Part shown: one piece after another, positions 1-64,000 of the stretch | How positions within the stretch are numbered: the stretch's first letter is position 1 | Layout of the letters: every line of letters begins with the position of its first letter | From: Flavobacteriaceae bacterium | GTDB lineage: Bacteria > Bacteroidota > Bacteroidia > Flavobacteriales > Flavobacteriaceae | Length of the DNA stretch: 64,000 bases | Direction: 5' to 3' | Assembly: GCA_019634365.1 (NCBI GenBank) | Contig: JAHQVM010000119.1 | Coordinates: 1 to 64,000, forward strand | Notes under the pieces: model-generated | What the model saw: the letters and a program-made list of their open reading frames with translations, nothing else | Told to the model about the DNA's origin: nothing | Databases searched by the model: none | Program-made: the position numbers and the translations under genes

Positions 1-345
1 AGGGTAGTACAAGATAAATAAAAATTGGACGGGAGGAAAATGCACCATTTGATTCATTTTAGAGGAGGGTATGCGTCCTGTTTGAGAAGGCGATAATTAA
101 TTGTTTGGATTGGATATGAATATTCCTCGGTATTTACCCTATGGTTTAAGTATGGTATATTGAATTTTCTATAGCAATTCGAGCATTTTGTTATAAAATT
201 CTGACTACAAGTGGGTTGAATTGTGAGGATAATGAGAAAAATAGGAGTTGAAATTGCGGATTTTGTTTGCTGTATGCATTCTAAAATAGTAGATTTGCGT
301 CTAGCTGAAATCCCCTAAAAATTAAATTAATCTAAAATTCTAACT

Positions 346-3300
346 ATGAAAAAAGTTACCATGAGAGTTTTCCTTGCTCTTTTGATGTGTGTGTCCGTGT
401 CGGCATTCGCTCAGAATGTGCAGCAAGCGGTTGACCAACAGGTGAACAAACTCTTGCAGCAGAATGAGATCTCCGCTCAGGATACAGAGTGGGTAATCAA
501 GGACCAACATACGAGTAGAACCAGTGGGGTTCATCACGTATACTATCGTCAAGTAATTAATGAAATTGAGGTGCTCGGTAGTGAATCAAGCGTTCACCTA
601 ATGTCTAATGGTGCAGTTCTTAAGGCCAATAGCAAATTCATTAATACTCAAAAAGTAAAGGATATTGCTTCTGCAACACCTACCTTAACACCAGCTCAGG
701 CTGTACAAAGTGCTGCTTCGCATTTCAATTACACAATTACCGAAGCGTTAACGGAAATCTCAAGCTTGAACAACCCAGCCCGTGAGACTGTATTGTCAGG
801 TGCTGGAGTTTCTCTTAGAGATATTCCTGCAAGATTGGTATACCATACCACCGAAGGTAAAAAACTTCGTTTGGCGTGGGATATTGCCATCTACAGTATA
901 ACGGGTACAGAAGCATGGAATGTTTTTGTAGATGCTCAAACAGGAGAAATCATGAGCCAAGTTAGCTGGATGTCCAGTTGTAACTTCGACCATGATCATG
1001 GAGAGCATCCTTTAAATTATAATGAGAACCTTTATGATATTCCTAACTACGGTGAAGAAGTAGAGGAAGCGCCTGTAGCTGTTGCTGCAAATACCTACGA
1101 GGTGTTCCCAGTACCAGTAGAAAGCCCTTACTACACAACTCCAGAAGGAACTAGAACTGTGGTTACAGATCCTGCGAACCCAATTGCGTCTCCATTCGGA
1201 TGGCATGATACAGATGGTGTTGCTGGACCTGAGTTTACGGTAACTGAAGGAAACAACACAGATACCTTCGAGAATGGAGATAATGTTGGATATCAAGTAG
1301 ACGGTGGAGCAACATTGGACTTCGTGGGTTATCCATTCGGTATCGATTTTTCAGCTGCTAACCAGTATGAGGATGCCTCTTTGACGAACCTTTTCTATTG
1401 GACGAACGTTTGTCACGATATCAAGTATATCTACGGATTTGATGAAGCCTCCGGTAACTTCCAGGTGAATAACTATGGAAATGGAGGAGTTGGAAACGAC
1501 CCTGTAGAGGCCGAGTGTCAAGATGGAGCCGGTTCTTGTAACGCAACCATGTTTACACCAGCAGATGGATCCAGACCAGCAATGTCCATGTTTACATGTG
1601 GTGACAAAGATGGAAGTTTCGATAACTTGGTAATTGTACACGAATATGCTCACGGTACTACCAACCGTTTAACGGGTGGACCTTCTAACGTAGGATGTTT
1701 AGGTAATAGTGAGCAAATGGGTGAAGGATGGAGTGACTACTACGGTGTAGTATTTACTATCGAGCCGGGAGATACGGGTGCAGACTCTAGAGGTGTAGGT
1801 ACTTACCTATTCGATCAAGGAGCTGGCGGACCAGGTATTCGTCCGTTCCCTTACAGTACAGATTTTGGTACGAACCCACAAACCTATGGAGATATTGGTA
1901 GTTTGGCCATTCCTCACGGGGTTGGATCTGTATGGTGTACGATACTTTGGGAAGTTACTTGGGCACTTATTGATGAGCATGGATACGATCCAGATTTCTA
2001 CAACTTCACTGGAGATGTGAATGTAGATGCCGGAAACATTCAGGCTCTTGCACTTGTAACAGAAGCATTGAAGCTTCAGCCTTGTAGCCCTGGATTCGTA
2101 GATGGAAGGGATGCTATCTTTGCAGCAGATGTTGCTCTTTATGGCGGTGCTAACGAATGTCTTCTTTGGGATGCATTCGCCGCTCGTGGTTTAGGTGCTA
2201 GTGCCGACCAAGGATCTTCAGGAAGTACTACCGACGGAACAGAATCTTTCGATTCTCCAGTTCCTGCTATCGACACTGCTGAAACAGTATGTGAAGGTCA
2301 AGGCGTACAAACATACGGAGGAGGAACTCCAGTTGGTGGAGTATACAGCGGTCCTGGGGTAACCGATAACGGCGACGGACTTACTTATGATTTCGATCCT
2401 GCTGTAGCTGGAGTTGGAACTCATACCATCTCTTACGACGTTACTACTGCTTGTGCTAGTGGTGCTGCAACAGACACTATTGAAGTAACAGATGACATTC
2501 CAGAAATCATCTGTCAAGATCATACATTAGAATTGGATGCCAACGGAGAAGCAACTCTTGAGATTGCCGACGTTGTTGCCAACCTAATTCCAGGAGGTCT
2601 TGCCATCGATCAATCTGGAACATTCAACCCAATTGATATCTCAGGAACAGGTACCGTAGTTAATTTAGGTGACGATGCTGTTTCTGATGCATTGCCTATT
2701 GGATTCGACTTCTACTTCATCGATGCTACTTATACAGACTTCTATATTTCTTCTAATGGATTCATTTCATTCCAACCAGGAGATAATGGATGTTGTACAG
2801 GAGCTCCAATCCCAACGGCTGGAGGTGTAGATAACTACATCGCTCTTGCTTGGGAAGATTTAGATCCAAATGGAGGAAGTGACGGAACCATTAGATATGA
2901 AACCATAGGAACTGCTCCAGACCGTATTTTGGTAATGGAATATGACAATGTTCCTTTCTGGCCAGGTGGTGGTGCTCCAACGGTAACATCTCAAGTTCAG
3001 TTGTACGAAGGTACTAACCGAATTGAAATTCACAGTACGGATGTACAAAACGATGGTGGATCTACAACTCAAGGAGTTGAAGACGCTACCGGTGCATTTG
3101 GTATCGCAACTCCGGGAAGAAACTCTCAAGCTTGGACTGCGTCGAATGACTATGTTGCTTTCTACTATGCAGATCCAACAGCTCCAGAGAACTGTGAGAC
3201 TGCTACCAACATTACGTTGAGTCAATCAGACTTTACATGTTTGGATTTTGGTGCTAACACTGTAACAGTAACTATTACAGATGCCAATGGAAACACAGCT

Positions 3301-3615
3301 TCTTGTGATGCCATTGTAACGGTTACAGATCCACTAGATGTTTGTGAACTAGGAGTTAATGATAGCGTACTAGATCGTTTGGTAGGATTGTTCCCGAATC
3401 CAACATCTGGACAGCTTACTTTGGTAAACAACAGCAACTTAAACCTTGAGAATGCCATTGTTACCGATGTGAACGGAAGAACTATTCAGCAGATCGATCT
3501 CAGCGATGCTGGAACTACAACTAACATATCTCTAGATAGGTTAGCTTCTGGACTGTACTTTGTACAGATTAATACAGAAGATTCCAGTACGGTGAAACGA
3601 ATTGTTAAACAATAA
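346..3615 (+). CDS. Secreted M36 (fungalysin-type) metallopeptidase with T9SS type A C-terminal sorting domain
   Basis: Signal peptide MKKVTMRVFLALLMCVSVSAFA; zinc motif VIVHEYAHGTTNRL; C-terminal 'LFPNPTSGQLTL...GLYFVQINTEDSSTVKRIVKQ' typical of T9SS CTD. Confidence 0.93.
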   Translation: MKKVTMRVFLALLMCVSVSAFAQNVQQAVDQQVNKLLQQNEISAQDTEWVIKDQHTSRTSGVHHVYYRQVINEIEVLGSESSVHLMSNGAVLKANSKFINTQKVKDIASATPTLTPAQAVQSAASHFNYTITEALTEISSLNNPARETVLSGAGVSLRDIPARLVYHTTEGKKLRLAWDIAIYSITGTEAWNVFVDAQTGEIMSQVSWMSSCNFDHDHGEHPLNYNENLYDIPNYGEEVEEAPVAVAANTYEVFPVPVESPYYTTPEGTRTVVTDPANPIASPFGWHDTDGVAGPEFTVTEGNNTDTFENGDNVGYQVDGGATLDFVGYPFGIDFSAANQYEDASLTNLFYWTNVCHDIKYIYGFDEASGNFQVNNYGNGGVGNDPVEAECQDGAGSCNATMFTPADGSRPAMSMFTCGDKDGSFDNLVIVHEYAHGTTNRLTGGPSNVGCLGNSEQMGEGWSDYYGVVFTIEPGDTGADSRGVGTYLFDQGAGGPGIRPFPYSTDFGTNPQTYGDIGSLAIPHGVGSVWCTILWEVTWALIDEHGYDPDFYNFTGDVNVDAGNIQALALVTEALKLQPCSPGFVDGRDAIFAADVALYGGANECLLWDAFAARGLGASADQGSSGSTTDGTESFDSPVPAIDTAETVCEGQGVQTYGGGTPVGGVYSGPGVTDNGDGLTYDFDPAVAGVGTHTISYDVTTACASGAATDTIEVTDDIPEIICQDHTLELDANGEATLEIADVVANLIPGGLAIDQSGTFNPIDISGTGTVVNLGDDAVSDALPIGFDFYFIDATYTDFYISSNGFISFQPGDNGCCTGAPIPTAGGVDNYIALAWEDLDPNGGSDGTIRYETIGTAPDRILVMEYDNVPFWPGGGAPTVTSQVQLYEGTNRIEIHSTDVQNDGGSTTQGVEDATGAFGIATPGRNSQAWTASNDYVAFYYADPTAPENCETATNITLSQSDFTCLDFGANTVTVTITDANGNTASCDAIVTVTDPLDVCELGVNDSVLDRLVGLFPNPTSGQLTLVNNSNLNLENAIVTDVNGRTIQQIDLSDAGTTTNISLDRLASGLYFVQINTEDSSTVKRIVKQ

Positions 3616-3626
3616 GTTTGAACTGG

Positions 3627-3650
3627 AAAGGCCCCGAAAAGGGGCCTTTT
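3627..3650 (+). terminator. Intrinsic terminator of M36 peptidase gene
   Basis: AAAGGCCCC-gaaaa-GGGGCCTTTT perfect hairpin followed by T-rich tract. Confidence 0.85.
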
Positions 3651-3771
3651 CTTTTAGAATGCATTTTGGCATTTTATTTGCTCTTAATAAAGCATAACCT
3701 ACTGTGCAGATGAAACATAAAGTAAACGCAATGCGTCCCTAAAAAGAAACATTTGTCGAAATAGGTAAAAG

Positions 3772-3806
3772 CCTTCTCAGTCCCCTGAGAAGGTTTTTTC
3801 TTTTTT
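3772..3806 (+). terminator. Second rho-independent terminator-like hairpin (+ strand)
   Basis: CCTTCTCAG-tccc-CTGAGAAGG followed by TTTTTTCTTTTTT. Confidence 0.65.
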
Positions 3807-4170
3807 AAGGCAATGCTTGGGCAATAAAAATGGCATTGTTATTAGGATCGTAGAAACCAAATTCGTGGGTGTTCCAAGGAGTATTTAGTTGTAGTTTGTC
3901 TTTGGTTACTGTCCCAGATGCTACAAATTCATCGAATATAGGCTGAATGGAGTCTACAAAGATGCGAACCACCGAACCTCCCAATAGCGGATCATCTTCG
4001 GTATTTGCATGCCATTGCAGGTGCAGGAATAAGTGATCGCGTTTCAGGACGGCATAGAAATCATCGGAATGAAGTATTTCAAAACCCACTTGTTCTTTAT
4101 AAAACTTCAGATCCCGTTGCATATCTTCCGTGGGAAGAACAGGAACTATACCCAATAAATTCGTTTCCAT
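3805..4170 (-). CDS. Glyoxalase/bleomycin-resistance (VOC) family protein
   Basis: 'GIVPVLPTEDMQRDLKFYKEQVGFEILHSDDFYAVLKRD' VOC fold; 'FGFYDPNNNAIFIAQ'. Confidence 0.85.
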   Translation of the reverse strand: METNLLGIVPVLPTEDMQRDLKFYKEQVGFEILHSDDFYAVLKRDHLFLHLQWHANTEDDPLLGGSVVRIFVDSIQPIFDEFVASGTVTKDKLQLNTPWNTHEFGFYDPNNNAIFIAQALP

Positions 4171-4200
4171 AGGCTTTCAATTTAAATATAGTGGTAAAAA

Positions 4201-4232
4201 AAGCGTCTATTCCCAACAGGAAATAAACGCTT
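4201..4232 (-). terminator. Intrinsic terminator downstream of SodC-like gene
   Basis: On - strand AAGCGTTTATTTCC-tgtt-GGGAATAGACGCTT then TTTTTT; 14-bp stem with two G-U pairs. Confidence 0.7.
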
Positions 4233-4257
4233 CAAATTGTTGTTATAGCGTATTGGT

Positions 4258-4839
4258 TTACTCTATGATTCCTGCACAACTCACCCGTGCACCAGCGGCA
4301 CCACTTGGTTGTGAGGTTAGGTCGTCTTCACCTTGGTGTACGACCACGGCTTTTCCAAGAATGTCTTTCTTATCGTCCCCACACCCTATGCACCATTCAT
4401 TGGTGGTAAATTCTACCTTACCAATTCCATCTTCTCCCACTTCGAAATTTCCAATATCTCCTTTGTGATATCCCGTTTCGGCACCCCACGCACCGTGATC
4501 GGCAAAAGTTGGGTTCCAATGCCCGCCAGAGGATTTGGCATCGGCAGAACTACAATCTGCCTTTTCATGCAAATGTATGGCATGTGTGCCCGGAGTAAGT
4601 CCAGTCATATTGGCGGCCATAGAAACAATCCCTTCAGATTCAGTAAAAATTACAGTTCCAACAACTTCCGATTCGCTCTTGGCTTCCAATTGGATACTCA
4701 CCGTTTTTGTCTCTTCCTTTATTTCTTCGACTGCTTCTTCTACCTTTTCTTCAACTTCTTCAGCTTTCTTTGTCTCATTTTTACAACCTACAAAGGCAAT
4801 TAGGGACAAACTTATTATAGACAGTGCTATTTTTTTCAT
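4258..4839 (-). CDS. sodC: Cu/Zn superoxide dismutase family lipoprotein
   Basis: Lipobox 'LIAFVGC'; 'GTHAIHLHEKADCSSADAKSSGGHWNP', 'AVVVHQGEDDLTSQPSGAAGARVSCAGII' Cu/Zn SOD motifs. Confidence 0.88.
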   Translation of the reverse strand: MKKIALSIISLSLIAFVGCKNETKKAEEVEEKVEEAVEEIKEETKTVSIQLEAKSESEVVGTVIFTESEGIVSMAANMTGLTPGTHAIHLHEKADCSSADAKSSGGHWNPTFADHGAWGAETGYHKGDIGNFEVGEDGIGKVEFTTNEWCIGCGDDKKDILGKAVVVHQGEDDLTSQPSGAAGARVSCAGIIE

Positions 4840-4907
4840 GTCGACTTGTATTAGGGTTAGTTTTACTGATCATTAAAGGTACTAGCTTTCTATAAAAAAG
4901 ACAAGCA

Positions 4908-5396
4908 TTACCGACGGTCCTTCAGCATTTCCTTCATATCGGTGATGCCGAGTTTAAGGTTTTCCATAAGTATTAACGCTTTATCAATGCGGGTTTGCGA
5001 GCTTTTATACCGTAAAATGGTGTAGATCAAACCCCGCTTTTTCCCTGGGGTTAATTGTTCAAAAAAATCACTGGCTTCTGGATCGCTATCCAAAACCGCT
5101 TGAAATTCCTCTGGCATTTCAACCCCATATTTAGAGGTATCTTCAAATAGTTGCATATAAAACGATTCTCCTGGAGTCAAATCGATCGCTTTCTGATTAC
5201 TCTTGCCGAACATAATTCTATATTGACCTTTTATCTTTTGAAGCGCAGCATGCACCGTATGGGTTTTGTCCCTTAACGATGCTTTCACTAAAACTCTTTT
5301 ATGGCCTTGATTAATGAAGGATTCTGCAATAATATCTGGGATATATACACCGTAGTATCCATCTACAAGAACTTCAAATTTTTCAGAAGATAACAT
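4908..5396 (-). CDS. YdeI/OmpD-associated family protein (DUF1905-type N-terminus)
   Basis: 'EEFQAVLDSDPEASDFFEQLTPGKKRGLIYTILRYKSSQTRIDKALILMENLKLG'. Confidence 0.75.
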   Translation of the reverse strand: MLSSEKFEVLVDGYYGVYIPDIIAESFINQGHKRVLVKASLRDKTHTVHAALQKIKGQYRIMFGKSNQKAIDLTPGESFYMQLFEDTSKYGVEMPEEFQAVLDSDPEASDFFEQLTPGKKRGLIYTILRYKSSQTRIDKALILMENLKLGITDMKEMLKDRR

Positions 5397-6613
5397 TAAT
5401 CGATGGCTTTAGTAATTACCTGCACTTCATTATGCAAGGTCTTATGAACCGGACATTTATCTGCTATTTGCAAGAGTCGTGTAATCTGTTTTTCATCCAG
5501 ATCTCCCGTGAATTTAATTTCTTTATGGAACGTGTCAATCTTAGCATTGGGATCGTCTTCACAAGATGAACAATCCACAGCGTAGTCCTTCGAATAACTA
5601 ACATGGACCTCGACATTTTCAATAAGCCATCCCTTTCGGCGTGCATACATTTGTAAGGTCATAGCAGTACAGGCAGCAAGACTACCTGCAAGTAACTCGT
5701 AAGGCGTGGGGCCAAAATCATGTCCTCCTACACGTAAGGGCTCGTCAGCCTTAAAATAGTGGTTGCCCAACTTCATCTGTGTGGTAAAATCGTCCTCGTC
5801 ATCCAAGCTTGCAACAACATCATGCGTGGTCTTTATGGTTTCTTCTTCGGGTACCGGGATATATCTTGTTGCCCAACCTGCGATTACTTTTCCCACATAG
5901 GAGGCATTTTTGCGATCCATTAAAAGATGTTCGGATCCATCTAAGGTGACAAAACTTTTGGGATGATGCGCAGCATGATAGATTTCTTCAGCATTCTTTA
6001 CCGAAACCGTAGCATCTTGAGGCGAATGCATAATGAGCAGTGCTTTGCGCAATTTTTTTGCAGCCTCTACACAGGAACAAGACTCCAGGTCTTCGATAAA
6101 TTGCTTTTTGAAAGTGAAATCCCTACCGGCCAAAGTAACAACGGCTTGTCCTTCTTCAGCAATCTCAACTATTTTCTCTCCTAATTGTTTTTGTACATGC
6201 ACGGGATTACTGGGAGCGCCAATGGTGGCTACAGCTTCAATACTGTCTATTTCTGCAGCGGCGAAAATTGCGGCAGCTCCTCCTAAAGAATGACCTACCA
6301 GTAGGGAAGGGGCTTTATAGTGTTCTGCTAAAAAGTCGGCAGCACATAGTAAATCAGAAATATTACTCGAAAAATTAGTATCCGCGAAGTCGCCATGGCT
6401 ATCTCCCAATCCTGTAAAATCGAAACGAAGTACACCAAACCCTTCAGATGCCAATGCTTTGCTTATGTTCCTCACCGCAGAGAAGTCCTTGCTGCAGGTA
6501 AAACAATGGGCAAAAATGGCAAAATTGTGCGGGTGCTGATCGGCAGGAAGGTCCAATCGACCCGAAAGTACTTCCCCTGCCTTGTTGGTGAAATAGATTT
6601 TACTGGATTTCAT
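5396..6613 (-). CDS. Alpha/beta hydrolase - OsmC fusion protein
   Basis: N-terminal hydrolase 'LLVGHSLGGAAAI', 'LDGSEHLLM'; C-terminal OsmC 'GPTPYELLAGSLAACTAMTLQMYARRKGW...CPVHKTL'. Confidence 0.9.
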   Translation of the reverse strand: MKSSKIYFTNKAGEVLSGRLDLPADQHPHNFAIFAHCFTCSKDFSAVRNISKALASEGFGVLRFDFTGLGDSHGDFADTNFSSNISDLLCAADFLAEHYKAPSLLVGHSLGGAAAIFAAAEIDSIEAVATIGAPSNPVHVQKQLGEKIVEIAEEGQAVVTLAGRDFTFKKQFIEDLESCSCVEAAKKLRKALLIMHSPQDATVSVKNAEEIYHAAHHPKSFVTLDGSEHLLMDRKNASYVGKVIAGWATRYIPVPEEETIKTTHDVVASLDDEDDFTTQMKLGNHYFKADEPLRVGGHDFGPTPYELLAGSLAACTAMTLQMYARRKGWLIENVEVHVSYSKDYAVDCSSCEDDPNAKIDTFHKEIKFTGDLDEKQITRLLQIADKCPVHKTLHNEVQVITKAID

Positions 6614-6623
6614 AGTTACGTTT

Positions 6624-7331
6624 TTAGTCGTTCGAGTCTGTCTTTTTCCGTAAGTCGGTTTTTAGAAAGACACCTAACTGAAGCCGATCGAAATTACGTC
6701 CGGTAAAATGGTTTTTAAGATAACCTGCCTGAATGGCCAAATTATTGGACACATTGTAGCCCAGTGCTGCATACAAACGGTTTTGACCAAAAATGGGTTC
6801 TTGCAAGTTGATAAAAACTTCATCGTATGCCGTTAAAAACCAATCATCATTAATGGGATAGGTAACCCTCAGGAAATAGCGGGCACGGTGTTGGGTGTCC
6901 TTACCGGTAACAGGATGATCTATAAAACGCTGTTCCAATCGGTAGCGATGGCTAAATTTGAACTTCCCAACCGAATTGCGAAGAACGAATTGTTGGTAGA
7001 TTCGATTTTCGGTTATATTTTCCTCGCCATCCACATCGCCAAAATTGGTATCGGTAGTAATATTTCCATATCCCAATGTCACCATGGCCTTGTCTGAAAT
7101 ATGGTAGTTCAATCCACCACGCAATAATAGCTGATTGAAATTGCCAAAGGTTTCATAGTATCGAGCTTGTGCTTCAGCATGTATACTGAAATCCTCACTT
7201 ATTTTGTTGGTTGTAAAAACCATGTACCAAGCACCCAGGTCGTCTTCCCCGGTTTCTTGACCAATGCCATTGAAATTAAAAATAAATACTACAACGAGTA
7301 AAGCAAATAGTGGGTTAATTCTGTGATTCAT
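6624..7331 (-). CDS. DUF2490-type outer-membrane beta-barrel-like protein
   Basis: 'DDLGAWYMVFTTNKISEDFSIHAEAQARYYE...HRYRLEQRF' typical of DUF2490. Confidence 0.8.
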   Translation of the reverse strand: MNHRINPLFALLVVVFIFNFNGIGQETGEDDLGAWYMVFTTNKISEDFSIHAEAQARYYETFGNFNQLLLRGGLNYHISDKAMVTLGYGNITTDTNFGDVDGEENITENRIYQQFVLRNSVGKFKFSHRYRLEQRFIDHPVTGKDTQHRARYFLRVTYPINDDWFLTAYDEVFINLQEPIFGQNRLYAALGYNVSNNLAIQAGYLKNHFTGRNFDRLQLGVFLKTDLRKKTDSND

Positions 7332-10300
7332 TTAAATTGAAAATTTTAGTTTCTTTAAAGGGTGAAAGTTCGACTTTTTCTATTGTTTCTGTATAATCTT
7401 TCCAGTCTTTATTGAAAAAGGCATTGGTTTGATTTATGGCTTCTTTTAAAGCATCGTTGGCTTGTTGCATTAATCGATCTTCAGTAGCCGTCATTGCACC
7501 CGGACGACCCCCGGTATACCAATTGGCAGTACCTATTCGCTGATTTACATTCACCTCTGGATTTCGTGTAATTCCTTGTCGCTTATCTTCCTTACCAATG
7601 TAAAGAGCAACAATAGAGTCGATCTTCTTTACGACTTCTCCAGTGAGCTTTATTTCTTCTTTGTATTTTTCATCATCTTCCTTCTTCATTCTCTTTTTGA
7701 ATTCTTGCGCTGTATTTTTACTTTCTACCAATTGCTTTACAGCATCTGCAGCCGTTTGCGTCATTTTTTCCACTTGTTTCTGGTAGGCATAGCGATCGTC
7801 TATGGATTTTTGACTTATGGTAAGCCTCGGATCACTGGCAACAGTAATGTTTGCAGAGGATGTCTCTTCCATATAACTCATTTCTGCCCTGAAGGTTCCT
7901 GGTTTAACATCAACGCCACCGGGTTCATTTTTGCGTTCCCGAATCTTACGTGACGGTCGATCTACACCCGCTTCATTCATATACCAAGTCCATTTGTAAA
8001 TTCCCGTACTGTCCGGAATTTTCTTTTTCAAACTTCTAATCAAACGATCCCCATCGTAAATTTTGAGGTACAAGGAATCCTTCGAGGGCCCTTTGGGCTT
8101 TTCTTTGGCAGTCTCTTCTGTTTCTTCCGCATCTGCCTCTTCGGTCTCTTTCTCTTCTCCTTTTTTGAAATAATAACTGAAATGGGCACCGTATTCACGA
8201 TTCTCACCATTGTAGATAGCATCTCCACCAAAACGGCTTCCAGTAGGCTGTTGGTAAGCTGCCTGATAGCCCGTTGGAGGATCAAATAACTTGATGTTGG
8301 AATTTAATACAGATCGGTTTTTAGCAATTTCCCTCAATGGGCGGATATCATCCAAAACCCATGCCGCACGACCAAAGGTTCCAATTACTAGATCATGTTC
8401 CCGTTCTTGAATGACCAAATCCTTTACAGAAGTAGTAGGGAAACCGTGTGTCCACTTTTGCCAGTTGGATCCAGCATCGATGGAAACATACAATCCATCA
8501 TCTGTTCCCAAGAAAAGCAGGTTTTTTTCAACAGGATCTTCTACAATGCTCAAGGTATAACTGATAACATCGTTGCTGTCTACGATACGTGTCCAAGTCT
8601 TACCATAGTCGGTAGTGCGATAAGCATATGGAGTATAATTAAATCTTCGGTAGTCATTGGCCACCAATAGTGCTTCCCCTTTGGTTTTGTTGCTGGCCTT
8701 GATTTGAACGATCCAGCTTCCTTTGGGTAAGCCTTTAATATTATTGGTTACTTCGGTCCAGTTTTCGCCCCCATTCTGGGTATAATGTACACGACCATCA
8801 TCGGTTCCTACCCAGAGCATATTGCGTTCTAAGGGCGAAGGTTCGATCACTAGAATGGTGGTATGATTTTCGGCTCCTGTGGCGTCCATGGTAAGACCGC
8901 CACTTTCGCTTTGCTTCTGTTTTTCGGGATCGTTGGTGGTGAGATCTTCAGAAATTAGCTCCCAAGTAAGCCCTTTGTCGGTACTCTTGTGAACAAACTG
9001 ACTTCCGAAGTAAATGGTGCTATTGTTAAAAGGATCAATGTTAATGGCGCTATTCCAATTAAAACGCAGTTTCGTATCCGGATCAGGATGTGTAGGTCGA
9101 ACGGTGTAATTGTTACCTGTCATCCAATCATAGCGGCTCACATATCCCTGCTGACTCATGCTCCAGCCGTAACGGCTATCATCCCGATCGGGAACTACAT
9201 CGAATCCATCCCCAAAACTAATTTCCTGCCAGTAATCATTTCGGATTCCCTGAGACCTCCAAACATAGGCTGGCCCACGCCAGCTACCATTGTCCTGCAT
9301 TCCACCATATACGTTATACGGAAACTCATTATCCACATTGATATGATAGAATTGGGCCACCGGTAAGTTTCCAATGAATCGCCAAGTCTTTCCTCCATCT
9401 TTGGTAATGTTCATCCCCCCGTCATTTCCGTCGATCATAAAATCACCATTATCTGGGTGTATCCACCACGCGTGATGGTCAGGGTGCACTCCATTGTCAA
9501 CACCATAAGCGGGCATTAACCGGGTGAACCTTTTCCCACCATCTTGGGACACATTGACATAGGTAAAAATGGAATATACACGATTTTCATTTTGGGGATC
9601 TACATAAATTTCGGAATAATAGAAAGGACGATTTCCGATATCATCATTGTCGTTTACTTTTTTCCAATTCGATCCACCGTCGGTACTTTTGTAGAGCGCA
9701 TTCTTCTTGGCCTCTACCAAAGCGTAAACTATGTTGGGTTTATTTCTTGCTATCGCAATACCTATCCTACCAAGATCTCCTTTAGGAAGCCCGTCTGCGT
9801 CTGTCCGTTTTTCCCAAGTGTCACCACCGTCATGGGTGATATACAGTCCAGAACCTTCCCCACCACTTTTAAAGAACCAAGGATCACGCTTGTGTTCCCA
9901 CATGGCAACTATCAATTTGTTGGGGTTGCTGGGATCCATAACCATATCGCCGACCCCTGTTTTGTTGTTATTGAATAGTATTTGTTTCCACGTTTTACCC
10001 CCATCTGTAGTTTTGTATACACCTCTTTCGGGATGAATGCCCCAAGGAGACCCAATGGCTCCCACGTAGACCACATCTGGGTTTGTTGGGTCTATAATGA
10101 CCCTATGGATATGTCGGGTTTTCTCCAACCCCATGGATTTCCATGTTTTTCCGCCATCCAAGGATTTGTAGATACCAAAACCACCGTTCAAACTATTCCT
10201 TGGGTTTCCTTCGCCTGTTCCCACCCAGATTACGGATGGATTGCTTTGTTGAATGGCCACAGCACCAATGGATGCAGTGGGCTGATCGTCGAAAATAGGA

Positions 10301-10527
10301 TACCATTTTATCCCACCACTTGTAGACTTCCATAACCCTCCTGAAGCGGTTCCAACATACATCACATCGGGATTGGAAAGGACGACATCGATAGACGTAA
10401 CACGACCGGACATACCTCCAGGACCAATGTTTCTGGGTTTCATGTCCTTGAGGATATCCATAGAGATTTGTTGAGCGAATAGGGGATAGGCAATGCACAC
10501 AAGCATGCAGAGGAATAATTTTTTCAT
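7315..10527 (-). CDS. Sortilin/VPS10-like BNR beta-propeller (glycosyl-hydrolase-like) exported protein
   Basis: Signal peptide; many 'STDGGKTWK' BNR/Asp-box repeats; 'KPRNIGPGGMSGRVTSIDV' N-terminus. Confidence 0.88.
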   Translation of the reverse strand: MKKLFLCMLVCIAYPLFAQQISMDILKDMKPRNIGPGGMSGRVTSIDVVLSNPDVMYVGTASGGLWKSTSGGIKWYPIFDDQPTASIGAVAIQQSNPSVIWVGTGEGNPRNSLNGGFGIYKSLDGGKTWKSMGLEKTRHIHRVIIDPTNPDVVYVGAIGSPWGIHPERGVYKTTDGGKTWKQILFNNNKTGVGDMVMDPSNPNKLIVAMWEHKRDPWFFKSGGEGSGLYITHDGGDTWEKRTDADGLPKGDLGRIGIAIARNKPNIVYALVEAKKNALYKSTDGGSNWKKVNDNDDIGNRPFYYSEIYVDPQNENRVYSIFTYVNVSQDGGKRFTRLMPAYGVDNGVHPDHHAWWIHPDNGDFMIDGNDGGMNITKDGGKTWRFIGNLPVAQFYHINVDNEFPYNVYGGMQDNGSWRGPAYVWRSQGIRNDYWQEISFGDGFDVVPDRDDSRYGWSMSQQGYVSRYDWMTGNNYTVRPTHPDPDTKLRFNWNSAINIDPFNNSTIYFGSQFVHKSTDKGLTWELISEDLTTNDPEKQKQSESGGLTMDATGAENHTTILVIEPSPLERNMLWVGTDDGRVHYTQNGGENWTEVTNNIKGLPKGSWIVQIKASNKTKGEALLVANDYRRFNYTPYAYRTTDYGKTWTRIVDSNDVISYTLSIVEDPVEKNLLFLGTDDGLYVSIDAGSNWQKWTHGFPTTSVKDLVIQEREHDLVIGTFGRAAWVLDDIRPLREIAKNRSVLNSNIKLFDPPTGYQAAYQQPTGSRFGGDAIYNGENREYGAHFSYYFKKGEEKETEEADAEETEETAKEKPKGPSKDSLYLKIYDGDRLIRSLKKKIPDSTGIYKWTWYMNEAGVDRPSRKIRERKNEPGGVDVKPGTFRAEMSYMEETSSANITVASDPRLTISQKSIDDRYAYQKQVEKMTQTAADAVKQLVESKNTAQEFKKRMKKEDDEKYKEEIKLTGEVVKKIDSIVALYIGKEDKRQGITRNPEVNVNQRIGTANWYTGGRPGAMTATEDRLMQQANDALKEAINQTNAFFNKDWKDYTETIEKVELSPFKETKIFNLNESQN

Positions 10528-10662
10528 AAAACGGAGCCGCCTTGGCGGAATTTTGGTTGTGTTTTTATTTTAATCCCTAAAGTTAGCAAATTGGGGACTC
10601 GCTTTTCTTAAATAGGTGTTAACGCCTTCAGGGTCTCTTCTATTTGTAGTATTTTTATATAT

Positions 10663-11823
10663 ATGAAAAAGAAGACTCCTCAAAGAGACTTTTCAAAAAG
10701 ACCCACCGGCTTCGTTTTTACAAAACACACTCCAAAGGAGCAATCTCCTTTCGAGCGGTTGTTCGAGATATTTCAGGAGTTAATCACCCATACTTCCGGA
10801 GATTTCGATGAAGCCATAAATTGGTTGCGACAGTTGGATGAAGAATACAATCTTACCAATGAGGATTATACGATTGAAGATTTCATAGAAGATCTCAAAG
10901 CCAAAGGCTACATTCGGGAAGAAATTCGGCCTGATGGTAGCGGGAATGGAGATGGAAAGGGAAATTTGAAAATGTCCGAAAAGTTAGAGCGTTCGCTCCG
11001 TAAACGGGCACTGGATCAGATCTTCGGAAAACTGAAACGCAATACCGGAGGCAATCATAAGACAAAATATAAAGGACAGGGCGACGAGCAATCTGGGGAA
11101 TATAGAAACTACCAATTTGGAGATGCGTTGGAACGAATCTCCATGACTGAAAGTTTAAAGAATGCTCAAATAAACCATGGAATAGGGGATTTTCATCTTA
11201 CCGAGAATGATTTGGTGGTGGAGGAAACCATGTTTAAGGCACAAATGAGTACGGTGCTTATGATCGATATTAGTCATTCCATGATCTTGTATGGCGAAGA
11301 TCGTATCACTCCTGCCAAAAAGGTGGCCATGGCCCTATCTGAATTGATAACCACACGATATCCCAAGGACACCTTGGATATATTGGTTTTTGGAAATGAT
11401 GCTTGGCCTATAAAGATTAAGGATTTACCCTATCTCAATGTCGGGCCATATCATACAAACACGGTAGCTGGATTGCAGTTGGCCATGGATATGCTCCGAC
11501 GAAAGCGCAATACCAACAAACAAATTTTTATGATTACCGACGGAAAGCCCAGTTGTATGCAACTGCCCGATGGTAGGTATTATAAAAACAGTGCGGGCCT
11601 AGATCCCCATATCGTGAGTAAGTGTTATACCATGGCACGTCAGGCTAGAAAACTTCATATACCCATTACTACTTTTATGATAGCCAGTGATCCTTACTTA
11701 CAACAGTTTGTAGATCACTTTACAGAAGCCAACCAAGGAAAGGCATTTTATACAGGTTTGAAAGGATTGGGGGAAATGATTTTTACAGATTACGAAACAA
11801 ACAGAAGGAAAAGATTACGATAA
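10663..11823 (+). CDS. VWA domain-containing protein
   Basis: 'STVLMIDISHSMILYGEDRITPAKKVAMAL' MIDAS-like motif; 'QIFMITDGKPSC'. Confidence 0.88.
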   Translation: MKKKTPQRDFSKRPTGFVFTKHTPKEQSPFERLFEIFQELITHTSGDFDEAINWLRQLDEEYNLTNEDYTIEDFIEDLKAKGYIREEIRPDGSGNGDGKGNLKMSEKLERSLRKRALDQIFGKLKRNTGGNHKTKYKGQGDEQSGEYRNYQFGDALERISMTESLKNAQINHGIGDFHLTENDLVVEETMFKAQMSTVLMIDISHSMILYGEDRITPAKKVAMALSELITTRYPKDTLDILVFGNDAWPIKIKDLPYLNVGPYHTNTVAGLQLAMDMLRRKRNTNKQIFMITDGKPSCMQLPDGRYYKNSAGLDPHIVSKCYTMARQARKLHIPITTFMIASDPYLQQFVDHFTEANQGKAFYTGLKGLGEMIFTDYETNRRKRLR

Positions 11824-11835
11824 ATGTACTTTGTT

Positions 11836-11871
11836 TAGAGAAGAGAGAAGAGAGGAGAGAGGAGAGAATAA
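11836..11871 (+). repeat. Degenerate heptamer tract 5' of four-helix-bundle gene (locus 1)
   Basis: t AGAGAAG AGAGAAG AGAGGAG AGAGGAG AGAATAA: 7-nt period; purine-only from 11837 to 11868. Confidence 0.85.
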
Positions 11872-11907
11872 AGAAATGTAGTTGAACGAAATAGACGAAG
11901 TCAATTA

Positions 11908-12276
11908 ATGAAAAGAAAAAGGCATAATTACAAGAATTTAAAAATTTGGAAGTTGGCATTAGAAATCGCCATGGATGTTTCGGACAAGTTGGAAAAGTTT
12001 CCCAAATTAGAGCGGTACAGTCTTACATCGCAGATGAGTAGATGTTCTGTTTCACTTCCAAGTAATGTTGCGGAAGGATCTGCAAGAACTGCAAAAATGT
12101 TCAATAACTATTTGGACATTGCGATTGGGTCATCCTTCGAATTGCAAACACAACTTATTATAGCAAATCATAAAAAGTATATTAAAGAAAAAGAATTAGA
12201 AGAATTGAGTTTGAAAATTGATGAATGGCAGCGAATGACGTTTGTTTTTCAAAATAATTTGATAGGGAATAGATAG
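11908..12276 (+). CDS. Four-helix-bundle protein (S23 / 23S rRNA intervening-sequence protein family, Avd-related fold)
   Basis: 'YKNLKIWKLALEIAMDVSDKLEKFPKLERYSLTSQMSRCSVSLPSNVAEGSAR...FELQTQLIIA' matches the family signature. Confidence 0.93.
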   Translation: MKRKRHNYKNLKIWKLALEIAMDVSDKLEKFPKLERYSLTSQMSRCSVSLPSNVAEGSARTAKMFNNYLDIAIGSSFELQTQLIIANHKKYIKEKELEELSLKIDEWQRMTFVFQNNLIGNR

Positions 12277-12280
12277 GAGA

Positions 12281-12317
12281 TTCCCTGTTCTCTATTCTAT
12301 TTTTCTCTTGTCTTTTT
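12281..12317 (+). repeat. Pyrimidine-rich heptamer-like tract 3' of four-helix-bundle gene (locus 1)
   Basis: TTCCCTG TTCTCTA TTCTATT TTTCTCT TGTCTTT; TTCTCTA (12288-12294) is the exact reverse complement of TAGAGAA (11836-11842). Confidence 0.7.
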
Positions 12318-12334
12318 CAGTTACTAAAATCAGT

Positions 12335-13798
12335 ATGGATTACAACAAAATAAAAACATTCGGACAGTTAAAAGAGGCAGGTTATGAGCCCAAATCGGTA
12401 AAGGAAGAACTTCGAAGGAATCTGCTTCAAAAGTTGATGAAAAAGGAAGCTACCTTCGAGGGAATTCACGGATATGAATATACCGTAATCCCTGAATTGG
12501 AGCGCGCCATCCTCTCCAAACACAACATCAATCTTTTGGGATTGCGTGGACAGGCGAAGACACGATTGGCGCGTCAAATGGTATCTTTATTGGATGAGTA
12601 TATTCCTGTGGTGGAAGGAAGTGAGATTAATGACGATCCCTTTCAGCCTATTTCCCGTTATGCACGATTACTATTAGAAGAAAAAGGAGATGACACACCC
12701 ATCTCTTGGTTGCACAGGGAAGATCGCTTCGCCGAAAAATTGGCCACGCCCGATGTTACCGTGGCCGATCTTATTGGAGATGTAGACCCTATTAAGGCAG
12801 CCAATTTAAAATTGACCTATGCCGATGACCGTGTAATTCATTTTGGAATGATTCCCCGGGCGAACCGTTGTATTTTTGTGATCAACGAATTACCCGATCT
12901 TCAGGCAAGGATCCAGGTAGCACTTTTCAATATATTGCAGGAAGGAGATATACAGATTCGCGGCTTCAAATTGCGATTGCCTTTGGATATTCAATTCGTA
13001 TTCACAGCCAATCCTGAAGATTATACCAATCGTGGAAGTATCGTTACACCGCTAAAGGACCGAATTGGGTCTCAAATCCTTACCCATTATCCAGAGAGCT
13101 TAGAAGTGGCCCGTACGATCACTGAGCAGGAAACCGCATCTGCCATAGCAGAAAAGGAACATGTATATGTGCCAGAATTGGCCAAGGATATATTGGAACA
13201 GATCAGCTTTGAAGCACGTGAGAGTGAATTTATCGATGCCAAAAGTGGGGTGAGTGCCCGATTGAGTATTACCGCCTTTGAAAACCTGTTGAGTACGGCA
13301 GAGCGAAGGGCATTGCAAAATGGAGATGCAGAGACTACGGTGCGTTTAGGCGATTTTATTGGGATTATTCCTGCCATTACTGGAAAAGTGGAGTTGGTGT
13401 ATGAAGGGGAGCAGGAGGGAGCCGCGGAAGTGGCTCAAAGCCTTATTGCCGATGCAGTGGTAACAGAATTCTTAAGTTATTTCCCGAAAATAGAAAAACT
13501 GCAGAAGGAAAGCGATGTAGATCCGTACGATGAATTGGTTTCCTGGTTCTTCGAACAGCGCGGATTTGAGTTGCTGGATTCTTTATCGGATACAGAATAC
13601 AAAGAGAAATTGAATAGCATTCCACCTTTGGAAAGGTTACTTGCCAAATATGTACCCGATGTGACTCCTGATGATCGGCCTTTTTTTAAGGAATTCGTAC
13701 TATGGGCTTTGGCAGAGAACAAAAAGCTGAGCAAATATTACATGAGTAATGGGCTTCGCTTTAAGGATGTATATGGTGGGTATATAAGTGGATTATAA
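12335..13798 (+). CDS. MoxR/Mg-chelatase-type AAA+ ATPase
   Basis: 'HNINLLGLRGQAKTRLARQMV' Walker A-like; 'RCIFVINELPDLQARIQVALFNILQEGDIQIRG'; ATG at 12335 preferred over the TTG start at 12308 in the ORF track. Confidence 0.88.
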   Translation: MDYNKIKTFGQLKEAGYEPKSVKEELRRNLLQKLMKKEATFEGIHGYEYTVIPELERAILSKHNINLLGLRGQAKTRLARQMVSLLDEYIPVVEGSEINDDPFQPISRYARLLLEEKGDDTPISWLHREDRFAEKLATPDVTVADLIGDVDPIKAANLKLTYADDRVIHFGMIPRANRCIFVINELPDLQARIQVALFNILQEGDIQIRGFKLRLPLDIQFVFTANPEDYTNRGSIVTPLKDRIGSQILTHYPESLEVARTITEQETASAIAEKEHVYVPELAKDILEQISFEARESEFIDAKSGVSARLSITAFENLLSTAERRALQNGDAETTVRLGDFIGIIPAITGKVELVYEGEQEGAAEVAQSLIADAVVTEFLSYFPKIEKLQKESDVDPYDELVSWFFEQRGFELLDSLSDTEYKEKLNSIPPLERLLAKYVPDVTPDDRPFFKEFVLWALAENKKLSKYYMSNGLRFKDVYGGYISGL

Positions 13799-14557
13799 AA
13801 TCTCACGTAGTGATTTTATAACTAACATAATACCAGCAATTACCATAATGGCAATCAACCATCTGCGAAATGCCAATTTACTCATCCGGAACAATAACCA
13901 CTTTCCTATGAGGTTGCCCAATATTGCACCTAATCCTAGTGCGATACCAAATGCCCAAAGTTTTGGAGTAAGCAGCCCAAAAAAAACATAACCACTTACC
14001 TGAGCCAACCCTAAAAAGAACGATTGGGCAGCTTTTGTGCCCACGAGGTATTCTTTATCAATACCGGCATTGATGAGAAACGGATTTAAAATAGGTCCCA
14101 TTCCCCCAGTGAAGGTACCTATAATAGATATGAAAAGCCCCAAAGGGATGAAATACCAGAGCTTAACATTGAAGGAACGGTCTTTCTTACCAAAGCGATA
14201 TTGGAATAGCGCACTCACCAAGAAGAGCCCAACGAGTAATTGTATCCAGTAGATCTTTACTTCAGAAAAAAGCCAAGCAGCCAATAGTGCTCCTATCATG
14301 GCGGCTGGGACAAAGAACCAGAAAACTTTCCATACGATGTATTTCCAGAAGATAATGATGCGTGTGGGACGACTTATAAAGGCTCCTAGGTTAATAACCG
14401 GTGCGGTCTGGGACGCCCCAATAAGGAAATTTAATACAGGAATTTGCATCATAGCTCCGCCACCACCACTTATGGTAGATAAGGTGAAGGTAGCAGCACC
14501 CAGCAAAAAGAGGCCTACTAAAACCAATGGAGAAATATCGGCTAAAACAGTTTCCAT
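13793..14557 (-). CDS. TauE/SafE family sulfite exporter-like membrane protein
   Basis: Multi-TM; 'GGGAMMQIPVLNFLIGASQTAPVINLGAF', 'GTFTGGMGPILNPFLINAG'. Confidence 0.85.
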   Translation of the reverse strand: METVLADISPLVLVGLFLLGAATFTLSTISGGGGAMMQIPVLNFLIGASQTAPVINLGAFISRPTRIIIFWKYIVWKVFWFFVPAAMIGALLAAWLFSEVKIYWIQLLVGLFLVSALFQYRFGKKDRSFNVKLWYFIPLGLFISIIGTFTGGMGPILNPFLINAGIDKEYLVGTKAAQSFFLGLAQVSGYVFFGLLTPKLWAFGIALGLGAILGNLIGKWLLFRMSKLAFRRWLIAIMVIAGIMLVIKSLREIL

Positions 14558-14560
14558 AAA

Positions 14561-14584
14561 AAAACTGCCCCGAAAGGCAGTTTT
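14561..14584 (-). terminator. Intrinsic terminator downstream of LysM gene
   Basis: AAAACTGCC-ccgaaa-GGCAGTTTT hairpin with flanking A/T tracts. Confidence 0.7.
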
Positions 14585-14605
14585 AATTTACTATTTAATT
14601 TGGAA

Positions 14606-14983
14606 TTAGAGATTTGGAATCACCAATTCCTGTCCTGGATGAATCATATCCGGGTTATCCAAAATATTTCTGTTTGCTTCAAAAATCGCAGTGTACTTCA
14701 TTGGATCTTTGTAGTAGTGCTTGGCAATTTTGCTCAAGGACTCTCCACTTGCTACGGTATGGCGTGCATAATATGAATCGTCTGCCACTTTAATATCTGC
14801 TACAATATCGGCCGGGCTTTCACCACCAGCTTCTTTAATGGCATCCCAAAGGATGTTCTTTTCGTATTGGGTAGCAGCGGTACCACTAATGTGAAGTACT
14901 CCATTTTCTTCCCTTACGTCCCCGTCTTGAATTTGTAGTTGCTCCCCAAGATCCAAAACGCCTTGATATTTTGCTTTAATCAT
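14606..14983 (-). CDS. BON/LysM peptidoglycan-binding domain protein
   Basis: 'YYARHTVASGESLSKIAKHYYKDPMKYTAIFEANRNILDNPDMIHPGQELVIP' LysM. Confidence 0.9.
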   Translation of the reverse strand: MIKAKYQGVLDLGEQLQIQDGDVREENGVLHISGTAATQYEKNILWDAIKEAGGESPADIVADIKVADDSYYARHTVASGESLSKIAKHYYKDPMKYTAIFEANRNILDNPDMIHPGQELVIPNL

Positions 14984-15110
14984 GTTGTCGGTTTTAATAG
15001 ATTAATAGAATAGTATGTTAAATTTACAAATTTCAATCAAATTTTGTTCCTGTTTGGGCCTTTAATAAATTGTAAAGATTGGTTTTCGCCCATAGGCATG
15101 GTTTTACCGT

Positions 15111-16169
15111 CTACTGTGTGTTGGGAAACCTTCCAGCATCCACATCCTTTATAAACGAGACAAGCCCAGGAAAAAAGTGTTCCTGATCGTCGTATTGTGA
15201 CAAGTGACTGCCATTGGGGCAATGCAGGTATCGTCCATTCATAACTTCATTGGCGACCCATTCCATTTGTTTGGGATCCATGGTATCGAATTGGGCACCG
15301 ATGGAAAGTGTGGGTACTGTGATTTCTTTCAATCGATCCTTTACATCCCAATCTTTCAAGGTGGCATCCCCTTTAATACCAAATTCACTAGGGCCTTGCA
15401 TAGTAATATAAACATCGGGATTTAAATGATTGAATCCTCGGTTGATGGAATTGGGCCATTGCTCCATGGGTATGCGAATTACATGTTTGGGATAATAGTG
15501 TTCTACAATAAGTCCAAGATATTCCTCGTTTCCATAATCTTCGGCTTCTTCATACTTCATGATCGTGACCAACACCTCTTCGGGGAGTTGCGGTGCCAAC
15601 ACTTCCTCGTTGTATTTCATGTAGTCGGGAATGGAAGGAACCATGTTCGAAATAATTAGTCCCTTTAAGTTCTGTTGGTATTTCAATGCATATTCCATGG
15701 CCAAAATTCCACCCCAGGATTGACCAAAGAGGTAGAAATTATCCGAATTGAGTCCCAAGGCTTTTCTTACCTGCTCTACTTCTTCAACAAAACGTGCTGT
15801 ATCCCAAAGGCTCAGATCGTCTGGTTGATCGCTGTAATAACTCCCCAATTGATCGTAGTAATAATACTCAATGCCTTCCTGCGGAAAGTATCCGTCGAAG
15901 CTTTCATAGATTTCATGAGTCATTCCGGGACCACCATGAAGGAGAAGCACTTTAATGGTGGGATTATTCCCAACTCGTTTGGTCCAGACCTTAAAATCGC
16001 CCTTGGGCGTGGTAATGGGAATCATTTTTATGCCTCCTGTGGCTTGATCGTCCCGTCCTTCGTAAGACCAATAATCGATTGTGGTTGTTTCTTCTACTGA
16101 AGTTTCTTTGGGATTGTTACATGATAGGCCTATGATTAATACGACCGTTAGGGAAAAGATTAGTCTCAT
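15111..16169 (-). CDS. Proline iminopeptidase-family alpha/beta hydrolase lipoprotein
   Basis: Lipobox 'VLIIGLSC'; 'VLLLHGGPGMTHE', 'NFYLFGQSWGGILAMEYAL'. Confidence 0.9.
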   Translation of the reverse strand: MRLIFSLTVVLIIGLSCNNPKETSVEETTTIDYWSYEGRDDQATGGIKMIPITTPKGDFKVWTKRVGNNPTIKVLLLHGGPGMTHEIYESFDGYFPQEGIEYYYYDQLGSYYSDQPDDLSLWDTARFVEEVEQVRKALGLNSDNFYLFGQSWGGILAMEYALKYQQNLKGLIISNMVPSIPDYMKYNEEVLAPQLPEEVLVTIMKYEEAEDYGNEEYLGLIVEHYYPKHVIRIPMEQWPNSINRGFNHLNPDVYITMQGPSEFGIKGDATLKDWDVKDRLKEITVPTLSIGAQFDTMDPKQMEWVANEVMNGRYLHCPNGSHLSQYDDQEHFFPGLVSFIKDVDAGRFPNTQ

Positions 16170-16171
16170 CT

Positions 16172-16942
16172 CTATGGGTTTTTAAAATTTTCCGAAAGGT
16201 AAGTTACAACTTCCTCTTGAGATAAGGCAGAAAACTTAGCGTAGCGTTTTTCACTGTGCACATCCACAATCTCGTCCAAAGCATCCTGTATCAATTCTTT
16301 ATTTTTCCATCGATTGAGGGCAGCGACCACTTTGGGCAGGCAACCTTTCTTATAGCTTATTTGTCCTATTACATGTACCAACGTGTCCCGCACCCGTCGG
16401 GTTTCATCATACTGAAGGGTTTCCAGTAGCGGAAGTACATCTTCTGGGTGGGTTCTTCCCCGTAATTCTATACCATGGCAAATTTCGCGTCTAATTTCCT
16501 TATCGGGGTGATTTAAATAGCCTTGGGCCCACTTCAATACAGGTTTGGGGTTTTTCTGCCCCATTTTCTTCACCGAACCAATCACTGCATTGCGCACTTT
16601 GTGATGGGTATCGAATAGCGCTTCATCGAAGAATTGAACCACGCTTTCGAACTGAAACATTCCTATTTCCCCGGCTGCATTCACGACTGTTTGCCGAATG
16701 TGTTCCTCCTCATGTTTTTTGAGTTGGGATAAGGCAAGCAATACCTTGGGGCGTAACGAACTTTCGTGGTTGTAAATCCGCCCAATGCCTTGATAGGCAG
16801 CTTTTCGGATATAGGTATCGTCGTCGCCAAAATAGGTGAATATGTGATCCCATTCACCATGCATGATAGCTTGTTGCAATTCATATTGAATATCAGCTAC
16901 CTTTTGTGCTCTCTCCGTTTTGGAAAGGTCGTAAAACCCCAT
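16172..16942 (-). CDS. HEAT-repeat / DNA alkylation repair-like protein
   Basis: Repeated helical HEAT-like units 'DDTYIRKAAYQGIGRIYN', 'THHKVRNAVIGSVKKMG', 'PDKEIRREICHGIELRG'. Confidence 0.75.
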   Translation of the reverse strand: MGFYDLSKTERAQKVADIQYELQQAIMHGEWDHIFTYFGDDDTYIRKAAYQGIGRIYNHESSLRPKVLLALSQLKKHEEEHIRQTVVNAAGEIGMFQFESVVQFFDEALFDTHHKVRNAVIGSVKKMGQKNPKPVLKWAQGYLNHPDKEIRREICHGIELRGRTHPEDVLPLLETLQYDETRRVRDTLVHVIGQISYKKGCLPKVVAALNRWKNKELIQDALDEIVDVHSEKRYAKFSALSQEEVVTYLSENFKNP

Positions 16943-16944
16943 GA

Positions 16945-17376
16945 TTAATAATTGCTTTTAAAGGTAAAGGCATGTTCGCTTTCACCATGCTCGCGAAGGT
17001 ATTCCAAGCGTTTTTTTCCTTCTTCTATCGTCGGGATGTGGCCTTCGTCTACATACCAAAGCACCATATGCATTTTCATCATTTTTGAAAACCATTCTTT
17101 TCTCCTTTTGAAGATTTCAACATGACCAGATTGATAAACGAATTGGAAGAGGCTTTCTTTGTCCTTCCAAACACTCATATTCACAAGCATGGCGTCATCT
17201 TCATAGGCTTGTATATCGTATGCGTGATCTGAATCATCGCTTTTCAACCGCCATATAAATCCAGGGTATTCGTCGGCTAGGGCATTGATACGATCAATGT
17301 TATTAACGAAATCGGCCATGACGGGACTATCCATGTTGTCCAGGGCTTCGGCAATATTGAATTGAGCTAAGGGCAT
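16945..17376 (-). CDS. DUF3291 domain-containing protein
   Basis: 'LAQFNIAEALDNMDSPVMADFVNNIDRINALADEYPGFIWRLKSDD...MSVWKDKESLFQFVY'. Confidence 0.85.
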   Translation of the reverse strand: MPLAQFNIAEALDNMDSPVMADFVNNIDRINALADEYPGFIWRLKSDDSDHAYDIQAYEDDAMLVNMSVWKDKESLFQFVYQSGHVEIFKRRKEWFSKMMKMHMVLWYVDEGHIPTIEEGKKRLEYLREHGESEHAFTFKSNY

Positions 17377-17626
17377 GTTTTAGAGTTTTTCAGAAAGATA
17401 CTTAAAAGTGGAAAATGGAGCATAAAAAAGGCACCTCAATTAATATGGTTCTGGTTGACGCAAACCTTACATTTCCGTCTGGGGAGATGACCAAATCCTT
17501 AATCTTGGTGCCGATATTATATAGTCGTAAAACTAATTTTTCGTAAAGTCGAATCCAAATATAGCTCAAAGGATTCGAAACTAAAAATTACAAAGACTTA
17601 TTTAACCTTTTGGCCTTGTAACACGC

Positions 17627-18199
17627 TTACATTCTTGATTTTATGTTCAATTTGCAGAGGCGTATGATCTCAGAAATACGCTTATTGCGCGTTTCTTCCC
17701 TTTTGGCACTGTGCAACCAACTTAAATAACTCTTTCTGTAACCAAAGGAGAAGTTCTGATAATTCTCGAAAGCCAATGGGGAAGCCTTGAAAGCTTTTTT
17801 TAAGTCTTCCGGAATGACTCCGTTTTCCACATCATCCATGGCTGTCCATGTTCCAGTTTGCTTCGCTAATTCGATCATTTTCCATCCACTTTCATGAATG
17901 AGCCCTTCCATTTCCAACGCAACAATGTAGGATTTGTTAAGTTTACTCCAATTGCTTTTTGGGTTTCTCGGACAGAAATATTGCCTTCGCTTGCCGGCTC
18001 CCAAACTTTTAACCGTACTGTCTATCCAGCCAAAACACAGGGCTACCTTAACGGCTTCCTCCCAGCGCATGGTAGGAACACCGGTTTCCAGTTTGTAGAA
18101 GATTAGATAAATTCCCTTGGGATAACGGTCATAGTTCTGTAAGAGCCAATCACGCCATTCCACGTCCCTTGGAAAGTATAGTTCGGGTTTTTCTTCCAT
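17627..18199 (-). CDS. YdeI/OmpD-associated family protein
   Basis: 'LYFPRDVEWRDWLLQNYDRYPKGIYLIFYKLETGVPTMRWEEAVKVALCFGWIDSTVK'. Confidence 0.88.
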   Translation of the reverse strand: MEEKPELYFPRDVEWRDWLLQNYDRYPKGIYLIFYKLETGVPTMRWEEAVKVALCFGWIDSTVKSLGAGKRRQYFCPRNPKSNWSKLNKSYIVALEMEGLIHESGWKMIELAKQTGTWTAMDDVENGVIPEDLKKAFKASPLAFENYQNFSFGYRKSYLSWLHSAKREETRNKRISEIIRLCKLNIKSRM

Positions 18200-19818
18200 T
18201 ATGGATTTACTCGTTCTGAATCTACTAAGAAATCAATTTTTATACTGGCCGCTTTAATGGTTTGGTCAAAGGTTTTCATATTCCATTCGGATTTGGGAAA
18301 AATCCATTCTTCCTTATCATTTATTAGCATGATTACAGGCATATCGAAGTTGTCGATGATATTTGTATACCTAAATTTTAAATCTTTCCCCTCGATGGAA
18401 TATTCAATCTTCGGGATTTGGGTAGTTCTGAGGTATTGCTCCCAGAATTCCGTAAGATCGATCCCAGTTTCTTTGCTCATAAATGCTTCCACTTCTTGGG
18501 AAGAAACGGTTTTGTGGTAGAATTCTTGGTTTATTTTTTTTAGAATACTTCTCCATTTTTTGTCATCTTCCAATAATTGCCTAAGGGTATGAAGAATATT
18601 GGCGCCTTTGTAGTACATGTCGCCACTTCCTTCGTTCCTTACTCCGTAGGTTCCTATGAGAGGGCGATCATTTTGAATGAGCTTGCGGGTTCCTACCACA
18701 TACTCGCTGGATGCCACAGGTCCGAAATGATAATCCAGGTACAAATTTTCGCTATAGGCCGTAAACCCTTCATGAATCCACATATCGGCCACATCTTTGT
18801 TGGTAATGTTATTGGCAAACCATTCATGTCCAGCTTCGTGAATGATAATGAAATCGAATCGCAGTCCCCAGCCCGTATCGCTAAGATCACGCCCTAGGTA
18901 TCCGTTTCCATAACGATTTCCATAGGTAACACTGCTTTGATGTTCCATCCCCAAATAAGGAACTTCCACCAGTTTAAAACTATCCTCGTAAAAGGGGTAG
19001 GGGCCAAACCAATATTCGAAGGCATTCATCATCATAGGAACTTGCTCGAACTGGACTTTCGCACGCTCCAAATTTTCACGAAGTACCCAGTAATCCAAAT
19101 CAAGCGGTCCCTTTAGACCTTCATGTTCTTCAGAAAAGTTAACGTAATCCCCAATATTTACATTCACTCCGTAATTGTTGATAGGGTTCACCACCTTCCA
19201 ATGCCATGTTTTGGTGGTTCCCTGATCTGTGGTTTTTTCAAGCCTTCCATTGCCCACTGCAACTAGATTGGCAGGGGCAGTAATGGCTAAGTCTACTCCT
19301 TTATCCGGTTCGTCTTGGGGATGATCCTTGTTGGGCCACCAGATGCTTGAGCCGATTCCTTGATTGGAGGTGGCGATAAAATGATTGCCCGCACTGTCTT
19401 TTTCCCATGAATAGCCACCATCCCAAGGGGGACGAATGGCCTCTTTTGGAGTGCCGGAAAAGTAAAGTGTGATTTGTCGTGTTTGACCTTCTTTTTGCTT
19501 TTTCAACTTTATGTAATGAATAGCACCTTTTCGCTTTACAGAAAGCTCTTTACCATTTTGGATGGCCTTATCAATCTTCATGGGCTCCTGAAGGTCTATC
19601 TGCATGGTTCTTTTATTATCCAGCACCGTATAGGTTATGGTATTGATTCCCTTTATGGATTTACTTTCGGGGAAAACCTCGACCGATAAATCATAATGCT
19701 GAAGATCCCACCAAGCCCTTTCTGGTGTAATGGATCCCATAAGCCGATCCTGCTCGCTAAAATTCTGTGCACTTATGGAGAATGTAAGAAGTAATAGTAT
19801 GTGCGTTGTCCATTTCAT
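18199..19818 (-). CDS. M1 family metallopeptidase
   Basis: 'IIIHEAGHEWFANNITNKDVADMWIHEGFTAYSENLYLD' HExxH-18-E. Confidence 0.93.
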   Translation of the reverse strand: MKWTTHILLLLTFSISAQNFSEQDRLMGSITPERAWWDLQHYDLSVEVFPESKSIKGINTITYTVLDNKRTMQIDLQEPMKIDKAIQNGKELSVKRKGAIHYIKLKKQKEGQTRQITLYFSGTPKEAIRPPWDGGYSWEKDSAGNHFIATSNQGIGSSIWWPNKDHPQDEPDKGVDLAITAPANLVAVGNGRLEKTTDQGTTKTWHWKVVNPINNYGVNVNIGDYVNFSEEHEGLKGPLDLDYWVLRENLERAKVQFEQVPMMMNAFEYWFGPYPFYEDSFKLVEVPYLGMEHQSSVTYGNRYGNGYLGRDLSDTGWGLRFDFIIIHEAGHEWFANNITNKDVADMWIHEGFTAYSENLYLDYHFGPVASSEYVVGTRKLIQNDRPLIGTYGVRNEGSGDMYYKGANILHTLRQLLEDDKKWRSILKKINQEFYHKTVSSQEVEAFMSKETGIDLTEFWEQYLRTTQIPKIEYSIEGKDLKFRYTNIIDNFDMPVIMLINDKEEWIFPKSEWNMKTFDQTIKAASIKIDFLVDSERVNP

Positions 19819-19836
19819 AGATAGCGTTCCAATTTT

Positions 19837-21171
19837 TTAATTTCTGAATGTTCCTTCGGGAAAAGCAACCACACTTTCATGGCCATCCTTGCCAACGGAA
19901 GCGACCCCAAAGAGATAATTATCAATAACAATGCCTTCGAGCGTAAAGGAGGAAACATCGCCCACATACCTGCTATTATCCCATGTTGGTGATGTGGTAT
20001 CCCTCCAATAGATTTTGTATCCGGCGGCACCATTTGCCTTTTCCCAGCGCAATTTGGTAGAGGGTTCTACAATACCACCGATTTCCACGTTTGTGGGTGG
20101 TGGTGGAGCTGAAGCCAAACTTGCCATACTAATGGCATTCACGGCAGTCAGTTTTGCGGCATAATCGAAATTTACGAATTTTAATTTATCACCATATTCG
20201 ATCCCATCTTCCATACGTATATCCTGATGCTGTTGTGTATAATTTTCGTGTGCCTCCATGATCCGAATCCCTGGAAAGCCTACGTCACAGAACGGACGGT
20301 GATGTCCGCCACGACCAAAACGGTCCAGTCTGTAAACGAGCATTGGGTTCATTTCTGGCATATAAGTTTGGGTCGTTTTGTGTACATAACGTGCCAACTG
20401 ACGCGAAATTCCGTCTACCTCACCACCTCTATACCTTCTTCGTCGACGATCGTCTTCCGATTCGGTGGGAGGCACCGGTTCGCTGAAAATTCGGAAATCC
20501 CGGTTGCTTATCACCCCATCAACGCCCGTAATATTTCCAATCATATCATTATTGAGCACGCCAATAATCTCCCAATTGTTCTCTTTGGCGTAATTGGCAA
20601 ATCCCTTACCGCCAAACAGGCCTTGTTCTTCGCCACTAAGCCCCAAATACACGATACTGTTCTCGAACGAATATTGACTTAGAATCCTTGCTGCCTCAAT
20701 GGTTCCGGCCATACCACTGGCATTGTCATTGGCGCCTGGGGAATCATCGGTATAATTGTTAGGATCGCTAACACGGGAATCGATATCACCACTCATGATG
20801 ATATACCGATTAGGGTATTTGGTTCCCTTCTGAACGGCAGCTACATTCACTACCCAAACATCCTTGGTAATGCGTCCGTTGGTGCCCTTGGCAACCAAAT
20901 CCCTTTGGTAGAATACATCCAAACATCCGTTGCAATTATCGGAAACCTTATCGAATTCGGACTTGATCCACCTTCTGGCAGCTCCAATTCCTCTGGTATT
21001 GGATACCGTATCGCTTAGGGTATGACGGGTACCAAAATTAGCCAATATGGTAATGTCTGTTTCGATGCGCTCGGTTGAAACGGCTTCGATGATTTCGTAC
21101 AATTTGGAATCGGTTTGCGCATTTAGCGGAACTAGACAAAGAAAGCCAAGGAAAAGTAGAAAATTCTTCAT
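19837..21171 (-). CDS. M28 family Zn-peptidase with C-terminal FnIII-like domain
   Basis: 'IIMSGDIDSRVSDPNNYTDDSPGANDNASGMAGTIEAARIL', 'YLGLSGEEQGLFGGKGFA'; C-terminal 'PTNVEIGGIVEPSTKLRWEKANGAAGYKIYWR'. Confidence 0.9.
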   Translation of the reverse strand: MKNFLLFLGFLCLVPLNAQTDSKLYEIIEAVSTERIETDITILANFGTRHTLSDTVSNTRGIGAARRWIKSEFDKVSDNCNGCLDVFYQRDLVAKGTNGRITKDVWVVNVAAVQKGTKYPNRYIIMSGDIDSRVSDPNNYTDDSPGANDNASGMAGTIEAARILSQYSFENSIVYLGLSGEEQGLFGGKGFANYAKENNWEIIGVLNNDMIGNITGVDGVISNRDFRIFSEPVPPTESEDDRRRRRYRGGEVDGISRQLARYVHKTTQTYMPEMNPMLVYRLDRFGRGGHHRPFCDVGFPGIRIMEAHENYTQQHQDIRMEDGIEYGDKLKFVNFDYAAKLTAVNAISMASLASAPPPPTNVEIGGIVEPSTKLRWEKANGAAGYKIYWRDTTSPTWDNSRYVGDVSSFTLEGIVIDNYLFGVASVGKDGHESVVAFPEGTFRN

Positions 21172-21215
21172 GGTGTATCAAATTCACTAAAATTAGTAAA
21201 AATTACAGCACCATA

Positions 21216-21668
21216 TTATTCTCGCACGAGAACTATGGTCTCTGGATATGGCATGGATATCAAATCGCCATTATGTCGCAACGAATCCAGGGTATATACC
21301 AAGCAGCAGGTTGTTTCACGGGTAGAATAATCGAACCTCAAGGTGTCTACTTCATCCGTGTCTAGCTCTAGGAAATAAGTTCCGCCACTTAGAATACTAT
21401 CAAATCGGATTAGCAAACGGTTATCGGTTTCAGACGATAAGGTTCTGATATATTGGGTTGAGGTAGGGTTGTATAATTTAAAAGAGTCCCTTACAAATAC
21501 AGTATTAATCAAAGGATTTCCGTTAGGATCCTGATAGTCTAACAATACAGAATTTGGAGGACAGAGGACGGCAGAACAATCTGGAAATTTATCTTCTTCT
21601 CCTTCACAACTCAAAAGGAGTGTGAGGGAAACCAAAAGGGTAAGGGAAAAACGTCGTAGCAAGTTCAT
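21216..21668 (-). CDS. Hypothetical lipoprotein
   Basis: Signal peptide with lipobox 'TLLLSC'; downstream of and co-oriented with the 21670 gene. Confidence 0.65.
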   Translation of the reverse strand: MNLLRRFSLTLLVSLTLLLSCEGEEDKFPDCSAVLCPPNSVLLDYQDPNGNPLINTVFVRDSFKLYNPTSTQYIRTLSSETDNRLLIRFDSILSGGTYFLELDTDEVDTLRFDYSTRETTCCLVYTLDSLRHNGDLISMPYPETIVLVRE

Positions 21669-21669
21669 G

Positions 21670-23193
21670 CTATTGAATAAATGTAACTTTCGAAATCAAA
21701 CCATTTTCTACTTCGTAAATCGCAATGGCAGCATAATTCTGCCCATTAATGGTTAAGAATTCTTCGTCGATGACCTTATTACCGATGACAATCCTATTTT
21801 TAATGGTGCAGTTTAAATCTGGGGTAGATTCAAAGAACTTACCGTAGTTCTCCTTCATGGAAGTTTGCCCTTCGGACATAAATCGCTGTGGAAAAGAATA
21901 GAGTTTAATATCCTCGGAATACGTAGCCATGAACCCATCAATATCCCGGGCATTGTAAGCTTTCAGTTGTTTATCCACGATAACCGTTGGATCTTCCGTG
22001 GTTTTTCTATTGTGTATAAACGTCATGGACTGAATGCTCCCAGCCCCTGTCTCGTATATGGTCGCTTGATGAAAGGTGTCGTTATTTACAGTTCCCGTTT
22101 CTTCATCGACTACGATATTTTGGTAGACCATTCTATTGACAACCTTCACAGTTAAGTTTGAGTTGTTGTTCATGAACTGTTCGTAACCAGCGCGCATGGT
22201 GGATCTACCCACTGAAGTAGTGTCAGCGGGAAAATTGCGAACTACCACATCCTCTGAAAAAGCATTGGCAAAATCATCCAAACGCCCTTCATTGTAGGGG
22301 GCAATATGGGACTGTACTATTTCACCGGGCAAGAGCCCTTCAGCAGCCAGAGCTAATTTTTTACCCGAAGGACTCACGGCCATTCGTGTAATATTTTCGA
22401 TCTTATAGTTGGAGAGATCGGCTACTTGTTTCCAGTCTCCATTTCCAAACAGATCGTATAGAAAAAGTTTGTTGCCACTACCAATTAGGAGTTTGGCACC
22501 ATCTAACCAAATGTGGTCTTGAACACCAATGGGAAGCTGGGTCACAAAAAAACTCTCCCTACTTTCCATGTCCAATTGATAGATGTCCCAATTTCCTTCT
22601 TCGTTTAATGAGGTGTAACTCATGGCATTGGTTGCGGGAACTTTATGGATAGAGCGTCCAGAGCTTTCCAAAATGGTGTCACTTGTCTGCGAAGGAATGT
22701 CACTAATCACCAAATCCAATCGATCTCCGGCCAAAACGGAGCTCAACAAGGTATTTTCATCGTAGTGTGCATAATAGGCAACCCGCAGGTCCTTGATGTA
22801 TTCTTCTGGCTCCTTTTCAGTTTGATAACGATATAGGCGTTGTTTTCCATCGGGATCGAGGCGAACTGCCGATAATCCTTTTGTATCCGCTATGGGTTGT
22901 GGTGAATATTCGCCTCCTTCGGTAGCAGGGAATAGCCAAGTTCCTCTTTTGGAATTGGGATCGTATAAGGCAATATCGGTTTGATTGTTGCGCGTCTTGG
23001 CGAGTAGCAAATAACCCTCAGGGGTAAAGAAGGGTTGGTTATCGTAACCCTTGTTATTGGTTATGTTTTCGAAATTTGAAACTTTGAATGATTCTTCCGA
23101 AAATGAAAGATCCATTACAAACACTTCGGTATTCACTTGTCCCAAAGCCGTGAAGGCCCAAAGACCGTAGAAAATGGCAATTACATGTTTCAA
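21670..23193 (-). CDS. TolB-like beta-propeller protein fused to two tandem SnoaL/NTF2-like domains
   Basis: 'GYDNQPFFTPEGYLLLAKTRNNQTDIALYD' propeller; two C-terminal repeats 'YNEGRLDDFANAFSEDVVVRNFP...' and 'YNARDIDGFMATYSEDIKLYSFP...'. Confidence 0.8.
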   Translation of the reverse strand: MKHVIAIFYGLWAFTALGQVNTEVFVMDLSFSEESFKVSNFENITNNKGYDNQPFFTPEGYLLLAKTRNNQTDIALYDPNSKRGTWLFPATEGGEYSPQPIADTKGLSAVRLDPDGKQRLYRYQTEKEPEEYIKDLRVAYYAHYDENTLLSSVLAGDRLDLVISDIPSQTSDTILESSGRSIHKVPATNAMSYTSLNEEGNWDIYQLDMESRESFFVTQLPIGVQDHIWLDGAKLLIGSGNKLFLYDLFGNGDWKQVADLSNYKIENITRMAVSPSGKKLALAAEGLLPGEIVQSHIAPYNEGRLDDFANAFSEDVVVRNFPADTTSVGRSTMRAGYEQFMNNNSNLTVKVVNRMVYQNIVVDEETGTVNNDTFHQATIYETGAGSIQSMTFIHNRKTTEDPTVIVDKQLKAYNARDIDGFMATYSEDIKLYSFPQRFMSEGQTSMKENYGKFFESTPDLNCTIKNRIVIGNKVIDEEFLTINGQNYAAIAIYEVENGLISKVTFIQ

Positions 23194-23208
23194 TGGACCT
23201 CTCCTAAT

Positions 23209-24933
23209 TTATTTCCGCTTCTTGCGAATAATTTTTCTTCTTTTCTTCTTTCGTTGTCCGATAAAATCGATTTCAATAATGTAGGATCCCTCCGCTAAAT
23301 CAACACTACTAAGATCTATCGAGCTAATACCGGATGCCGTAAACTGCGTTGTGAATACGATACGCCCCTGCAAGTCATAAATAGTGATTTTGGTTGCAGT
23401 TCCGGAGCTTAACCCTTTAATAAAAAGGGTATCAGTGAAAGGATTAGGGAAAAAGGTAAGGTCATCTGGCCGCACATCGGCTACATCCAGAATAGCTTCA
23501 TTTTCATATAAAATAACGACATCTTCCAGTTCGTCTACCAAAGTAATATCAAGTGCTCCGTCATTATTACGATCATGTAAAATCGCGCAAGATCCAGCTT
23601 GCACCGCATCATACGTAATAGGATTGGCAAAATTTCCACCACCGATATTTTCGTACAAGGTAAAATCTGCTGTACCAAAATTACTGGCTATAAAATCCAG
23701 ATCTTCATCTCCATCGATATCACCCACATCTATAGCTAAAGAAAAATTACCCACTGCATATTCATTTGATACTGTTAGGTGGCCTGTTCCATCTCCTAAG
23801 AGAATACTCACCTCTCCCGAAGAGGAATTTACAGAAACGATATCAACGTTTCCGTCATTGTCCATATCACCGGCTGTTAGCATCCACGGTGATCCGGAAA
23901 TGGAGACAACGTCCGTTTCGGTGAAATTTCCCTGACCATCATTCAGAAGCGTAAGCACATTACTGCTATTAAAGCCTCCAATGGCCAAATCTTGGATTCC
24001 ATCGTTATTCAAATCTATGGCAGCTATGGATGTTTCACCATTAATGCTGGAATCTGTAGTTATAGGTGCATTAAAGTTTCCTGTACCATCGTTAATCAGG
24101 ATGGAGTAGGTACTAGAAGTCCTGTTGGCTGTTGCCAGGTCGTCCCAACCGTCGCCATTTACATCGATCACAGCGATACCGCGAATCCCGAGATCGGCAT
24201 CATAAACCACTTCAGAATTGAACAGGTTGGCATCATTGCCCATAAAAACACTCACATTGTCATTTTGAATATTCCCTATGGCTACATCGATCATACCGTC
24301 ATGGTCAAAATCGGATCCTTCGTTCGTGCTTGGCTTATTTCCATTGGGCATTGCGAAAGAAGTAAAATCATCATACCCACCTTCTCCATCATTTAGAAAA
24401 ACGCGGATGTCATCGGAGTTCTCATTGACAACTACCAAGTCCGTGGACTCGTCATTGTTTACATCACCGGCATAAGCACCATAGCATTGAATAAAAGTTT
24501 CACCTGCTTCCCTCACAGAAAATTGATCAACCAAAGTTTGGTTTAGGGTGCCCGGCAATGTCTTTATCCAATAATTGTAAGCGTAGCCATTATCCAAAGC
24601 ATCGCCATTATCATTTTCTATTGCCTTAGTAAGCCGTACAGTGATCCATTCACCATAAAAGAAATTACGTTGTGGAGTAAATGTAACTTCGGTGTTACTG
24701 GCATTCAGACTAAGGGTTCCATCCATAGGTCCAGACCAGCGGCCAAAAACCATAAAGGAGTCTGAATTTACCGTCGCTGGGTTCAATGCCTGATCGAACG
24801 AAATTACGATGGGTGCTCCCGGTTCTGAAGCCATAGTTTGTCTGTTAGGGGTCATTTCTTGCACGAGTGGTGATTGTGCAAAACCCAAAGAGGCTAACAA
24901 ACAGAGTGTTAGGGTGCTAGTAAAAAATTTCAT
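23209..24933 (-). CDS. FG-GAP/VCBS repeat protein with T9SS C-terminal sorting-like domain
   Basis: 'DVNNDESTDLVVVN', 'DVNGDGWDDLATAN', 'DMDNDGNVDIVSVN' repeats; C-terminal 'FFPNPFTDTLFIKGL...GSYIIEI'. Confidence 0.9.
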   Translation of the reverse strand: MKFFTSTLTLCLLASLGFAQSPLVQEMTPNRQTMASEPGAPIVISFDQALNPATVNSDSFMVFGRWSGPMDGTLSLNASNTEVTFTPQRNFFYGEWITVRLTKAIENDNGDALDNGYAYNYWIKTLPGTLNQTLVDQFSVREAGETFIQCYGAYAGDVNNDESTDLVVVNENSDDIRVFLNDGEGGYDDFTSFAMPNGNKPSTNEGSDFDHDGMIDVAIGNIQNDNVSVFMGNDANLFNSEVVYDADLGIRGIAVIDVNGDGWDDLATANRTSSTYSILINDGTGNFNAPITTDSSINGETSIAAIDLNNDGIQDLAIGGFNSSNVLTLLNDGQGNFTETDVVSISGSPWMLTAGDMDNDGNVDIVSVNSSSGEVSILLGDGTGHLTVSNEYAVGNFSLAIDVGDIDGDEDLDFIASNFGTADFTLYENIGGGNFANPITYDAVQAGSCAILHDRNNDGALDITLVDELEDVVILYENEAILDVADVRPDDLTFFPNPFTDTLFIKGLSSGTATKITIYDLQGRIVFTTQFTASGISSIDLSSVDLAEGSYIIEIDFIGQRKKKRRKIIRKKRK

Positions 24934-24994
24934 AGGGATAATTTTTTAGCAATTTACAAAAAAAGTGATTAAAAGGAGAATTTAACTTGCCTTG

Positions 24995-25036
24995 AAAACC
25001 CCAGTAATTACTAGGGTTTTAAATCCTAAAACCCTA
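24995..25036. promoter_or_regulatory. Overlapping inverted repeats upstream of FG-GAP gene
   Basis: AAAACCCCAGTAATTACTAGGGTTTT (26 nt, one mismatched pair) overlaps TAGGGTTTTA-atcc-TAAAACCCTA-type perfect 10-bp inverted repeat. Confidence 0.55.
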
Positions 25037-25115
25037 TCGATTTAGTAGTTAATAGTCAGATTCAAGACAATTTCCTTACGAATTGGGAAATGATACCATA
25101 AGATTGAAAAAAAAA

Positions 25116-25139
25116 ACCGCCCCCAGAAATGGAGGCGGT
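25116..25139 (-). terminator. Intrinsic terminator of beta-oxidation operon
   Basis: ACCGCC...GGCGGT hairpin followed on - strand by T-tract. Confidence 0.75.
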
Positions 25140-25189
25140 ATTCAACTAACTAACCAAGATTCAAAATTGAAGATATTTGAATCTTTTCT

Positions 25190-27001
25190 TTAAAACGGAT
25201 ACGTATTCTCCGCTGTTACTTTGTCTGCTATTTGATTACGAAGCGCTACTACATTCGGCATGTTCTGGTACTTCGTGAAACGCTTCAGTCCCATAAGCAT
25301 CATGCGTTGTTCGTCACCTTCTGCAAAGGAAATGATTCCTTCTTTGGCTTTTTTCACAATGATATCTACTGCGTTGTATAAATACAACTGGGTCATTGCC
25401 AATTGAGATTGTTGCGCATCTTCACCGTAACGCTTGATGTTCTTCTCTGTACGCAAGATAGCACTTTCTGCCATATATATTTCAATCAGAATATCGCTGG
25501 CAGCCATTAAAAGTTGTTGGTGTTCTTCGAGAGCTGGGCCATATTTCTGAACGGCACTTCCTGCCACCATGAGGAAAACCTTCTTTAGTTTGGCCAGAAT
25601 GGCTTTTTCTTCTGAAAGCACTTCCGAATAATCCGGTGTTTCGAAAGATGGGATCGCCATCAGCTCATTCGCTACTGCCATAGCAGGCTCAAGTAGATTA
25701 ACATGTCCTTTCATGGCCTTCTTCACCAACATCCCAACGGCCAACATACGATTAATTTCATTGGTTCCTTCATAGATTCGGGAAATACGGGCATCTCTCC
25801 AGGCCGCTTCCATCGGTGTATCTGCGCTAAAGCCCATTCCTCCGAAGATCTGAATTCCTTCATCCGAGCAATTCTGAATGTCTTCGGAAACAGCTACCTT
25901 TAATATGGAACATTCGATTGCATATTCCTCAACACCCTTCAGCTCGGCTTCTTGATGTGTATTTCCTTCACTTGTTCGTATGTTGATCCGGTCCTCAATG
26001 TTTTTGGCTGCCCTGTAGCAAGCACTTTCACCCACATAAGCACTGGTAGCCATTTCGGCTATCTTGGCCTTTATGGCTCCAAATTTGGCAATTGGGGTTT
26101 TGAACTGAATACGCTCATTGGCATATTTCACGGACCCATCGATCACACGACGTTGTGCGTCCAGACAAGCCGCAGCCAACTTAATTCGCCCTACATTTAA
26201 GGCATTCATGGCAATTTTGAATCCATTTCCTCTTTCAGAAAGCATATTCTCCACAGGGACCTTCGTTTCACTGAAGAAAACCTGACGGGTAGAGGAGGAG
26301 TGAATCCCCAATTTATTCTCTTCTTCTCCGAGGGAAATACCGTTTTCCGGATCGTTTTCAACGATAAACCCAGTAATGTTTTTATCATCTTCGATACGTG
26401 CGAAAACGATAAAAATATCACAGAAGCCCGCGTTGGAAATCCACATTTTCTGTCCACTAATGCTATAGTATTTACCGTCTTCGGAAAGTACGGCTTTTGT
26501 TTTGCCACTGTTGGCATCACTTCCAGCTCCCGGTTCGGTTAAGCAATAGGCGCCAAACCATTCGCCGCTGGCCAATTTTGGCACGTACTTCTGACGCTGT
26601 TCTTCGGTTCCGTACAAAGTAATGGGCATGGTTCCAATTCCTGTGTGCGCTCCAAAAGCTGTGGCGATAGAGCCGGTTGCACCAGAGATATAATCGCAAA
26701 CCAACATGGTGGTTACAAATCCCATTCCCAATCCGCCATAGGCTTCTGGGACAGCGATTCCCAATAGTCCCATTTCTCCTGCTTTGCGCATGACCTCTTC
26801 GGTAAGCGCATAGTCTTTCTTCTCGAAGCGTTCCTTGTGTGGCCAAATTTCACGGTCTACGAATTCCTTTACGGATTCCTTCATCATTTTCTGCTCTTCC
26901 GAAAAGTCCTCGGGTGTAAATACATCTTCACAAGGGGTTTCCGTTACCAAGAATTGACCTCCCCTTAGGATGTTCTCTTTTATGTTATCTAATGTTTCCA
27001 T
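25190..27001 (-). CDS. Acyl-CoA dehydrogenase family protein
   Basis: 'AYCLTEPGAGSDANSGKTKAVLSEDGKYYSISGQKMWISNAGF', 'GIQIFGGMGFSADTPMEAAWRDARISRIYEGTNEINR'. Confidence 0.95.
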   Translation of the reverse strand: METLDNIKENILRGGQFLVTETPCEDVFTPEDFSEEQKMMKESVKEFVDREIWPHKERFEKKDYALTEEVMRKAGEMGLLGIAVPEAYGGLGMGFVTTMLVCDYISGATGSIATAFGAHTGIGTMPITLYGTEEQRQKYVPKLASGEWFGAYCLTEPGAGSDANSGKTKAVLSEDGKYYSISGQKMWISNAGFCDIFIVFARIEDDKNITGFIVENDPENGISLGEEENKLGIHSSSTRQVFFSETKVPVENMLSERGNGFKIAMNALNVGRIKLAAACLDAQRRVIDGSVKYANERIQFKTPIAKFGAIKAKIAEMATSAYVGESACYRAAKNIEDRINIRTSEGNTHQEAELKGVEEYAIECSILKVAVSEDIQNCSDEGIQIFGGMGFSADTPMEAAWRDARISRIYEGTNEINRMLAVGMLVKKAMKGHVNLLEPAMAVANELMAIPSFETPDYSEVLSEEKAILAKLKKVFLMVAGSAVQKYGPALEEHQQLLMAASDILIEIYMAESAILRTEKNIKRYGEDAQQSQLAMTQLYLYNAVDIIVKKAKEGIISFAEGDEQRMMLMGLKRFTKYQNMPNVVALRNQIADKVTAENTYPF

Positions 27002-27031
27002 GATTATATATGCTCTAAGATCTTACGTGTA

Positions 27032-28222
27032 TTAATTTAAAAATTCGAATATTCCTGCGGCTCCCTGACCGGTTCCCACGCACATGGTCACCATTCCGTA
27101 TTGCCCTTGCATATTGCGCTTGCGCATTTCGTCGAACAATTGAACCGAAAGCTTAGCACCGGTGCATCCCAATGGATGTCCTAAAGCAATGGCTCCACCA
27201 TTTACATTTACGATGTCTTGGTTCAAGTTCAATTCACGAATTACTGCCAAACTCTGAGATGCAAAAGCCTCGTTGAGCTCAATTAGATTGATGTCGTCCT
27301 GTTTTAACCCAGCTTGATCCAATGCCTTTGGGATAGCTTTTACAGGGCCAATTCCCATGATTCTGGGTTCTACACCGGCTGCTGCATAGTTCACCATTCT
27401 GGCGATGGGCTCCAGATTGAGTTCTTTTACCATGTCTTCGCTCATCACCAAAACGAACGCGGCGCCATCACTCATTTGGGAGGAGTTCCCTGCGGTAACA
27501 CTTCCACCTTGGGCAAATACGGGTCTCAGTTTTCCCAACGCCTCCATATTGGTCCCTTTTCTGGGGCCTTCATCTTTGGTTACGGTATAGGTTTTAGTTG
27601 CCTTCTTACCATTTTCATCAATGTATGTTTGTTCTACCTCAATAGGGACAATCTGATCCTGAAAACGATCCTCAGCCTGAGCTTTCAAAGCTTTCATATG
27701 ACTATTGTAGGCAAATTCATCCTGGTCTTCACGGGAAACCTTGAACTGGTTGGCTACAGCTTCCGCCGTATTTCCCATTCCCCAATAATAATCCTCGTGT
27801 CCAGATTTGATAAGGTCGTAGTTCAGTTCTGGTTTGAACCCCGTCATAGGCACGGAGCTCATACTTTCAGATCCACCGGCAATGATACAGTCGGCCATAC
27901 CTGCTTGAATCTTGGCCGTAGCAATACCAATGGTTTCCACTCCTGAAGAACAGAACCGATTTACGGTTACTCCCGGTACATCCACGATATCGAGGCCCAT
28001 TAATGAAATAAGCCGGGCCATGTTGAGCCCTTGAGATCCTTCTGGCATGGCATTACCCACGATGACATCGTCGATTCGTTTTTTATCCAATTGAGGAAGC
28101 TCTTTCATCATATGTTCAATCGTTTCGGCAGCCAATTCATCGGCCCTTTTGAAACGGAACACACCTCTTGGTGCTTTTCCAACGGCGGTTCTATATGCTT
28201 TTACTATATATGCTGTTTTCAT
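27032..28222 (-). CDS. Acetyl-CoA C-acyltransferase (thiolase)
   Basis: '[17 protein letters not shown]', '[20 protein letters not shown]', '[19 protein letters not shown]'. Confidence 0.95.
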
Positions 28223-28230
28223 GTTTCTTA

Positions 28231-28262
28231 TAGTATTGAGTTAGTAGTATTGAGTATTGAGA
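28231..28262 (-). repeat. Degenerate heptamer tract 3' of four-helix-bundle gene (locus 2)
   Basis: On - strand TCTCAATACTCAATACTACTAACTCAATACTA: CTCAATA-type 7-nt units; contains TGAGTATTGAGA (28251-28262) and TTAGTAGT (28241-28248) on + strand. Confidence 0.85.
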
Positions 28263-28268
28263 TTATCA

Positions 28269-28616
28269 CTATAACTTTAACTGAAAAGAATAGTTCATCT
28301 TTTGTATTTCAATACATAAATCAATTATGGGTTTCACTTTATTTTTTTCTTTTAGGTCCAATTCTGTTAATAATATCAATTGCGTCTGCAACTCGTAGGC
28401 AGAACCATTTGCGATTCCTAGGAAATGCTTGAATTCATTATTCGAATTTCTTCCTGCCCCTTCAGCTATATTTGAAGGAATCGAAATTGCACTTCTTTTT
28501 ATTTGCGATATGAGTCCATATTTTTCGCTTTTGTCTACATTAGAAACCAATTCATAAACTTGCTTCACCAGTTTCATAGATTTTTGCCAGAGTATTAGGT
28601 TTTCAACTTTATGCAT
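28269..28616 (-). CDS. Four-helix-bundle protein (S23 / 23S rRNA intervening-sequence protein family, Avd-related fold)
   Basis: 'LILWQKSMKLVKQVYELV...YGLISQIKRSAISIPSNIAEGAGRNSNNEFKHFLGIANGSAYELQTQLIL'. Confidence 0.93.
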   Translation of the reverse strand: MHKVENLILWQKSMKLVKQVYELVSNVDKSEKYGLISQIKRSAISIPSNIAEGAGRNSNNEFKHFLGIANGSAYELQTQLILLTELDLKEKNKVKPIIDLCIEIQKMNYSFQLKL

Positions 28617-28620
28617 AAAA

Positions 28621-28659
28621 TCTAAGTCTCAATACTCATATCTCATTACTCACTACTAA
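28621..28659 (-). repeat. Degenerate heptamer tract 5' of four-helix-bundle gene (locus 2)
   Basis: On - strand TAGTGAG TAATGAG ATATGAG TATTGAG ACTTAGA; TCTCAATACTCA (28627-28638) and ACTACTAA (28652-28659) are exact reverse complements of tracts at 28251-28262 and 28241-28248. Confidence 0.88.
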
Positions 28660-31064
28660 TTCCTAAGCGGCTTCCCTTTCTGAATCATATGTTGCAATCT
28701 TTCTAAGGTCTTGCGTTCACCACAAAGACTCAAGAAAGCCTCTCGCTCCAGATCCAATAAGTATTGCTCTGTTACCATAGTAGGTTCAGACAGATCTCCC
28801 CCTGCCATTACATAGGCTAGTTTATTGGCAATCTTCTTATCGTGCTCACTTATGTAGTTACTGGCTTCCATACTGTCGGTTCCTACTAGGAACATTCCCA
28901 GTGCTTGTTTTCCAAGGACTTTTACATCTTTGCGCTTAACAGGTTTGGTGTATCCCATATCTGCCATTTGTCTCGCCACCGCTTTGGCTGTGGCTATTTG
29001 CCGATCTTTATTCACTACAACAATGTCCTTTCCTTGCTTAAGAATGTCTAGGTCATAGGCTTCGTAAGCAGAAGTGGAAACTTTGGCCATACCTATGGTA
29101 AGAAAGTATTCTTGTAAACGGTTAAGCTCTACATCGTTTTTCTGAAAAGTATCACTGGCACGGAGCGCCATTTCCTTGGATCCTCCACCGCCAGGTATAA
29201 CACCTACACCAAATTCAACCAAACCGATATAGCTTTCGGCAGCTGCCACTACACGGTCGGCATGTAAGGTCATTTCACATCCTCCACCTAAGGTCATTCC
29301 GTGGGGAGCAACTATGGTTGGAATGGAAGAGTAGCGCAGTCGCATTACCGTGTCTTGGAAATACTTAACAGCCATGTTCAGTTCGTCATACTCCTGTTCT
29401 ACAGCCATCATAAAGATCATTCCAATGTTGGCTCCCACCGAGAAGTTAGCGCCTTGGTTTCCTATCACCAATCCTTCATAATCTGCTTCAGCTAGATCTA
29501 TGGCTTTATTCAGTCCGGCCAGTACATCTCCACCAATGCTATTCATTTTACTTTGGAATTCACAGTTTAATATACCGTCTCCCAAATCTTCAACCACAAC
29601 ACCACTGTTCTTGAATACTTCTTTGGACTTTCTAATGTTATCCAAAATGATGAAGGCATCCTGTCCAGGAATCTTCTCCTGTGATTTTTTCGGAATATCA
29701 TAAAAGTAAGAAGCTCCGTCCTTCACGGAATAGAAACTGCTATTCCCATCTGCTACCATTTCGGTTACCCAAGCGGCAGGTTCTTTATCGAGTGCTTTTA
29801 TTAATTCGATTCCTTTTTCAACCCCGATGGCATCCCAAATTTCGAAAGGGCCATGTTCCCAGCCAAAACCGGCTTTCATGGCATCATCAATTTTGTATAG
29901 CTCATCGGTAATTTCGGGGATGCGTTTGGAAACATAGGCGAACATGGCTCCAAAATTCTTGCGGTAGAATTCCCCGGCTTTGTCTTTTCCACCCGCCAAT
30001 ACCTTAAAACGATCGATTACTTTGTCGATACTTTTGGTCATTTCCAAGGTGGCAAAACTAGCTCTCTTTTTTCCTCTATATTCTAAGGTGTCCAAATCCA
30101 AGGATAGGATTTCGGACTTGCCATCATCTCCCTTTACTTTTTTATAGAATCCTTGTCCTGTTTTGCTCCCCAACCATTTGTTTTCCATCATTTTGCCAAT
30201 GAAGTCAGGTAGTTGGAACAAGTCGTGTTCCTCGTCATCGGGACAATTCTGATGGATTCCATTGGCAACGTGTACCAAAGTATCCAATCCCACGACATCG
30301 ACCGTTCGGAAGGTGGCCGATTTAGGGCGACCGATTACAGGCCCCGTTAATTTGTCCACTTCTTCAATAGTGAGTCCCATGTCCTTCACTTGATGGAAGA
30401 GACTTTGAATTCCGAAAATACCGATACGGTTCCCAATAAATGCTGGGGTATCCTTTGCTATTACAGAGGTTTTTCCCAAGAATTGTTCTCCGTAACCATT
30501 CAAGAAATCAAGTACTTCTTGGGCCGTGTCGGGTCCCGGAATGATTTCAAATAATTTGAGGTATCGCGGGGGATTAAAGAAATGCGTTCCGCAGAAGTGC
30601 TTCCTAAAATCTTCGCTTCTTCCTTCGTTCATGAATTTTATGGGAATCCCAGAGGTATTGGAAGTAATGAGTGTTCCCGGGGTTCGGTATTTTTCCAGAT
30701 TTTCAAAAACCTGTTGTTTAATATCCAAACGCTCTACAACCACTTCAATAATCCAATCGACATCAGCAACTTTGGCAATGTCATCTTCTAGGTTCCCTGT
30801 TGTGATTCTACTGGCGAAATCCTTGTGGTAAAGGGGTGCGGGTTTTGATTTAATGGAATTGGTAAGTGCTTCGTTTACCAATCGATTCCGAACTATTTTA
30901 TCCTCCAAAGACAATCCTTTGGCCTTTTCCTTTTCGTTGAGTTCTCTTGGAACTATGTCCAAAAGCAATACTTCAACCCCGATATTGGCGAAATGGCAAG
31001 CAATTCCACTTCCCATGATACCTGAGCCAATAACGGCTACCTTTTCAATTCTTCTTTTTGGCAT
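28656..31064 (-). CDS. 3-hydroxyacyl-CoA dehydrogenase / enoyl-CoA hydratase bifunctional protein
   Basis: 'KVAVIGSGIMGSGIACHFANIGVEVLLLDI', 'HFFNPPRYLKLFEIIPG'; hydratase region 'GMTLGGGCEMTLHADRVVAAAESYIGLVEFGVGVIPGGGG'. Confidence 0.94.
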   Translation of the reverse strand: MPKRRIEKVAVIGSGIMGSGIACHFANIGVEVLLLDIVPRELNEKEKAKGLSLEDKIVRNRLVNEALTNSIKSKPAPLYHKDFASRITTGNLEDDIAKVADVDWIIEVVVERLDIKQQVFENLEKYRTPGTLITSNTSGIPIKFMNEGRSEDFRKHFCGTHFFNPPRYLKLFEIIPGPDTAQEVLDFLNGYGEQFLGKTSVIAKDTPAFIGNRIGIFGIQSLFHQVKDMGLTIEEVDKLTGPVIGRPKSATFRTVDVVGLDTLVHVANGIHQNCPDDEEHDLFQLPDFIGKMMENKWLGSKTGQGFYKKVKGDDGKSEILSLDLDTLEYRGKKRASFATLEMTKSIDKVIDRFKVLAGGKDKAGEFYRKNFGAMFAYVSKRIPEITDELYKIDDAMKAGFGWEHGPFEIWDAIGVEKGIELIKALDKEPAAWVTEMVADGNSSFYSVKDGASYFYDIPKKSQEKIPGQDAFIILDNIRKSKEVFKNSGVVVEDLGDGILNCEFQSKMNSIGGDVLAGLNKAIDLAEADYEGLVIGNQGANFSVGANIGMIFMMAVEQEYDELNMAVKYFQDTVMRLRYSSIPTIVAPHGMTLGGGCEMTLHADRVVAAAESYIGLVEFGVGVIPGGGGSKEMALRASDTFQKNDVELNRLQEYFLTIGMAKVSTSAYEAYDLDILKQGKDIVVVNKDRQIATAKAVARQMADMGYTKPVKRKDVKVLGKQALGMFLVGTDSMEASNYISEHDKKIANKLAYVMAGGDLSEPTMVTEQYLLDLEREAFLSLCGERKTLERLQHMIQKGKPLRN

Positions 31065-31546
31065 TATACGGTTTGTTTTTTTGTCGTGTATATTTTTTTG
31101 GATTGAATTAAATCCAATATGGTATTCGCTACATTTTTGAATGTCTGCAAGTCTTTATCAGAAACCTCTTCTCGTACCGCTTCGTCAAAACGCAGTACCA
31201 CCTGTTTCGAGAATTCACGCATTTCCACTCCAAAAGGGGTGAGGTGAATCAATACACCACGTCCATCTGCAGGGTTGGGCTTGCGTTGAATTAGCCCTTT
31301 CTCTTCCATGTTTTTTAAAGTACGGGACAAACTGGTTGCTTCCATACCCATTTTGGGCCCTAAAGCCGTAGAAGGCGTTCCTTCTTCTGGATCTATACTT
31401 ATAAGGGCAAACCCGGTGGCCATGGTGCTTTCTTTTTTTCCTGCTTCTTCGTTGTACATTTTTTGTACGGCCATCCAAGTGGCCCGAAGGATGTAGTCAA
31501 TGGTTTTTTCTTTCAAGGGGAATCTACTTTGAAATTGTTCCTCCAA
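31064..31546 (-). CDS. MarR family transcriptional regulator
   Basis: wHTH 'TALGPKMGMEATSLSRTLKNMEEKGLIQRKPNPADGRGVLIHLTPFG'. Confidence 0.92.
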   Translation of the reverse strand: MEEQFQSRFPLKEKTIDYILRATWMAVQKMYNEEAGKKESTMATGFALISIDPEEGTPSTALGPKMGMEATSLSRTLKNMEEKGLIQRKPNPADGRGVLIHLTPFGVEMREFSKQVVLRFDEAVREEVSDKDLQTFKNVANTILDLIQSKKIYTTKKQTV

Positions 31547-31559
31547 AGATATGAAAAAA

Positions 31560-31577
31560 TATTATGCATGCATAATA
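31560..31577. promoter_or_regulatory. Putative MarR operator palindrome
   Basis: Perfect 18-bp palindrome TATTATGCATGCATAATA, 14 nt upstream of the MarR start codon. Confidence 0.65.
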
Positions 31578-31630
31578 AATAATTGAAATTTATGCCGTGT
31601 TTATGTAAAATCTGAATGCTGTCTTAGAAT

Positions 31631-32596
31631 TTAATTGAGCAGGGACAACTTTTTCCAAGATTCGAAGAAGTCCTTGTCAAAGACCGATTCCTTGGTTTTG
31701 GGGTGTTTGAACCATTGCAGTTGTTTGGGACTAAGGTATTGCTGTGGGTTTTGTTTTAACCCCAACGCACTGTTTATTTTGGTTTTCTGAACTTCAGTTA
31801 GCGGAATATGCTTGAATCGGCTGTGCTGAATGAAATAGTCTTCATCCCTTTCCGACCATTGAAATTGGGTTTTGGCTATGGGATACATTTCATTGGCCTT
31901 GGCATAGGAGGCAAGCGCTTCTTCCGAAATTCTATCGGCATCATAAATCACGCGGACCACTTCAGAACGGTCCATAAAACCGGCCTGTGTAGCCAATACG
32001 CCTTCTTGGGAACCCAGCTTTTTCTCGCCGGTCCAAAAACAATACATTCTAAAGTGCTTCTCCTGAAGATTATGATCCGTGGTAGTGGTAAGTTCTTTTC
32101 CTAAAATTTTTACGTATTCCGGAATCGGATTTCCATAGTTTTCCAATGCCTTGATCATGGCATTGTACAATCCTTTGGCAGAATAGTCGCTGGCGACTCT
32201 TCGTACGATATTGTCCCCCTTTTCATTCACGATGCGAACCACGGGATTGTTCCAACTGGGTTCTTTATACTTGTTTAGGATTTTACGATCCTTTCCACCT
32301 TTATTATTGAAGATGGCCAAGGGAATGAACTCATTTTCTATCGCCTCTGTCATAAGGGGATGTGAAAGCACGTTATGGCCATAATTGCGACAGGTGGCAC
32401 ACCCGGGAACTTCCTGAAACAAAATGAGTACCGGTTTTCCTTCCTTCTTGGCCAATGCCAAAGCTGTCTCAAAATCACGGTGCCAGCTTACTCTCCCCAA
32501 TTCTTCATCTTGGTTCTGGGCATTGGTGCGCTCTTGCGCTGTTACAGGGAGCATAAGGAGCAGGAGTGCCAAAGGAAGGAATTTCGGTAGACTCAT
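31631..32596 (-). CDS. Thioredoxin-like family exported protein
   Basis: Signal peptide; 'LALAKKEGKPVLILFQEVPGCATCRNYGHNVLSHP'. Confidence 0.8.
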   Translation of the reverse strand: MSLPKFLPLALLLLMLPVTAQERTNAQNQDEELGRVSWHRDFETALALAKKEGKPVLILFQEVPGCATCRNYGHNVLSHPLMTEAIENEFIPLAIFNNKGGKDRKILNKYKEPSWNNPVVRIVNEKGDNIVRRVASDYSAKGLYNAMIKALENYGNPIPEYVKILGKELTTTTDHNLQEKHFRMYCFWTGEKKLGSQEGVLATQAGFMDRSEVVRVIYDADRISEEALASYAKANEMYPIAKTQFQWSERDEDYFIQHSRFKHIPLTEVQKTKINSALGLKQNPQQYLSPKQLQWFKHPKTKESVFDKDFFESWKKLSLLN

Positions 32597-32668
32597 ATTT
32601 CAAAGTTTAGCAAATACTTAGGGTAAGTCTCCCTTTGGCTTCAACACTTACAGCTCGATTAAAATTTT

Positions 32669-33688
32669 TTAAATATCCATGGCTTCCTTTCGGGATTTTA
32701 TGTCCAGTTTGTTGTAGATACTGCTCACATGGGATTTTACCGTGCTTAATCCAATATTGAAGCTCTCCGAGATTTCCTTATTGGAACGTCCTAATTTTAT
32801 CTCCTCTAGAATCTTACGCTCTTGTACACTTAATTTCTGAATAGGATTGGGACCTTTTTTCCTTTTCCTTTTCAAGAATTGGTTGAGTGCGAATCCCATC
32901 ACAAAGAACCCAGTACCAATTAAGATGTACGTTAAGTAATCTGTATGGGACTGTTGCGGCAATTGAGCCCTGAAGTTTTTGAAATATAAGGAATTTTCCC
33001 CCCGCCATTTTTTTAGATAGTTCTCGTAATAAGGTTTGTTGATGGGGTAATTGGATTCGAATTTACTCCGGTGCAATGCATATAGGGATACCAAGGAATG
33101 GGAGCTTGTATCGGCTACAAAACGCAGTTTTTCATAGATGGCCTGTGTGACAAACTCTCCTTTTACCGAGGAACCTTCAAAATGGGTGCTATCCACATAG
33201 GTATATATGCGATCCACTTCCAAAAGCTCTTTGGAGGGGTCATATCCGTAAATCTCCACAGGGGTGAAGGGTGGATTGCCAGGGATATTTTCGATAAAGA
33301 TGGATGAGGTATTGTTGCCGACCACGAAAATGTGGTTTTCTTCGTTACCACCAATGATCAAGGAAGCTACTGGAGATTCCCTTTTGGATACGTGAATTCG
33401 ATACAATTGGTCTTCTTCAGAAAGATAATCTGTGGCAAATGAAAAATTTCCCAAGCTATCTAAATCCGCTTCAGAAATGATCATTTCATTAGACATGTGA
33501 TACATGTCGTTAAGGGTAGGAATGTGCGAAAGGTAAACGACTGGATCCCAAATGGAATCCAGCTTTAGTTTACCCCGAATACCTGGTGTGTGTTCAACTT
33601 GGGCCTGCCCCAGAACCGCGTGATGCAGCAACAGTGACAACCCAAGAAGGAAGAGGGATCGGTATGGTAGGTTAGCGGTGTTTTTCAT
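32669..33688 (-). CDS. Membrane-anchored LuxR/GerE-type HTH regulator with extracytoplasmic N-terminus
   Basis: N-terminal signal sequence; TM 'YLTYILIGTGFFVMGFALNQFL'; C-terminal 'LSVQERKILEEIKLGRSNKEISESFNIGLSTVKSHVSSIYNKLDIKSR'. Confidence 0.85.
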   Translation of the reverse strand: MKNTANLPYRSLFLLGLSLLLHHAVLGQAQVEHTPGIRGKLKLDSIWDPVVYLSHIPTLNDMYHMSNEMIISEADLDSLGNFSFATDYLSEEDQLYRIHVSKRESPVASLIIGGNEENHIFVVGNNTSSIFIENIPGNPPFTPVEIYGYDPSKELLEVDRIYTYVDSTHFEGSSVKGEFVTQAIYEKLRFVADTSSHSLVSLYALHRSKFESNYPINKPYYENYLKKWRGENSLYFKNFRAQLPQQSHTDYLTYILIGTGFFVMGFALNQFLKRKRKKGPNPIQKLSVQERKILEEIKLGRSNKEISESFNIGLSTVKSHVSSIYNKLDIKSRKEAMDI

Positions 33689-33703
33689 AAGAAAGCAAAC
33701 GGC

Positions 33704-34201
33704 TTAAATATTGCTTGCTTGGTGCGAATGAATTTGAACTTTACCCGTTACATTTTTGGGTTTTAATTTTACTACCCAATCACCCTTCATGGGTTCTTTG
33801 AAGGTTTTGTTGATCTGACCACAAACCGTTTCTGAACTTTTCCCACTGCTGGACGAACTGGAGTTCAATTCACTTTCTACCGAAAAGTTCCCCTGTTTGT
33901 CACCATTGGGATTATAAATCTCCATAGTAAGTGCCCCCGAAGAGATATTACTGGAAACCCCAATATTAAGGCACATGACTTCATCGGTCACTGCAATGGT
34001 GATGGATTCGTTCTTCGAGCTGTCTTCCAGATCAATGGATTTACTGGTTTGAAAACTGGAACAACTGTGGTTCTTGTTGTGATTACTGTTGTGATTGCTT
34101 TGGGCAAACAAGCTGGGACTGCATCCCAAGAATAACATAACTACGATAATTCTGATTGATGTTTTCATAAGTTTCAATTTTGATGAATACTGATGACACA
34201 A
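33704..34201 (-). CDS. Hypothetical exported protein
   Basis: Signal peptide 'MKTSIRIIVVMLFLGCSPSLFAQ' (likely start about 34168); no recognised domain. Confidence 0.6.
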   Translation of the reverse strand: MCHQYSSKLKLMKTSIRIIVVMLFLGCSPSLFAQSNHNSNHNKNHSCSSFQTSKSIDLEDSSKNESITIAVTDEVMCLNIGVSSNISSGALTMEIYNPNGDKQGNFSVESELNSSSSSSGKSSETVCGQINKTFKEPMKGDWVVKLKPKNVTGKVQIHSHQASNI

Positions 34202-34330
34202 ATCTATTTTCAGTTGAAGGGTTTGCCAAATGAAAAGAGGTTGAAAAAAGAACGAAAAAAGTGCTAAAAACGTCTTAGCCCTTCTAAAATAAGGATAAAA
34301 GATAATATTTAATCAAAGCCCAATAAAAAA

Positions 34331-34352
34331 AGGACAGCGAAAAAGCTGTCCC
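34331..34352 (-). terminator. Intrinsic terminator downstream of long-chain acyl-CoA synthetase
   Basis: GGACAGC-gaaaaa-GCTGTCC with T-tract on - strand. Confidence 0.75.
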
Positions 34353-34374
34353 TTCTTAGTTAGTATTGGTTGGA

Positions 34375-36153
34375 TTATTTCTCGTAAATCTTGTTGTAAA
34401 GATCCATGTATTTTTCTTTAATCACCTTGCGCTTCATTTTCATGGTGGGTGTAAGGTGACCGTCTTCGATGCTCCAGATATCGGGCGTTAATTCGAACTT
34501 TTTAATCCGTTCCCATTTCCCAAAGCGCTCATTGAATTTATCGACTTCTTTCTGAATGCGTTTGATAAGAACCTCACTGGTATAAGCCTCTTTTGGATTT
34601 GAAGGGATGTTCTTTTCTTTTCTTTCGGACCAATCGGCTATAAATTCCCAGTTGGGTTGAATAAGGGCAGCAGGCATTTTTTCACCTTCTCCCACGACCA
34701 AGATCTGCTCTATGAAACGCGACTGTTTCATGGCGTTCTCGATCAATTGAGGCGCCACATATTTCCCTCCACTGGTTTTGAACATGGATTTTTTGCGATC
34801 GGTAATTTTAAGGAAGCCATCGCTATCTATAATTCCGATATCCCCTGTATGGAAGTAGCCGTCTTTCAAGACTTCGGCCGATTTTTCAGGGTCTTTGTAA
34901 TATCCCTGCATCACTTGCGGTCCTTTGATCAGGATTTCGCCATCTTCAGCAATTTTTATTTCCGTATCGGGAAGGGCCTTTCCAACGGTTCCGATTCTGA
35001 AACCACCGTTTCTCATATCATTTACTGAAACTACTGGAGAGGTTTCGGTAAGTCCGTAACCTTCCATCACTGGACATCCAGCAGCATTGAAAACCCTTGC
35101 CAATCTTGGTTGCAAAGCAGCACTACCGGAAGCAATGGCCTTCAGGTTTCCACCCAAGGCTTCTTGCCACTTACTGAAAATAAGTTTTCGGGCAATCTTT
35201 AATTTGAATTCGTACCAGCCACCATTTTGACCGTAGGGTTCCCATTTTAATCCAAGTCCAACAGCCCAGAAGAATAGTTTCTTTTTTATTCCGGTAAGAT
35301 CGGTTCCTTTGGCAATGATCTTATCGTACACTTTCTCCAACAATCGCGGCACGGCCGTCATCACTTCTGGATGTACCTCTTTCAGGTTATCGCTAATGGT
35401 CTCTAAGCTTTCAGCAAAATGAATGCTCACCCCGCAATATTGGTACATATAGAGCAACATACGCTCGTATATATGGCACACGGGTAAAAAGCTCAATGCT
35501 TTGGAATTACCCATTTCGATAGGAAGTCGACCTCTACTATGTTTGGCATTGCTGGCAATGTTTTTATGCGAAAGCATTACGCCTTTTGGTTTCCCTGTTG
35601 TACCGGAAGTATAGATTAAGGTCGCCAGATCAACTTCATGAACCGCTTCTTTACGTTTATCAACCTCTGCTTGCAGATCCATATGATCCATTCCCAGTGT
35701 GAGGACTTCGGACCAGTTATCACAACTTCCGATTTCATCGAATGAATACACGCCTTGGAGGGATGGAACGTCTCCTTTAATTTTGTTTATTTTGTCCAAT
35801 ACTTCTGTACAGGATACAAAGCAGTATTTGGATTCACTATGATTCAAGACGTAGGCGTACTCTTCTTCCGAAATGGTCGGATAAATGGGAACATCCTGTG
35901 CTCCCGTTTGCAAAATTCCTATATCGCAAATGTTCCACTCTGTACGGTTGGTCATGGATATGATGGCCACTTTGTCATTGGGCTGTACCCCCAACTTTAT
36001 AAGCCCTCGACTTATAGCGTTTGCTTTGTCGATGTATTCTTGGGTAGAAGTTTTAATCCATTCTCCATTCACCTTGCTTACAAGGGCTCCCTCTTGTGGG
36101 TATTGTGCTAATTGATAATAGGGGAAGTCAAACAGTCGTTTTACGTCGGTCAT
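34375..36153 (-). CDS. Long-chain fatty-acid--CoA ligase (AMP-dependent synthetase)
   Basis: 'LATLIYTSGTTGKPKGVMLSHKNI', 'VMEGYGLTETSPVVSVN', 'GYFHTGDIGIIDSDGFLKITDRKK'. Confidence 0.94.
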   Translation of the reverse strand: MTDVKRLFDFPYYQLAQYPQEGALVSKVNGEWIKTSTQEYIDKANAISRGLIKLGVQPNDKVAIISMTNRTEWNICDIGILQTGAQDVPIYPTISEEEYAYVLNHSESKYCFVSCTEVLDKINKIKGDVPSLQGVYSFDEIGSCDNWSEVLTLGMDHMDLQAEVDKRKEAVHEVDLATLIYTSGTTGKPKGVMLSHKNIASNAKHSRGRLPIEMGNSKALSFLPVCHIYERMLLYMYQYCGVSIHFAESLETISDNLKEVHPEVMTAVPRLLEKVYDKIIAKGTDLTGIKKKLFFWAVGLGLKWEPYGQNGGWYEFKLKIARKLIFSKWQEALGGNLKAIASGSAALQPRLARVFNAAGCPVMEGYGLTETSPVVSVNDMRNGGFRIGTVGKALPDTEIKIAEDGEILIKGPQVMQGYYKDPEKSAEVLKDGYFHTGDIGIIDSDGFLKITDRKKSMFKTSGGKYVAPQLIENAMKQSRFIEQILVVGEGEKMPAALIQPNWEFIADWSERKEKNIPSNPKEAYTSEVLIKRIQKEVDKFNERFGKWERIKKFELTPDIWSIEDGHLTPTMKMKRKVIKEKYMDLYNKIYEK

Positions 36154-36212
36154 AGTCTCTTATTTGTAGGAATGCAAAATAGGGAAAATTATCCAGTTTT
36201 ATGATATTGACA

Positions 36213-36245
36213 AAAAAATGGAATTCTATTACGAATCCCATTTTT
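36213..36245 (-). terminator. Intrinsic terminator downstream of M14 peptidase
   Basis: On - strand AAAAATGGGATTC-gtaata-GAATTCCATTTTTTT. Confidence 0.65.
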
Positions 36246-36270
36246 AGGTATGTGTTTTAGTATGAAAAAC

Positions 36271-38658
36271 TTACAATCGGACAATTTTAAATGTTTGTAC
36301 GGCATCTTCAGAGGATAACTTGAGCAAATAGACACCACTGGCTAGATTGCTGTAATCGATTTCCTGTGAACCGTTGCTTCTCAATTCACTACGAATGAGT
36401 TGTCCTTGTAAGTTGAATATCTCCACCGTATATTCTTGAATGGAAGAAGTAATATTCAAAACATCTTCCACGGGATTGGGATAAATACTAAAGGCCATTT
36501 GCGAAACTTCAGAAACGTCCAAGACATCTTCATTTACGACATTAATGGTAAGGTCATCAAAGTAAAAGCCATCCAAAGCCGTAAGAGGGCCACTCACGAA
36601 TTGGAAGCGTACCAAAATGCTTTCTCCAATGTATTCGGTTAAGTCAATTTCTTCCAAAACCCAATCGCTTCCTGGGTGGGTTCCGTCGTAAACCGGTTCC
36701 CCTTCGGGTTGGGTGCCACCCGCAACGCCCGCATTGGTGTAGATTCCGCACTGTGGAATCCAAGTCGAACCATTATCGGTAGATACTTCAAACTGCGCGT
36801 AATCTTCATCGTTCTCTATTCCCCATATGGCATAAAAATTGGCAGTGGCACCAATAGCGCCGGTCAAATCTACGGGGTCGGATAAGGTAATGCTCTTGTT
36901 CTGATTATTCCCGTATACGGTAAAGGGTGAATCGGTTATGGAGCTTGGTGCGGAAACAAAGAAAATATCATTCAGTCCCCATTCATTGGCGTCGAAGTTA
37001 TCGGTGGTACTTTCGCCCGGATCATAAAAGATGGGCTCTACCAATCCAAATCGTTTCTCAACCCGTTCCCGGGTCTCGTAAGTTCCATTGGAAACGACAA
37101 GTTCGAAAGCAATCAGATCCCCGGCTTGGGTTCCCGCTTCCAAGGTGTACTGAATATTTCCCGTAACCACTTCCATGGGGGCAAGTCCATCAAAGGACTG
37201 TGGGCTTCCAACTGTTGCAATATTGGTGGTTATAGGTTCCAGACTCAAGGTATAATCATGGCTGTCGGTCAATCCCAAACGCTTGAATTCAAATTCCTGA
37301 ATCACAATGGCTTCATTACCCACATAGGTGCTAAGTGATCTGTCGTAGATGTTCACGCCATTATTGGTCATTTTGGCAGCTGCGATATTTATGTACATCA
37401 TGTCCAGACAGGATGGGATGATTCGATCCATGGGCAACCAGAACTGATTCCCAATTTCCGGAAGTATCGAATAGATCTTGTTATGCGTTCCTACGGTTCC
37501 ATACATAAAATCATTCACGGCTCCCGATATACCATTGGTTTTTGTAAAGAAGTAATCGTTCCTCGAGGTCATTTCCTCCAAAAAGGCCAGATACAATTCG
37601 TGTTCTGGGGTAAAGGCGTCACCCGTATACCCAAAGGGGAAGAAAATACCATTCCCCCAACTGTGGTTGTTAAGCGCCATTACAAAATCATGCTGTTCGC
37701 AAAACCAACGTATGGCCTGATTCTCAACTTCGGAAAAAGGTGCGGGGCCATGATATACTTGACTGCCCGTATCATTAGAGGTTCCTTCTCCACCCCAAGT
37801 ATTGTTGGCAGGATCCCCACCAATATAATAGTCGTAGTTGCGGTTGTTATCCACACCATGCCCGTCCTTGCGGTTCTTTCTCCAAAAGCCTCCTCCATTG
37901 GGATCGGTGAGCTCATTGTATAGGTAACCATCGGGATTGATCACCGGCACGAAATACAATTCGGTATTATCAACGATCTCTCTTACCTCTTGGTTGGTTT
38001 CATAGTTCTCCAAAAGGTACCACATGAAAAACAGGTTTTGGGATAGGGAAGTGGGTTCCCGGGCATGGGTAATGGAGTTATACAGTACTTTGGGTTCTCC
38101 CTCTGTACTGGAGTTGGGATTGTCGCTAATCTTTACCCACTTAATAGGGTTACCTCCTATGGAAGGAGTCGTTGAATCATCGGGTTCCCCTTCGGTAAGA
38201 AAAGTTCCGATATCTGCAGGTGCTGTAATGAGATTGGGGTACAGGGCTACCATATCGTCCAATTCATCCAGAAATTCCTGATAGGTATAGTAACCACCCA
38301 TACTTCCAAAATTCCAATTATCCGGCACGGCATAGGCATCTTCACACAAGTTTGCATCCCGCTTTATGGTGACCATTTTATTATTTTGAAGAAAATAAGC
38401 CCGTGAGTCTTCGATTAGGATATCGACCGTAAAACCCGCTTCCCTTGCTTTTTGTACTTCAGAAATCGCAAAATCGCAAAGCACAAAATTCTCTTGAAAA
38501 TGAACACCATGATCTACCGGTATTCCTAGATTATGGAGTCTGTTGAGGTCACTGGGGCTTTCGAAGTGGATTTTTGCTCGCTGATGAATTTCTTGGACTT
38601 CTTGAGCTACAAGACCTACACTCCAAAACAACAGTACGATAATGCTAATTCTTTTCAT
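36271..38658 (-). CDS. M14 family zinc carboxypeptidase with T9SS C-terminal sorting domain
   Basis: 'YNSITHAREPTSLSQNLFFMWYLLENY', 'PVINPDGYLYNE', 'RKNRKDGHGVDNNRNYDYYIGGD'; CTD 'FSIYPNPVEDVLNITS...GVYLLKLSSEDAVQTFKIVRL'. Confidence 0.93.
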   Translation of the reverse strand: MKRISIIVLLFWSVGLVAQEVQEIHQRAKIHFESPSDLNRLHNLGIPVDHGVHFQENFVLCDFAISEVQKAREAGFTVDILIEDSRAYFLQNNKMVTIKRDANLCEDAYAVPDNWNFGSMGGYYTYQEFLDELDDMVALYPNLITAPADIGTFLTEGEPDDSTTPSIGGNPIKWVKISDNPNSSTEGEPKVLYNSITHAREPTSLSQNLFFMWYLLENYETNQEVREIVDNTELYFVPVINPDGYLYNELTDPNGGGFWRKNRKDGHGVDNNRNYDYYIGGDPANNTWGGEGTSNDTGSQVYHGPAPFSEVENQAIRWFCEQHDFVMALNNHSWGNGIFFPFGYTGDAFTPEHELYLAFLEEMTSRNDYFFTKTNGISGAVNDFMYGTVGTHNKIYSILPEIGNQFWLPMDRIIPSCLDMMYINIAAAKMTNNGVNIYDRSLSTYVGNEAIVIQEFEFKRLGLTDSHDYTLSLEPITTNIATVGSPQSFDGLAPMEVVTGNIQYTLEAGTQAGDLIAFELVVSNGTYETRERVEKRFGLVEPIFYDPGESTTDNFDANEWGLNDIFFVSAPSSITDSPFTVYGNNQNKSITLSDPVDLTGAIGATANFYAIWGIENDEDYAQFEVSTDNGSTWIPQCGIYTNAGVAGGTQPEGEPVYDGTHPGSDWVLEEIDLTEYIGESILVRFQFVSGPLTALDGFYFDDLTINVVNEDVLDVSEVSQMAFSIYPNPVEDVLNITSSIQEYTVEIFNLQGQLIRSELRSNGSQEIDYSNLASGVYLLKLSSEDAVQTFKIVRL

Positions 38659-38797
38659 ATTTCTTTTTCATATAATGAAGTATTGCTAAGGTACGGTATT
38701 TATGATGAAGGTAATAGGTTGGTAAACAATGGTTTGTCGTATTTTATAAATTCGAGATCTGGATTCGGTTATATTTGTTGCATAAAGTGATTCGAAT

Positions 38798-39250
38798 ATG
38801 ATATTCAGGGAAGCCACTAGAGAAGATGTCCCTTACATTGTTGAAATGATTGCCAATGACAAATTGGGTAAGTTACGGGAAGACTTTAAAGATCCCTTGC
38901 CACAGAAATATTACGATGCTTTTCAGAATATTTTGAAGGATTCCAATCAGGAACTGATTGTTTTGGAAAATGATCTCAAGGAAGTGATCGGAACCCTACA
39001 ATTATCCTTTTTGCAATACCTAACCTATCAGGGCGGTATCCGAGCCCAGATTGAGGCGGTTCGTATTCGTGAAGACCAGCGGGGAAAGGGAATAGGTGAA
39101 AAGCTGTTTACCTGGGCCATCAACAGGGCAAAGGAAAGGGGAGCCCACTTGTTGCAACTAACCACCGACAAAAAACGACCGGAGGCCCTAAGGTTTTACG
39201 AAAAGCTAGGGTTTAAAGCGAGTCATGAGGGATTGAAACTTCATTTTTAA
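38798..39250 (+). CDS. GNAT family N-acetyltransferase
   Basis: 'IEAVRIREDQRGKGIGEKLFTWAINRAKERGAHLLQLTTDKKRPEALRFYEKLGF'. Confidence 0.93.
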   Translation: MIFREATREDVPYIVEMIANDKLGKLREDFKDPLPQKYYDAFQNILKDSNQELIVLENDLKEVIGTLQLSFLQYLTYQGGIRAQIEAVRIREDQRGKGIGEKLFTWAINRAKERGAHLLQLTTDKKRPEALRFYEKLGFKASHEGLKLHF

Positions 39251-39309
39251 GAAACGAAAAAGGACCCCAAAACGGAGCCCTTCTTTTTCTAATTATTTAG
39301 GTATCCCTT

Positions 39310-41709
39310 TTACAGGCGAACTATTTTAAAGGTTTGTACGGTATCTTCTGAAGAAAGTTTCAATAAATAAACACCACTTGCAAAATTACTGTAGTCCAAT
39401 TCTTTGGATCCAGTTACATTCTTCTCCTGACTTACCAACTGCCCCTGCAAGTTGAATATTTCAACGGTATAATTGTCCAAAGGTGTCGTAATGCTCAAAA
39501 TATCTTCCACTGGATTTGGGTAGATACTGAATGCCTCTACCGTATTGTCTCCAATAGCCAATTGGCCGTCCACCACATTAATTTCAAGATCGTCGAAATA
39601 GAATCCGTCTTCCCTAACTGCACCATCCGATCTAAACTCGAAGCGTATCAAAATCGTTTCGCCCAAGTAGTCGCTCAAATCTATTTCTTCTTGCACCCAA
39701 GGAATCTGAGTGCCATCATACAAGGGTTCTCCCTCTGGTTGGAAGCCATTGTCACTTCCCGCATTGGTAAACTTTCCGCATTGGGGTTCCCAAGTATTTC
39801 CACCATCGATTGAAACCTCGAACTGTGCATAATCCCAATTATTTTCGATATCCCATCGGGCATAAAACGTGACATTCGCTCCGGCGGCATTGGTAAGGTC
39901 GACTGGATCACTAAGGGTAATGGTTTCATTAACATTGTTGGGATAGTTTCCAACAGGTGATTCGGTTATTGAGCTAGATGGTGAAACAAAGGTAGCATCT
40001 GTCGTACCCCAACCGTTATTATCGTAATTGTCGGTGGTGCTATCTCCAGGATCTTGAAAAATGGTGGATAATGCTCCAAATTTCTTGTTTACCAATAGGG
40101 TCGAGTCATAAGCTCCATTGTTCACGATCAATTCATAAACGATATCATCTCCGGATTCCACATTGCTATCCAAGGTGTAGGAAATGCTTCCATTGTCCCA
40201 ATCCAAAGCTTCCATTCCGGTAAAACTAACAGCAGTGCCAGAAGAGGCTATATTGGCCGAAACTGGATTGAGACTAACGGTAAAATCACCAGAACCCGAT
40301 AGGCCCAGACGACGAATATCGAAAGTCGCATCCACAGTGGTGTTGTCTCCAATGTATTGTGATGCTGTATCTGTTATGGCTGCATAATTGTTCACCATCT
40401 TTACTGATGTAAGGTTAAGATACATCATGCTTTTACAGATGCTCTCAATTTGGCTGGCCGGTGGCCAAAAGGAAGGGCCAATTTCTGGGGTAAAGGAATA
40501 CACTTTATTGTGGGTACCTACCGTACCATACATGAAATCGTCGCTAGTCCCAGCAGCTGGGTAAAGATCTGCCGAAATGATATTCGCAAATCCATTGCGT
40601 GAAACCAATTCTTCAGATACTCCTTGAAACAATTCATTTTCTGGAGTTGGAACCCCATCTGTATATCCATAAGGGTACAGTAAAAGGTTACCAGATGTAT
40701 GGTTATTGAACGCCATGACAAAGTCGTGATTCTCGACCATCCATTTCATGGCTTGATTTTCTACTTCAGAGAATGGTTCGGATCCGTGGTAGATATCACT
40801 GCCTGGATCGCTGGAAGTTCCTTCACCTCCCCAAACCGGATTACTGGGATCTCCATTGATATAGTAATCGTAATTTCGGTTGTTATCTACACCGTGTCCT
40901 CCTTTACGGTTCTTACGCCAAAAACCACCTCCATTGGGTTCATTCTTTTCGTTAAAGAGATAACCATCTGGATTGAGTACCGGCACGAAATACAATTCTG
41001 TATTGTCTACAATACTTTGCACCTCGGGATCACTGTCATAGTTTTCCAACAGATACCACATATAGAATATGAGTTGGGATAAGGATGCAGGTTCCCTGGC
41101 ATGGTGAATTGCCGTATATAATATTTTGGGCTCTCCTTCGGTAGAGGTATCGGGATTGTCGCTAATGCGCACCCATTGTATTCCGTTCCCTCCTATGGGA
41201 GGTGTGGTAGAAGAATCGGGTTGGCCTTCGGTAAGGAAATCATGAATGTTTTCTTTGGCTGTGATGAGATTGGGATAGGCTGCTTTCATCTCATCCAGTT
41301 CGTTCAACATTTCCTGATAAGTGAAATAGCCGCCCATGGAACCCTGGTGAAAATTCACTGGGGTTTGGTAATCATTCGATGTATCAGCACAACTTGGGTT
41401 ACTGAAACGGGAAGCCATTCCCAATTGTTCATTCTGTTGAAGGAAATGAGCCGTGGCATCTTCAATTAAGACCTCTACCTGAAATCCATTGGCTCGGGCG
41501 CGGTCCAATTCGGATACAGAGAATTCGGAAATAACGAAATGTCCTTTTTTGTGGATTCCGTGTTCCACGGGAATGTCTAAAGTGGCCAACCTCCTTAAAT
41601 CATCTTGTTGATTGAAAGAAATCTTAGCACGCTGGTAAATTTCGCGGACATCCTGTGAAAATCCTAAGACGGCAATCATTAGGAAACAGGCAAGTAAAAG
41701 TTTTTTCAT
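39310..41709 (-). CDS. M14 family zinc carboxypeptidase with T9SS C-terminal sorting domain (paralogue of 36271-38658)
   Basis: 'YTAIHHAREPASLSQLIFYMWYLLENY', 'GGHGVDNNRNYDYYINGD'; CTD '...GVYLLKLSSEDTVQTFKIVRL'. Confidence 0.93.
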   Translation of the reverse strand: MKKLLLACFLMIAVLGFSQDVREIYQRAKISFNQQDDLRRLATLDIPVEHGIHKKGHFVISEFSVSELDRARANGFQVEVLIEDATAHFLQQNEQLGMASRFSNPSCADTSNDYQTPVNFHQGSMGGYFTYQEMLNELDEMKAAYPNLITAKENIHDFLTEGQPDSSTTPPIGGNGIQWVRISDNPDTSTEGEPKILYTAIHHAREPASLSQLIFYMWYLLENYDSDPEVQSIVDNTELYFVPVLNPDGYLFNEKNEPNGGGFWRKNRKGGHGVDNNRNYDYYINGDPSNPVWGGEGTSSDPGSDIYHGSEPFSEVENQAMKWMVENHDFVMAFNNHTSGNLLLYPYGYTDGVPTPENELFQGVSEELVSRNGFANIISADLYPAAGTSDDFMYGTVGTHNKVYSFTPEIGPSFWPPASQIESICKSMMYLNLTSVKMVNNYAAITDTASQYIGDNTTVDATFDIRRLGLSGSGDFTVSLNPVSANIASSGTAVSFTGMEALDWDNGSISYTLDSNVESGDDIVYELIVNNGAYDSTLLVNKKFGALSTIFQDPGDSTTDNYDNNGWGTTDATFVSPSSSITESPVGNYPNNVNETITLSDPVDLTNAAGANVTFYARWDIENNWDYAQFEVSIDGGNTWEPQCGKFTNAGSDNGFQPEGEPLYDGTQIPWVQEEIDLSDYLGETILIRFEFRSDGAVREDGFYFDDLEINVVDGQLAIGDNTVEAFSIYPNPVEDILSITTPLDNYTVEIFNLQGQLVSQEKNVTGSKELDYSNFASGVYLLKLSSEDTVQTFKIVRL

Positions 41710-41826
41710 GTTGGGGTCAAGTAATATTTAGGTTCCAATCTATATGGTCTCAGAACGTAAATATAGCTTACATATTATAGAATATGAACCTGTATGAGAT
41801 TTTTATGACCCTATGTTATCAACAAT

Positions 41827-44800
41827 TTACTTGTTTTCCAACCATTTTCTGGCATTCACGAAGGCCTCCAGCCATGGGGAAACTTCATCCTTTCTATCGG
41901 TAGGGTAATTCGCCCAATTCCACTGGAACATAGATCGCTCGAAGTGAGGCATGGTTGCTAAATGGCGTCCACTGGCATCACAAATCATGGCGGTGTTGTA
42001 ATCACTTCCGTTGGGATTGGCAGGATATCCTTCATACCCATATTTCGCAACTATGTTATAGGCTGATTCCGGCATTGGGAGATTGAATTTTCCTTCTCCG
42101 TGACTCACCCAAATACCCAAGGTGCTTCCTGCCAACGAACCCAACATCACACTTGGGTTGTCTTGAATGGTAACACTGGTAAATACACTTTCGTGCTTTT
42201 GGGAATCGTTGTGGTGCATCTTGGCGAGTGACTCATGTTCTGGATTTATAAGATCCAATTCCAAGAACAATTGGCAACCATTACAGATTCCCACAGATAG
42301 GGTGTCTTCTCTGTTGAAGAAGTTTTTTAAAGCCGAATTGGCTTTTTCATTGTACAAGAAAGCACCTGCCCAGCCTTTTGCCGAACCGAGGACATCGCTA
42401 TTGGAAAAACCACCTACGGCGCCAATAAACTGAATGTCTTTTAAAGTTTCACGCCCCGATATAAGGTCGGTCATGTGAACGTCCTTTACATCGAATCCGG
42501 CAAGGTACATGGCATGTGCCATTTCACGTTCACTGTTACTTCCCTTTTCGCGGATGATGGCCGCCTTTATTTTTCTTTCTGAAGGTCTCCAATTTGCTGA
42601 TTCGGGAAGCTTTCCGGTAAAGTGGGAAGGGAAATCATATTGAAGGGGCTGCTGCTTGTAATTATCGTAACGTTCCTTGGACAGGTTTCCTGCCGTTTGT
42701 TTCCTATCCAACAGATAGGAAGTTTTGTACCACGTATCCCGGGTTTCGGAAACGGAAAGTTCCATGGATTCATTACCATTTTTAATGGTAAGTACATCAC
42801 CTTCCACCACGGCACCGATTTTATGGTATTCGATATTAGCTTGATTCAACACAGCTTCTACAACAACATCTTCGGAAGCCTGAAAAACAATTCCACTGTT
42901 TTCTGCAAAGAGCATTTTTACACTATCACTTTCCCCTAAACTGGAAAGATCTAAAAAGGCGCCCAAGTTAACATCGGCAAAGCACATTTCAAATAATGTG
43001 GTGATCAAACCACCAGAGGCTACATCATGCCCCGCTTTAATGTTATCCTTTTTAATCAATTCCTGTATTGCATTGAAAACGGAAGCCACATAGTTGGCAT
43101 CTTTTACCGTTGGGGTTTCGCTCCCTATGGCATTGCATACCTGTGCAAATGAAGAACCACCCAACTTAAATTCGTCTTGTGATACATTGATATAGTAGAT
43201 ACTTCCTCCTTTTTTCTGAAGCACGGGTTCTACCACCTTACTAATATCGCTGCAATGACCCGCTCCCGAAATAACGACAGTTCCAGGTGCTATGACCTCC
43301 TCATTTTTGTACTTCTGTTTCATGGATAGGGAATCCTTCCCCGTAGGTACATTAATTCCCAGACCAATGGCAAAGTCGCTCACTGCTTCCACCGCTTTGT
43401 ACAAACGGGCATCTTCGCCGGGATTGTTACAGGGCCACATCCAATTGGCAGAAAGGGAGACACTTTTTAGGCCGTCTTGCAAGGGAGCCCAAACAATATT
43501 GGTTAACGCTTCCGAAATTGAATTTCGGGAGCCAGCCACTGGATCTACCAAAGCAGATACTGGGGAATGCCCAATAGAGGTTGCCACCCCTTGATGGTTG
43601 TCATAATCGATCGCCATGACACCACAATTGTTCAAAGGTAATTGAAGTGGGCCAGCACATTGCTGCTTGGCCACGAGTCCACCCACACAACGGTCTACCT
43701 TATTGGTGAGCCAGTCTTTACAGGCTACCGCTTCTAATTGAAGCACCCTGTCTAAATAGGTTTTAAAATGATCTGCAGTGTATTCTGGGTTTTTATAGTT
43801 TCTAACGATGGAGGTATCATTCATTATGGTCTTGGGTGAGCTACCGAACATGTCTTCTAAGGCGAAATCCATGGGTTTGTCCCCGGTCTCTGCACTTTCA
43901 AAGCAGAAACGTCCGTCGCCAGTAACATCCCCCACCTGATACATGGGCGAGCGTTCCCGATCGGCCACACGTTGCAATAGATCGATATCTTTCTGTCCAA
44001 TGACCAATCCCATGCGTTCTTGGGATTCGTTTCCTATGAGTTCTTTGGCCGACAAGGTTGGATCACCCACCGGCAATGCATCCAAATTGATATGACCACC
44101 GGTTTCTTCCACCAATTCACTAAGACAATTTAAATGTCCGCCTGCTCCATGATCGTGAATGGATACAATGGGGTTTTCTTCACTTTCCACCAAGGCTCGC
44201 ACAGTATTGGCGGCTCTTTTCTGCATTTCGGGATTGGATCGCTGGATGGCGTTCAATTCGATCCCACTGGAGAATTCGCCTGTGTCCGCACTGGAAACAG
44301 CTGCTCCACCCATTCCGATTCTATAATTTTCACCACCTAAAATCACGACCTGATCCCCCGTTTCCGGTACATCCTTCAACGCCTGACTTTCTTTTCCATA
44401 TCCTACGCCACCGGCAAGCATAATTACTTTGTCGAATCCTAATTTTCTGGCGTCTTCTTCATGTTCGAAGGTGAGCACGGATCCTGCGATGAGAGGCTGC
44501 CCGAATTTATTTCCAAAGTCGGAAGCTCCATTACTCGCTTTAATGAGAATATCGATTGGGGTTTGATACAGCCATTCGCGTTCGTCCATGGCGTTCTCCC
44601 ATGGGCGGTTATCTTCCAATCGGGAGTAAGAGGTCATATAGACCGCCGTTCCCGCCAAAGGCAAGGATCCTTTTCCGCCGGCCAAACGATCACGTATTTC
44701 ACCACCACTTCCTGTTGCGGCACCGTTAAAGGGTTCTACGGTAGTCGGGAAGTTATGGGTTTCAGCTTTTAGCGAAAGCACACTATCGAAATCCTTTTTT

Positions 44801-45501
44801 TCGTAGAAATCGGGCTTGTCGGCACTTTTGGGTGCAAACTGGGTTGCCTTGGGTCCTTTTACAAAGGCGACATTGTCCTTGTATGCGGATACAATAGTAT
44901 TGGGATGTTCTTTCGATGTTTTCTTGATCAATTTGAATAGGGAAGAGGGCATCTCCTCTCCATCAATAACAAACGTACCATTGAAAATCTTATGACGGCA
45001 ATGCTCACTGTTTACCTGACTGAATCCAAAGACTTCACTATCGGTAAGTTTTCGATCCAATTTTTCTGAAAGCTGTTCTAAATATTCAATTTCATCATCA
45101 CTTAAGGCCAGTCCTTCCTGAAGGTTGTAAGCGGCAATATCATCTATTTCCAAAATAGACTCTGGTTGAATGTCTATGGTGTAGATATCCTGATCCAGCC
45201 GATGGTATTTTTGGGATAGCATGGGATCGAAGTCGGTAAAGCTTTCCAAAACATTTTGGAATTCCTCAATCCTAACAATACCCTGAATCCCCATATTCTG
45301 GGTAATTTCCACGGCATTGGTACTCCAAGGGGTAATCATGGCAGCTCGGGGTCCAATAAAAAAATCCGCGATTGCGGATTGGTCTATTTGGGGTTGGTTA
45401 CCGAATAACCATGATAATTTTTGTCTGTTTTCGTCAGTGATTTCTCCAGCGGTTTGGACTGCAAACACTTTGTTTTGTGCGTCTCCAAAAAAGTGAATCA
45501 T
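41827..45501 (-). CDS. purL: Phosphoribosylformylglycinamidine synthase
   Basis: Long single-chain FGAM synthase: 'GFSQVNSEHCRHKIFNG', 'SLKAETHNFPTTVEPFNGAATGSGGEIRD', C-terminal GATase 'GICNGCQLFLEL'. Confidence 0.95.
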   Translation of the reverse strand: MIHFFGDAQNKVFAVQTAGEITDENRQKLSWLFGNQPQIDQSAIADFFIGPRAAMITPWSTNAVEITQNMGIQGIVRIEEFQNVLESFTDFDPMLSQKYHRLDQDIYTIDIQPESILEIDDIAAYNLQEGLALSDDEIEYLEQLSEKLDRKLTDSEVFGFSQVNSEHCRHKIFNGTFVIDGEEMPSSLFKLIKKTSKEHPNTIVSAYKDNVAFVKGPKATQFAPKSADKPDFYEKKDFDSVLSLKAETHNFPTTVEPFNGAATGSGGEIRDRLAGGKGSLPLAGTAVYMTSYSRLEDNRPWENAMDEREWLYQTPIDILIKASNGASDFGNKFGQPLIAGSVLTFEHEEDARKLGFDKVIMLAGGVGYGKESQALKDVPETGDQVVILGGENYRIGMGGAAVSSADTGEFSSGIELNAIQRSNPEMQKRAANTVRALVESEENPIVSIHDHGAGGHLNCLSELVEETGGHINLDALPVGDPTLSAKELIGNESQERMGLVIGQKDIDLLQRVADRERSPMYQVGDVTGDGRFCFESAETGDKPMDFALEDMFGSSPKTIMNDTSIVRNYKNPEYTADHFKTYLDRVLQLEAVACKDWLTNKVDRCVGGLVAKQQCAGPLQLPLNNCGVMAIDYDNHQGVATSIGHSPVSALVDPVAGSRNSISEALTNIVWAPLQDGLKSVSLSANWMWPCNNPGEDARLYKAVEAVSDFAIGLGINVPTGKDSLSMKQKYKNEEVIAPGTVVISGAGHCSDISKVVEPVLQKKGGSIYYINVSQDEFKLGGSSFAQVCNAIGSETPTVKDANYVASVFNAIQELIKKDNIKAGHDVASGGLITTLFEMCFADVNLGAFLDLSSLGESDSVKMLFAENSGIVFQASEDVVVEAVLNQANIEYHKIGAVVEGDVLTIKNGNESMELSVSETRDTWYKTSYLLDRKQTAGNLSKERYDNYKQQPLQYDFPSHFTGKLPESANWRPSERKIKAAIIREKGSNSEREMAHAMYLAGFDVKDVHMTDLISGRETLKDIQFIGAVGGFSNSDVLGSAKGWAGAFLYNEKANSALKNFFNREDTLSVGICNGCQLFLELDLINPEHESLAKMHHNDSQKHESVFTSVTIQDNPSVMLGSLAGSTLGIWVSHGEGKFNLPMPESAYNIVAKYGYEGYPANPNGSDYNTAMICDASGRHLATMPHFERSMFQWNWANYPTDRKDEVSPWLEAFVNARKWLENK

Positions 45502-45601
45502 TGGTGTCTATTTTGAAAACGCAAAGGTATGCAAATTTGGCAAGATTAGCGACCGACTGCAATCGTTTTTGAACACAGTTTTGAACAATAGTCACGTTGG
45601 A

Positions 45602-46915
45602 TTACAGACTACAATCACCATTGGATATATCTTCAATAGTTGGATTGTATAGATTATCCCTAGAATCATATATCCCTCCAATTGTACCTTCATTTGCAAG
45701 GTGTACTAGTCCACAAAAATCGCCTAAAATCTGATTTTCAATAAAGCTAACATTATATGTGACGAGTTCTAGATTTACTAATCCATTTAGGTCATTTATC
45801 GCTGAATTTCCACTTACAATAATTTCATCACTACCTGTTATACTTTCCAATCCCACGATATTAATGAGGTTTACATTATCAATAACCCCACATTGTCCTA
45901 GATCATCTCCACCTAAATTGGATAGACCAGAAATGGAGGTCAAGGAAGTGTTGTTGCTAATACTTAATGCAGTCAATTCTCCCGTTGCATTAACAAAACC
46001 ATCTAAATTTTCTAACAGAGTGTTGTTGCGCATTATCAAACCTCCTTGAAAGTTATTTACATTGATTAGTTCATCAATATTTCTCACGCCTGTCATATCA
46101 TTTAAAAAAAAGCCGTCTTCTATGGATTTTAGATTTTCCAAACCTGATAAACTTTTAATTGATGGATTTTGTGCAAGATGAAGTACCCCGGGAATAGTGT
46201 CTAGTTTTGATAGACTCGAGATATCCGATAATTGTTCATTTACTGTGATCTTTAAAAGGCCTCCAATATATTTCAAGTTATCTAAACCATTAAGGGAGTT
46301 TAAATCGGGACTTCTATGAATAAAAATCCCATTATTAATTTTTTTTAATGCTAGCAATGGGGTAAGGTCGTTAACGTCGGTAACAGAAGAAATTGGCATT
46401 ATTTGTAATGCTCCAGTTATATGATCATAATTTTGAGAGCCGAAGTCATCAACATCTTGTTGTGAATTAAAAATGGCATTTCCAAGGAACGGATTTTCAA
46501 GTAGGTCCAAAAGTGCTATAGAAATATTTGCACTTCTTGTGACATTTCCGATTCTAGCCTCAATAGTGGCTGTGATGGTTTCCCTTGTTTCATAATCGAA
46601 TAAAGAAGCATTTGCCACAGAAATCATCCCAGAGCTGGTAATCTGAAGCGCTCCACTTGGGTTCTCACTGGCTATTGAAAAAGAGATTGACCCTTGATTC
46701 GTACTGGCCTCGATTTGGCCTAAAACAAAACCTGCATCTGGGTTTTCATTAATGGTTATGCTAAAATCCGAAATTGAAATTTCAACACTGGTTTCTTGAT
46801 CTTCACTCCCTGAGGAATCACCATCCGAGGAGCAGGATAGTAGCATGATTAAGAAACATAAAATTCCCCCTTTTAATAGTCCATTCATATTTTTAATTTC
46901 AAAATGCTTCTTCAA
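45602..46915 (-). CDS. Cadherin-like / receptor-L-domain-like lipoprotein
   Basis: Lipobox 'LIMLLSC'; 'ISITINENPDAGFVLGQIEAST..' cadherin-like; repeated 'LNSLNGLDNLKYIGGLLKI' L-domain units. Confidence 0.75.
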   Translation of the reverse strand: MKKHFEIKNMNGLLKGGILCFLIMLLSCSSDGDSSGSEDQETSVEISISDFSITINENPDAGFVLGQIEASTNQGSISFSIASENPSGALQITSSGMISVANASLFDYETRETITATIEARIGNVTRSANISIALLDLLENPFLGNAIFNSQQDVDDFGSQNYDHITGALQIMPISSVTDVNDLTPLLALKKINNGIFIHRSPDLNSLNGLDNLKYIGGLLKITVNEQLSDISSLSKLDTIPGVLHLAQNPSIKSLSGLENLKSIEDGFFLNDMTGVRNIDELINVNNFQGGLIMRNNTLLENLDGFVNATGELTALSISNNTSLTSISGLSNLGGDDLGQCGVIDNVNLINIVGLESITGSDEIIVSGNSAINDLNGLVNLELVTYNVSFIENQILGDFCGLVHLANEGTIGGIYDSRDNLYNPTIEDISNGDCSL

Positions 46916-46962
46916 TCATACAATGAAACCGAAAACCACAAATTAAAATTAATAAAAAAGAA

Positions 46963-48003
46963 CTATTCAATCACGAGTCGCTCCACTTGTTTTTGCCCCT
47001 CTGAGGTATACTCGATAAAGTAGATTCCATTGGAAAAGCCACTCACGTCGAAAGAATAATTCACTTCATCCGTTTGAGAATACCAAAGCGCTTGTCCTAC
47101 GGCATTGTATAGCACAAAGTTTTCTATTGGCCTTTCAGATTGAATTTGAACGAAATCCGAGGCTGGATTTGGGGACAATACAAGTTCCCAAGCATTGAAA
47201 TCTTCGGTAGCAGCCAATCCCCATCGGTCCTCAGCTGTTGGGCCACCCCAAATGAGTGTCGCTAAATATGGATTGTCTATAAATGGGTTTCGGTTACCGT
47301 ATACATTTTCCAAATGCGGATTTCTCTGGTCTTCAAAATCGCTAACAGGATCATCCACATTCCACTGCAGGAAAATCAATAACATATCGGTGCTACCTTG
47401 GGTAGATCCTACTCCTTGTAAAGAAGGCAGACAACGATCCCCATATCGCGTGTACATATACATCATCATACGGGCTACATCCCCTTTCCATTCGTCCCCC
47501 GGGTACCAATTTCCACTACCCACATCTCCAGCATTTCCGGAACCTGATGCAAATCTTTTATTGCCTTTTAGTCCGTTCATGGCCTGATCGGCAGGGCGAA
47601 CATTATGCGGGTCTGCGGCAATACCGGTAGTACCGTTGTCGGCATCCCCCATGGGTGGCTCGGCATTGGATCTTGCGAAAACATGTTCCCTGTTGTATTC
47701 GCAGGAAAGACCTCCAAAATCGTCTTTATCCCGACTTCTGTCGGTCAAGCAATTGCCATCACCATCATTGTACCCGTACACCAAAAGTACGTCGTTGGGG
47801 TTGGAAGGATTTTCGTCGGTAATTTTTACATCGTCACGAACGTCACCATAATTGTAGGTACTGCTTGCGATGGATATTTTTTGTTGAAGTTCTAAATACA
47901 ACTCTTGCCCCGTGAGGCTCAAATCCACATCATTGTAATAGGGTTGTTGTGCAAATAAGGAGGTTGCACCCAAAAGGCAAAGGAGGAGGGGGTAAAATTT
48001 CAT
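46963..48003 (-). CDS. Endonuclease I family secreted nuclease with T9SS C-terminal sorting domain
   Basis: 'CEYNREHVFARSNAEPPMGDADNGTTGIAADPHNVRPADQAMNGLKGNKRFA'; CTD 'LSPNPASDFVQIQS...GIYFIEYTSEGQKQVERLVIE'. Confidence 0.92.
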   Translation of the reverse strand: MKFYPLLLCLLGATSLFAQQPYYNDVDLSLTGQELYLELQQKISIASSTYNYGDVRDDVKITDENPSNPNDVLLVYGYNDGDGNCLTDRSRDKDDFGGLSCEYNREHVFARSNAEPPMGDADNGTTGIAADPHNVRPADQAMNGLKGNKRFASGSGNAGDVGSGNWYPGDEWKGDVARMMMYMYTRYGDRCLPSLQGVGSTQGSTDMLLIFLQWNVDDPVSDFEDQRNPHLENVYGNRNPFIDNPYLATLIWGGPTAEDRWGLAATEDFNAWELVLSPNPASDFVQIQSERPIENFVLYNAVGQALWYSQTDEVNYSFDVSGFSNGIYFIEYTSEGQKQVERLVIE

Positions 48004-48005
48004 AA

Positions 48006-49217
48006 TTAACTCTTTTTCGTGAGCAGCGCCATGTAAAACCCATCATATCCAGTTTTACTGGGCCAAAGCGTTTGCTGTTCTTCTAATATAAAATCTTTTC
48101 CGTTGTCACGGGTTAAGAAATTTTTAATTTGTTGTTCATTCTCCGAAGGCAAAATGGAACAGGTAGCATATACCAGCTGACCTCCTGGTTTTACCATACG
48201 GGAATAATTGTCCAAAATTTCACTTTGAGTATTTCGAATTTCTTCGAGGAATTCGGGCCTAAGTTTCCATTTGGTATCTGGATTTCTTCTCAAAACACCC
48301 AATCCAGAGCAGGGAGCATCTATGAGAACCTTATCCATCTTTCCCAAGAGCTTCTTATAGCTTTTGGTAGATTCGATGGGGCGCGTTTCTATATTGTGAA
48401 TCCCATTTCGCTTGGCCCTTTTCTTTAATTCAGTCAACTTACTGGGATAAATATCCATGGCGATCACTTGCCCTTTGTTTTCCATTAAGGAGGCGATGTG
48501 AAGTGCTTTACCACCAGCTCCAGCACAGGCATCGGCAATGCGCATTCCGGGCTTGGGATCGAGTAGGGCAGCCACCTTTTGAGAAGAAGCGTCCTGTACT
48601 TCGAACCAACCATTTTTGAAGGCATCAGTAACAAACACATTGGCCCTTTCGAACAATTCCAGTCCATAAGGTAGCCCGGGAATAGGATGGGTCGCAATAT
48701 CGTTTTCCTTTAACGCTTGTTGCGCCTTTTTAAGATTGGTTTTAATGGGATTAACACGAAGGATCACCTTGGCCAATTCATTGAGCGCAGCAATTTCTTT
48801 GTCCCATTGTTTGCCCAATTCTTCCTGTCCTAATTGATCCAACCAATCGGGAATGGATTCCCTGAATCTACGGTTACTGGACAGTTCATCGAAACGCCCT
48901 TTGATTTTACGCGTAGGGGTTCCTTCAAATTGAGGCCAATCCGGAAGCTTTATCCCTTTAAGCGTCGCCCAGACCGTGAACATACGGAATAGGTTAGGCC
49001 TATCGAACGGCTCTTTCACTTCAGCAATTTCAGCATATAATCGTTTCCAACGAACAATGTCATATGTGGTTTCGGCTATGAATGCCCGATCGCGGGCTCC
49101 CCAGCGTTTATCCCTTTTTAGGGTGTTTTTTAACACCTTGTCCGCTTGCTTTTCTTTGTTGAAAATCAAGTGAAGGGAGTCGATAGTGGCAAATACCAAA
49201 TTGCGGTGTAATCGCAT
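48006..49217 (-). CDS. RsmB/NOP family class I SAM-dependent RNA methyltransferase
   Basis: 'FEVQDASSQKVAALLDPKPGMRIADACAGAGGKALHIASLM', 'VLIDAPCSGLGVLRRNPDTKW'. Confidence 0.93.
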   Translation of the reverse strand: MRLHRNLVFATIDSLHLIFNKEKQADKVLKNTLKRDKRWGARDRAFIAETTYDIVRWKRLYAEIAEVKEPFDRPNLFRMFTVWATLKGIKLPDWPQFEGTPTRKIKGRFDELSSNRRFRESIPDWLDQLGQEELGKQWDKEIAALNELAKVILRVNPIKTNLKKAQQALKENDIATHPIPGLPYGLELFERANVFVTDAFKNGWFEVQDASSQKVAALLDPKPGMRIADACAGAGGKALHIASLMENKGQVIAMDIYPSKLTELKKRAKRNGIHNIETRPIESTKSYKKLLGKMDKVLIDAPCSGLGVLRRNPDTKWKLRPEFLEEIRNTQSEILDNYSRMVKPGGQLVYATCSILPSENEQQIKNFLTRDNGKDFILEEQQTLWPSKTGYDGFYMALLTKKS

Positions 49218-49285
49218 ACCTCAAAAATTGGGTGCAAAGGTACGATTCTCCTGACCGCTTTTGTACATTTGCCAAAATTATTTTC

Positions 49286-50323
49286 ATGCGATACATTCTC
49301 AGCTTACTCGTCGTATCTATTTTATTTTCCTGTGCAAACGACACCCCGTCTTTTACTGAAGTTCAGATCGAAAGGGTTTTTGAAGACAGCCTGAGTATCC
49401 GTGCGATTGCTCCCTTGGACGAAAATCGTGTGTGGTTTGCTGCCAACAACGGAATGGTAGGGCTTATCGATGGAGATACCCCCAAACTGGCCACCATTCG
49501 GTATGAAGATTCGTTATTGCATTTCCGTTCCATTGCTGCCACAAAGGAGGCCGTTTTTGTTTTGAGTATCGCGAATCCCGGTGTTTTGTATAAGATTGGG
49601 TTCGATGGGGAAGAAGCCACCAATATCGAAGAGGTATATGTAGAAAAAGGCGAAAAGGTGTTTTATGATGCCATGGCTTTTTGGAATGACAAGGAAGGTA
49701 TTGCCATGGGCGATCCTACCGATGATTGTATTTCGATCATCCTTACGCGTGACGGTGGAAACTCATGGGAAAAAGTTCCTTGTAGCGTTCTTCCAAAAGC
49801 CGAAAACGGAGAAGCGGCATTTGCAGCCAGCAACAGTAATATTGCCCTATTTGGAAATCATGCTTGGATTGCCACAGGGGGAAAACGGGCGCGGGTATTG
49901 CATTCCTATAATAAAGGAATGGCCTGGGAGGTTTTTGAAACCCCCATGCTCCAGGGTGGGACCATGACAGGCATTTACAGTATCGACTTTTTCGATGAAC
50001 AAACGGGCGTGGTGTTTGGTGGAAACTGGGAAGAAAAGGATTTTAACGAAGGGAATAAGGCAATTACCAAAGACGGCGGGAAGACGTGGGAATTATTGAG
50101 CAATGGAGAGGGACCCGGGTATCGTTCGCGTGTGGCCTTTGTTCCAGGCACTCAAGGAAAGGGCTTAGTAGCCATTGGGTCTCCCGGGATATCATACAGT
50201 TATGATCAAGGGGATACTTGGACGGAATTATCCTCTGAAGGGTATTACGCTCTCGAATTTGTAAATGATAGCGTGGCATTTGCCAGTGGAAGGAACAAGA
50301 TTTCCAAACTTCTCTTCCAATAA
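49286..50323 (+). CDS. YCF48/BNR-like lipoprotein
   Basis: Lipoprotein signal MRYILSLLVVSILFSC begins at ATG 49286 (ORF track starts upstream at 49232); 'LTRDGGNSWEKV', 'ITKDGGKTWELL' repeats. Confidence 0.82.
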   Translation: MRYILSLLVVSILFSCANDTPSFTEVQIERVFEDSLSIRAIAPLDENRVWFAANNGMVGLIDGDTPKLATIRYEDSLLHFRSIAATKEAVFVLSIANPGVLYKIGFDGEEATNIEEVYVEKGEKVFYDAMAFWNDKEGIAMGDPTDDCISIILTRDGGNSWEKVPCSVLPKAENGEAAFAASNSNIALFGNHAWIATGGKRARVLHSYNKGMAWEVFETPMLQGGTMTGIYSIDFFDEQTGVVFGGNWEEKDFNEGNKAITKDGGKTWELLSNGEGPGYRSRVAFVPGTQGKGLVAIGSPGISYSYDQGDTWTELSSEGYYALEFVNDSVAFASGRNKISKLLFQ

Positions 50324-50324
50324 A

Positions 50325-50345
50325 AAAGCACCCAATGGGTGCTTT
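50325..50345 (+). terminator. Intrinsic terminator of YCF48-like gene (possibly bidirectional)
   Basis: AAAGCACCC-aat-GGGTGCTTT with flanking A/T. Confidence 0.7.
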
Positions 50346-50363
50346 GAATAGGGAAAAGAATAC

Positions 50364-50810
50364 TTAACGGTTTCCTTTGCGTCCTTTTTTTCGGTCTTTC
50401 ATTATTTCAAGGATTCTTCTCTTAAACTGTTCTTCGGCCCGATGTAATCGCACAATCTTCTTAGGTGGTAATACGGAGCGTAACTTTTCGATGAGTTGCT
50501 TGGTGTATTCCAGTTCCTGAGCTTTGAATTTCAGGCCGTTTTCTATGATTTCATTGGCCTGTTCATCGGTGAGGTTTTCAATGCCGTTGGATCTTATTTC
50601 CATGAAAGCACGGCGTTCCTGCTTCCGAATGCTTTCCATTTTATCTTCATGGGCATTGTAAATGGGCCAAAACTTCTCGGCTTCAGCAGAAGTAAGATCT
50701 AGGGCTTCTGTTATGTGAGCCCGTTTTAGGGCTTTGATCCGCTCGCCACCCCCTTGTGCAAGGATTCCCAGCGAACAGAACAGGGCGAGTGCTAAAAATA
50801 AATTCTTCAT
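50364..50810 (-). CDS. Spy/CpxP-like periplasmic protein
   Basis: Signal peptide; helical 'AEKFWPIYNAHEDKMESIRKQERRAFMEIRSNG..LTDEQANEIIENGL'. Confidence 0.7.
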   Translation of the reverse strand: MKNLFLALALFCSLGILAQGGGERIKALKRAHITEALDLTSAEAEKFWPIYNAHEDKMESIRKQERRAFMEIRSNGIENLTDEQANEIIENGLKFKAQELEYTKQLIEKLRSVLPPKKIVRLHRAEEQFKRRILEIMKDRKKGRKGNR

Positions 50811-50820
50811 TCTTTACGTG

Positions 50821-51333
50821 TTATTCGATAAAAATTGTTGGATCGTCTATGTTATCCAATATATATTCTTCTAAACTTTCTTCGTCTAAATAGGTATTTT
50901 CGGTTTCCAGGACTTCCCAATCCTCATCGGTCAAAACCTGTGCCAGATCGTAACTATCGATTGCTGTAGGATCTTGATCCAAATACGCTTCGATCTCGGC
51001 CAAGGTAGGTTCATTAAGATCCATTTCTTCTTCACCTCCTGCCGGCTTAAAAAACAGCATCACTATAATGGCAGCACTGGCGGCCACGGAAGCGGTATAC
51101 CAAAATACTTTTTGTCTAAAGATGGAAATAACTTTGGTTTCCTGGGGCGCATCCTGAACTTTTTCAAGAATTTTGTCTTCCAATCCATCGAAATACCCTT
51201 CGGGGACCTCAAAACCAGTCTCCTTGAGGAGTTCCTCCAAATCCAGTGCATCGAAAAGTCGATCTTCTACCGAATCGAAGTAGCCCTCGGGCACTTTAAA
51301 GCCATGTTGGTATTTCTCTTTGTTATCTTCCAT
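50821..51333 (-). CDS. Single-TM putative anti-sigma-like protein with duplicated VPEGYFD motif
   Basis: 'FKVPEGYFDSVEDRL' and 'FEVPEGYFDGLEDKI'; TM 'VFWYTASVAASAAIIVMLFF'; adjacent to ECF sigma factor. Confidence 0.65.
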   Translation of the reverse strand: MEDNKEKYQHGFKVPEGYFDSVEDRLFDALDLEELLKETGFEVPEGYFDGLEDKILEKVQDAPQETKVISIFRQKVFWYTASVAASAAIIVMLFFKPAGGEEEMDLNEPTLAEIEAYLDQDPTAIDSYDLAQVLTDEDWEVLETENTYLDEESLEEYILDNIDDPTIFIE

Positions 51334-51388
51334 TTGTTCTGTTAGACTCTATTTATAGGTAAAGGTTTCATTCCTCACGAATCGGGAT

Positions 51389-52057
51389 TCATTCCTCTTT
51401 GATGTATGCCGTGATTTTTTTCACTGCTATATGGTAACTACTCTTTAATCCGCCTACCGAAGTTTCGAGTATTTCAGATAGTTCTTCATAGGTATGATCT
51501 TCAAAATACTTCATATTGAAAACAAGCTGTTGCTTTTGCGGTAGGGTGGCAATGGCTTTTTGAAGTTTCAACTGTGCCTCGTTCCCTTCAAAATGGACAT
51601 CGCTTTCCAACCTCGAGATCATTTCCTCTTTAATTTCTTCGGACGAAATCTGCGCCCGTTTTGCCTTTTTATTGATAAAAGTAATGGATTCATTGGTGGC
51701 AATACGATACATCCAGGTATATAATTTACTTTCTGCCTTAAAATTATCGATACTCCTGAATATCTTGATAAAGGTATTCTGTAGTACATCGTCCGTATCG
51801 TCATGATCGATCACTATTTTACGGATGTGCCAATACAGGCGTTCCTTATATTGGGAAACCAATGTTCGGAAGGCTGCTTCCTTTTGGGAAGGGGTTTGCA
51901 AGGCCGATACCAATGACTGCTCTTCTATCAATGTGGGTGGTTTTGGTACTAAGACTACAGTAAATATAAAAGGTTTAATGAAAATTAATTTTTTCTGAAA
52001 GGGATGGTTTTCAAACCTATATATCGATGAATGGTTAAATATTTCGATTAAACGCAA
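51389..52057 (-). CDS. ECF-type RNA polymerase sigma factor (true start probably downstream of 52057)
   Basis: 'DDTDDVLQNTFIKIFRSIDNFKAESKLYTWMYRIATNESITFINK', 'LPQKQQLVFNMKYFEDHTYEELSEILETSVGGLKSSYHIAVKKI'. Confidence 0.9.
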   Translation of the reverse strand: MRLIEIFNHSSIYRFENHPFQKKLIFIKPFIFTVVLVPKPPTLIEEQSLVSALQTPSQKEAAFRTLVSQYKERLYWHIRKIVIDHDDTDDVLQNTFIKIFRSIDNFKAESKLYTWMYRIATNESITFINKKAKRAQISSEEIKEEMISRLESDVHFEGNEAQLKLQKAIATLPQKQQLVFNMKYFEDHTYEELSEILETSVGGLKSSYHIAVKKITAYIKEE

Positions 52058-52099
52058 AAAATATTGGTTTGTAGGAAAATATTTACTAATTTTAACTCA

Positions 52100-52190
52100 T
52101 ACTTCTTATGTATAGGTTCTTAATTATAGCCCCAACTGTAATGAGAACAGCATTAAACGGGCCTAAGCGGGGGCTGGCCCGTTTTTTTTT
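52100..52190 (+). ncRNA. Candidate small RNA A (paralogue of candidate B)
   Basis: Shares CTTATGTA..GGTT..GCCCCAA..GTAAT-type order with B; ends in AAACGGGCC-taagcgggggct-GGCCCGTTT plus T-tract. Confidence 0.6.
52155..52190 (+). terminator. Intrinsic terminator of candidate sRNA A
   Basis: 9-bp stem AAACGGGCC/GGCCCGTTT, 12-nt loop, followed by T run. Confidence 0.85.
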
Positions 52191-52297
52191 ATGCCTGATT
52201 TTTACTTCAAATGATCTAATAGAAGTAGGAAAAAACTCCAAAATATATATAAAACATCGATGAAATGCATTTTATGAAGTTGAAATACACGCTGAAG

Positions 52298-52328
52298 TTT
52301 GGATTTCTACTAAAATACACTATATTTG
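52298..52328 (+). promoter_or_regulatory. Bacteroidota-type promoter upstream of candidate sRNA B
   Basis: TTTG (52298-52301), 19-nt spacer, TATATTTG (52321-52328), exactly TTTG-N19-TAnnTTTG. Confidence 0.75.
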
Positions 52329-52333
52329 AAACC

Positions 52334-52416
52334 TACTTATGTAGCAATCAGGTTGTTATACGCCCCAAACGTAGTAATCTGGCAAAAAGGAGCGGAGCCC
52401 CAACCGCTTCTTTTTT
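52334..52416 (+). ncRNA. Candidate small RNA B
   Basis: Consensus promoter upstream; CTTATGTA at 52336, GCCCCAA at 52362-52368 and again in terminator loop 52397-52403; no ORF. Confidence 0.68.
52384..52416 (+). terminator. Intrinsic terminator of candidate sRNA B
   Basis: AAAAAGGAGCGG-agccccaa-CCGCTTCTTTTTT, about 12 bp with one G-U, then T-rich tract. Confidence 0.75.
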
Positions 52417-52420
52417 GTTT

Positions 52421-54247
52421 TTAGGCTAACGACTGCATTTCTACCAAACTGTGATACACACCTTTTCTAGCCAGTAATTCCTGGTGTTTGCCTTGCTCTA
52501 CGATCTTTCCTTTGGATAGTACTACGATCGAATCTGCGTTTTGTATGGTAGATAGTCGGTGGGCAATGACCACAGAGGTACGGTTCTGCATCATCTTTTC
52601 AAGTGCATCCTGTACCAAACGCTCACTTTCGGTATCCAATGCAGAAGTTGCCTCATCCAAAATCATGATGGGCGGATTCTTTAAAACGGCCCGCGCAATG
52701 CTTAAACGCTGCTTTTGACCTCCACTTAATTTGTTTCCACTATCACCTACATTGGTATCAATACCCTCTGGTAAATCCTTCACGAATTCCCAAGCATTGG
52801 CCACCTTTAAGGCGGCGATGATCTCCTCATCAGTTGCTGTTTCATTGGCCACCAATAAATTCCCTTTAACCGTATCATTAAAAAGAATGGAATCCTGCGT
52901 AACCAATCCCAAGAGTGCCCTGAGGGAAAACTGTGTAATCTGCTTTATATCTTTGCCGTCGATTTCAATAGCCCCTTTGTTTACATCGTAGAAGCGGGTC
53001 AATAAATTGGCAATGGTACTTTTTCCGCTTCCACTTTGACCTACCAAGGCAACGGTATGTCCTTTGGGTACAGCTAAGTTAAAATCCTCCAAAACCCATT
53101 CATCTTCATACTTAAAGGAGATGTTTTTGATGTCGATCTTGTTTTCGAACTGCTCTTTGTTCTCGGCATTGGGCAGATCTTGAATGGATGATTGTGTTTC
53201 CAGAATTTCCAACACCCTTTCGGCAGCGGCATTCCCTTTCTTAACACCATAGCTGGCCTTACTCATAGCCTTTGCGGGTGTTAGAATGTTATACGCCAAT
53301 CCCATATAGGCAATGAAGTCACTCCCATCCAAAGTTTGGTCTATTAACACCATGCGTCCTCCATACCACAGTAAAATGGCAATTACCACAATTCCTAAAA
53401 ACTCACTGGTAGGTGAGGCAAGGTTCTGTCTATTGTATAAGGAGTTGGAGTACTTATAGAAGGATTGGGTAGACTTTCGGAATTTTCCTCCAAAGATCTT
53501 TTCGGCATTAAATCCCTTGATGATCTTCAATCCTCCCAAGGTTTCCTCCAAAATGGATAAAAAGGTTCCCTGTTCTTTTTGAACCCGGTCAGAATGCTTC
53601 TTCAAGGATTTCCCGATTCTTGAAATGATAAAACCTGAAATCGGTATAAATATGAAGACAAAAAGTGTTAGTTCAGCACTAATGAACAACATCATTCCAA
53701 TGGTGAAGATAATGGTGAGGGGTTCCCTAACGATCAATTCCAAGATGGAAAGGAAGGAATGCTGGATCTCCAATACATCGGTCCCGATACGCGCCATGAC
53801 GTCCCCTTTCCGTTTTTCGGAAAAGAAGGAAACCGGTAAGTCTATGATTTTCTGATAGAGTTCATTCCGCAAATCTTTCAGCACACCATTCTTCAAAAAG
53901 GTAATAAAGAAATTGGCCAAATACCGGAATACATTTTTCAATAAAAACAGAACGATGACCAAGGCAATCACGATGATGAGTGCTTTGGAAGGATCATTCA
54001 GGGAATAGTCCTGTATTTGCCAGGCCAAATAGTCTTTATAATAGTCCTTGGCCGAAGATAATCCGCTATAAACGGGTTCTTGAAGAACCTCGCCCTTGTT
54101 TTTCTGAAACAGAACATCTAGCATGGGTATCAACGCCACAAAGGAAAGGGCGCTGAACAATGCATAGAAAATGTTACAGATGATATTCAGTACCCCAAAC
54201 TTTTTATAAGGAAGGGCGAACCGAATTATTTTTTTGAAATAGTTCAC
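52421..54247 (-). CDS. ABC transporter permease/ATP-binding protein (MsbA/lipid exporter-like)
   Basis: 'VALVGQSGSGKSTIANLLTRFYD', 'LSGGQKQRLSIARAVLKNPPIMILDEATSALD'; GTG start overlapping upstream stop. Confidence 0.94.
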   Translation of the reverse strand: MNYFKKIIRFALPYKKFGVLNIICNIFYALFSALSFVALIPMLDVLFQKNKGEVLQEPVYSGLSSAKDYYKDYLAWQIQDYSLNDPSKALIIVIALVIVLFLLKNVFRYLANFFITFLKNGVLKDLRNELYQKIIDLPVSFFSEKRKGDVMARIGTDVLEIQHSFLSILELIVREPLTIIFTIGMMLFISAELTLFVFIFIPISGFIISRIGKSLKKHSDRVQKEQGTFLSILEETLGGLKIIKGFNAEKIFGGKFRKSTQSFYKYSNSLYNRQNLASPTSEFLGIVVIAILLWYGGRMVLIDQTLDGSDFIAYMGLAYNILTPAKAMSKASYGVKKGNAAAERVLEILETQSSIQDLPNAENKEQFENKIDIKNISFKYEDEWVLEDFNLAVPKGHTVALVGQSGSGKSTIANLLTRFYDVNKGAIEIDGKDIKQITQFSLRALLGLVTQDSILFNDTVKGNLLVANETATDEEIIAALKVANAWEFVKDLPEGIDTNVGDSGNKLSGGQKQRLSIARAVLKNPPIMILDEATSALDTESERLVQDALEKMMQNRTSVVIAHRLSTIQNADSIVVLSKGKIVEQGKHQELLARKGVYHSLVEMQSLA

Positions 54248-55950
54248 TAATTAAGGTTTAGATCCGCTAGGATAGATTCAATTTTTCCAGGAAGTTGCTC
54301 CGGATCCGATCCCTGGACACTCATATAGAACTTAATCTTGGGCTCTGTTCCACTCGGTCGGGCGGCTATTTTGCTACCACCATCGGTATAATAAATAAGT
54401 ACGTTGGACTTGGGGATATCGATGGTTTCTTCAGTTCCTACAACAATATCTTTTCTAGTGCTCATTTGATAATCTTCAAAACAGATCACCTTTTCACCAC
54501 CCAATTCAGCAGGTGGGTTTTCCCTCAATCCTTTTAAGGTGTTGGCAATCTCTTCAGCCCCTTTTTTCCCTTTTTTCACTAGGGAGACCAAATGTTCCTG
54601 GTAGTACCCGTATTGATTATACAATTCTTGTAGGTATTCGAACATACTGCTGCCAGCTGCTTTTTTCTGTGCAGCAATTTCACAGGCCAATAGGGTAGAA
54701 GTGACGGCATCCTTATCACGTACAAAGTCGCCTACCATAAATCCGAAACTTTCTTCACCGCCGCCCACAAAATTTTCTTGAGGGAAATCCTTGACCATTT
54801 TGGCAATCCATTTAAATCCAGTAAGACCTTCACGGTATCTCACGCCATAGTCCTCAACAATTTTCTTTAACATGGGTGTGGACACAATGGTAGAAGCCAT
54901 AAAGGTGCTAGCGTTTATTTTTCCGCTTTTTTTCCATTGTTCCAATAAAAAATGCGACTTGACTACCATGGCCTGATTTCCGTTGAGTAGTGTCATTTCG
55001 CCTAGGTTGTTGCGCACGGCAATCCCCAATCGATCGCTATCAGGGTCGGTTCCTATAACAATATCAGCACCTTCTTTTTCTGCAATTTCCATGGCCATTT
55101 TTAAGGCTTCAGGCTCCTCTGGATTAGGAGATTCTACAGTTGGGAAATCTCCATCGGGTTCAGCTTGCGCTTCCACGACCGTCACATGCTGGTAACCGGC
55201 TTGTTTCAAAACCCTTGGAATCATCGTTACCGAAGTCCCGTGCAAGGGCGTGAATACGATCTTTAATCCATCCTTGCTAGCCTGAGGGGTGTCGAAACTT
55301 CCATTTTCAACAGCGGCATTGGCAAAGGCGTTGTCCACATCCGTATCGATAAGACTAATAAGACCTTCTTGCGCTTCAAAATTAATATCGGCATAGTCCA
55401 ATGCATTGATTTCTTGGATGATTTCTGCATCTTGCGGCGGTACCAATTGGCCACCATCCTGCCAATATACTTTGTAGCCATTATATTCCGGTGGATTATG
55501 GGACGCGGTAAGTACGATACCACAATGACAATCCAAGTATCGAACCGCGAAAGAGAGTTCTGGTGTGGGTCTTAGCTCTGAGAATAAATAGACCTGAATC
55601 CCATTGGCGGAAAACACATCGGCCACCACTTTTGCCAAGGTATCACTGTTGTGCCTGCAATCGTATGCAATAACCACTTTAAGGTCCTCTCCTGGGAATT
55701 CCTTTTTCAGGTATTGTGAGATTCCCTGGGTGTTCTTTCCTAGGGTATATTTGTTAATTCTGTTGTCACCAACACCCATAATGCCACGCATACCGCCTGT
55801 ACCAAATTCCAAGCTCTTGTAGAAGCTATCGTCAAGGGTTTCGCTATCATAGGCAATTAATTCTTTGATGGTATGTTGGGTATCCGAATCGAATATAGGG
55901 GTAAGCCATTTATTGGCCTTTTCCAGAATTTCAGGATCGATGTATCTCAT
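54247..55950 (-). CDS. Phospho-sugar mutase (phosphoglucomutase/phosphomannomutase family)
   Basis: 'GIVLTASHNPPEYNGYKVYWQDGGQLVPP', 'GADIVIGTDPDSDRLGIAVR', 'GGEESFGFMVGDFVRDKDAV'. Confidence 0.95.
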   Translation of the reverse strand: MRYIDPEILEKANKWLTPIFDSDTQHTIKELIAYDSETLDDSFYKSLEFGTGGMRGIMGVGDNRINKYTLGKNTQGISQYLKKEFPGEDLKVVIAYDCRHNSDTLAKVVADVFSANGIQVYLFSELRPTPELSFAVRYLDCHCGIVLTASHNPPEYNGYKVYWQDGGQLVPPQDAEIIQEINALDYADINFEAQEGLISLIDTDVDNAFANAAVENGSFDTPQASKDGLKIVFTPLHGTSVTMIPRVLKQAGYQHVTVVEAQAEPDGDFPTVESPNPEEPEALKMAMEIAEKEGADIVIGTDPDSDRLGIAVRNNLGEMTLLNGNQAMVVKSHFLLEQWKKSGKINASTFMASTIVSTPMLKKIVEDYGVRYREGLTGFKWIAKMVKDFPQENFVGGGEESFGFMVGDFVRDKDAVTSTLLACEIAAQKKAAGSSMFEYLQELYNQYGYYQEHLVSLVKKGKKGAEEIANTLKGLRENPPAELGGEKVICFEDYQMSTRKDIVVGTEETIDIPKSNVLIYYTDGGSKIAARPSGTEPKIKFYMSVQGSDPEQLPGKIESILADLNLN

Positions 55951-56003
55951 AGGTTTTATAAAGTCCCGTAGGTTGTTGGGCGCAAAATTACGGATAATTG
56001 GAA

Positions 56004-56957
56004 TTATTCTTCCGCGTTTAGCACTTCTTTAATAATATAGTTGCTTCCGCTTTTTTTGGTCCTCAGTATTAATTCGCCGAGAAAGCCTGCTACGAAGAAT
56101 TGACTTCCCAAAATCATTGCGGTGAGGGCAAGGTAGAACTGTGGACGTTGTGTAATGAGTCTTCCTTCTGGGTTCAGGAATAGTTTGTCAATCCCCAAGT
56201 ACAGGGCAAAGCAAAACCCAATCAACAGTATGATGGCTCCCCAAGCTCCAAAAAAATGCATGGGTCGCTTCCCAAAACGTGAGAGGAAGGAGATGGTAAT
56301 TAAATCCAGAAAACCTCTCACAAAGCGCTCCATCCCGAACTTTGTTTTACCGTATTTACGGGCTTGGTGCTGCACCACTTTTTCCCCAATGTGATTAAAA
56401 CCGGCACTCTTGGCCAATACGGGTATGTATCGGTGCATTTCCCCGGTGACTTCAATCGTTTTAATAACGATATTCTTATAGGCCTTCAATCCACAATTGA
56501 AATCGTGCAGTTTCACTTTTGAAGTTTTGCGGGCTGCAAAATTGAAGAGTTTGGAAGGGAGGTTCTTTCCAATGACGGGGTCATAGCGTTTCTTTTTCCA
56601 TCCCGATACCAATTCATATCCCTCTTCGGTAATCATGCGGTAGAGCTCTGGGATTTCTTCGGGATTGTCCTGAAGATCGGCATCCATGGTAATCACTACA
56701 TCGCCTTCTGCCCGCTCAAATCCCGCGTGCAAAGCTTGGGATTTTCCAAAGTTTTTTAAAAAACGAATGCCTTTTACATTCGAATCCTTTTCTGAAAGTT
56801 CTTGAATGACCTTCCAAGAGCTGTCGGTGCTGCCATCGTCTATGAATAGGATTTCATACAAAAAACCATTGGACTGCATCACTTGTGCAATCCAATGGTG
56901 TAATTCTTGTAAGGATTCTTCTTCGTTAAGAAGGGGAATAACGATGGATAGATCCAT
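56004..56957 (-). CDS. Glycosyltransferase family 2 (dolichyl-P-Man synthase-like/ArnC-like)
   Basis: 'DLSIVIPLLNEEESLQEL', 'ILFIDDGSTDSSWKVI', 'GDVVITMDADLQDNPEEIPEL'; two C-terminal TMs. Confidence 0.94.
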   Translation of the reverse strand: MDLSIVIPLLNEEESLQELHHWIAQVMQSNGFLYEILFIDDGSTDSSWKVIQELSEKDSNVKGIRFLKNFGKSQALHAGFERAEGDVVITMDADLQDNPEEIPELYRMITEEGYELVSGWKKKRYDPVIGKNLPSKLFNFAARKTSKVKLHDFNCGLKAYKNIVIKTIEVTGEMHRYIPVLAKSAGFNHIGEKVVQHQARKYGKTKFGMERFVRGFLDLITISFLSRFGKRPMHFFGAWGAIILLIGFCFALYLGIDKLFLNPEGRLITQRPQFYLALTAMILGSQFFVAGFLGELILRTKKSGSNYIIKEVLNAEE

Positions 56958-56960
56958 AGA

Positions 56961-57503
56961 TTATGCTAGCTCGTTTGGGTTCTTTTTCTTCATGATCAAG
57001 GCGATCAACAAGCCGAAAACTGAATAAAATGCCAATTGAATAAAGAATCCTTGAATCAGGTTTCCAATGGCATAATTGTTCTTTCCTTCCATTTCGGCAA
57101 GTGCCTTGTCTATTTCCGTTTCCGGAGCACCAAAGCTACGCATCATATCCCGGGTAACCTCAATTATTTGCTCATTCAAGTATTCTGCAGCACCCGGATC
57201 GACCAAATTGAAAATGACTATACTTACCACAACGCTAATTAAGAGCCCAATGGCGATGGTGATGAAGTAGGACGTAAAGGCGTCTTTAAATGAAATAAAG
57301 CCTCCAAGCAGCGATTTCGACTTGGCAACGGACACGATGCCCATTCCCAAAGCCATAAAAAATATTAGAAAGCCTAACCACCATTTTGTGAGGGTTTCTA
57401 AGCTAACCGCATATAAAATAGCTGTAATACCCGCCAATATAGCACCGAATATTAAGCCATAGTTAGTTGCACTCTTTTTAAAAGAAACAGTCGAATTGTC
57501 CAT
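56961..57503 (-). CDS. DUF4199 domain-containing membrane protein
   Basis: 'SLLGGFISFKDAFTSYFITIAIGLLISVVVSIVIFNLVDP'. Confidence 0.88.
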   Translation of the reverse strand: MDNSTVSFKKSATNYGLIFGAILAGITAILYAVSLETLTKWWLGFLIFFMALGMGIVSVAKSKSLLGGFISFKDAFTSYFITIAIGLLISVVVSIVIFNLVDPGAAEYLNEQIIEVTRDMMRSFGAPETEIDKALAEMEGKNNYAIGNLIQGFFIQLAFYSVFGLLIALIMKKKNPNELA

Positions 57504-57616
57504 AGTTTGTATGTTTTTGGTTTGTTAGGTTAGTAAACAAAAGTAAGAAAATGTTACGAGGCGGTACTTTTCCTTCAAAAAAATAAAGAAAGTATTGTTC
57601 GTTTATAAATAATGCT

Positions 57617-57624
57617 TAAATTTG
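57617..57624 (+). promoter_or_regulatory. Putative -7 element of rpmE promoter
   Basis: TAAATTTG matches TAnnTTTG; leader before rpmE contains CTCAAA-A-TTTGAG dyad. Confidence 0.45.
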
Positions 57625-57661
57625 CACACTCAAAATTTGAGGAGTTAAAACTAATAAGACG

Positions 57662-57913
57662 ATGAGAAAAGGAATACACCCAGAGAATTACAGATTGGTA
57701 GCATTCAAAGATATGTCTAATGACGATGTGTTTATTACCAAGTCTACAGCCAATACAAAAGAGACTTTAGAAGTAGATGGTGTTGAGTATCCTTTGGTTA
57801 AATTGGAGATCTCAAGAACGTCTCACCCTTTCTATACAGGAAAGTCGAAGTTGATCGATACTGCAGGACGTATCGACAAGTTCAAGAACAAGTATGCCAA
57901 GTTCAAAAAATAA
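57662..57913 (+). CDS. rpmE: 50S ribosomal protein L31 type B
   Basis: '[29 protein letters not shown]...[32 protein letters not shown]'. Confidence 0.96.
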
Positions 57914-57950
57914 GCTGCGAAAAAGAAACTTATTTTTCACAATATGTAAG

Positions 57951-57979
57951 AGCCTTCGATTTATCGAGGGCTTTTTTTA
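57951..57979 (+). terminator. rpmE intrinsic terminator
   Basis: AGCCTTCGA-ttta-TCGAGGGCT followed by TTTTTTT. Confidence 0.8.
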
Positions 57980-58006
57980 TGTAGCTTTAGACCATAATTT
58001 AGATTC

Positions 58007-59182
58007 ATGAATTATATTCTTTTCGACGGTAGCGTCCGTAATCAATTACTGCCATTTACCTTCACACGTCCCGTGGCCGATATCCGTATCGGAATCATGA
58101 CCATTCGGGAGAAATGGGAGCACGTGCTGGGATATGCTACCACCACCGTAACCGAGGACTATCTCACCGAACGCTACCCTATGGTAGAGATGGACCAAAA
58201 TATATTGATCAACGCTTCTTTTTTGCCTTCAGACAATTTGGCGAAATTGGTAGCAGGACTCACCGAAAATCAAGCCGTGTTCTTTGATGATGAACCCATT
58301 GCTTTTTTTGCTTCGGAAGGACAGGAAGTAGTGTTCGATGAGTACGACATCATTCAATATTCTTATGACGATGTAATTAGGGTAGAACATACCTGGGATA
58401 TTTTCAGTAAGAACCACCAAGCCATTGAAAGGGATTTCGCATGGTTGACCAAGGATAAAACCTCACAGCCTATCCCCGATGATGTTATGGCCTACAACAA
58501 GGATCAAATCTTTATTGAGGAAGGAGCCGTACTTCATCATTGTTCCTTGAATGCCTCCCAAGGTCCTATTTACATAGGAAAGAATTCCGAAATCATGGAA
58601 GGTTCATTCATCCGTGGCCCTTTTGCCCTCTGCGAGGGTGCCACCGTGAAGATGGGATCTAAAATCTACACGGGTACCACCATAGGACCTTTCAGCAAGG
58701 CTGGGGGAGAGATTAATAATTCGGTATTGTTTGGGTATTCCAACAAAGGACACGATGGATTTATGGGGAACAGTGTGTTAGGGGAATGGTGCAATTGGGG
58801 TGCAGACACCAATAATAGTAACTTAAAAAACAACTATGCGCCCGTTCGGTTATGGGATTATGAAACCGAAGGTTTTGCCAAGACTGGATTGCAATTTTGT
58901 GGCCTAATGATGGGAGATCACAGTAAATGTGGGATCAATACCATGTTCAATACCGGAACGGTCGTTGGAGTGAGCGCTAATATCTATGGCGGCGGATTTC
59001 CACGAAATTTCATCCCCAGTTTTAGTTGGGGAGGATCTTCGGGAATGACAACCTACAAAACCAATAAGGCCTTTGAGACAGCTAAAGTCGTAATGAAACG
59101 AAGGGGCATTGAGTTCACAGAAACCGATGCCAAAATCCTGGAGCATATTTTCGAGGAGACGGCTCAATGGCGCAGGGATTAA
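58007..59182 (+). CDS. GlmU-family putative sugar nucleotidyltransferase
   Basis: 'MNYILFDGSVRNQLLPFTFTRPVADIRIGIMTIREKWE'; left-handed beta-helix hexapeptides 'GPIYIGKNSEIMEGSFIRGPFALCEGATVKMG'. Confidence 0.92.
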   Translation: MNYILFDGSVRNQLLPFTFTRPVADIRIGIMTIREKWEHVLGYATTTVTEDYLTERYPMVEMDQNILINASFLPSDNLAKLVAGLTENQAVFFDDEPIAFFASEGQEVVFDEYDIIQYSYDDVIRVEHTWDIFSKNHQAIERDFAWLTKDKTSQPIPDDVMAYNKDQIFIEEGAVLHHCSLNASQGPIYIGKNSEIMEGSFIRGPFALCEGATVKMGSKIYTGTTIGPFSKAGGEINNSVLFGYSNKGHDGFMGNSVLGEWCNWGADTNNSNLKNNYAPVRLWDYETEGFAKTGLQFCGLMMGDHSKCGINTMFNTGTVVGVSANIYGGGFPRNFIPSFSWGGSSGMTTYKTNKAFETAKVVMKRRGIEFTETDAKILEHIFEETAQWRRD

Positions 59183-59193
59183 TGCACAATTAT

Positions 59194-59505
59194 CTATTGA
59201 AAAGTCGGAGAACTCCAAATATCAAAATCAATTTGATTCCAAAGGAGAAGGAAACTTAGTATTAAAACTATGGTAAGCAGGCCAATGAAGATACCAAAAC
59301 GGATTCTTTTCCTTCGGGCTTCTTTCTTCTTGGCAAACTGCTCCTTCTGAAATTCTGCATAAGCCAGCAGATCCATTTGTTTGTGATCCACGAACTCACC
59401 GTACCCTCCATTGGTAGTCGAAAGATCTAACTCATGGAGTCGCTTTCGCTCACTTTTCTGCTGGCGATTAAACTTAAGGGTCGAAATCATTTGCTGCGTT
59501 CCCAT
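59194..59505 (-). CDS. Hypothetical small membrane protein
   Basis: Single TM 'IRFGIFIGLLTIVLILSFLLLW'; fills intergenic space; no domain recognised. Confidence 0.6.
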   Translation of the reverse strand: MGTQQMISTLKFNRQQKSERKRLHELDLSTTNGGYGEFVDHKQMDLLAYAEFQKEQFAKKKEARRKRIRFGIFIGLLTIVLILSFLLLWNQIDFDIWSSPTFQ

Positions 59506-59573
59506 AATCGAAGATTTACTATATGAGTCGCTAAATGTTAAAGAAATGTTACAAATATCTGGTTAGCGTAGTA

Positions 59574-61193
59574 CTAGCGGTTCTTTCTCACCCTCTTCAG
59601 GAATAGAAAATTCTGGGGATTGATGCCCAAACCATCCACATTTTTGCTTACAAAACGAATGGCCATATCGTAATACAACGGCACCATGGGGGCTTCAACC
59701 ACCAAGAGTGAATCCATTTGGGTATACAGGAGTTTTCGTTGTTCAATATCAGTCACATAGAGGGCTTCTTTGTACAGGCTGTCTATGGTTTCGTTTCGGT
59801 AATGGGTATAATTTGGACCGTTAGGGGTAAAATTGGGACTGTAGAATAGTGAGAGGTAGTTCTCTGCATCGGGGTAATCGGCTACCCAACTTGCCCTGAA
59901 AACATCCAATTCGCCACTGCTTTTCATTTGCCGCAGGGTAGAAGGTGGCATAACATCAACGGTCACTTTTATACCAATTTTCTCCAATTCGCGCTGCACA
60001 TACTCGCAGATATCCAAATATTGACTGTTGGTTCCAATTACAATCTCTGGATCTGCATCACCAGATTCCTGTATGTATTGCTTTACCAATTGCCTTGCCT
60101 TTTCGGGCTGGTAGGTGTAACCTTCAATATAATCGAATCCAGGCAATCCCATGGGGATAAATCCGTGCTCTGCAGGGATACCCATTCCATTTCTAAGATA
60201 GGTGATCATTTTTTGGCGATCGAATCCGTAATTAACGGCTTGTCGTAAGTAACGTGATTGTATTTCTGGGGTATCGGCCCCCAAAAAGAACCCTAAGTAT
60301 TCTGTGTTGAGGTAGGGTGTGGTCATGAGCTGTACACGATCCTTGTACTTCTCCTGAAGCTGGCCAGTCGTTGTTAAGATCTCGTCTTTGTACGAATTAT
60401 CCAATCCCGAAATAAAATCAATCTTACCTTGCGCAAATTGAAGGAATTCACTCTGCTTGTCGGGTAAGAAGGTGATAGCAACTGCTTCCAAATAGGGGAG
60501 CGGAATGCCTTCTTCATCTTTTTCAAAATACAGCGGGTTTTTTCTGAAAACCAACTTCACATTCTCTTCCCATAATTTAAACTGAAACGGTCCCGTCCCT
60601 ACGGGATGGCTGCGAAATTCATTTCCATAGAATTCCACAGCTTCCTTGGGCACCACGGAGCAGTAACGCATAGAAAGCAATCCCAAAAACGCAGGAAAAG
60701 GTTGTTTTAACTGGATAGTAAAAGTAGTGTCGTTTTCAGCAAGGAAATGATCTACATTACTCAACACCCAACTTCCTGGGGAGGCTACTTGCGGATCCAA
60801 GAGCCTATTAAAACTGTATTCGAAGTCATGGGCCGTTACAGTCCTTGTGCTATCGGTTCCGAAAGCTTCGTTTTTGTGAAAATACGCATCGTCCCTTAAA
60901 AAGAATTGGTAGGTAAGAGTAGTGTCGTTGATTTCCCATCGTTTGGCGATATCGGGTTGAATATTGAGGGAATCGTCCAATTGCACCAATCCGTTGAACA
61001 ATTGATTCGAGGGCCAAATATTTTGAGGATTCCTAGCAAAAGCTGGATCCAAGGAGCTAATATTGCTGTGTTCGTTATAGCGGAAAACCAAGTGGTCCCG
61101 GTCTTCTGTTTTGGAGTCATTGCAGGAAACGAACATCGTGAAACTGCAAATAACTGAAAGAAAGTAAATTAAGTTTGTTTTTTGTGTAATCAT
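59574..61193 (-). CDS. Peptide ABC transporter substrate-binding lipoprotein
   Basis: Lipoprotein signal MITQKTNLIYFLSVICSFTMFVSC places start at 61193 rather than 61262; 'LDPAFARNPQNIWPSNQLFNGLVQLDDSLNIQPDIAKRWEINDT'. Confidence 0.9.
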   Translation of the reverse strand: MITQKTNLIYFLSVICSFTMFVSCNDSKTEDRDHLVFRYNEHSNISSLDPAFARNPQNIWPSNQLFNGLVQLDDSLNIQPDIAKRWEINDTTLTYQFFLRDDAYFHKNEAFGTDSTRTVTAHDFEYSFNRLLDPQVASPGSWVLSNVDHFLAENDTTFTIQLKQPFPAFLGLLSMRYCSVVPKEAVEFYGNEFRSHPVGTGPFQFKLWEENVKLVFRKNPLYFEKDEEGIPLPYLEAVAITFLPDKQSEFLQFAQGKIDFISGLDNSYKDEILTTTGQLQEKYKDRVQLMTTPYLNTEYLGFFLGADTPEIQSRYLRQAVNYGFDRQKMITYLRNGMGIPAEHGFIPMGLPGFDYIEGYTYQPEKARQLVKQYIQESGDADPEIVIGTNSQYLDICEYVQRELEKIGIKVTVDVMPPSTLRQMKSSGELDVFRASWVADYPDAENYLSLFYSPNFTPNGPNYTHYRNETIDSLYKEALYVTDIEQRKLLYTQMDSLLVVEAPMVPLYYDMAIRFVSKNVDGLGINPQNFLFLKRVRKNR

Positions 61194-61252
61194 CAACTTT
61201 TGGGAACCAATTATACTTTGTATTTTTGCCTGCCGTTTGCTAAAGTACAAGA

Positions 61253-62587
61253 ATGAACGCACCTAAAAAAGTCGCATTTTACACCTTGGGTTGTAAGCTC
61301 AATTTTAGTGAGACCTCAACCATTGCCCGAAACTTCATTGCTGAAGGATTCGATCGCGTTGATTTTTCTGAAAAGGCAGATATCTACGTCATCAATACCT
61401 GCAGTGTTACCGAAAATGCAGACAAGCGTTTCAAAACCATTGTAAAGCAAGCCCAGAAGGCTAATCCGGAAGCCTTTGTTGCCGCCGTTGGGTGTTATGC
61501 TCAGTTAAAACCCCAGGAATTGGCCGATGTTCATGGTGTGGATTTGGTGTTAGGAGCTACCGAAAAATTCAAGATCACAGACTATATCAACGATTTGAGC
61601 AAGAATGACTTTGGTGAAGTACATTCCTGTGAGATTTCCGAAGCAGATTTTTACGTGGGTTCCTATTCCATTGGGGATCGTACCAGGGCTTTCTTGAAAG
61701 TGCAGGACGGTTGCGATTATAAATGTACCTACTGTACCATCCCATTGGCTCGTGGTATCTCCCGGAGTGATACGCTAGAAAATGTCCTTCACAATGCTGC
61801 GGAAATTTCTTCAAAAGGAATCAAGGAAATTGTTCTCACTGGAGTTAATATTGGTGACTACGGAAAAGGGGAGTTCGGGAATAAAAAGCACGAACATACT
61901 TTTTTCGAATTGTGTGAGGCCTTGGATACGGTTCCAGGTATTGAGCGCTTACGGATTTCTTCAATAGAGCCCAATTTGCTGAAGAATGAAACTATTGATT
62001 TTGTAGCGCAATCCAATACCTTTGTGCCACATTTTCACATACCGTTGCAAAGTGGGAGCAATGATCTGCTTAAGTTAATGCGCCGCCGATACATGCGCGA
62101 ATTGTACATAGATCGCGTGACCAGAATTAAGGAAGTCATGCCGCATGCCTGTATAGGAGTAGATGTAATCGTTGGGTTCCCGGGCGAGACAGAAGAGCGA
62201 TTCTTGGAAACCTATCACTTCTTGAACGAGTTGGATATTTCTTATTTGCATGTTTTCACCTATTCTGAAAGGGATAATACTCCTGCAGCTGAAATGGAAG
62301 GAGTAGTGCCCAAGGCCATTCGTCATAAGCGAAGCAAAATGCTACGCGGACTTTCAGTGAAAAAACGTCGAGCTTTTTATGAGGGTCAGTTGGGCAGTAA
62401 ACGCACCGTATTGTTTGAAGGAGAAAACAAAGAAGGGTACATTCATGGCTTTACCGAGAATTATGTGAAGGTGAAAACCCCTTGGAATCCTGAATTGGTG
62501 AATACGCTTCACGAAGTAACCCTTACCAAGATTGACCAAGACGGATTGGTTAGGGTTGAATTTATAAAAGAACTTTCTGAAGCATAG
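61253..62587 (+). CDS. mtaB: tRNA (N(6)-L-threonylcarbamoyladenosine(37)-C(2))-methylthiotransferase
   Basis: 'FYTLGCKLNFSETSTIA', radical-SAM 'VQDGCDYKCTYCTIPLARGISRS', 'HIPLQSGSNDLLKLMRRRY'. Confidence 0.95.
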   Translation: MNAPKKVAFYTLGCKLNFSETSTIARNFIAEGFDRVDFSEKADIYVINTCSVTENADKRFKTIVKQAQKANPEAFVAAVGCYAQLKPQELADVHGVDLVLGATEKFKITDYINDLSKNDFGEVHSCEISEADFYVGSYSIGDRTRAFLKVQDGCDYKCTYCTIPLARGISRSDTLENVLHNAAEISSKGIKEIVLTGVNIGDYGKGEFGNKKHEHTFFELCEALDTVPGIERLRISSIEPNLLKNETIDFVAQSNTFVPHFHIPLQSGSNDLLKLMRRRYMRELYIDRVTRIKEVMPHACIGVDVIVGFPGETEERFLETYHFLNELDISYLHVFTYSERDNTPAAEMEGVVPKAIRHKRSKMLRGLSVKKRRAFYEGQLGSKRTVLFEGENKEGYIHGFTENYVKVKTPWNPELVNTLHEVTLTKIDQDGLVRVEFIKELSEA

Positions 62588-62612
62588 CCTAAAAAACAGG
62601 TATCTTTAACCT

Positions 62613-63275
62613 ATGTTGGACAAGATTCATTCGTACCGATTCGAAATTCTGCTTACGAGTCAGTTGGCCATTTTATTCGGCGAACTATTTTTCTTTGGGG
62701 ATTGGTTCGAGCGGTATCTTCTGCAGCCATTGTTTTTAGTAAATTTTCTAGCTGGGATACTCATATTCTCAAAAAACAGGAAAAAGATCATCCTAATTGT
62801 TATTCTTTTGGTCCTGGCGTTGTTCGGATTGCTCTGGGAGCGATTGGTAGACCATAATTCGGCTTTGGTCAGCGCAATCAGGCTTTTTAGTCTGTATATA
62901 TTTTATGTGGTTCTTTTGTTCGAACTGGTGCGTCAGGTTTGGCGGTCGAAAAAAGTAGGGAAGAATGTCATTTTTGGTTTGATATCCGGGTATATATCTC
63001 TTGGATTAGTGGTTTTCTTCGTATGCCTTAGCATTGAGACCTATCATGCGGGTTCTTTTCATGGTTTAGAATCCAACCCCGATAATCCAGATGGGAGCGG
63101 ATTACTGTATTATAGTTTTATTACATTAATGACGATAGGTTATGGAGATATTATTCCCACTACTGCCTTGGCTCGTAAAGCTGCTATCTTTATAGGGTTG
63201 GTTGGGCAGTTTTATTTGGTCATACTTACGGCCATCATTGTGGGCAAGTATATCAATCAGAGAAACGGATCCTAA
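62613..63275 (+). CDS. Potassium channel family protein
   Basis: Multi-TM; pore filter 'FITLMTIGYGDIIPTT'. Confidence 0.9.
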   Translation: MLDKIHSYRFEILLTSQLAILFGELFFFGDWFERYLLQPLFLVNFLAGILIFSKNRKKIILIVILLVLALFGLLWERLVDHNSALVSAIRLFSLYIFYVVLLFELVRQVWRSKKVGKNVIFGLISGYISLGLVVFFVCLSIETYHAGSFHGLESNPDNPDGSGLLYYSFITLMTIGYGDIIPTTALARKAAIFIGLVGQFYLVILTAIIVGKYINQRNGS

Positions 63276-63571
63276 ATACTGATCCCAACGGGAAGTAAAT
63301 GTTTATAAAGTCTGCGGTTTCGTCTCATGAACCCGGCAATTTCTGGACTGGTAGGAACTAGGCTTATTCCTCTATCTTTCACTTCTTCGAATACGGCCTT
63401 GATAAAAATGTCCCGAAATCCTTGCTCTTCCAAATCTTCTGGCATGTCATACTTTGTCAAAAAAATCTTACGGTCTTGCAATGCATATTCAATTCGAGCC
63501 ATATTGTCTCCAATTTCCAGTTCGAATTGCCGTAAAAATTCATTGTCTGTAATTTCTACATCTTCAATCAT
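63272..63571 (-). CDS. GNAT-like N-acetyltransferase (COG2388-type)
   Basis: 'ITDNEFLRQFELEIGDNMARIEYALQDRKIFLTKYDMPEDLEEQGFRDIFIKAVFEEVKDRGISLVPTSPEIAGFMRRN'. Confidence 0.85.
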   Translation of the reverse strand: MIEDVEITDNEFLRQFELEIGDNMARIEYALQDRKIFLTKYDMPEDLEEQGFRDIFIKAVFEEVKDRGISLVPTSPEIAGFMRRNRRLYKHLLPVGISI

Positions 63572-63590
63572 AGGGAGTTGATTTTTGCTG

Positions 63591-64000
63591 TTAATTCATT
63601 GGTACTTCAATAAGCAATAATCTACTACCTTCGGAAACATTAAGGGAAATCTCTTTCGTATCCCAGATTCCTAGGGCATCCCGATCATTCAAGGTCTCAT
63701 TGTCGATGATGACTTTACCTTTAATGACCATGAGGTAGATACCGTTTTTGGGTTGCTTTACTGAATAGTTAGTTGTTTTGTTTTCTGTAAAATCACCAAT
63801 GTGAAAATACGCCTGTTGATGAATCCAAAGTTCATCTTCCAAGGCTTCCGCTTTAGGCTTTATTACAGTACTAAGGGTGTTAGGAGTAAGGAGGGGCGCT
63901 ATTTCCTTTTGGTCGTAGCGGGGTGTCACATTCTCGGTTTCTGGAAACAGCCAAATTTGAAACAATTTCAGGGATTCATTTTCGCTGGCATTAAATTCAC
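63591..64000 (-). CDS. Pirin family protein C-terminal part (5' end beyond window)
   Basis: 'NFNASENESLKLFQIWLFPETENVTPRYDQKEI...GIYLMVIKGKVIIDNETLNDRDALGIWD'; frame stays open to window end. Confidence 0.88.
   Translation of the reverse strand, partial: EFNASENESLKLFQIWLFPETENVTPRYDQKEIAPLLTPNTLSTVIKPKAEALEDELWIHQQAYFHIGDFTENKTTNYSVKQPKNGIYLMVIKGKVIIDNETLNDRDALGIWDTKEISLNVSEGSRLLLIEVPMN

Follow-up and report, generated by a model that had tools for sequence, protein, structure and literature searches.

The stretch of DNA analysed here, referred to as the window, comprises 64,000 nt from a Flavobacteriaceae bacterium (GCA_019634365.1, contig JAHQVM010000119.1, positions 1-64,000, forward strand) and raises the question of how two genes of the S23 type came to lie between the genes of two operons, each enclosed by short repeats with a period of seven nucleotides. 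A preliminary description, made from the letters of the window, reported two such genes that encode diverged homologues, share the orientation of their hosts, are bordered by 7-nt tracts and have neither reverse transcriptase (RT) nor transposase beside them. All of this was recovered: both ORFs are flanked by co-oriented host genes with 7-nt tracts on either side, the S23 genes are diverged and no transposase or RT is found in cis at the window copies (Table 1). In profile searches the ORFs score far above the cut-off of PF05635 and above that of TIGR02436, while Rfam gave no match and no rRNA within the window, PADLOC returned no match linking S23 elements to defence and phage records returned no match either. 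The preliminary description also held that the 5' and 3' tracts are complementary at both loci, which is borne out for copy 2 alone (p=0.003; left lag-7 z=3.4) and family-wide, whereas copy 1 taken alone is weak (p=0.14 in dinucleotide shuffles; left lag-7 z=2.3, lag-5 z=3.7). If each whole element is folded as RNA, arm pairing closes the fold (z -2.2 and -2.5).

Table 1. Features of the two S23 loci of the window and of their host genes.
Feature	Position	Strand	Remark
Copy 1 upstream host gene, VWA-domain protein	10663..11823	+	PF13519
Copy 1 left arm core, AGAGAAG-type heptads	11837..11869	+	pairs with 12280-12313
Copy 1 S23 / 23S_rRNA_IVP gene, 122 aa, pI 9.6	11908..12276	+	PF05635 E=1.6e-29
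Copy 1 right arm core	12280..12313	+	complement of left arm
Copy 1 downstream host gene, AAA ATPase	12335..13798	+	
Copy 2 upstream host gene, 3-hydroxyacyl-CoA dehydrogenase/enoyl-CoA hydratase, fadB-like	28656..31064	-	
Copy 2 left arm core, TGAGTAT-type heptads	28619..28650	-	pairs with 28232-28264
Copy 2 S23 / 23S_rRNA_IVP gene, 115 aa, pI 9.2	28269..28616	-	PF05635 E=1.3e-38
Copy 2 right arm core	28232..28264	-	complement of left arm
Copy 2 downstream host gene, thiolase, fadA-like	27032..28222	-	

S23 genes number six in the window's own genome (G000) and occur in 40 of 60 relatives, with a maximum of 17. At 91 complete intercistronic S23 (TIGR02436/PF05635) loci of Flavobacteriales the flanks match themselves in excess at a lag of seven (+0.085/+0.097, compared with -0.012/-0.008 for 341 control genes) and also at lags 14 and 21, with essentially no excess at other lags. 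When left flanks are scored against the reverse complement of right flanks, pairs from one locus reach 18.4 and pairs from different loci 10.4 (z=27), the true partner has a median rank of 3 among 91, and arm scores of at least 14 are reached by 71 of the 91 elements versus 10 of the 341 controls. The comparison of flanks with those of control genes, proposed in the preliminary description, thus reveals enriched 7-nt periodicity and complementarity at the S23 loci and not in the controls. A scan that took in all phyla and viral contigs yielded a second set, of 95 elements, with the same values; the fadB-fadA junction is over-represented in it because the elements were found via similarity to copy 2. 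This set spans Bacteroidota, Clostridia, Treponema (Spirochaetota), a Desulfobacteraceae, a Patescibacteria contig and viral contigs, and the pattern is also present on plasmids of Cyanobacteria. The heptad-arm pattern around S23 genes is confirmed as real and general. S23 genes with heptad-like flanks are also carried by IMG/VR contigs classed as viral (L188-L190, L193, L194, L196).

In 84 of the 91 loci both neighbours are co-directional with the S23 gene, and 88 of the 91 lie after a co-oriented stop codon; against a background in which 70% of adjacent gene pairs share a direction, a randomly oriented insertion would be expected to do so in about 35% of cases. The heptad arrays are in phase with the stop codon of the host gene and agree with it in stop type (0.102 vs ~0.035 in other registers), and TAG is over-represented among the stops of the host genes (37/88 vs 38/181, p=0.0005). 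An antisense element lies between nrdB and nrdA on a Nostoc plasmid (Cyanobacteria). A further S23 hotspot of the fatty-acid operon that includes fadB-fadA is its fadA-fadE junction (e.g. L027, L049, L033, L198, L222), and some genomes carry elements at both junctions. In some relatives (L127, L128, L108, L170, L171) short hairpin repeats of other, unrelated kinds (CTCGAG..CTCGAG type; CATTCCTGCGAAGGCAGGAATC type) stand at these same operon junctions, so that the element-bearing junctions look like general landing sites. On the Anabaena sp. 90 plasmid pANA02 (L319:298-2546) cas6 and cas4 are separated by an S23 element whose GGTGACA/GGGAACA heptads extend over more than 300 bp, and such cas-gene insertions may be the reason why the 23S rRNA IVP has been listed as a CRISPR-linked gene (PMC10910872). 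S23 genes found in operons, for example between cas genes, may hence be insertions rather than functional partners, which calls for caution.

Comparison of the same junctions across genomes reveals occupied, empty and decayed states. The VWA/AAA ATPase junction that harbours copy 1 is clean in several relatives, with 1-2 nt between the genes or an overlap. At the fadB-fadA junction, compared in 30 genomes, nine have a spacer of 1-5 nt and six a full element of 424-463 nt, others carrying gene-less hairpins of 70-130 nt with 7-nt arms or decayed remnants. Between mraY and murD two genomes of a genus carry the element and the spacer of a sister species measures 2 nt; a remnant of 130 nt that still includes the S23 C-terminus is left in another genus, and in most others the genes lie 0-2 nt apart. 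Since S23 divergence at mraY-murD is similar to murD divergence, this copy is old, and the sister species has either lost it or acquired an empty allele in its place. Several insertions are old and vertically inherited, the nearest S23 relative resides at the same site in 75 of 104 cases, and the 91 Flavobacteriales loci include no recent copy pair at different sites (closest 77.6% DNA identity). The old insertions show no general trace of a target duplication.

The best-resolved event is found at site A of cyanobacterial plasmids, which is filled in Trichormus plasmid C and a Scytonema plasmid and empty, at ~98% identity, in Microchaete, Tolypothrix, Aulosira and Nostoc plasmids. The insert consists of 423 bp and a second copy of GTAAT, a 5-bp duplication that contains the upstream stop codon. 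The Trichormus and Scytonema copies differ in length by exactly 14 bp, that is, two heptads, a Nostoc plasmid keeps the left arm and a truncated S23 gene, and in Brasilonema the site is occupied by a gene-less hairpin of the same heptad. Site C provides a second pair of filled and empty alleles, at which a TTCTA repeat is counted only as consistent with duplication because it overlaps the usual element end, so that the target duplication is unambiguous at site A only. Insertion and empty-site pairs, which the preliminary description had suggested to look for, are thus available at fadB-fadA, at mraY-murD and on cyanobacterial plasmids; this presence/absence polymorphism, together with the sense orientation, upholds its proposal of a family of IVS-like elements dispersed in intercistronic spacers. 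Comparison shows that the whole element enters as a unit, at the best-resolved site together with a 5-bp target duplication that overlaps the stop of the upstream gene; it then resides in the host operon, usually in sense, and decays into truncated copies and gene-less hairpins.

The arms themselves have a history that can be followed. Elements at three plasmid sites (A, C and D) share ~78-81% DNA identity throughout, S23 gene and arms together, so the arms are carried along with the element. Own arms match each other better than they match same-site arms of other species (15.4 vs 10.9, n=36; 16.0 vs 10.7, n=16), which indicates that both arms change together, and arm similarity tracks S23 similarity across different sites (rho 0.146 vs a maximum of 0.110 in 500 permutations). 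Slippage, suggested earlier, is supported in 7-nt steps by the length difference at site A and by Coxiella strains (PMC4990558). On these comparisons, the arms vary in 7-bp steps, diverge in concert on the two sides and move together with the element. Selection for RNA pairing, also put forward in the preliminary description, did not hold up as the cause of arm matching: G-U mismatches are rarer than A-C mismatches (187 vs 257, p=0.001), and in the absence of a wobble excess RNA wobble tolerance does not explain the match. We infer that the match between left and right is upheld by templated repair between the arms, through hairpin strand switching, together with slippage.

Period-7 arrays also occur by themselves. 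A stretch of 400 kb from one copy-rich genome (G015) contains ten such arrays, all intergenic and none near an S23 gene, some of them directly after stop codons and without a partner arm, and no arrays were seen at lags 4, 5, 8, 10 or 11. Two spacers of the same genome (L290:11149-11240 and L290:14528-14629) combine a left-type array of one heptad with a right-type array built on a different one, as though two elements had been joined once their insides were deleted. The window's own genome (contig C96, L310:9577-9660) contains a long solo composite array (TATTAGAT.. followed by AGTCAAT..) with no S23 gene nearby.

To our knowledge, the intervening sequences (IVSs) of 23S rRNA genes have been known for more than 30 years without a known origin or mobility mechanism. 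On plasmid AZO_p2 of Azospirillum lipoferum (L324) an S23 ORF is located within the 23S rRNA gene (RF02541), and its flanks carry GGATGAC/AGAGGAC heptads and their complement, extending an rRNA helix that we take to be helix 45. In Coxiella, GACAGAT heptamers lie beside S23p in the 23S IVS and vary in number among strains, and the ends of the IVS form a 28-bp stem that is cleaved by RNase III in vitro (Warrier et al., PMC4990558). Because the same architecture occurs inside a 23S rRNA gene and heptamers are present in Coxiella, the classical rRNA IVSs and the operon-junction elements are read as one kind.

The window S23 proteins are sequence relatives of the solved structures 2GSC and 2RLD (PDB 2GSC E=3e-19), and their match to PF22296 (bAvd) is weak (27.1/23.7, under the cut-off of 40). 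A median dN/dS of 0.12 over 56 pairs points to purifying selection, so the S23 protein is more than mere ballast. Its basic charge and kinship with Avd lead to the prediction that it binds the arms. A partner enzyme was sought among three families. RVT_1 proteins, searched for in 61 genomes, are absent from the window genome, whose assembly is ~89% complete, and from the near-complete copy-rich genomes G014 (11 copies), G015 (17) and G036 (8), and RT and S23 counts do not correlate across genomes (rho 0.06). Y1 transposases correlate overall with S23 (rho 0.47), yet they are missing from several copy-rich genomes, G006, G035, G036 and others being without them, and DDE_Tnp_1 is missing in G000, G015 and G036; none of the three was found in all copy-rich genomes, and each was rejected as the partner.

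Several explanations compete for these observations. Chance or low-complexity sequence can hardly be credited as the source of the structure: copy 1 alone lacks significant complementarity, but the statistics over 91 and 95 loci with controls, and the flatness of the other lags, refute this reading at family level. On a reading that goes back to the preliminary description, heptads would arise afresh at every target through templating or slippage, the unit reflecting the insertion site, and the shared register and stop type of arrays and host stops as well as a weak resemblance of the final 7 coding bases to the array of their own locus (p~0.001) would agree with it. However, the right side shows no match to the target, related elements at sites A, C and D carry common heptads and arm similarity follows S23 similarity across sites, so that beyond a weak left-side signal the proposal is largely refuted and very improbable. 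A beneficial host gene whose arms form an mRNA stem that regulates or protects the operon would accommodate the low dN/dS, the fadB-fadA and mraY-murD copies common to several species with a divergence like that of murD, and the frequency of nearest relatives at the same site; it is nevertheless rather improbable, because the element is distributed patchily and sister species have cleanly empty sites, because gene-less hairpins and truncated copies exist, because the element is found in operons unrelated to one another, in plasmid-borne operons and in rRNA, and because the arms lack a wobble excess. We also regard as unlikely a retroelement, in which excised stem RNA and S23, as a relative of Avd, would be copied by an RT in trans and inserted. 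The weak PF22296 match, the sense bias, insertion into transcribed sites and the release of rRNA IVS RNA by RNase III in vitro (PMC4990558) speak for it, but no RVT_1 protein exists in the four genomes named above, RT and S23 counts are unrelated and antisense copies occur in Cyanobacteria (nrdA-nrdB).

The window loci are likely to be copies of an IVS-like mobile element of ~0.4 kb that consists of a heptad left arm, the S23 gene and a complementary right arm. Support comes from period 7 and locus-specific complementarity in both sets and not in controls, single junctions that are occupied in some genomes and empty, gene-less or truncated in others, the clean event at site A, the three related elements with their arms at three plasmid sites, the S23 gene with complementary heptad arms inside 23S rRNA, the poorer match of arms from the same site in other species, the constraint on S23, and sense orientation beyond the co-directional background. 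Against it stand the lack of a recent different-site copy pair in Flavobacteriales and the age of several insertions, the single unambiguous target duplication, the solo arrays away from S23 genes, and the lack of a mobilising enzyme common to all copy-rich genomes among the three families searched. Such a mobile element would be moved by an enzyme acting in trans, probably as DNA, and its insertion would be tolerated where cutting of the transcript is harmless, as at operon junctions and the tips of rRNA helices. The basic, Avd-like S23 bundle would bind the arms as hairpin DNA or stem RNA, and its binding might help mobility or tame the insertion.

If so, the rRNA IVSs would be the rRNA-resident tip of a family residing in many operons of Bacteroidota and Cyanobacteria. 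The operon family supplies many natural insertion/empty pairs and defines ends and target duplication, by which mobility and S23 function become testable, and it offers a source for puzzling heptamer repeats. In the open-access literature, no account was found of S23 genes that lie outside rRNA between complementary heptad arms; in the accessible papers, heptad arms on both sides as a rule, a locus-specific unit and the target duplication are not described for IVSs.

Among known systems, the 23S rRNA IVSs of Coxiella and Leptospira (PMC4990558) share the homologous S23 gene, complementary ends forming a stem, a total length of ~0.43 kb, patchy distribution and strain-variable tandem heptamers beside the ORF, and the Azospirillum 23S copy has the full heptad-arm build. 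The window elements likewise combine an S23 ORF with stem-forming complementary termini (complementarity being family-wide and weak for copy 1 alone) and sporadic presence with empty sites. They differ in lying between protein genes, the rRNA location being that of the related Azospirillum copy, and are therefore filed as IVS-like rather than as rRNA IVSs. MITEs and REPIN/RAYT systems resemble them in small size, inverted ends, gene-less derivatives and a helper in trans, whereas S23 elements have no fixed terminal sequence and no obligatory Y1 transposase; the period is conserved and the terminal sequence is not, with a 5-bp duplication at one clean site. S23 is distantly related in sequence to Avd of diversity-generating retroelements (bAvd, PF22296) and, like it, is a basic protein with a four-helix bundle fold, but S23 loci lack RT, template and variable repeat (TR/VR). 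The short tandem heptamer repeats of Cyanobacteria (STRR) and the TAACTGA repeats, the latter reported from Beggiatoaceae, Cyanobacteria and Bacteroidetes (PMC4679880), are intergenic heptamer arrays near starts or stops with 7-nt strain indels and empty sites in relatives. Unlike the S23 elements, they were described as direct repeats of one sequence, presumed regulatory, with no S23 gene or complementary arm reported. Tandem intergenic heptamers, their hallmark, are present at the window loci and the TAACTGA sequence itself is absent from the window arms; by their appearance, TAACTGA repeats and cyanobacterial heptamers would be arrays of this kind observed without the gene, which is a lead. 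Somewhat tentatively, the S23 elements could represent a separate, multi-phylum class of minimal mobile elements, whose ends would be recognised through their 7-bp period and self-complementarity instead of their sequence. Their single gene would encode a non-enzymatic, end-binding S23 bundle, and the rRNA IVSs, the heptamer repeats of Cyanobacteria and the TAACTGA repeats would all be members or debris of this class.
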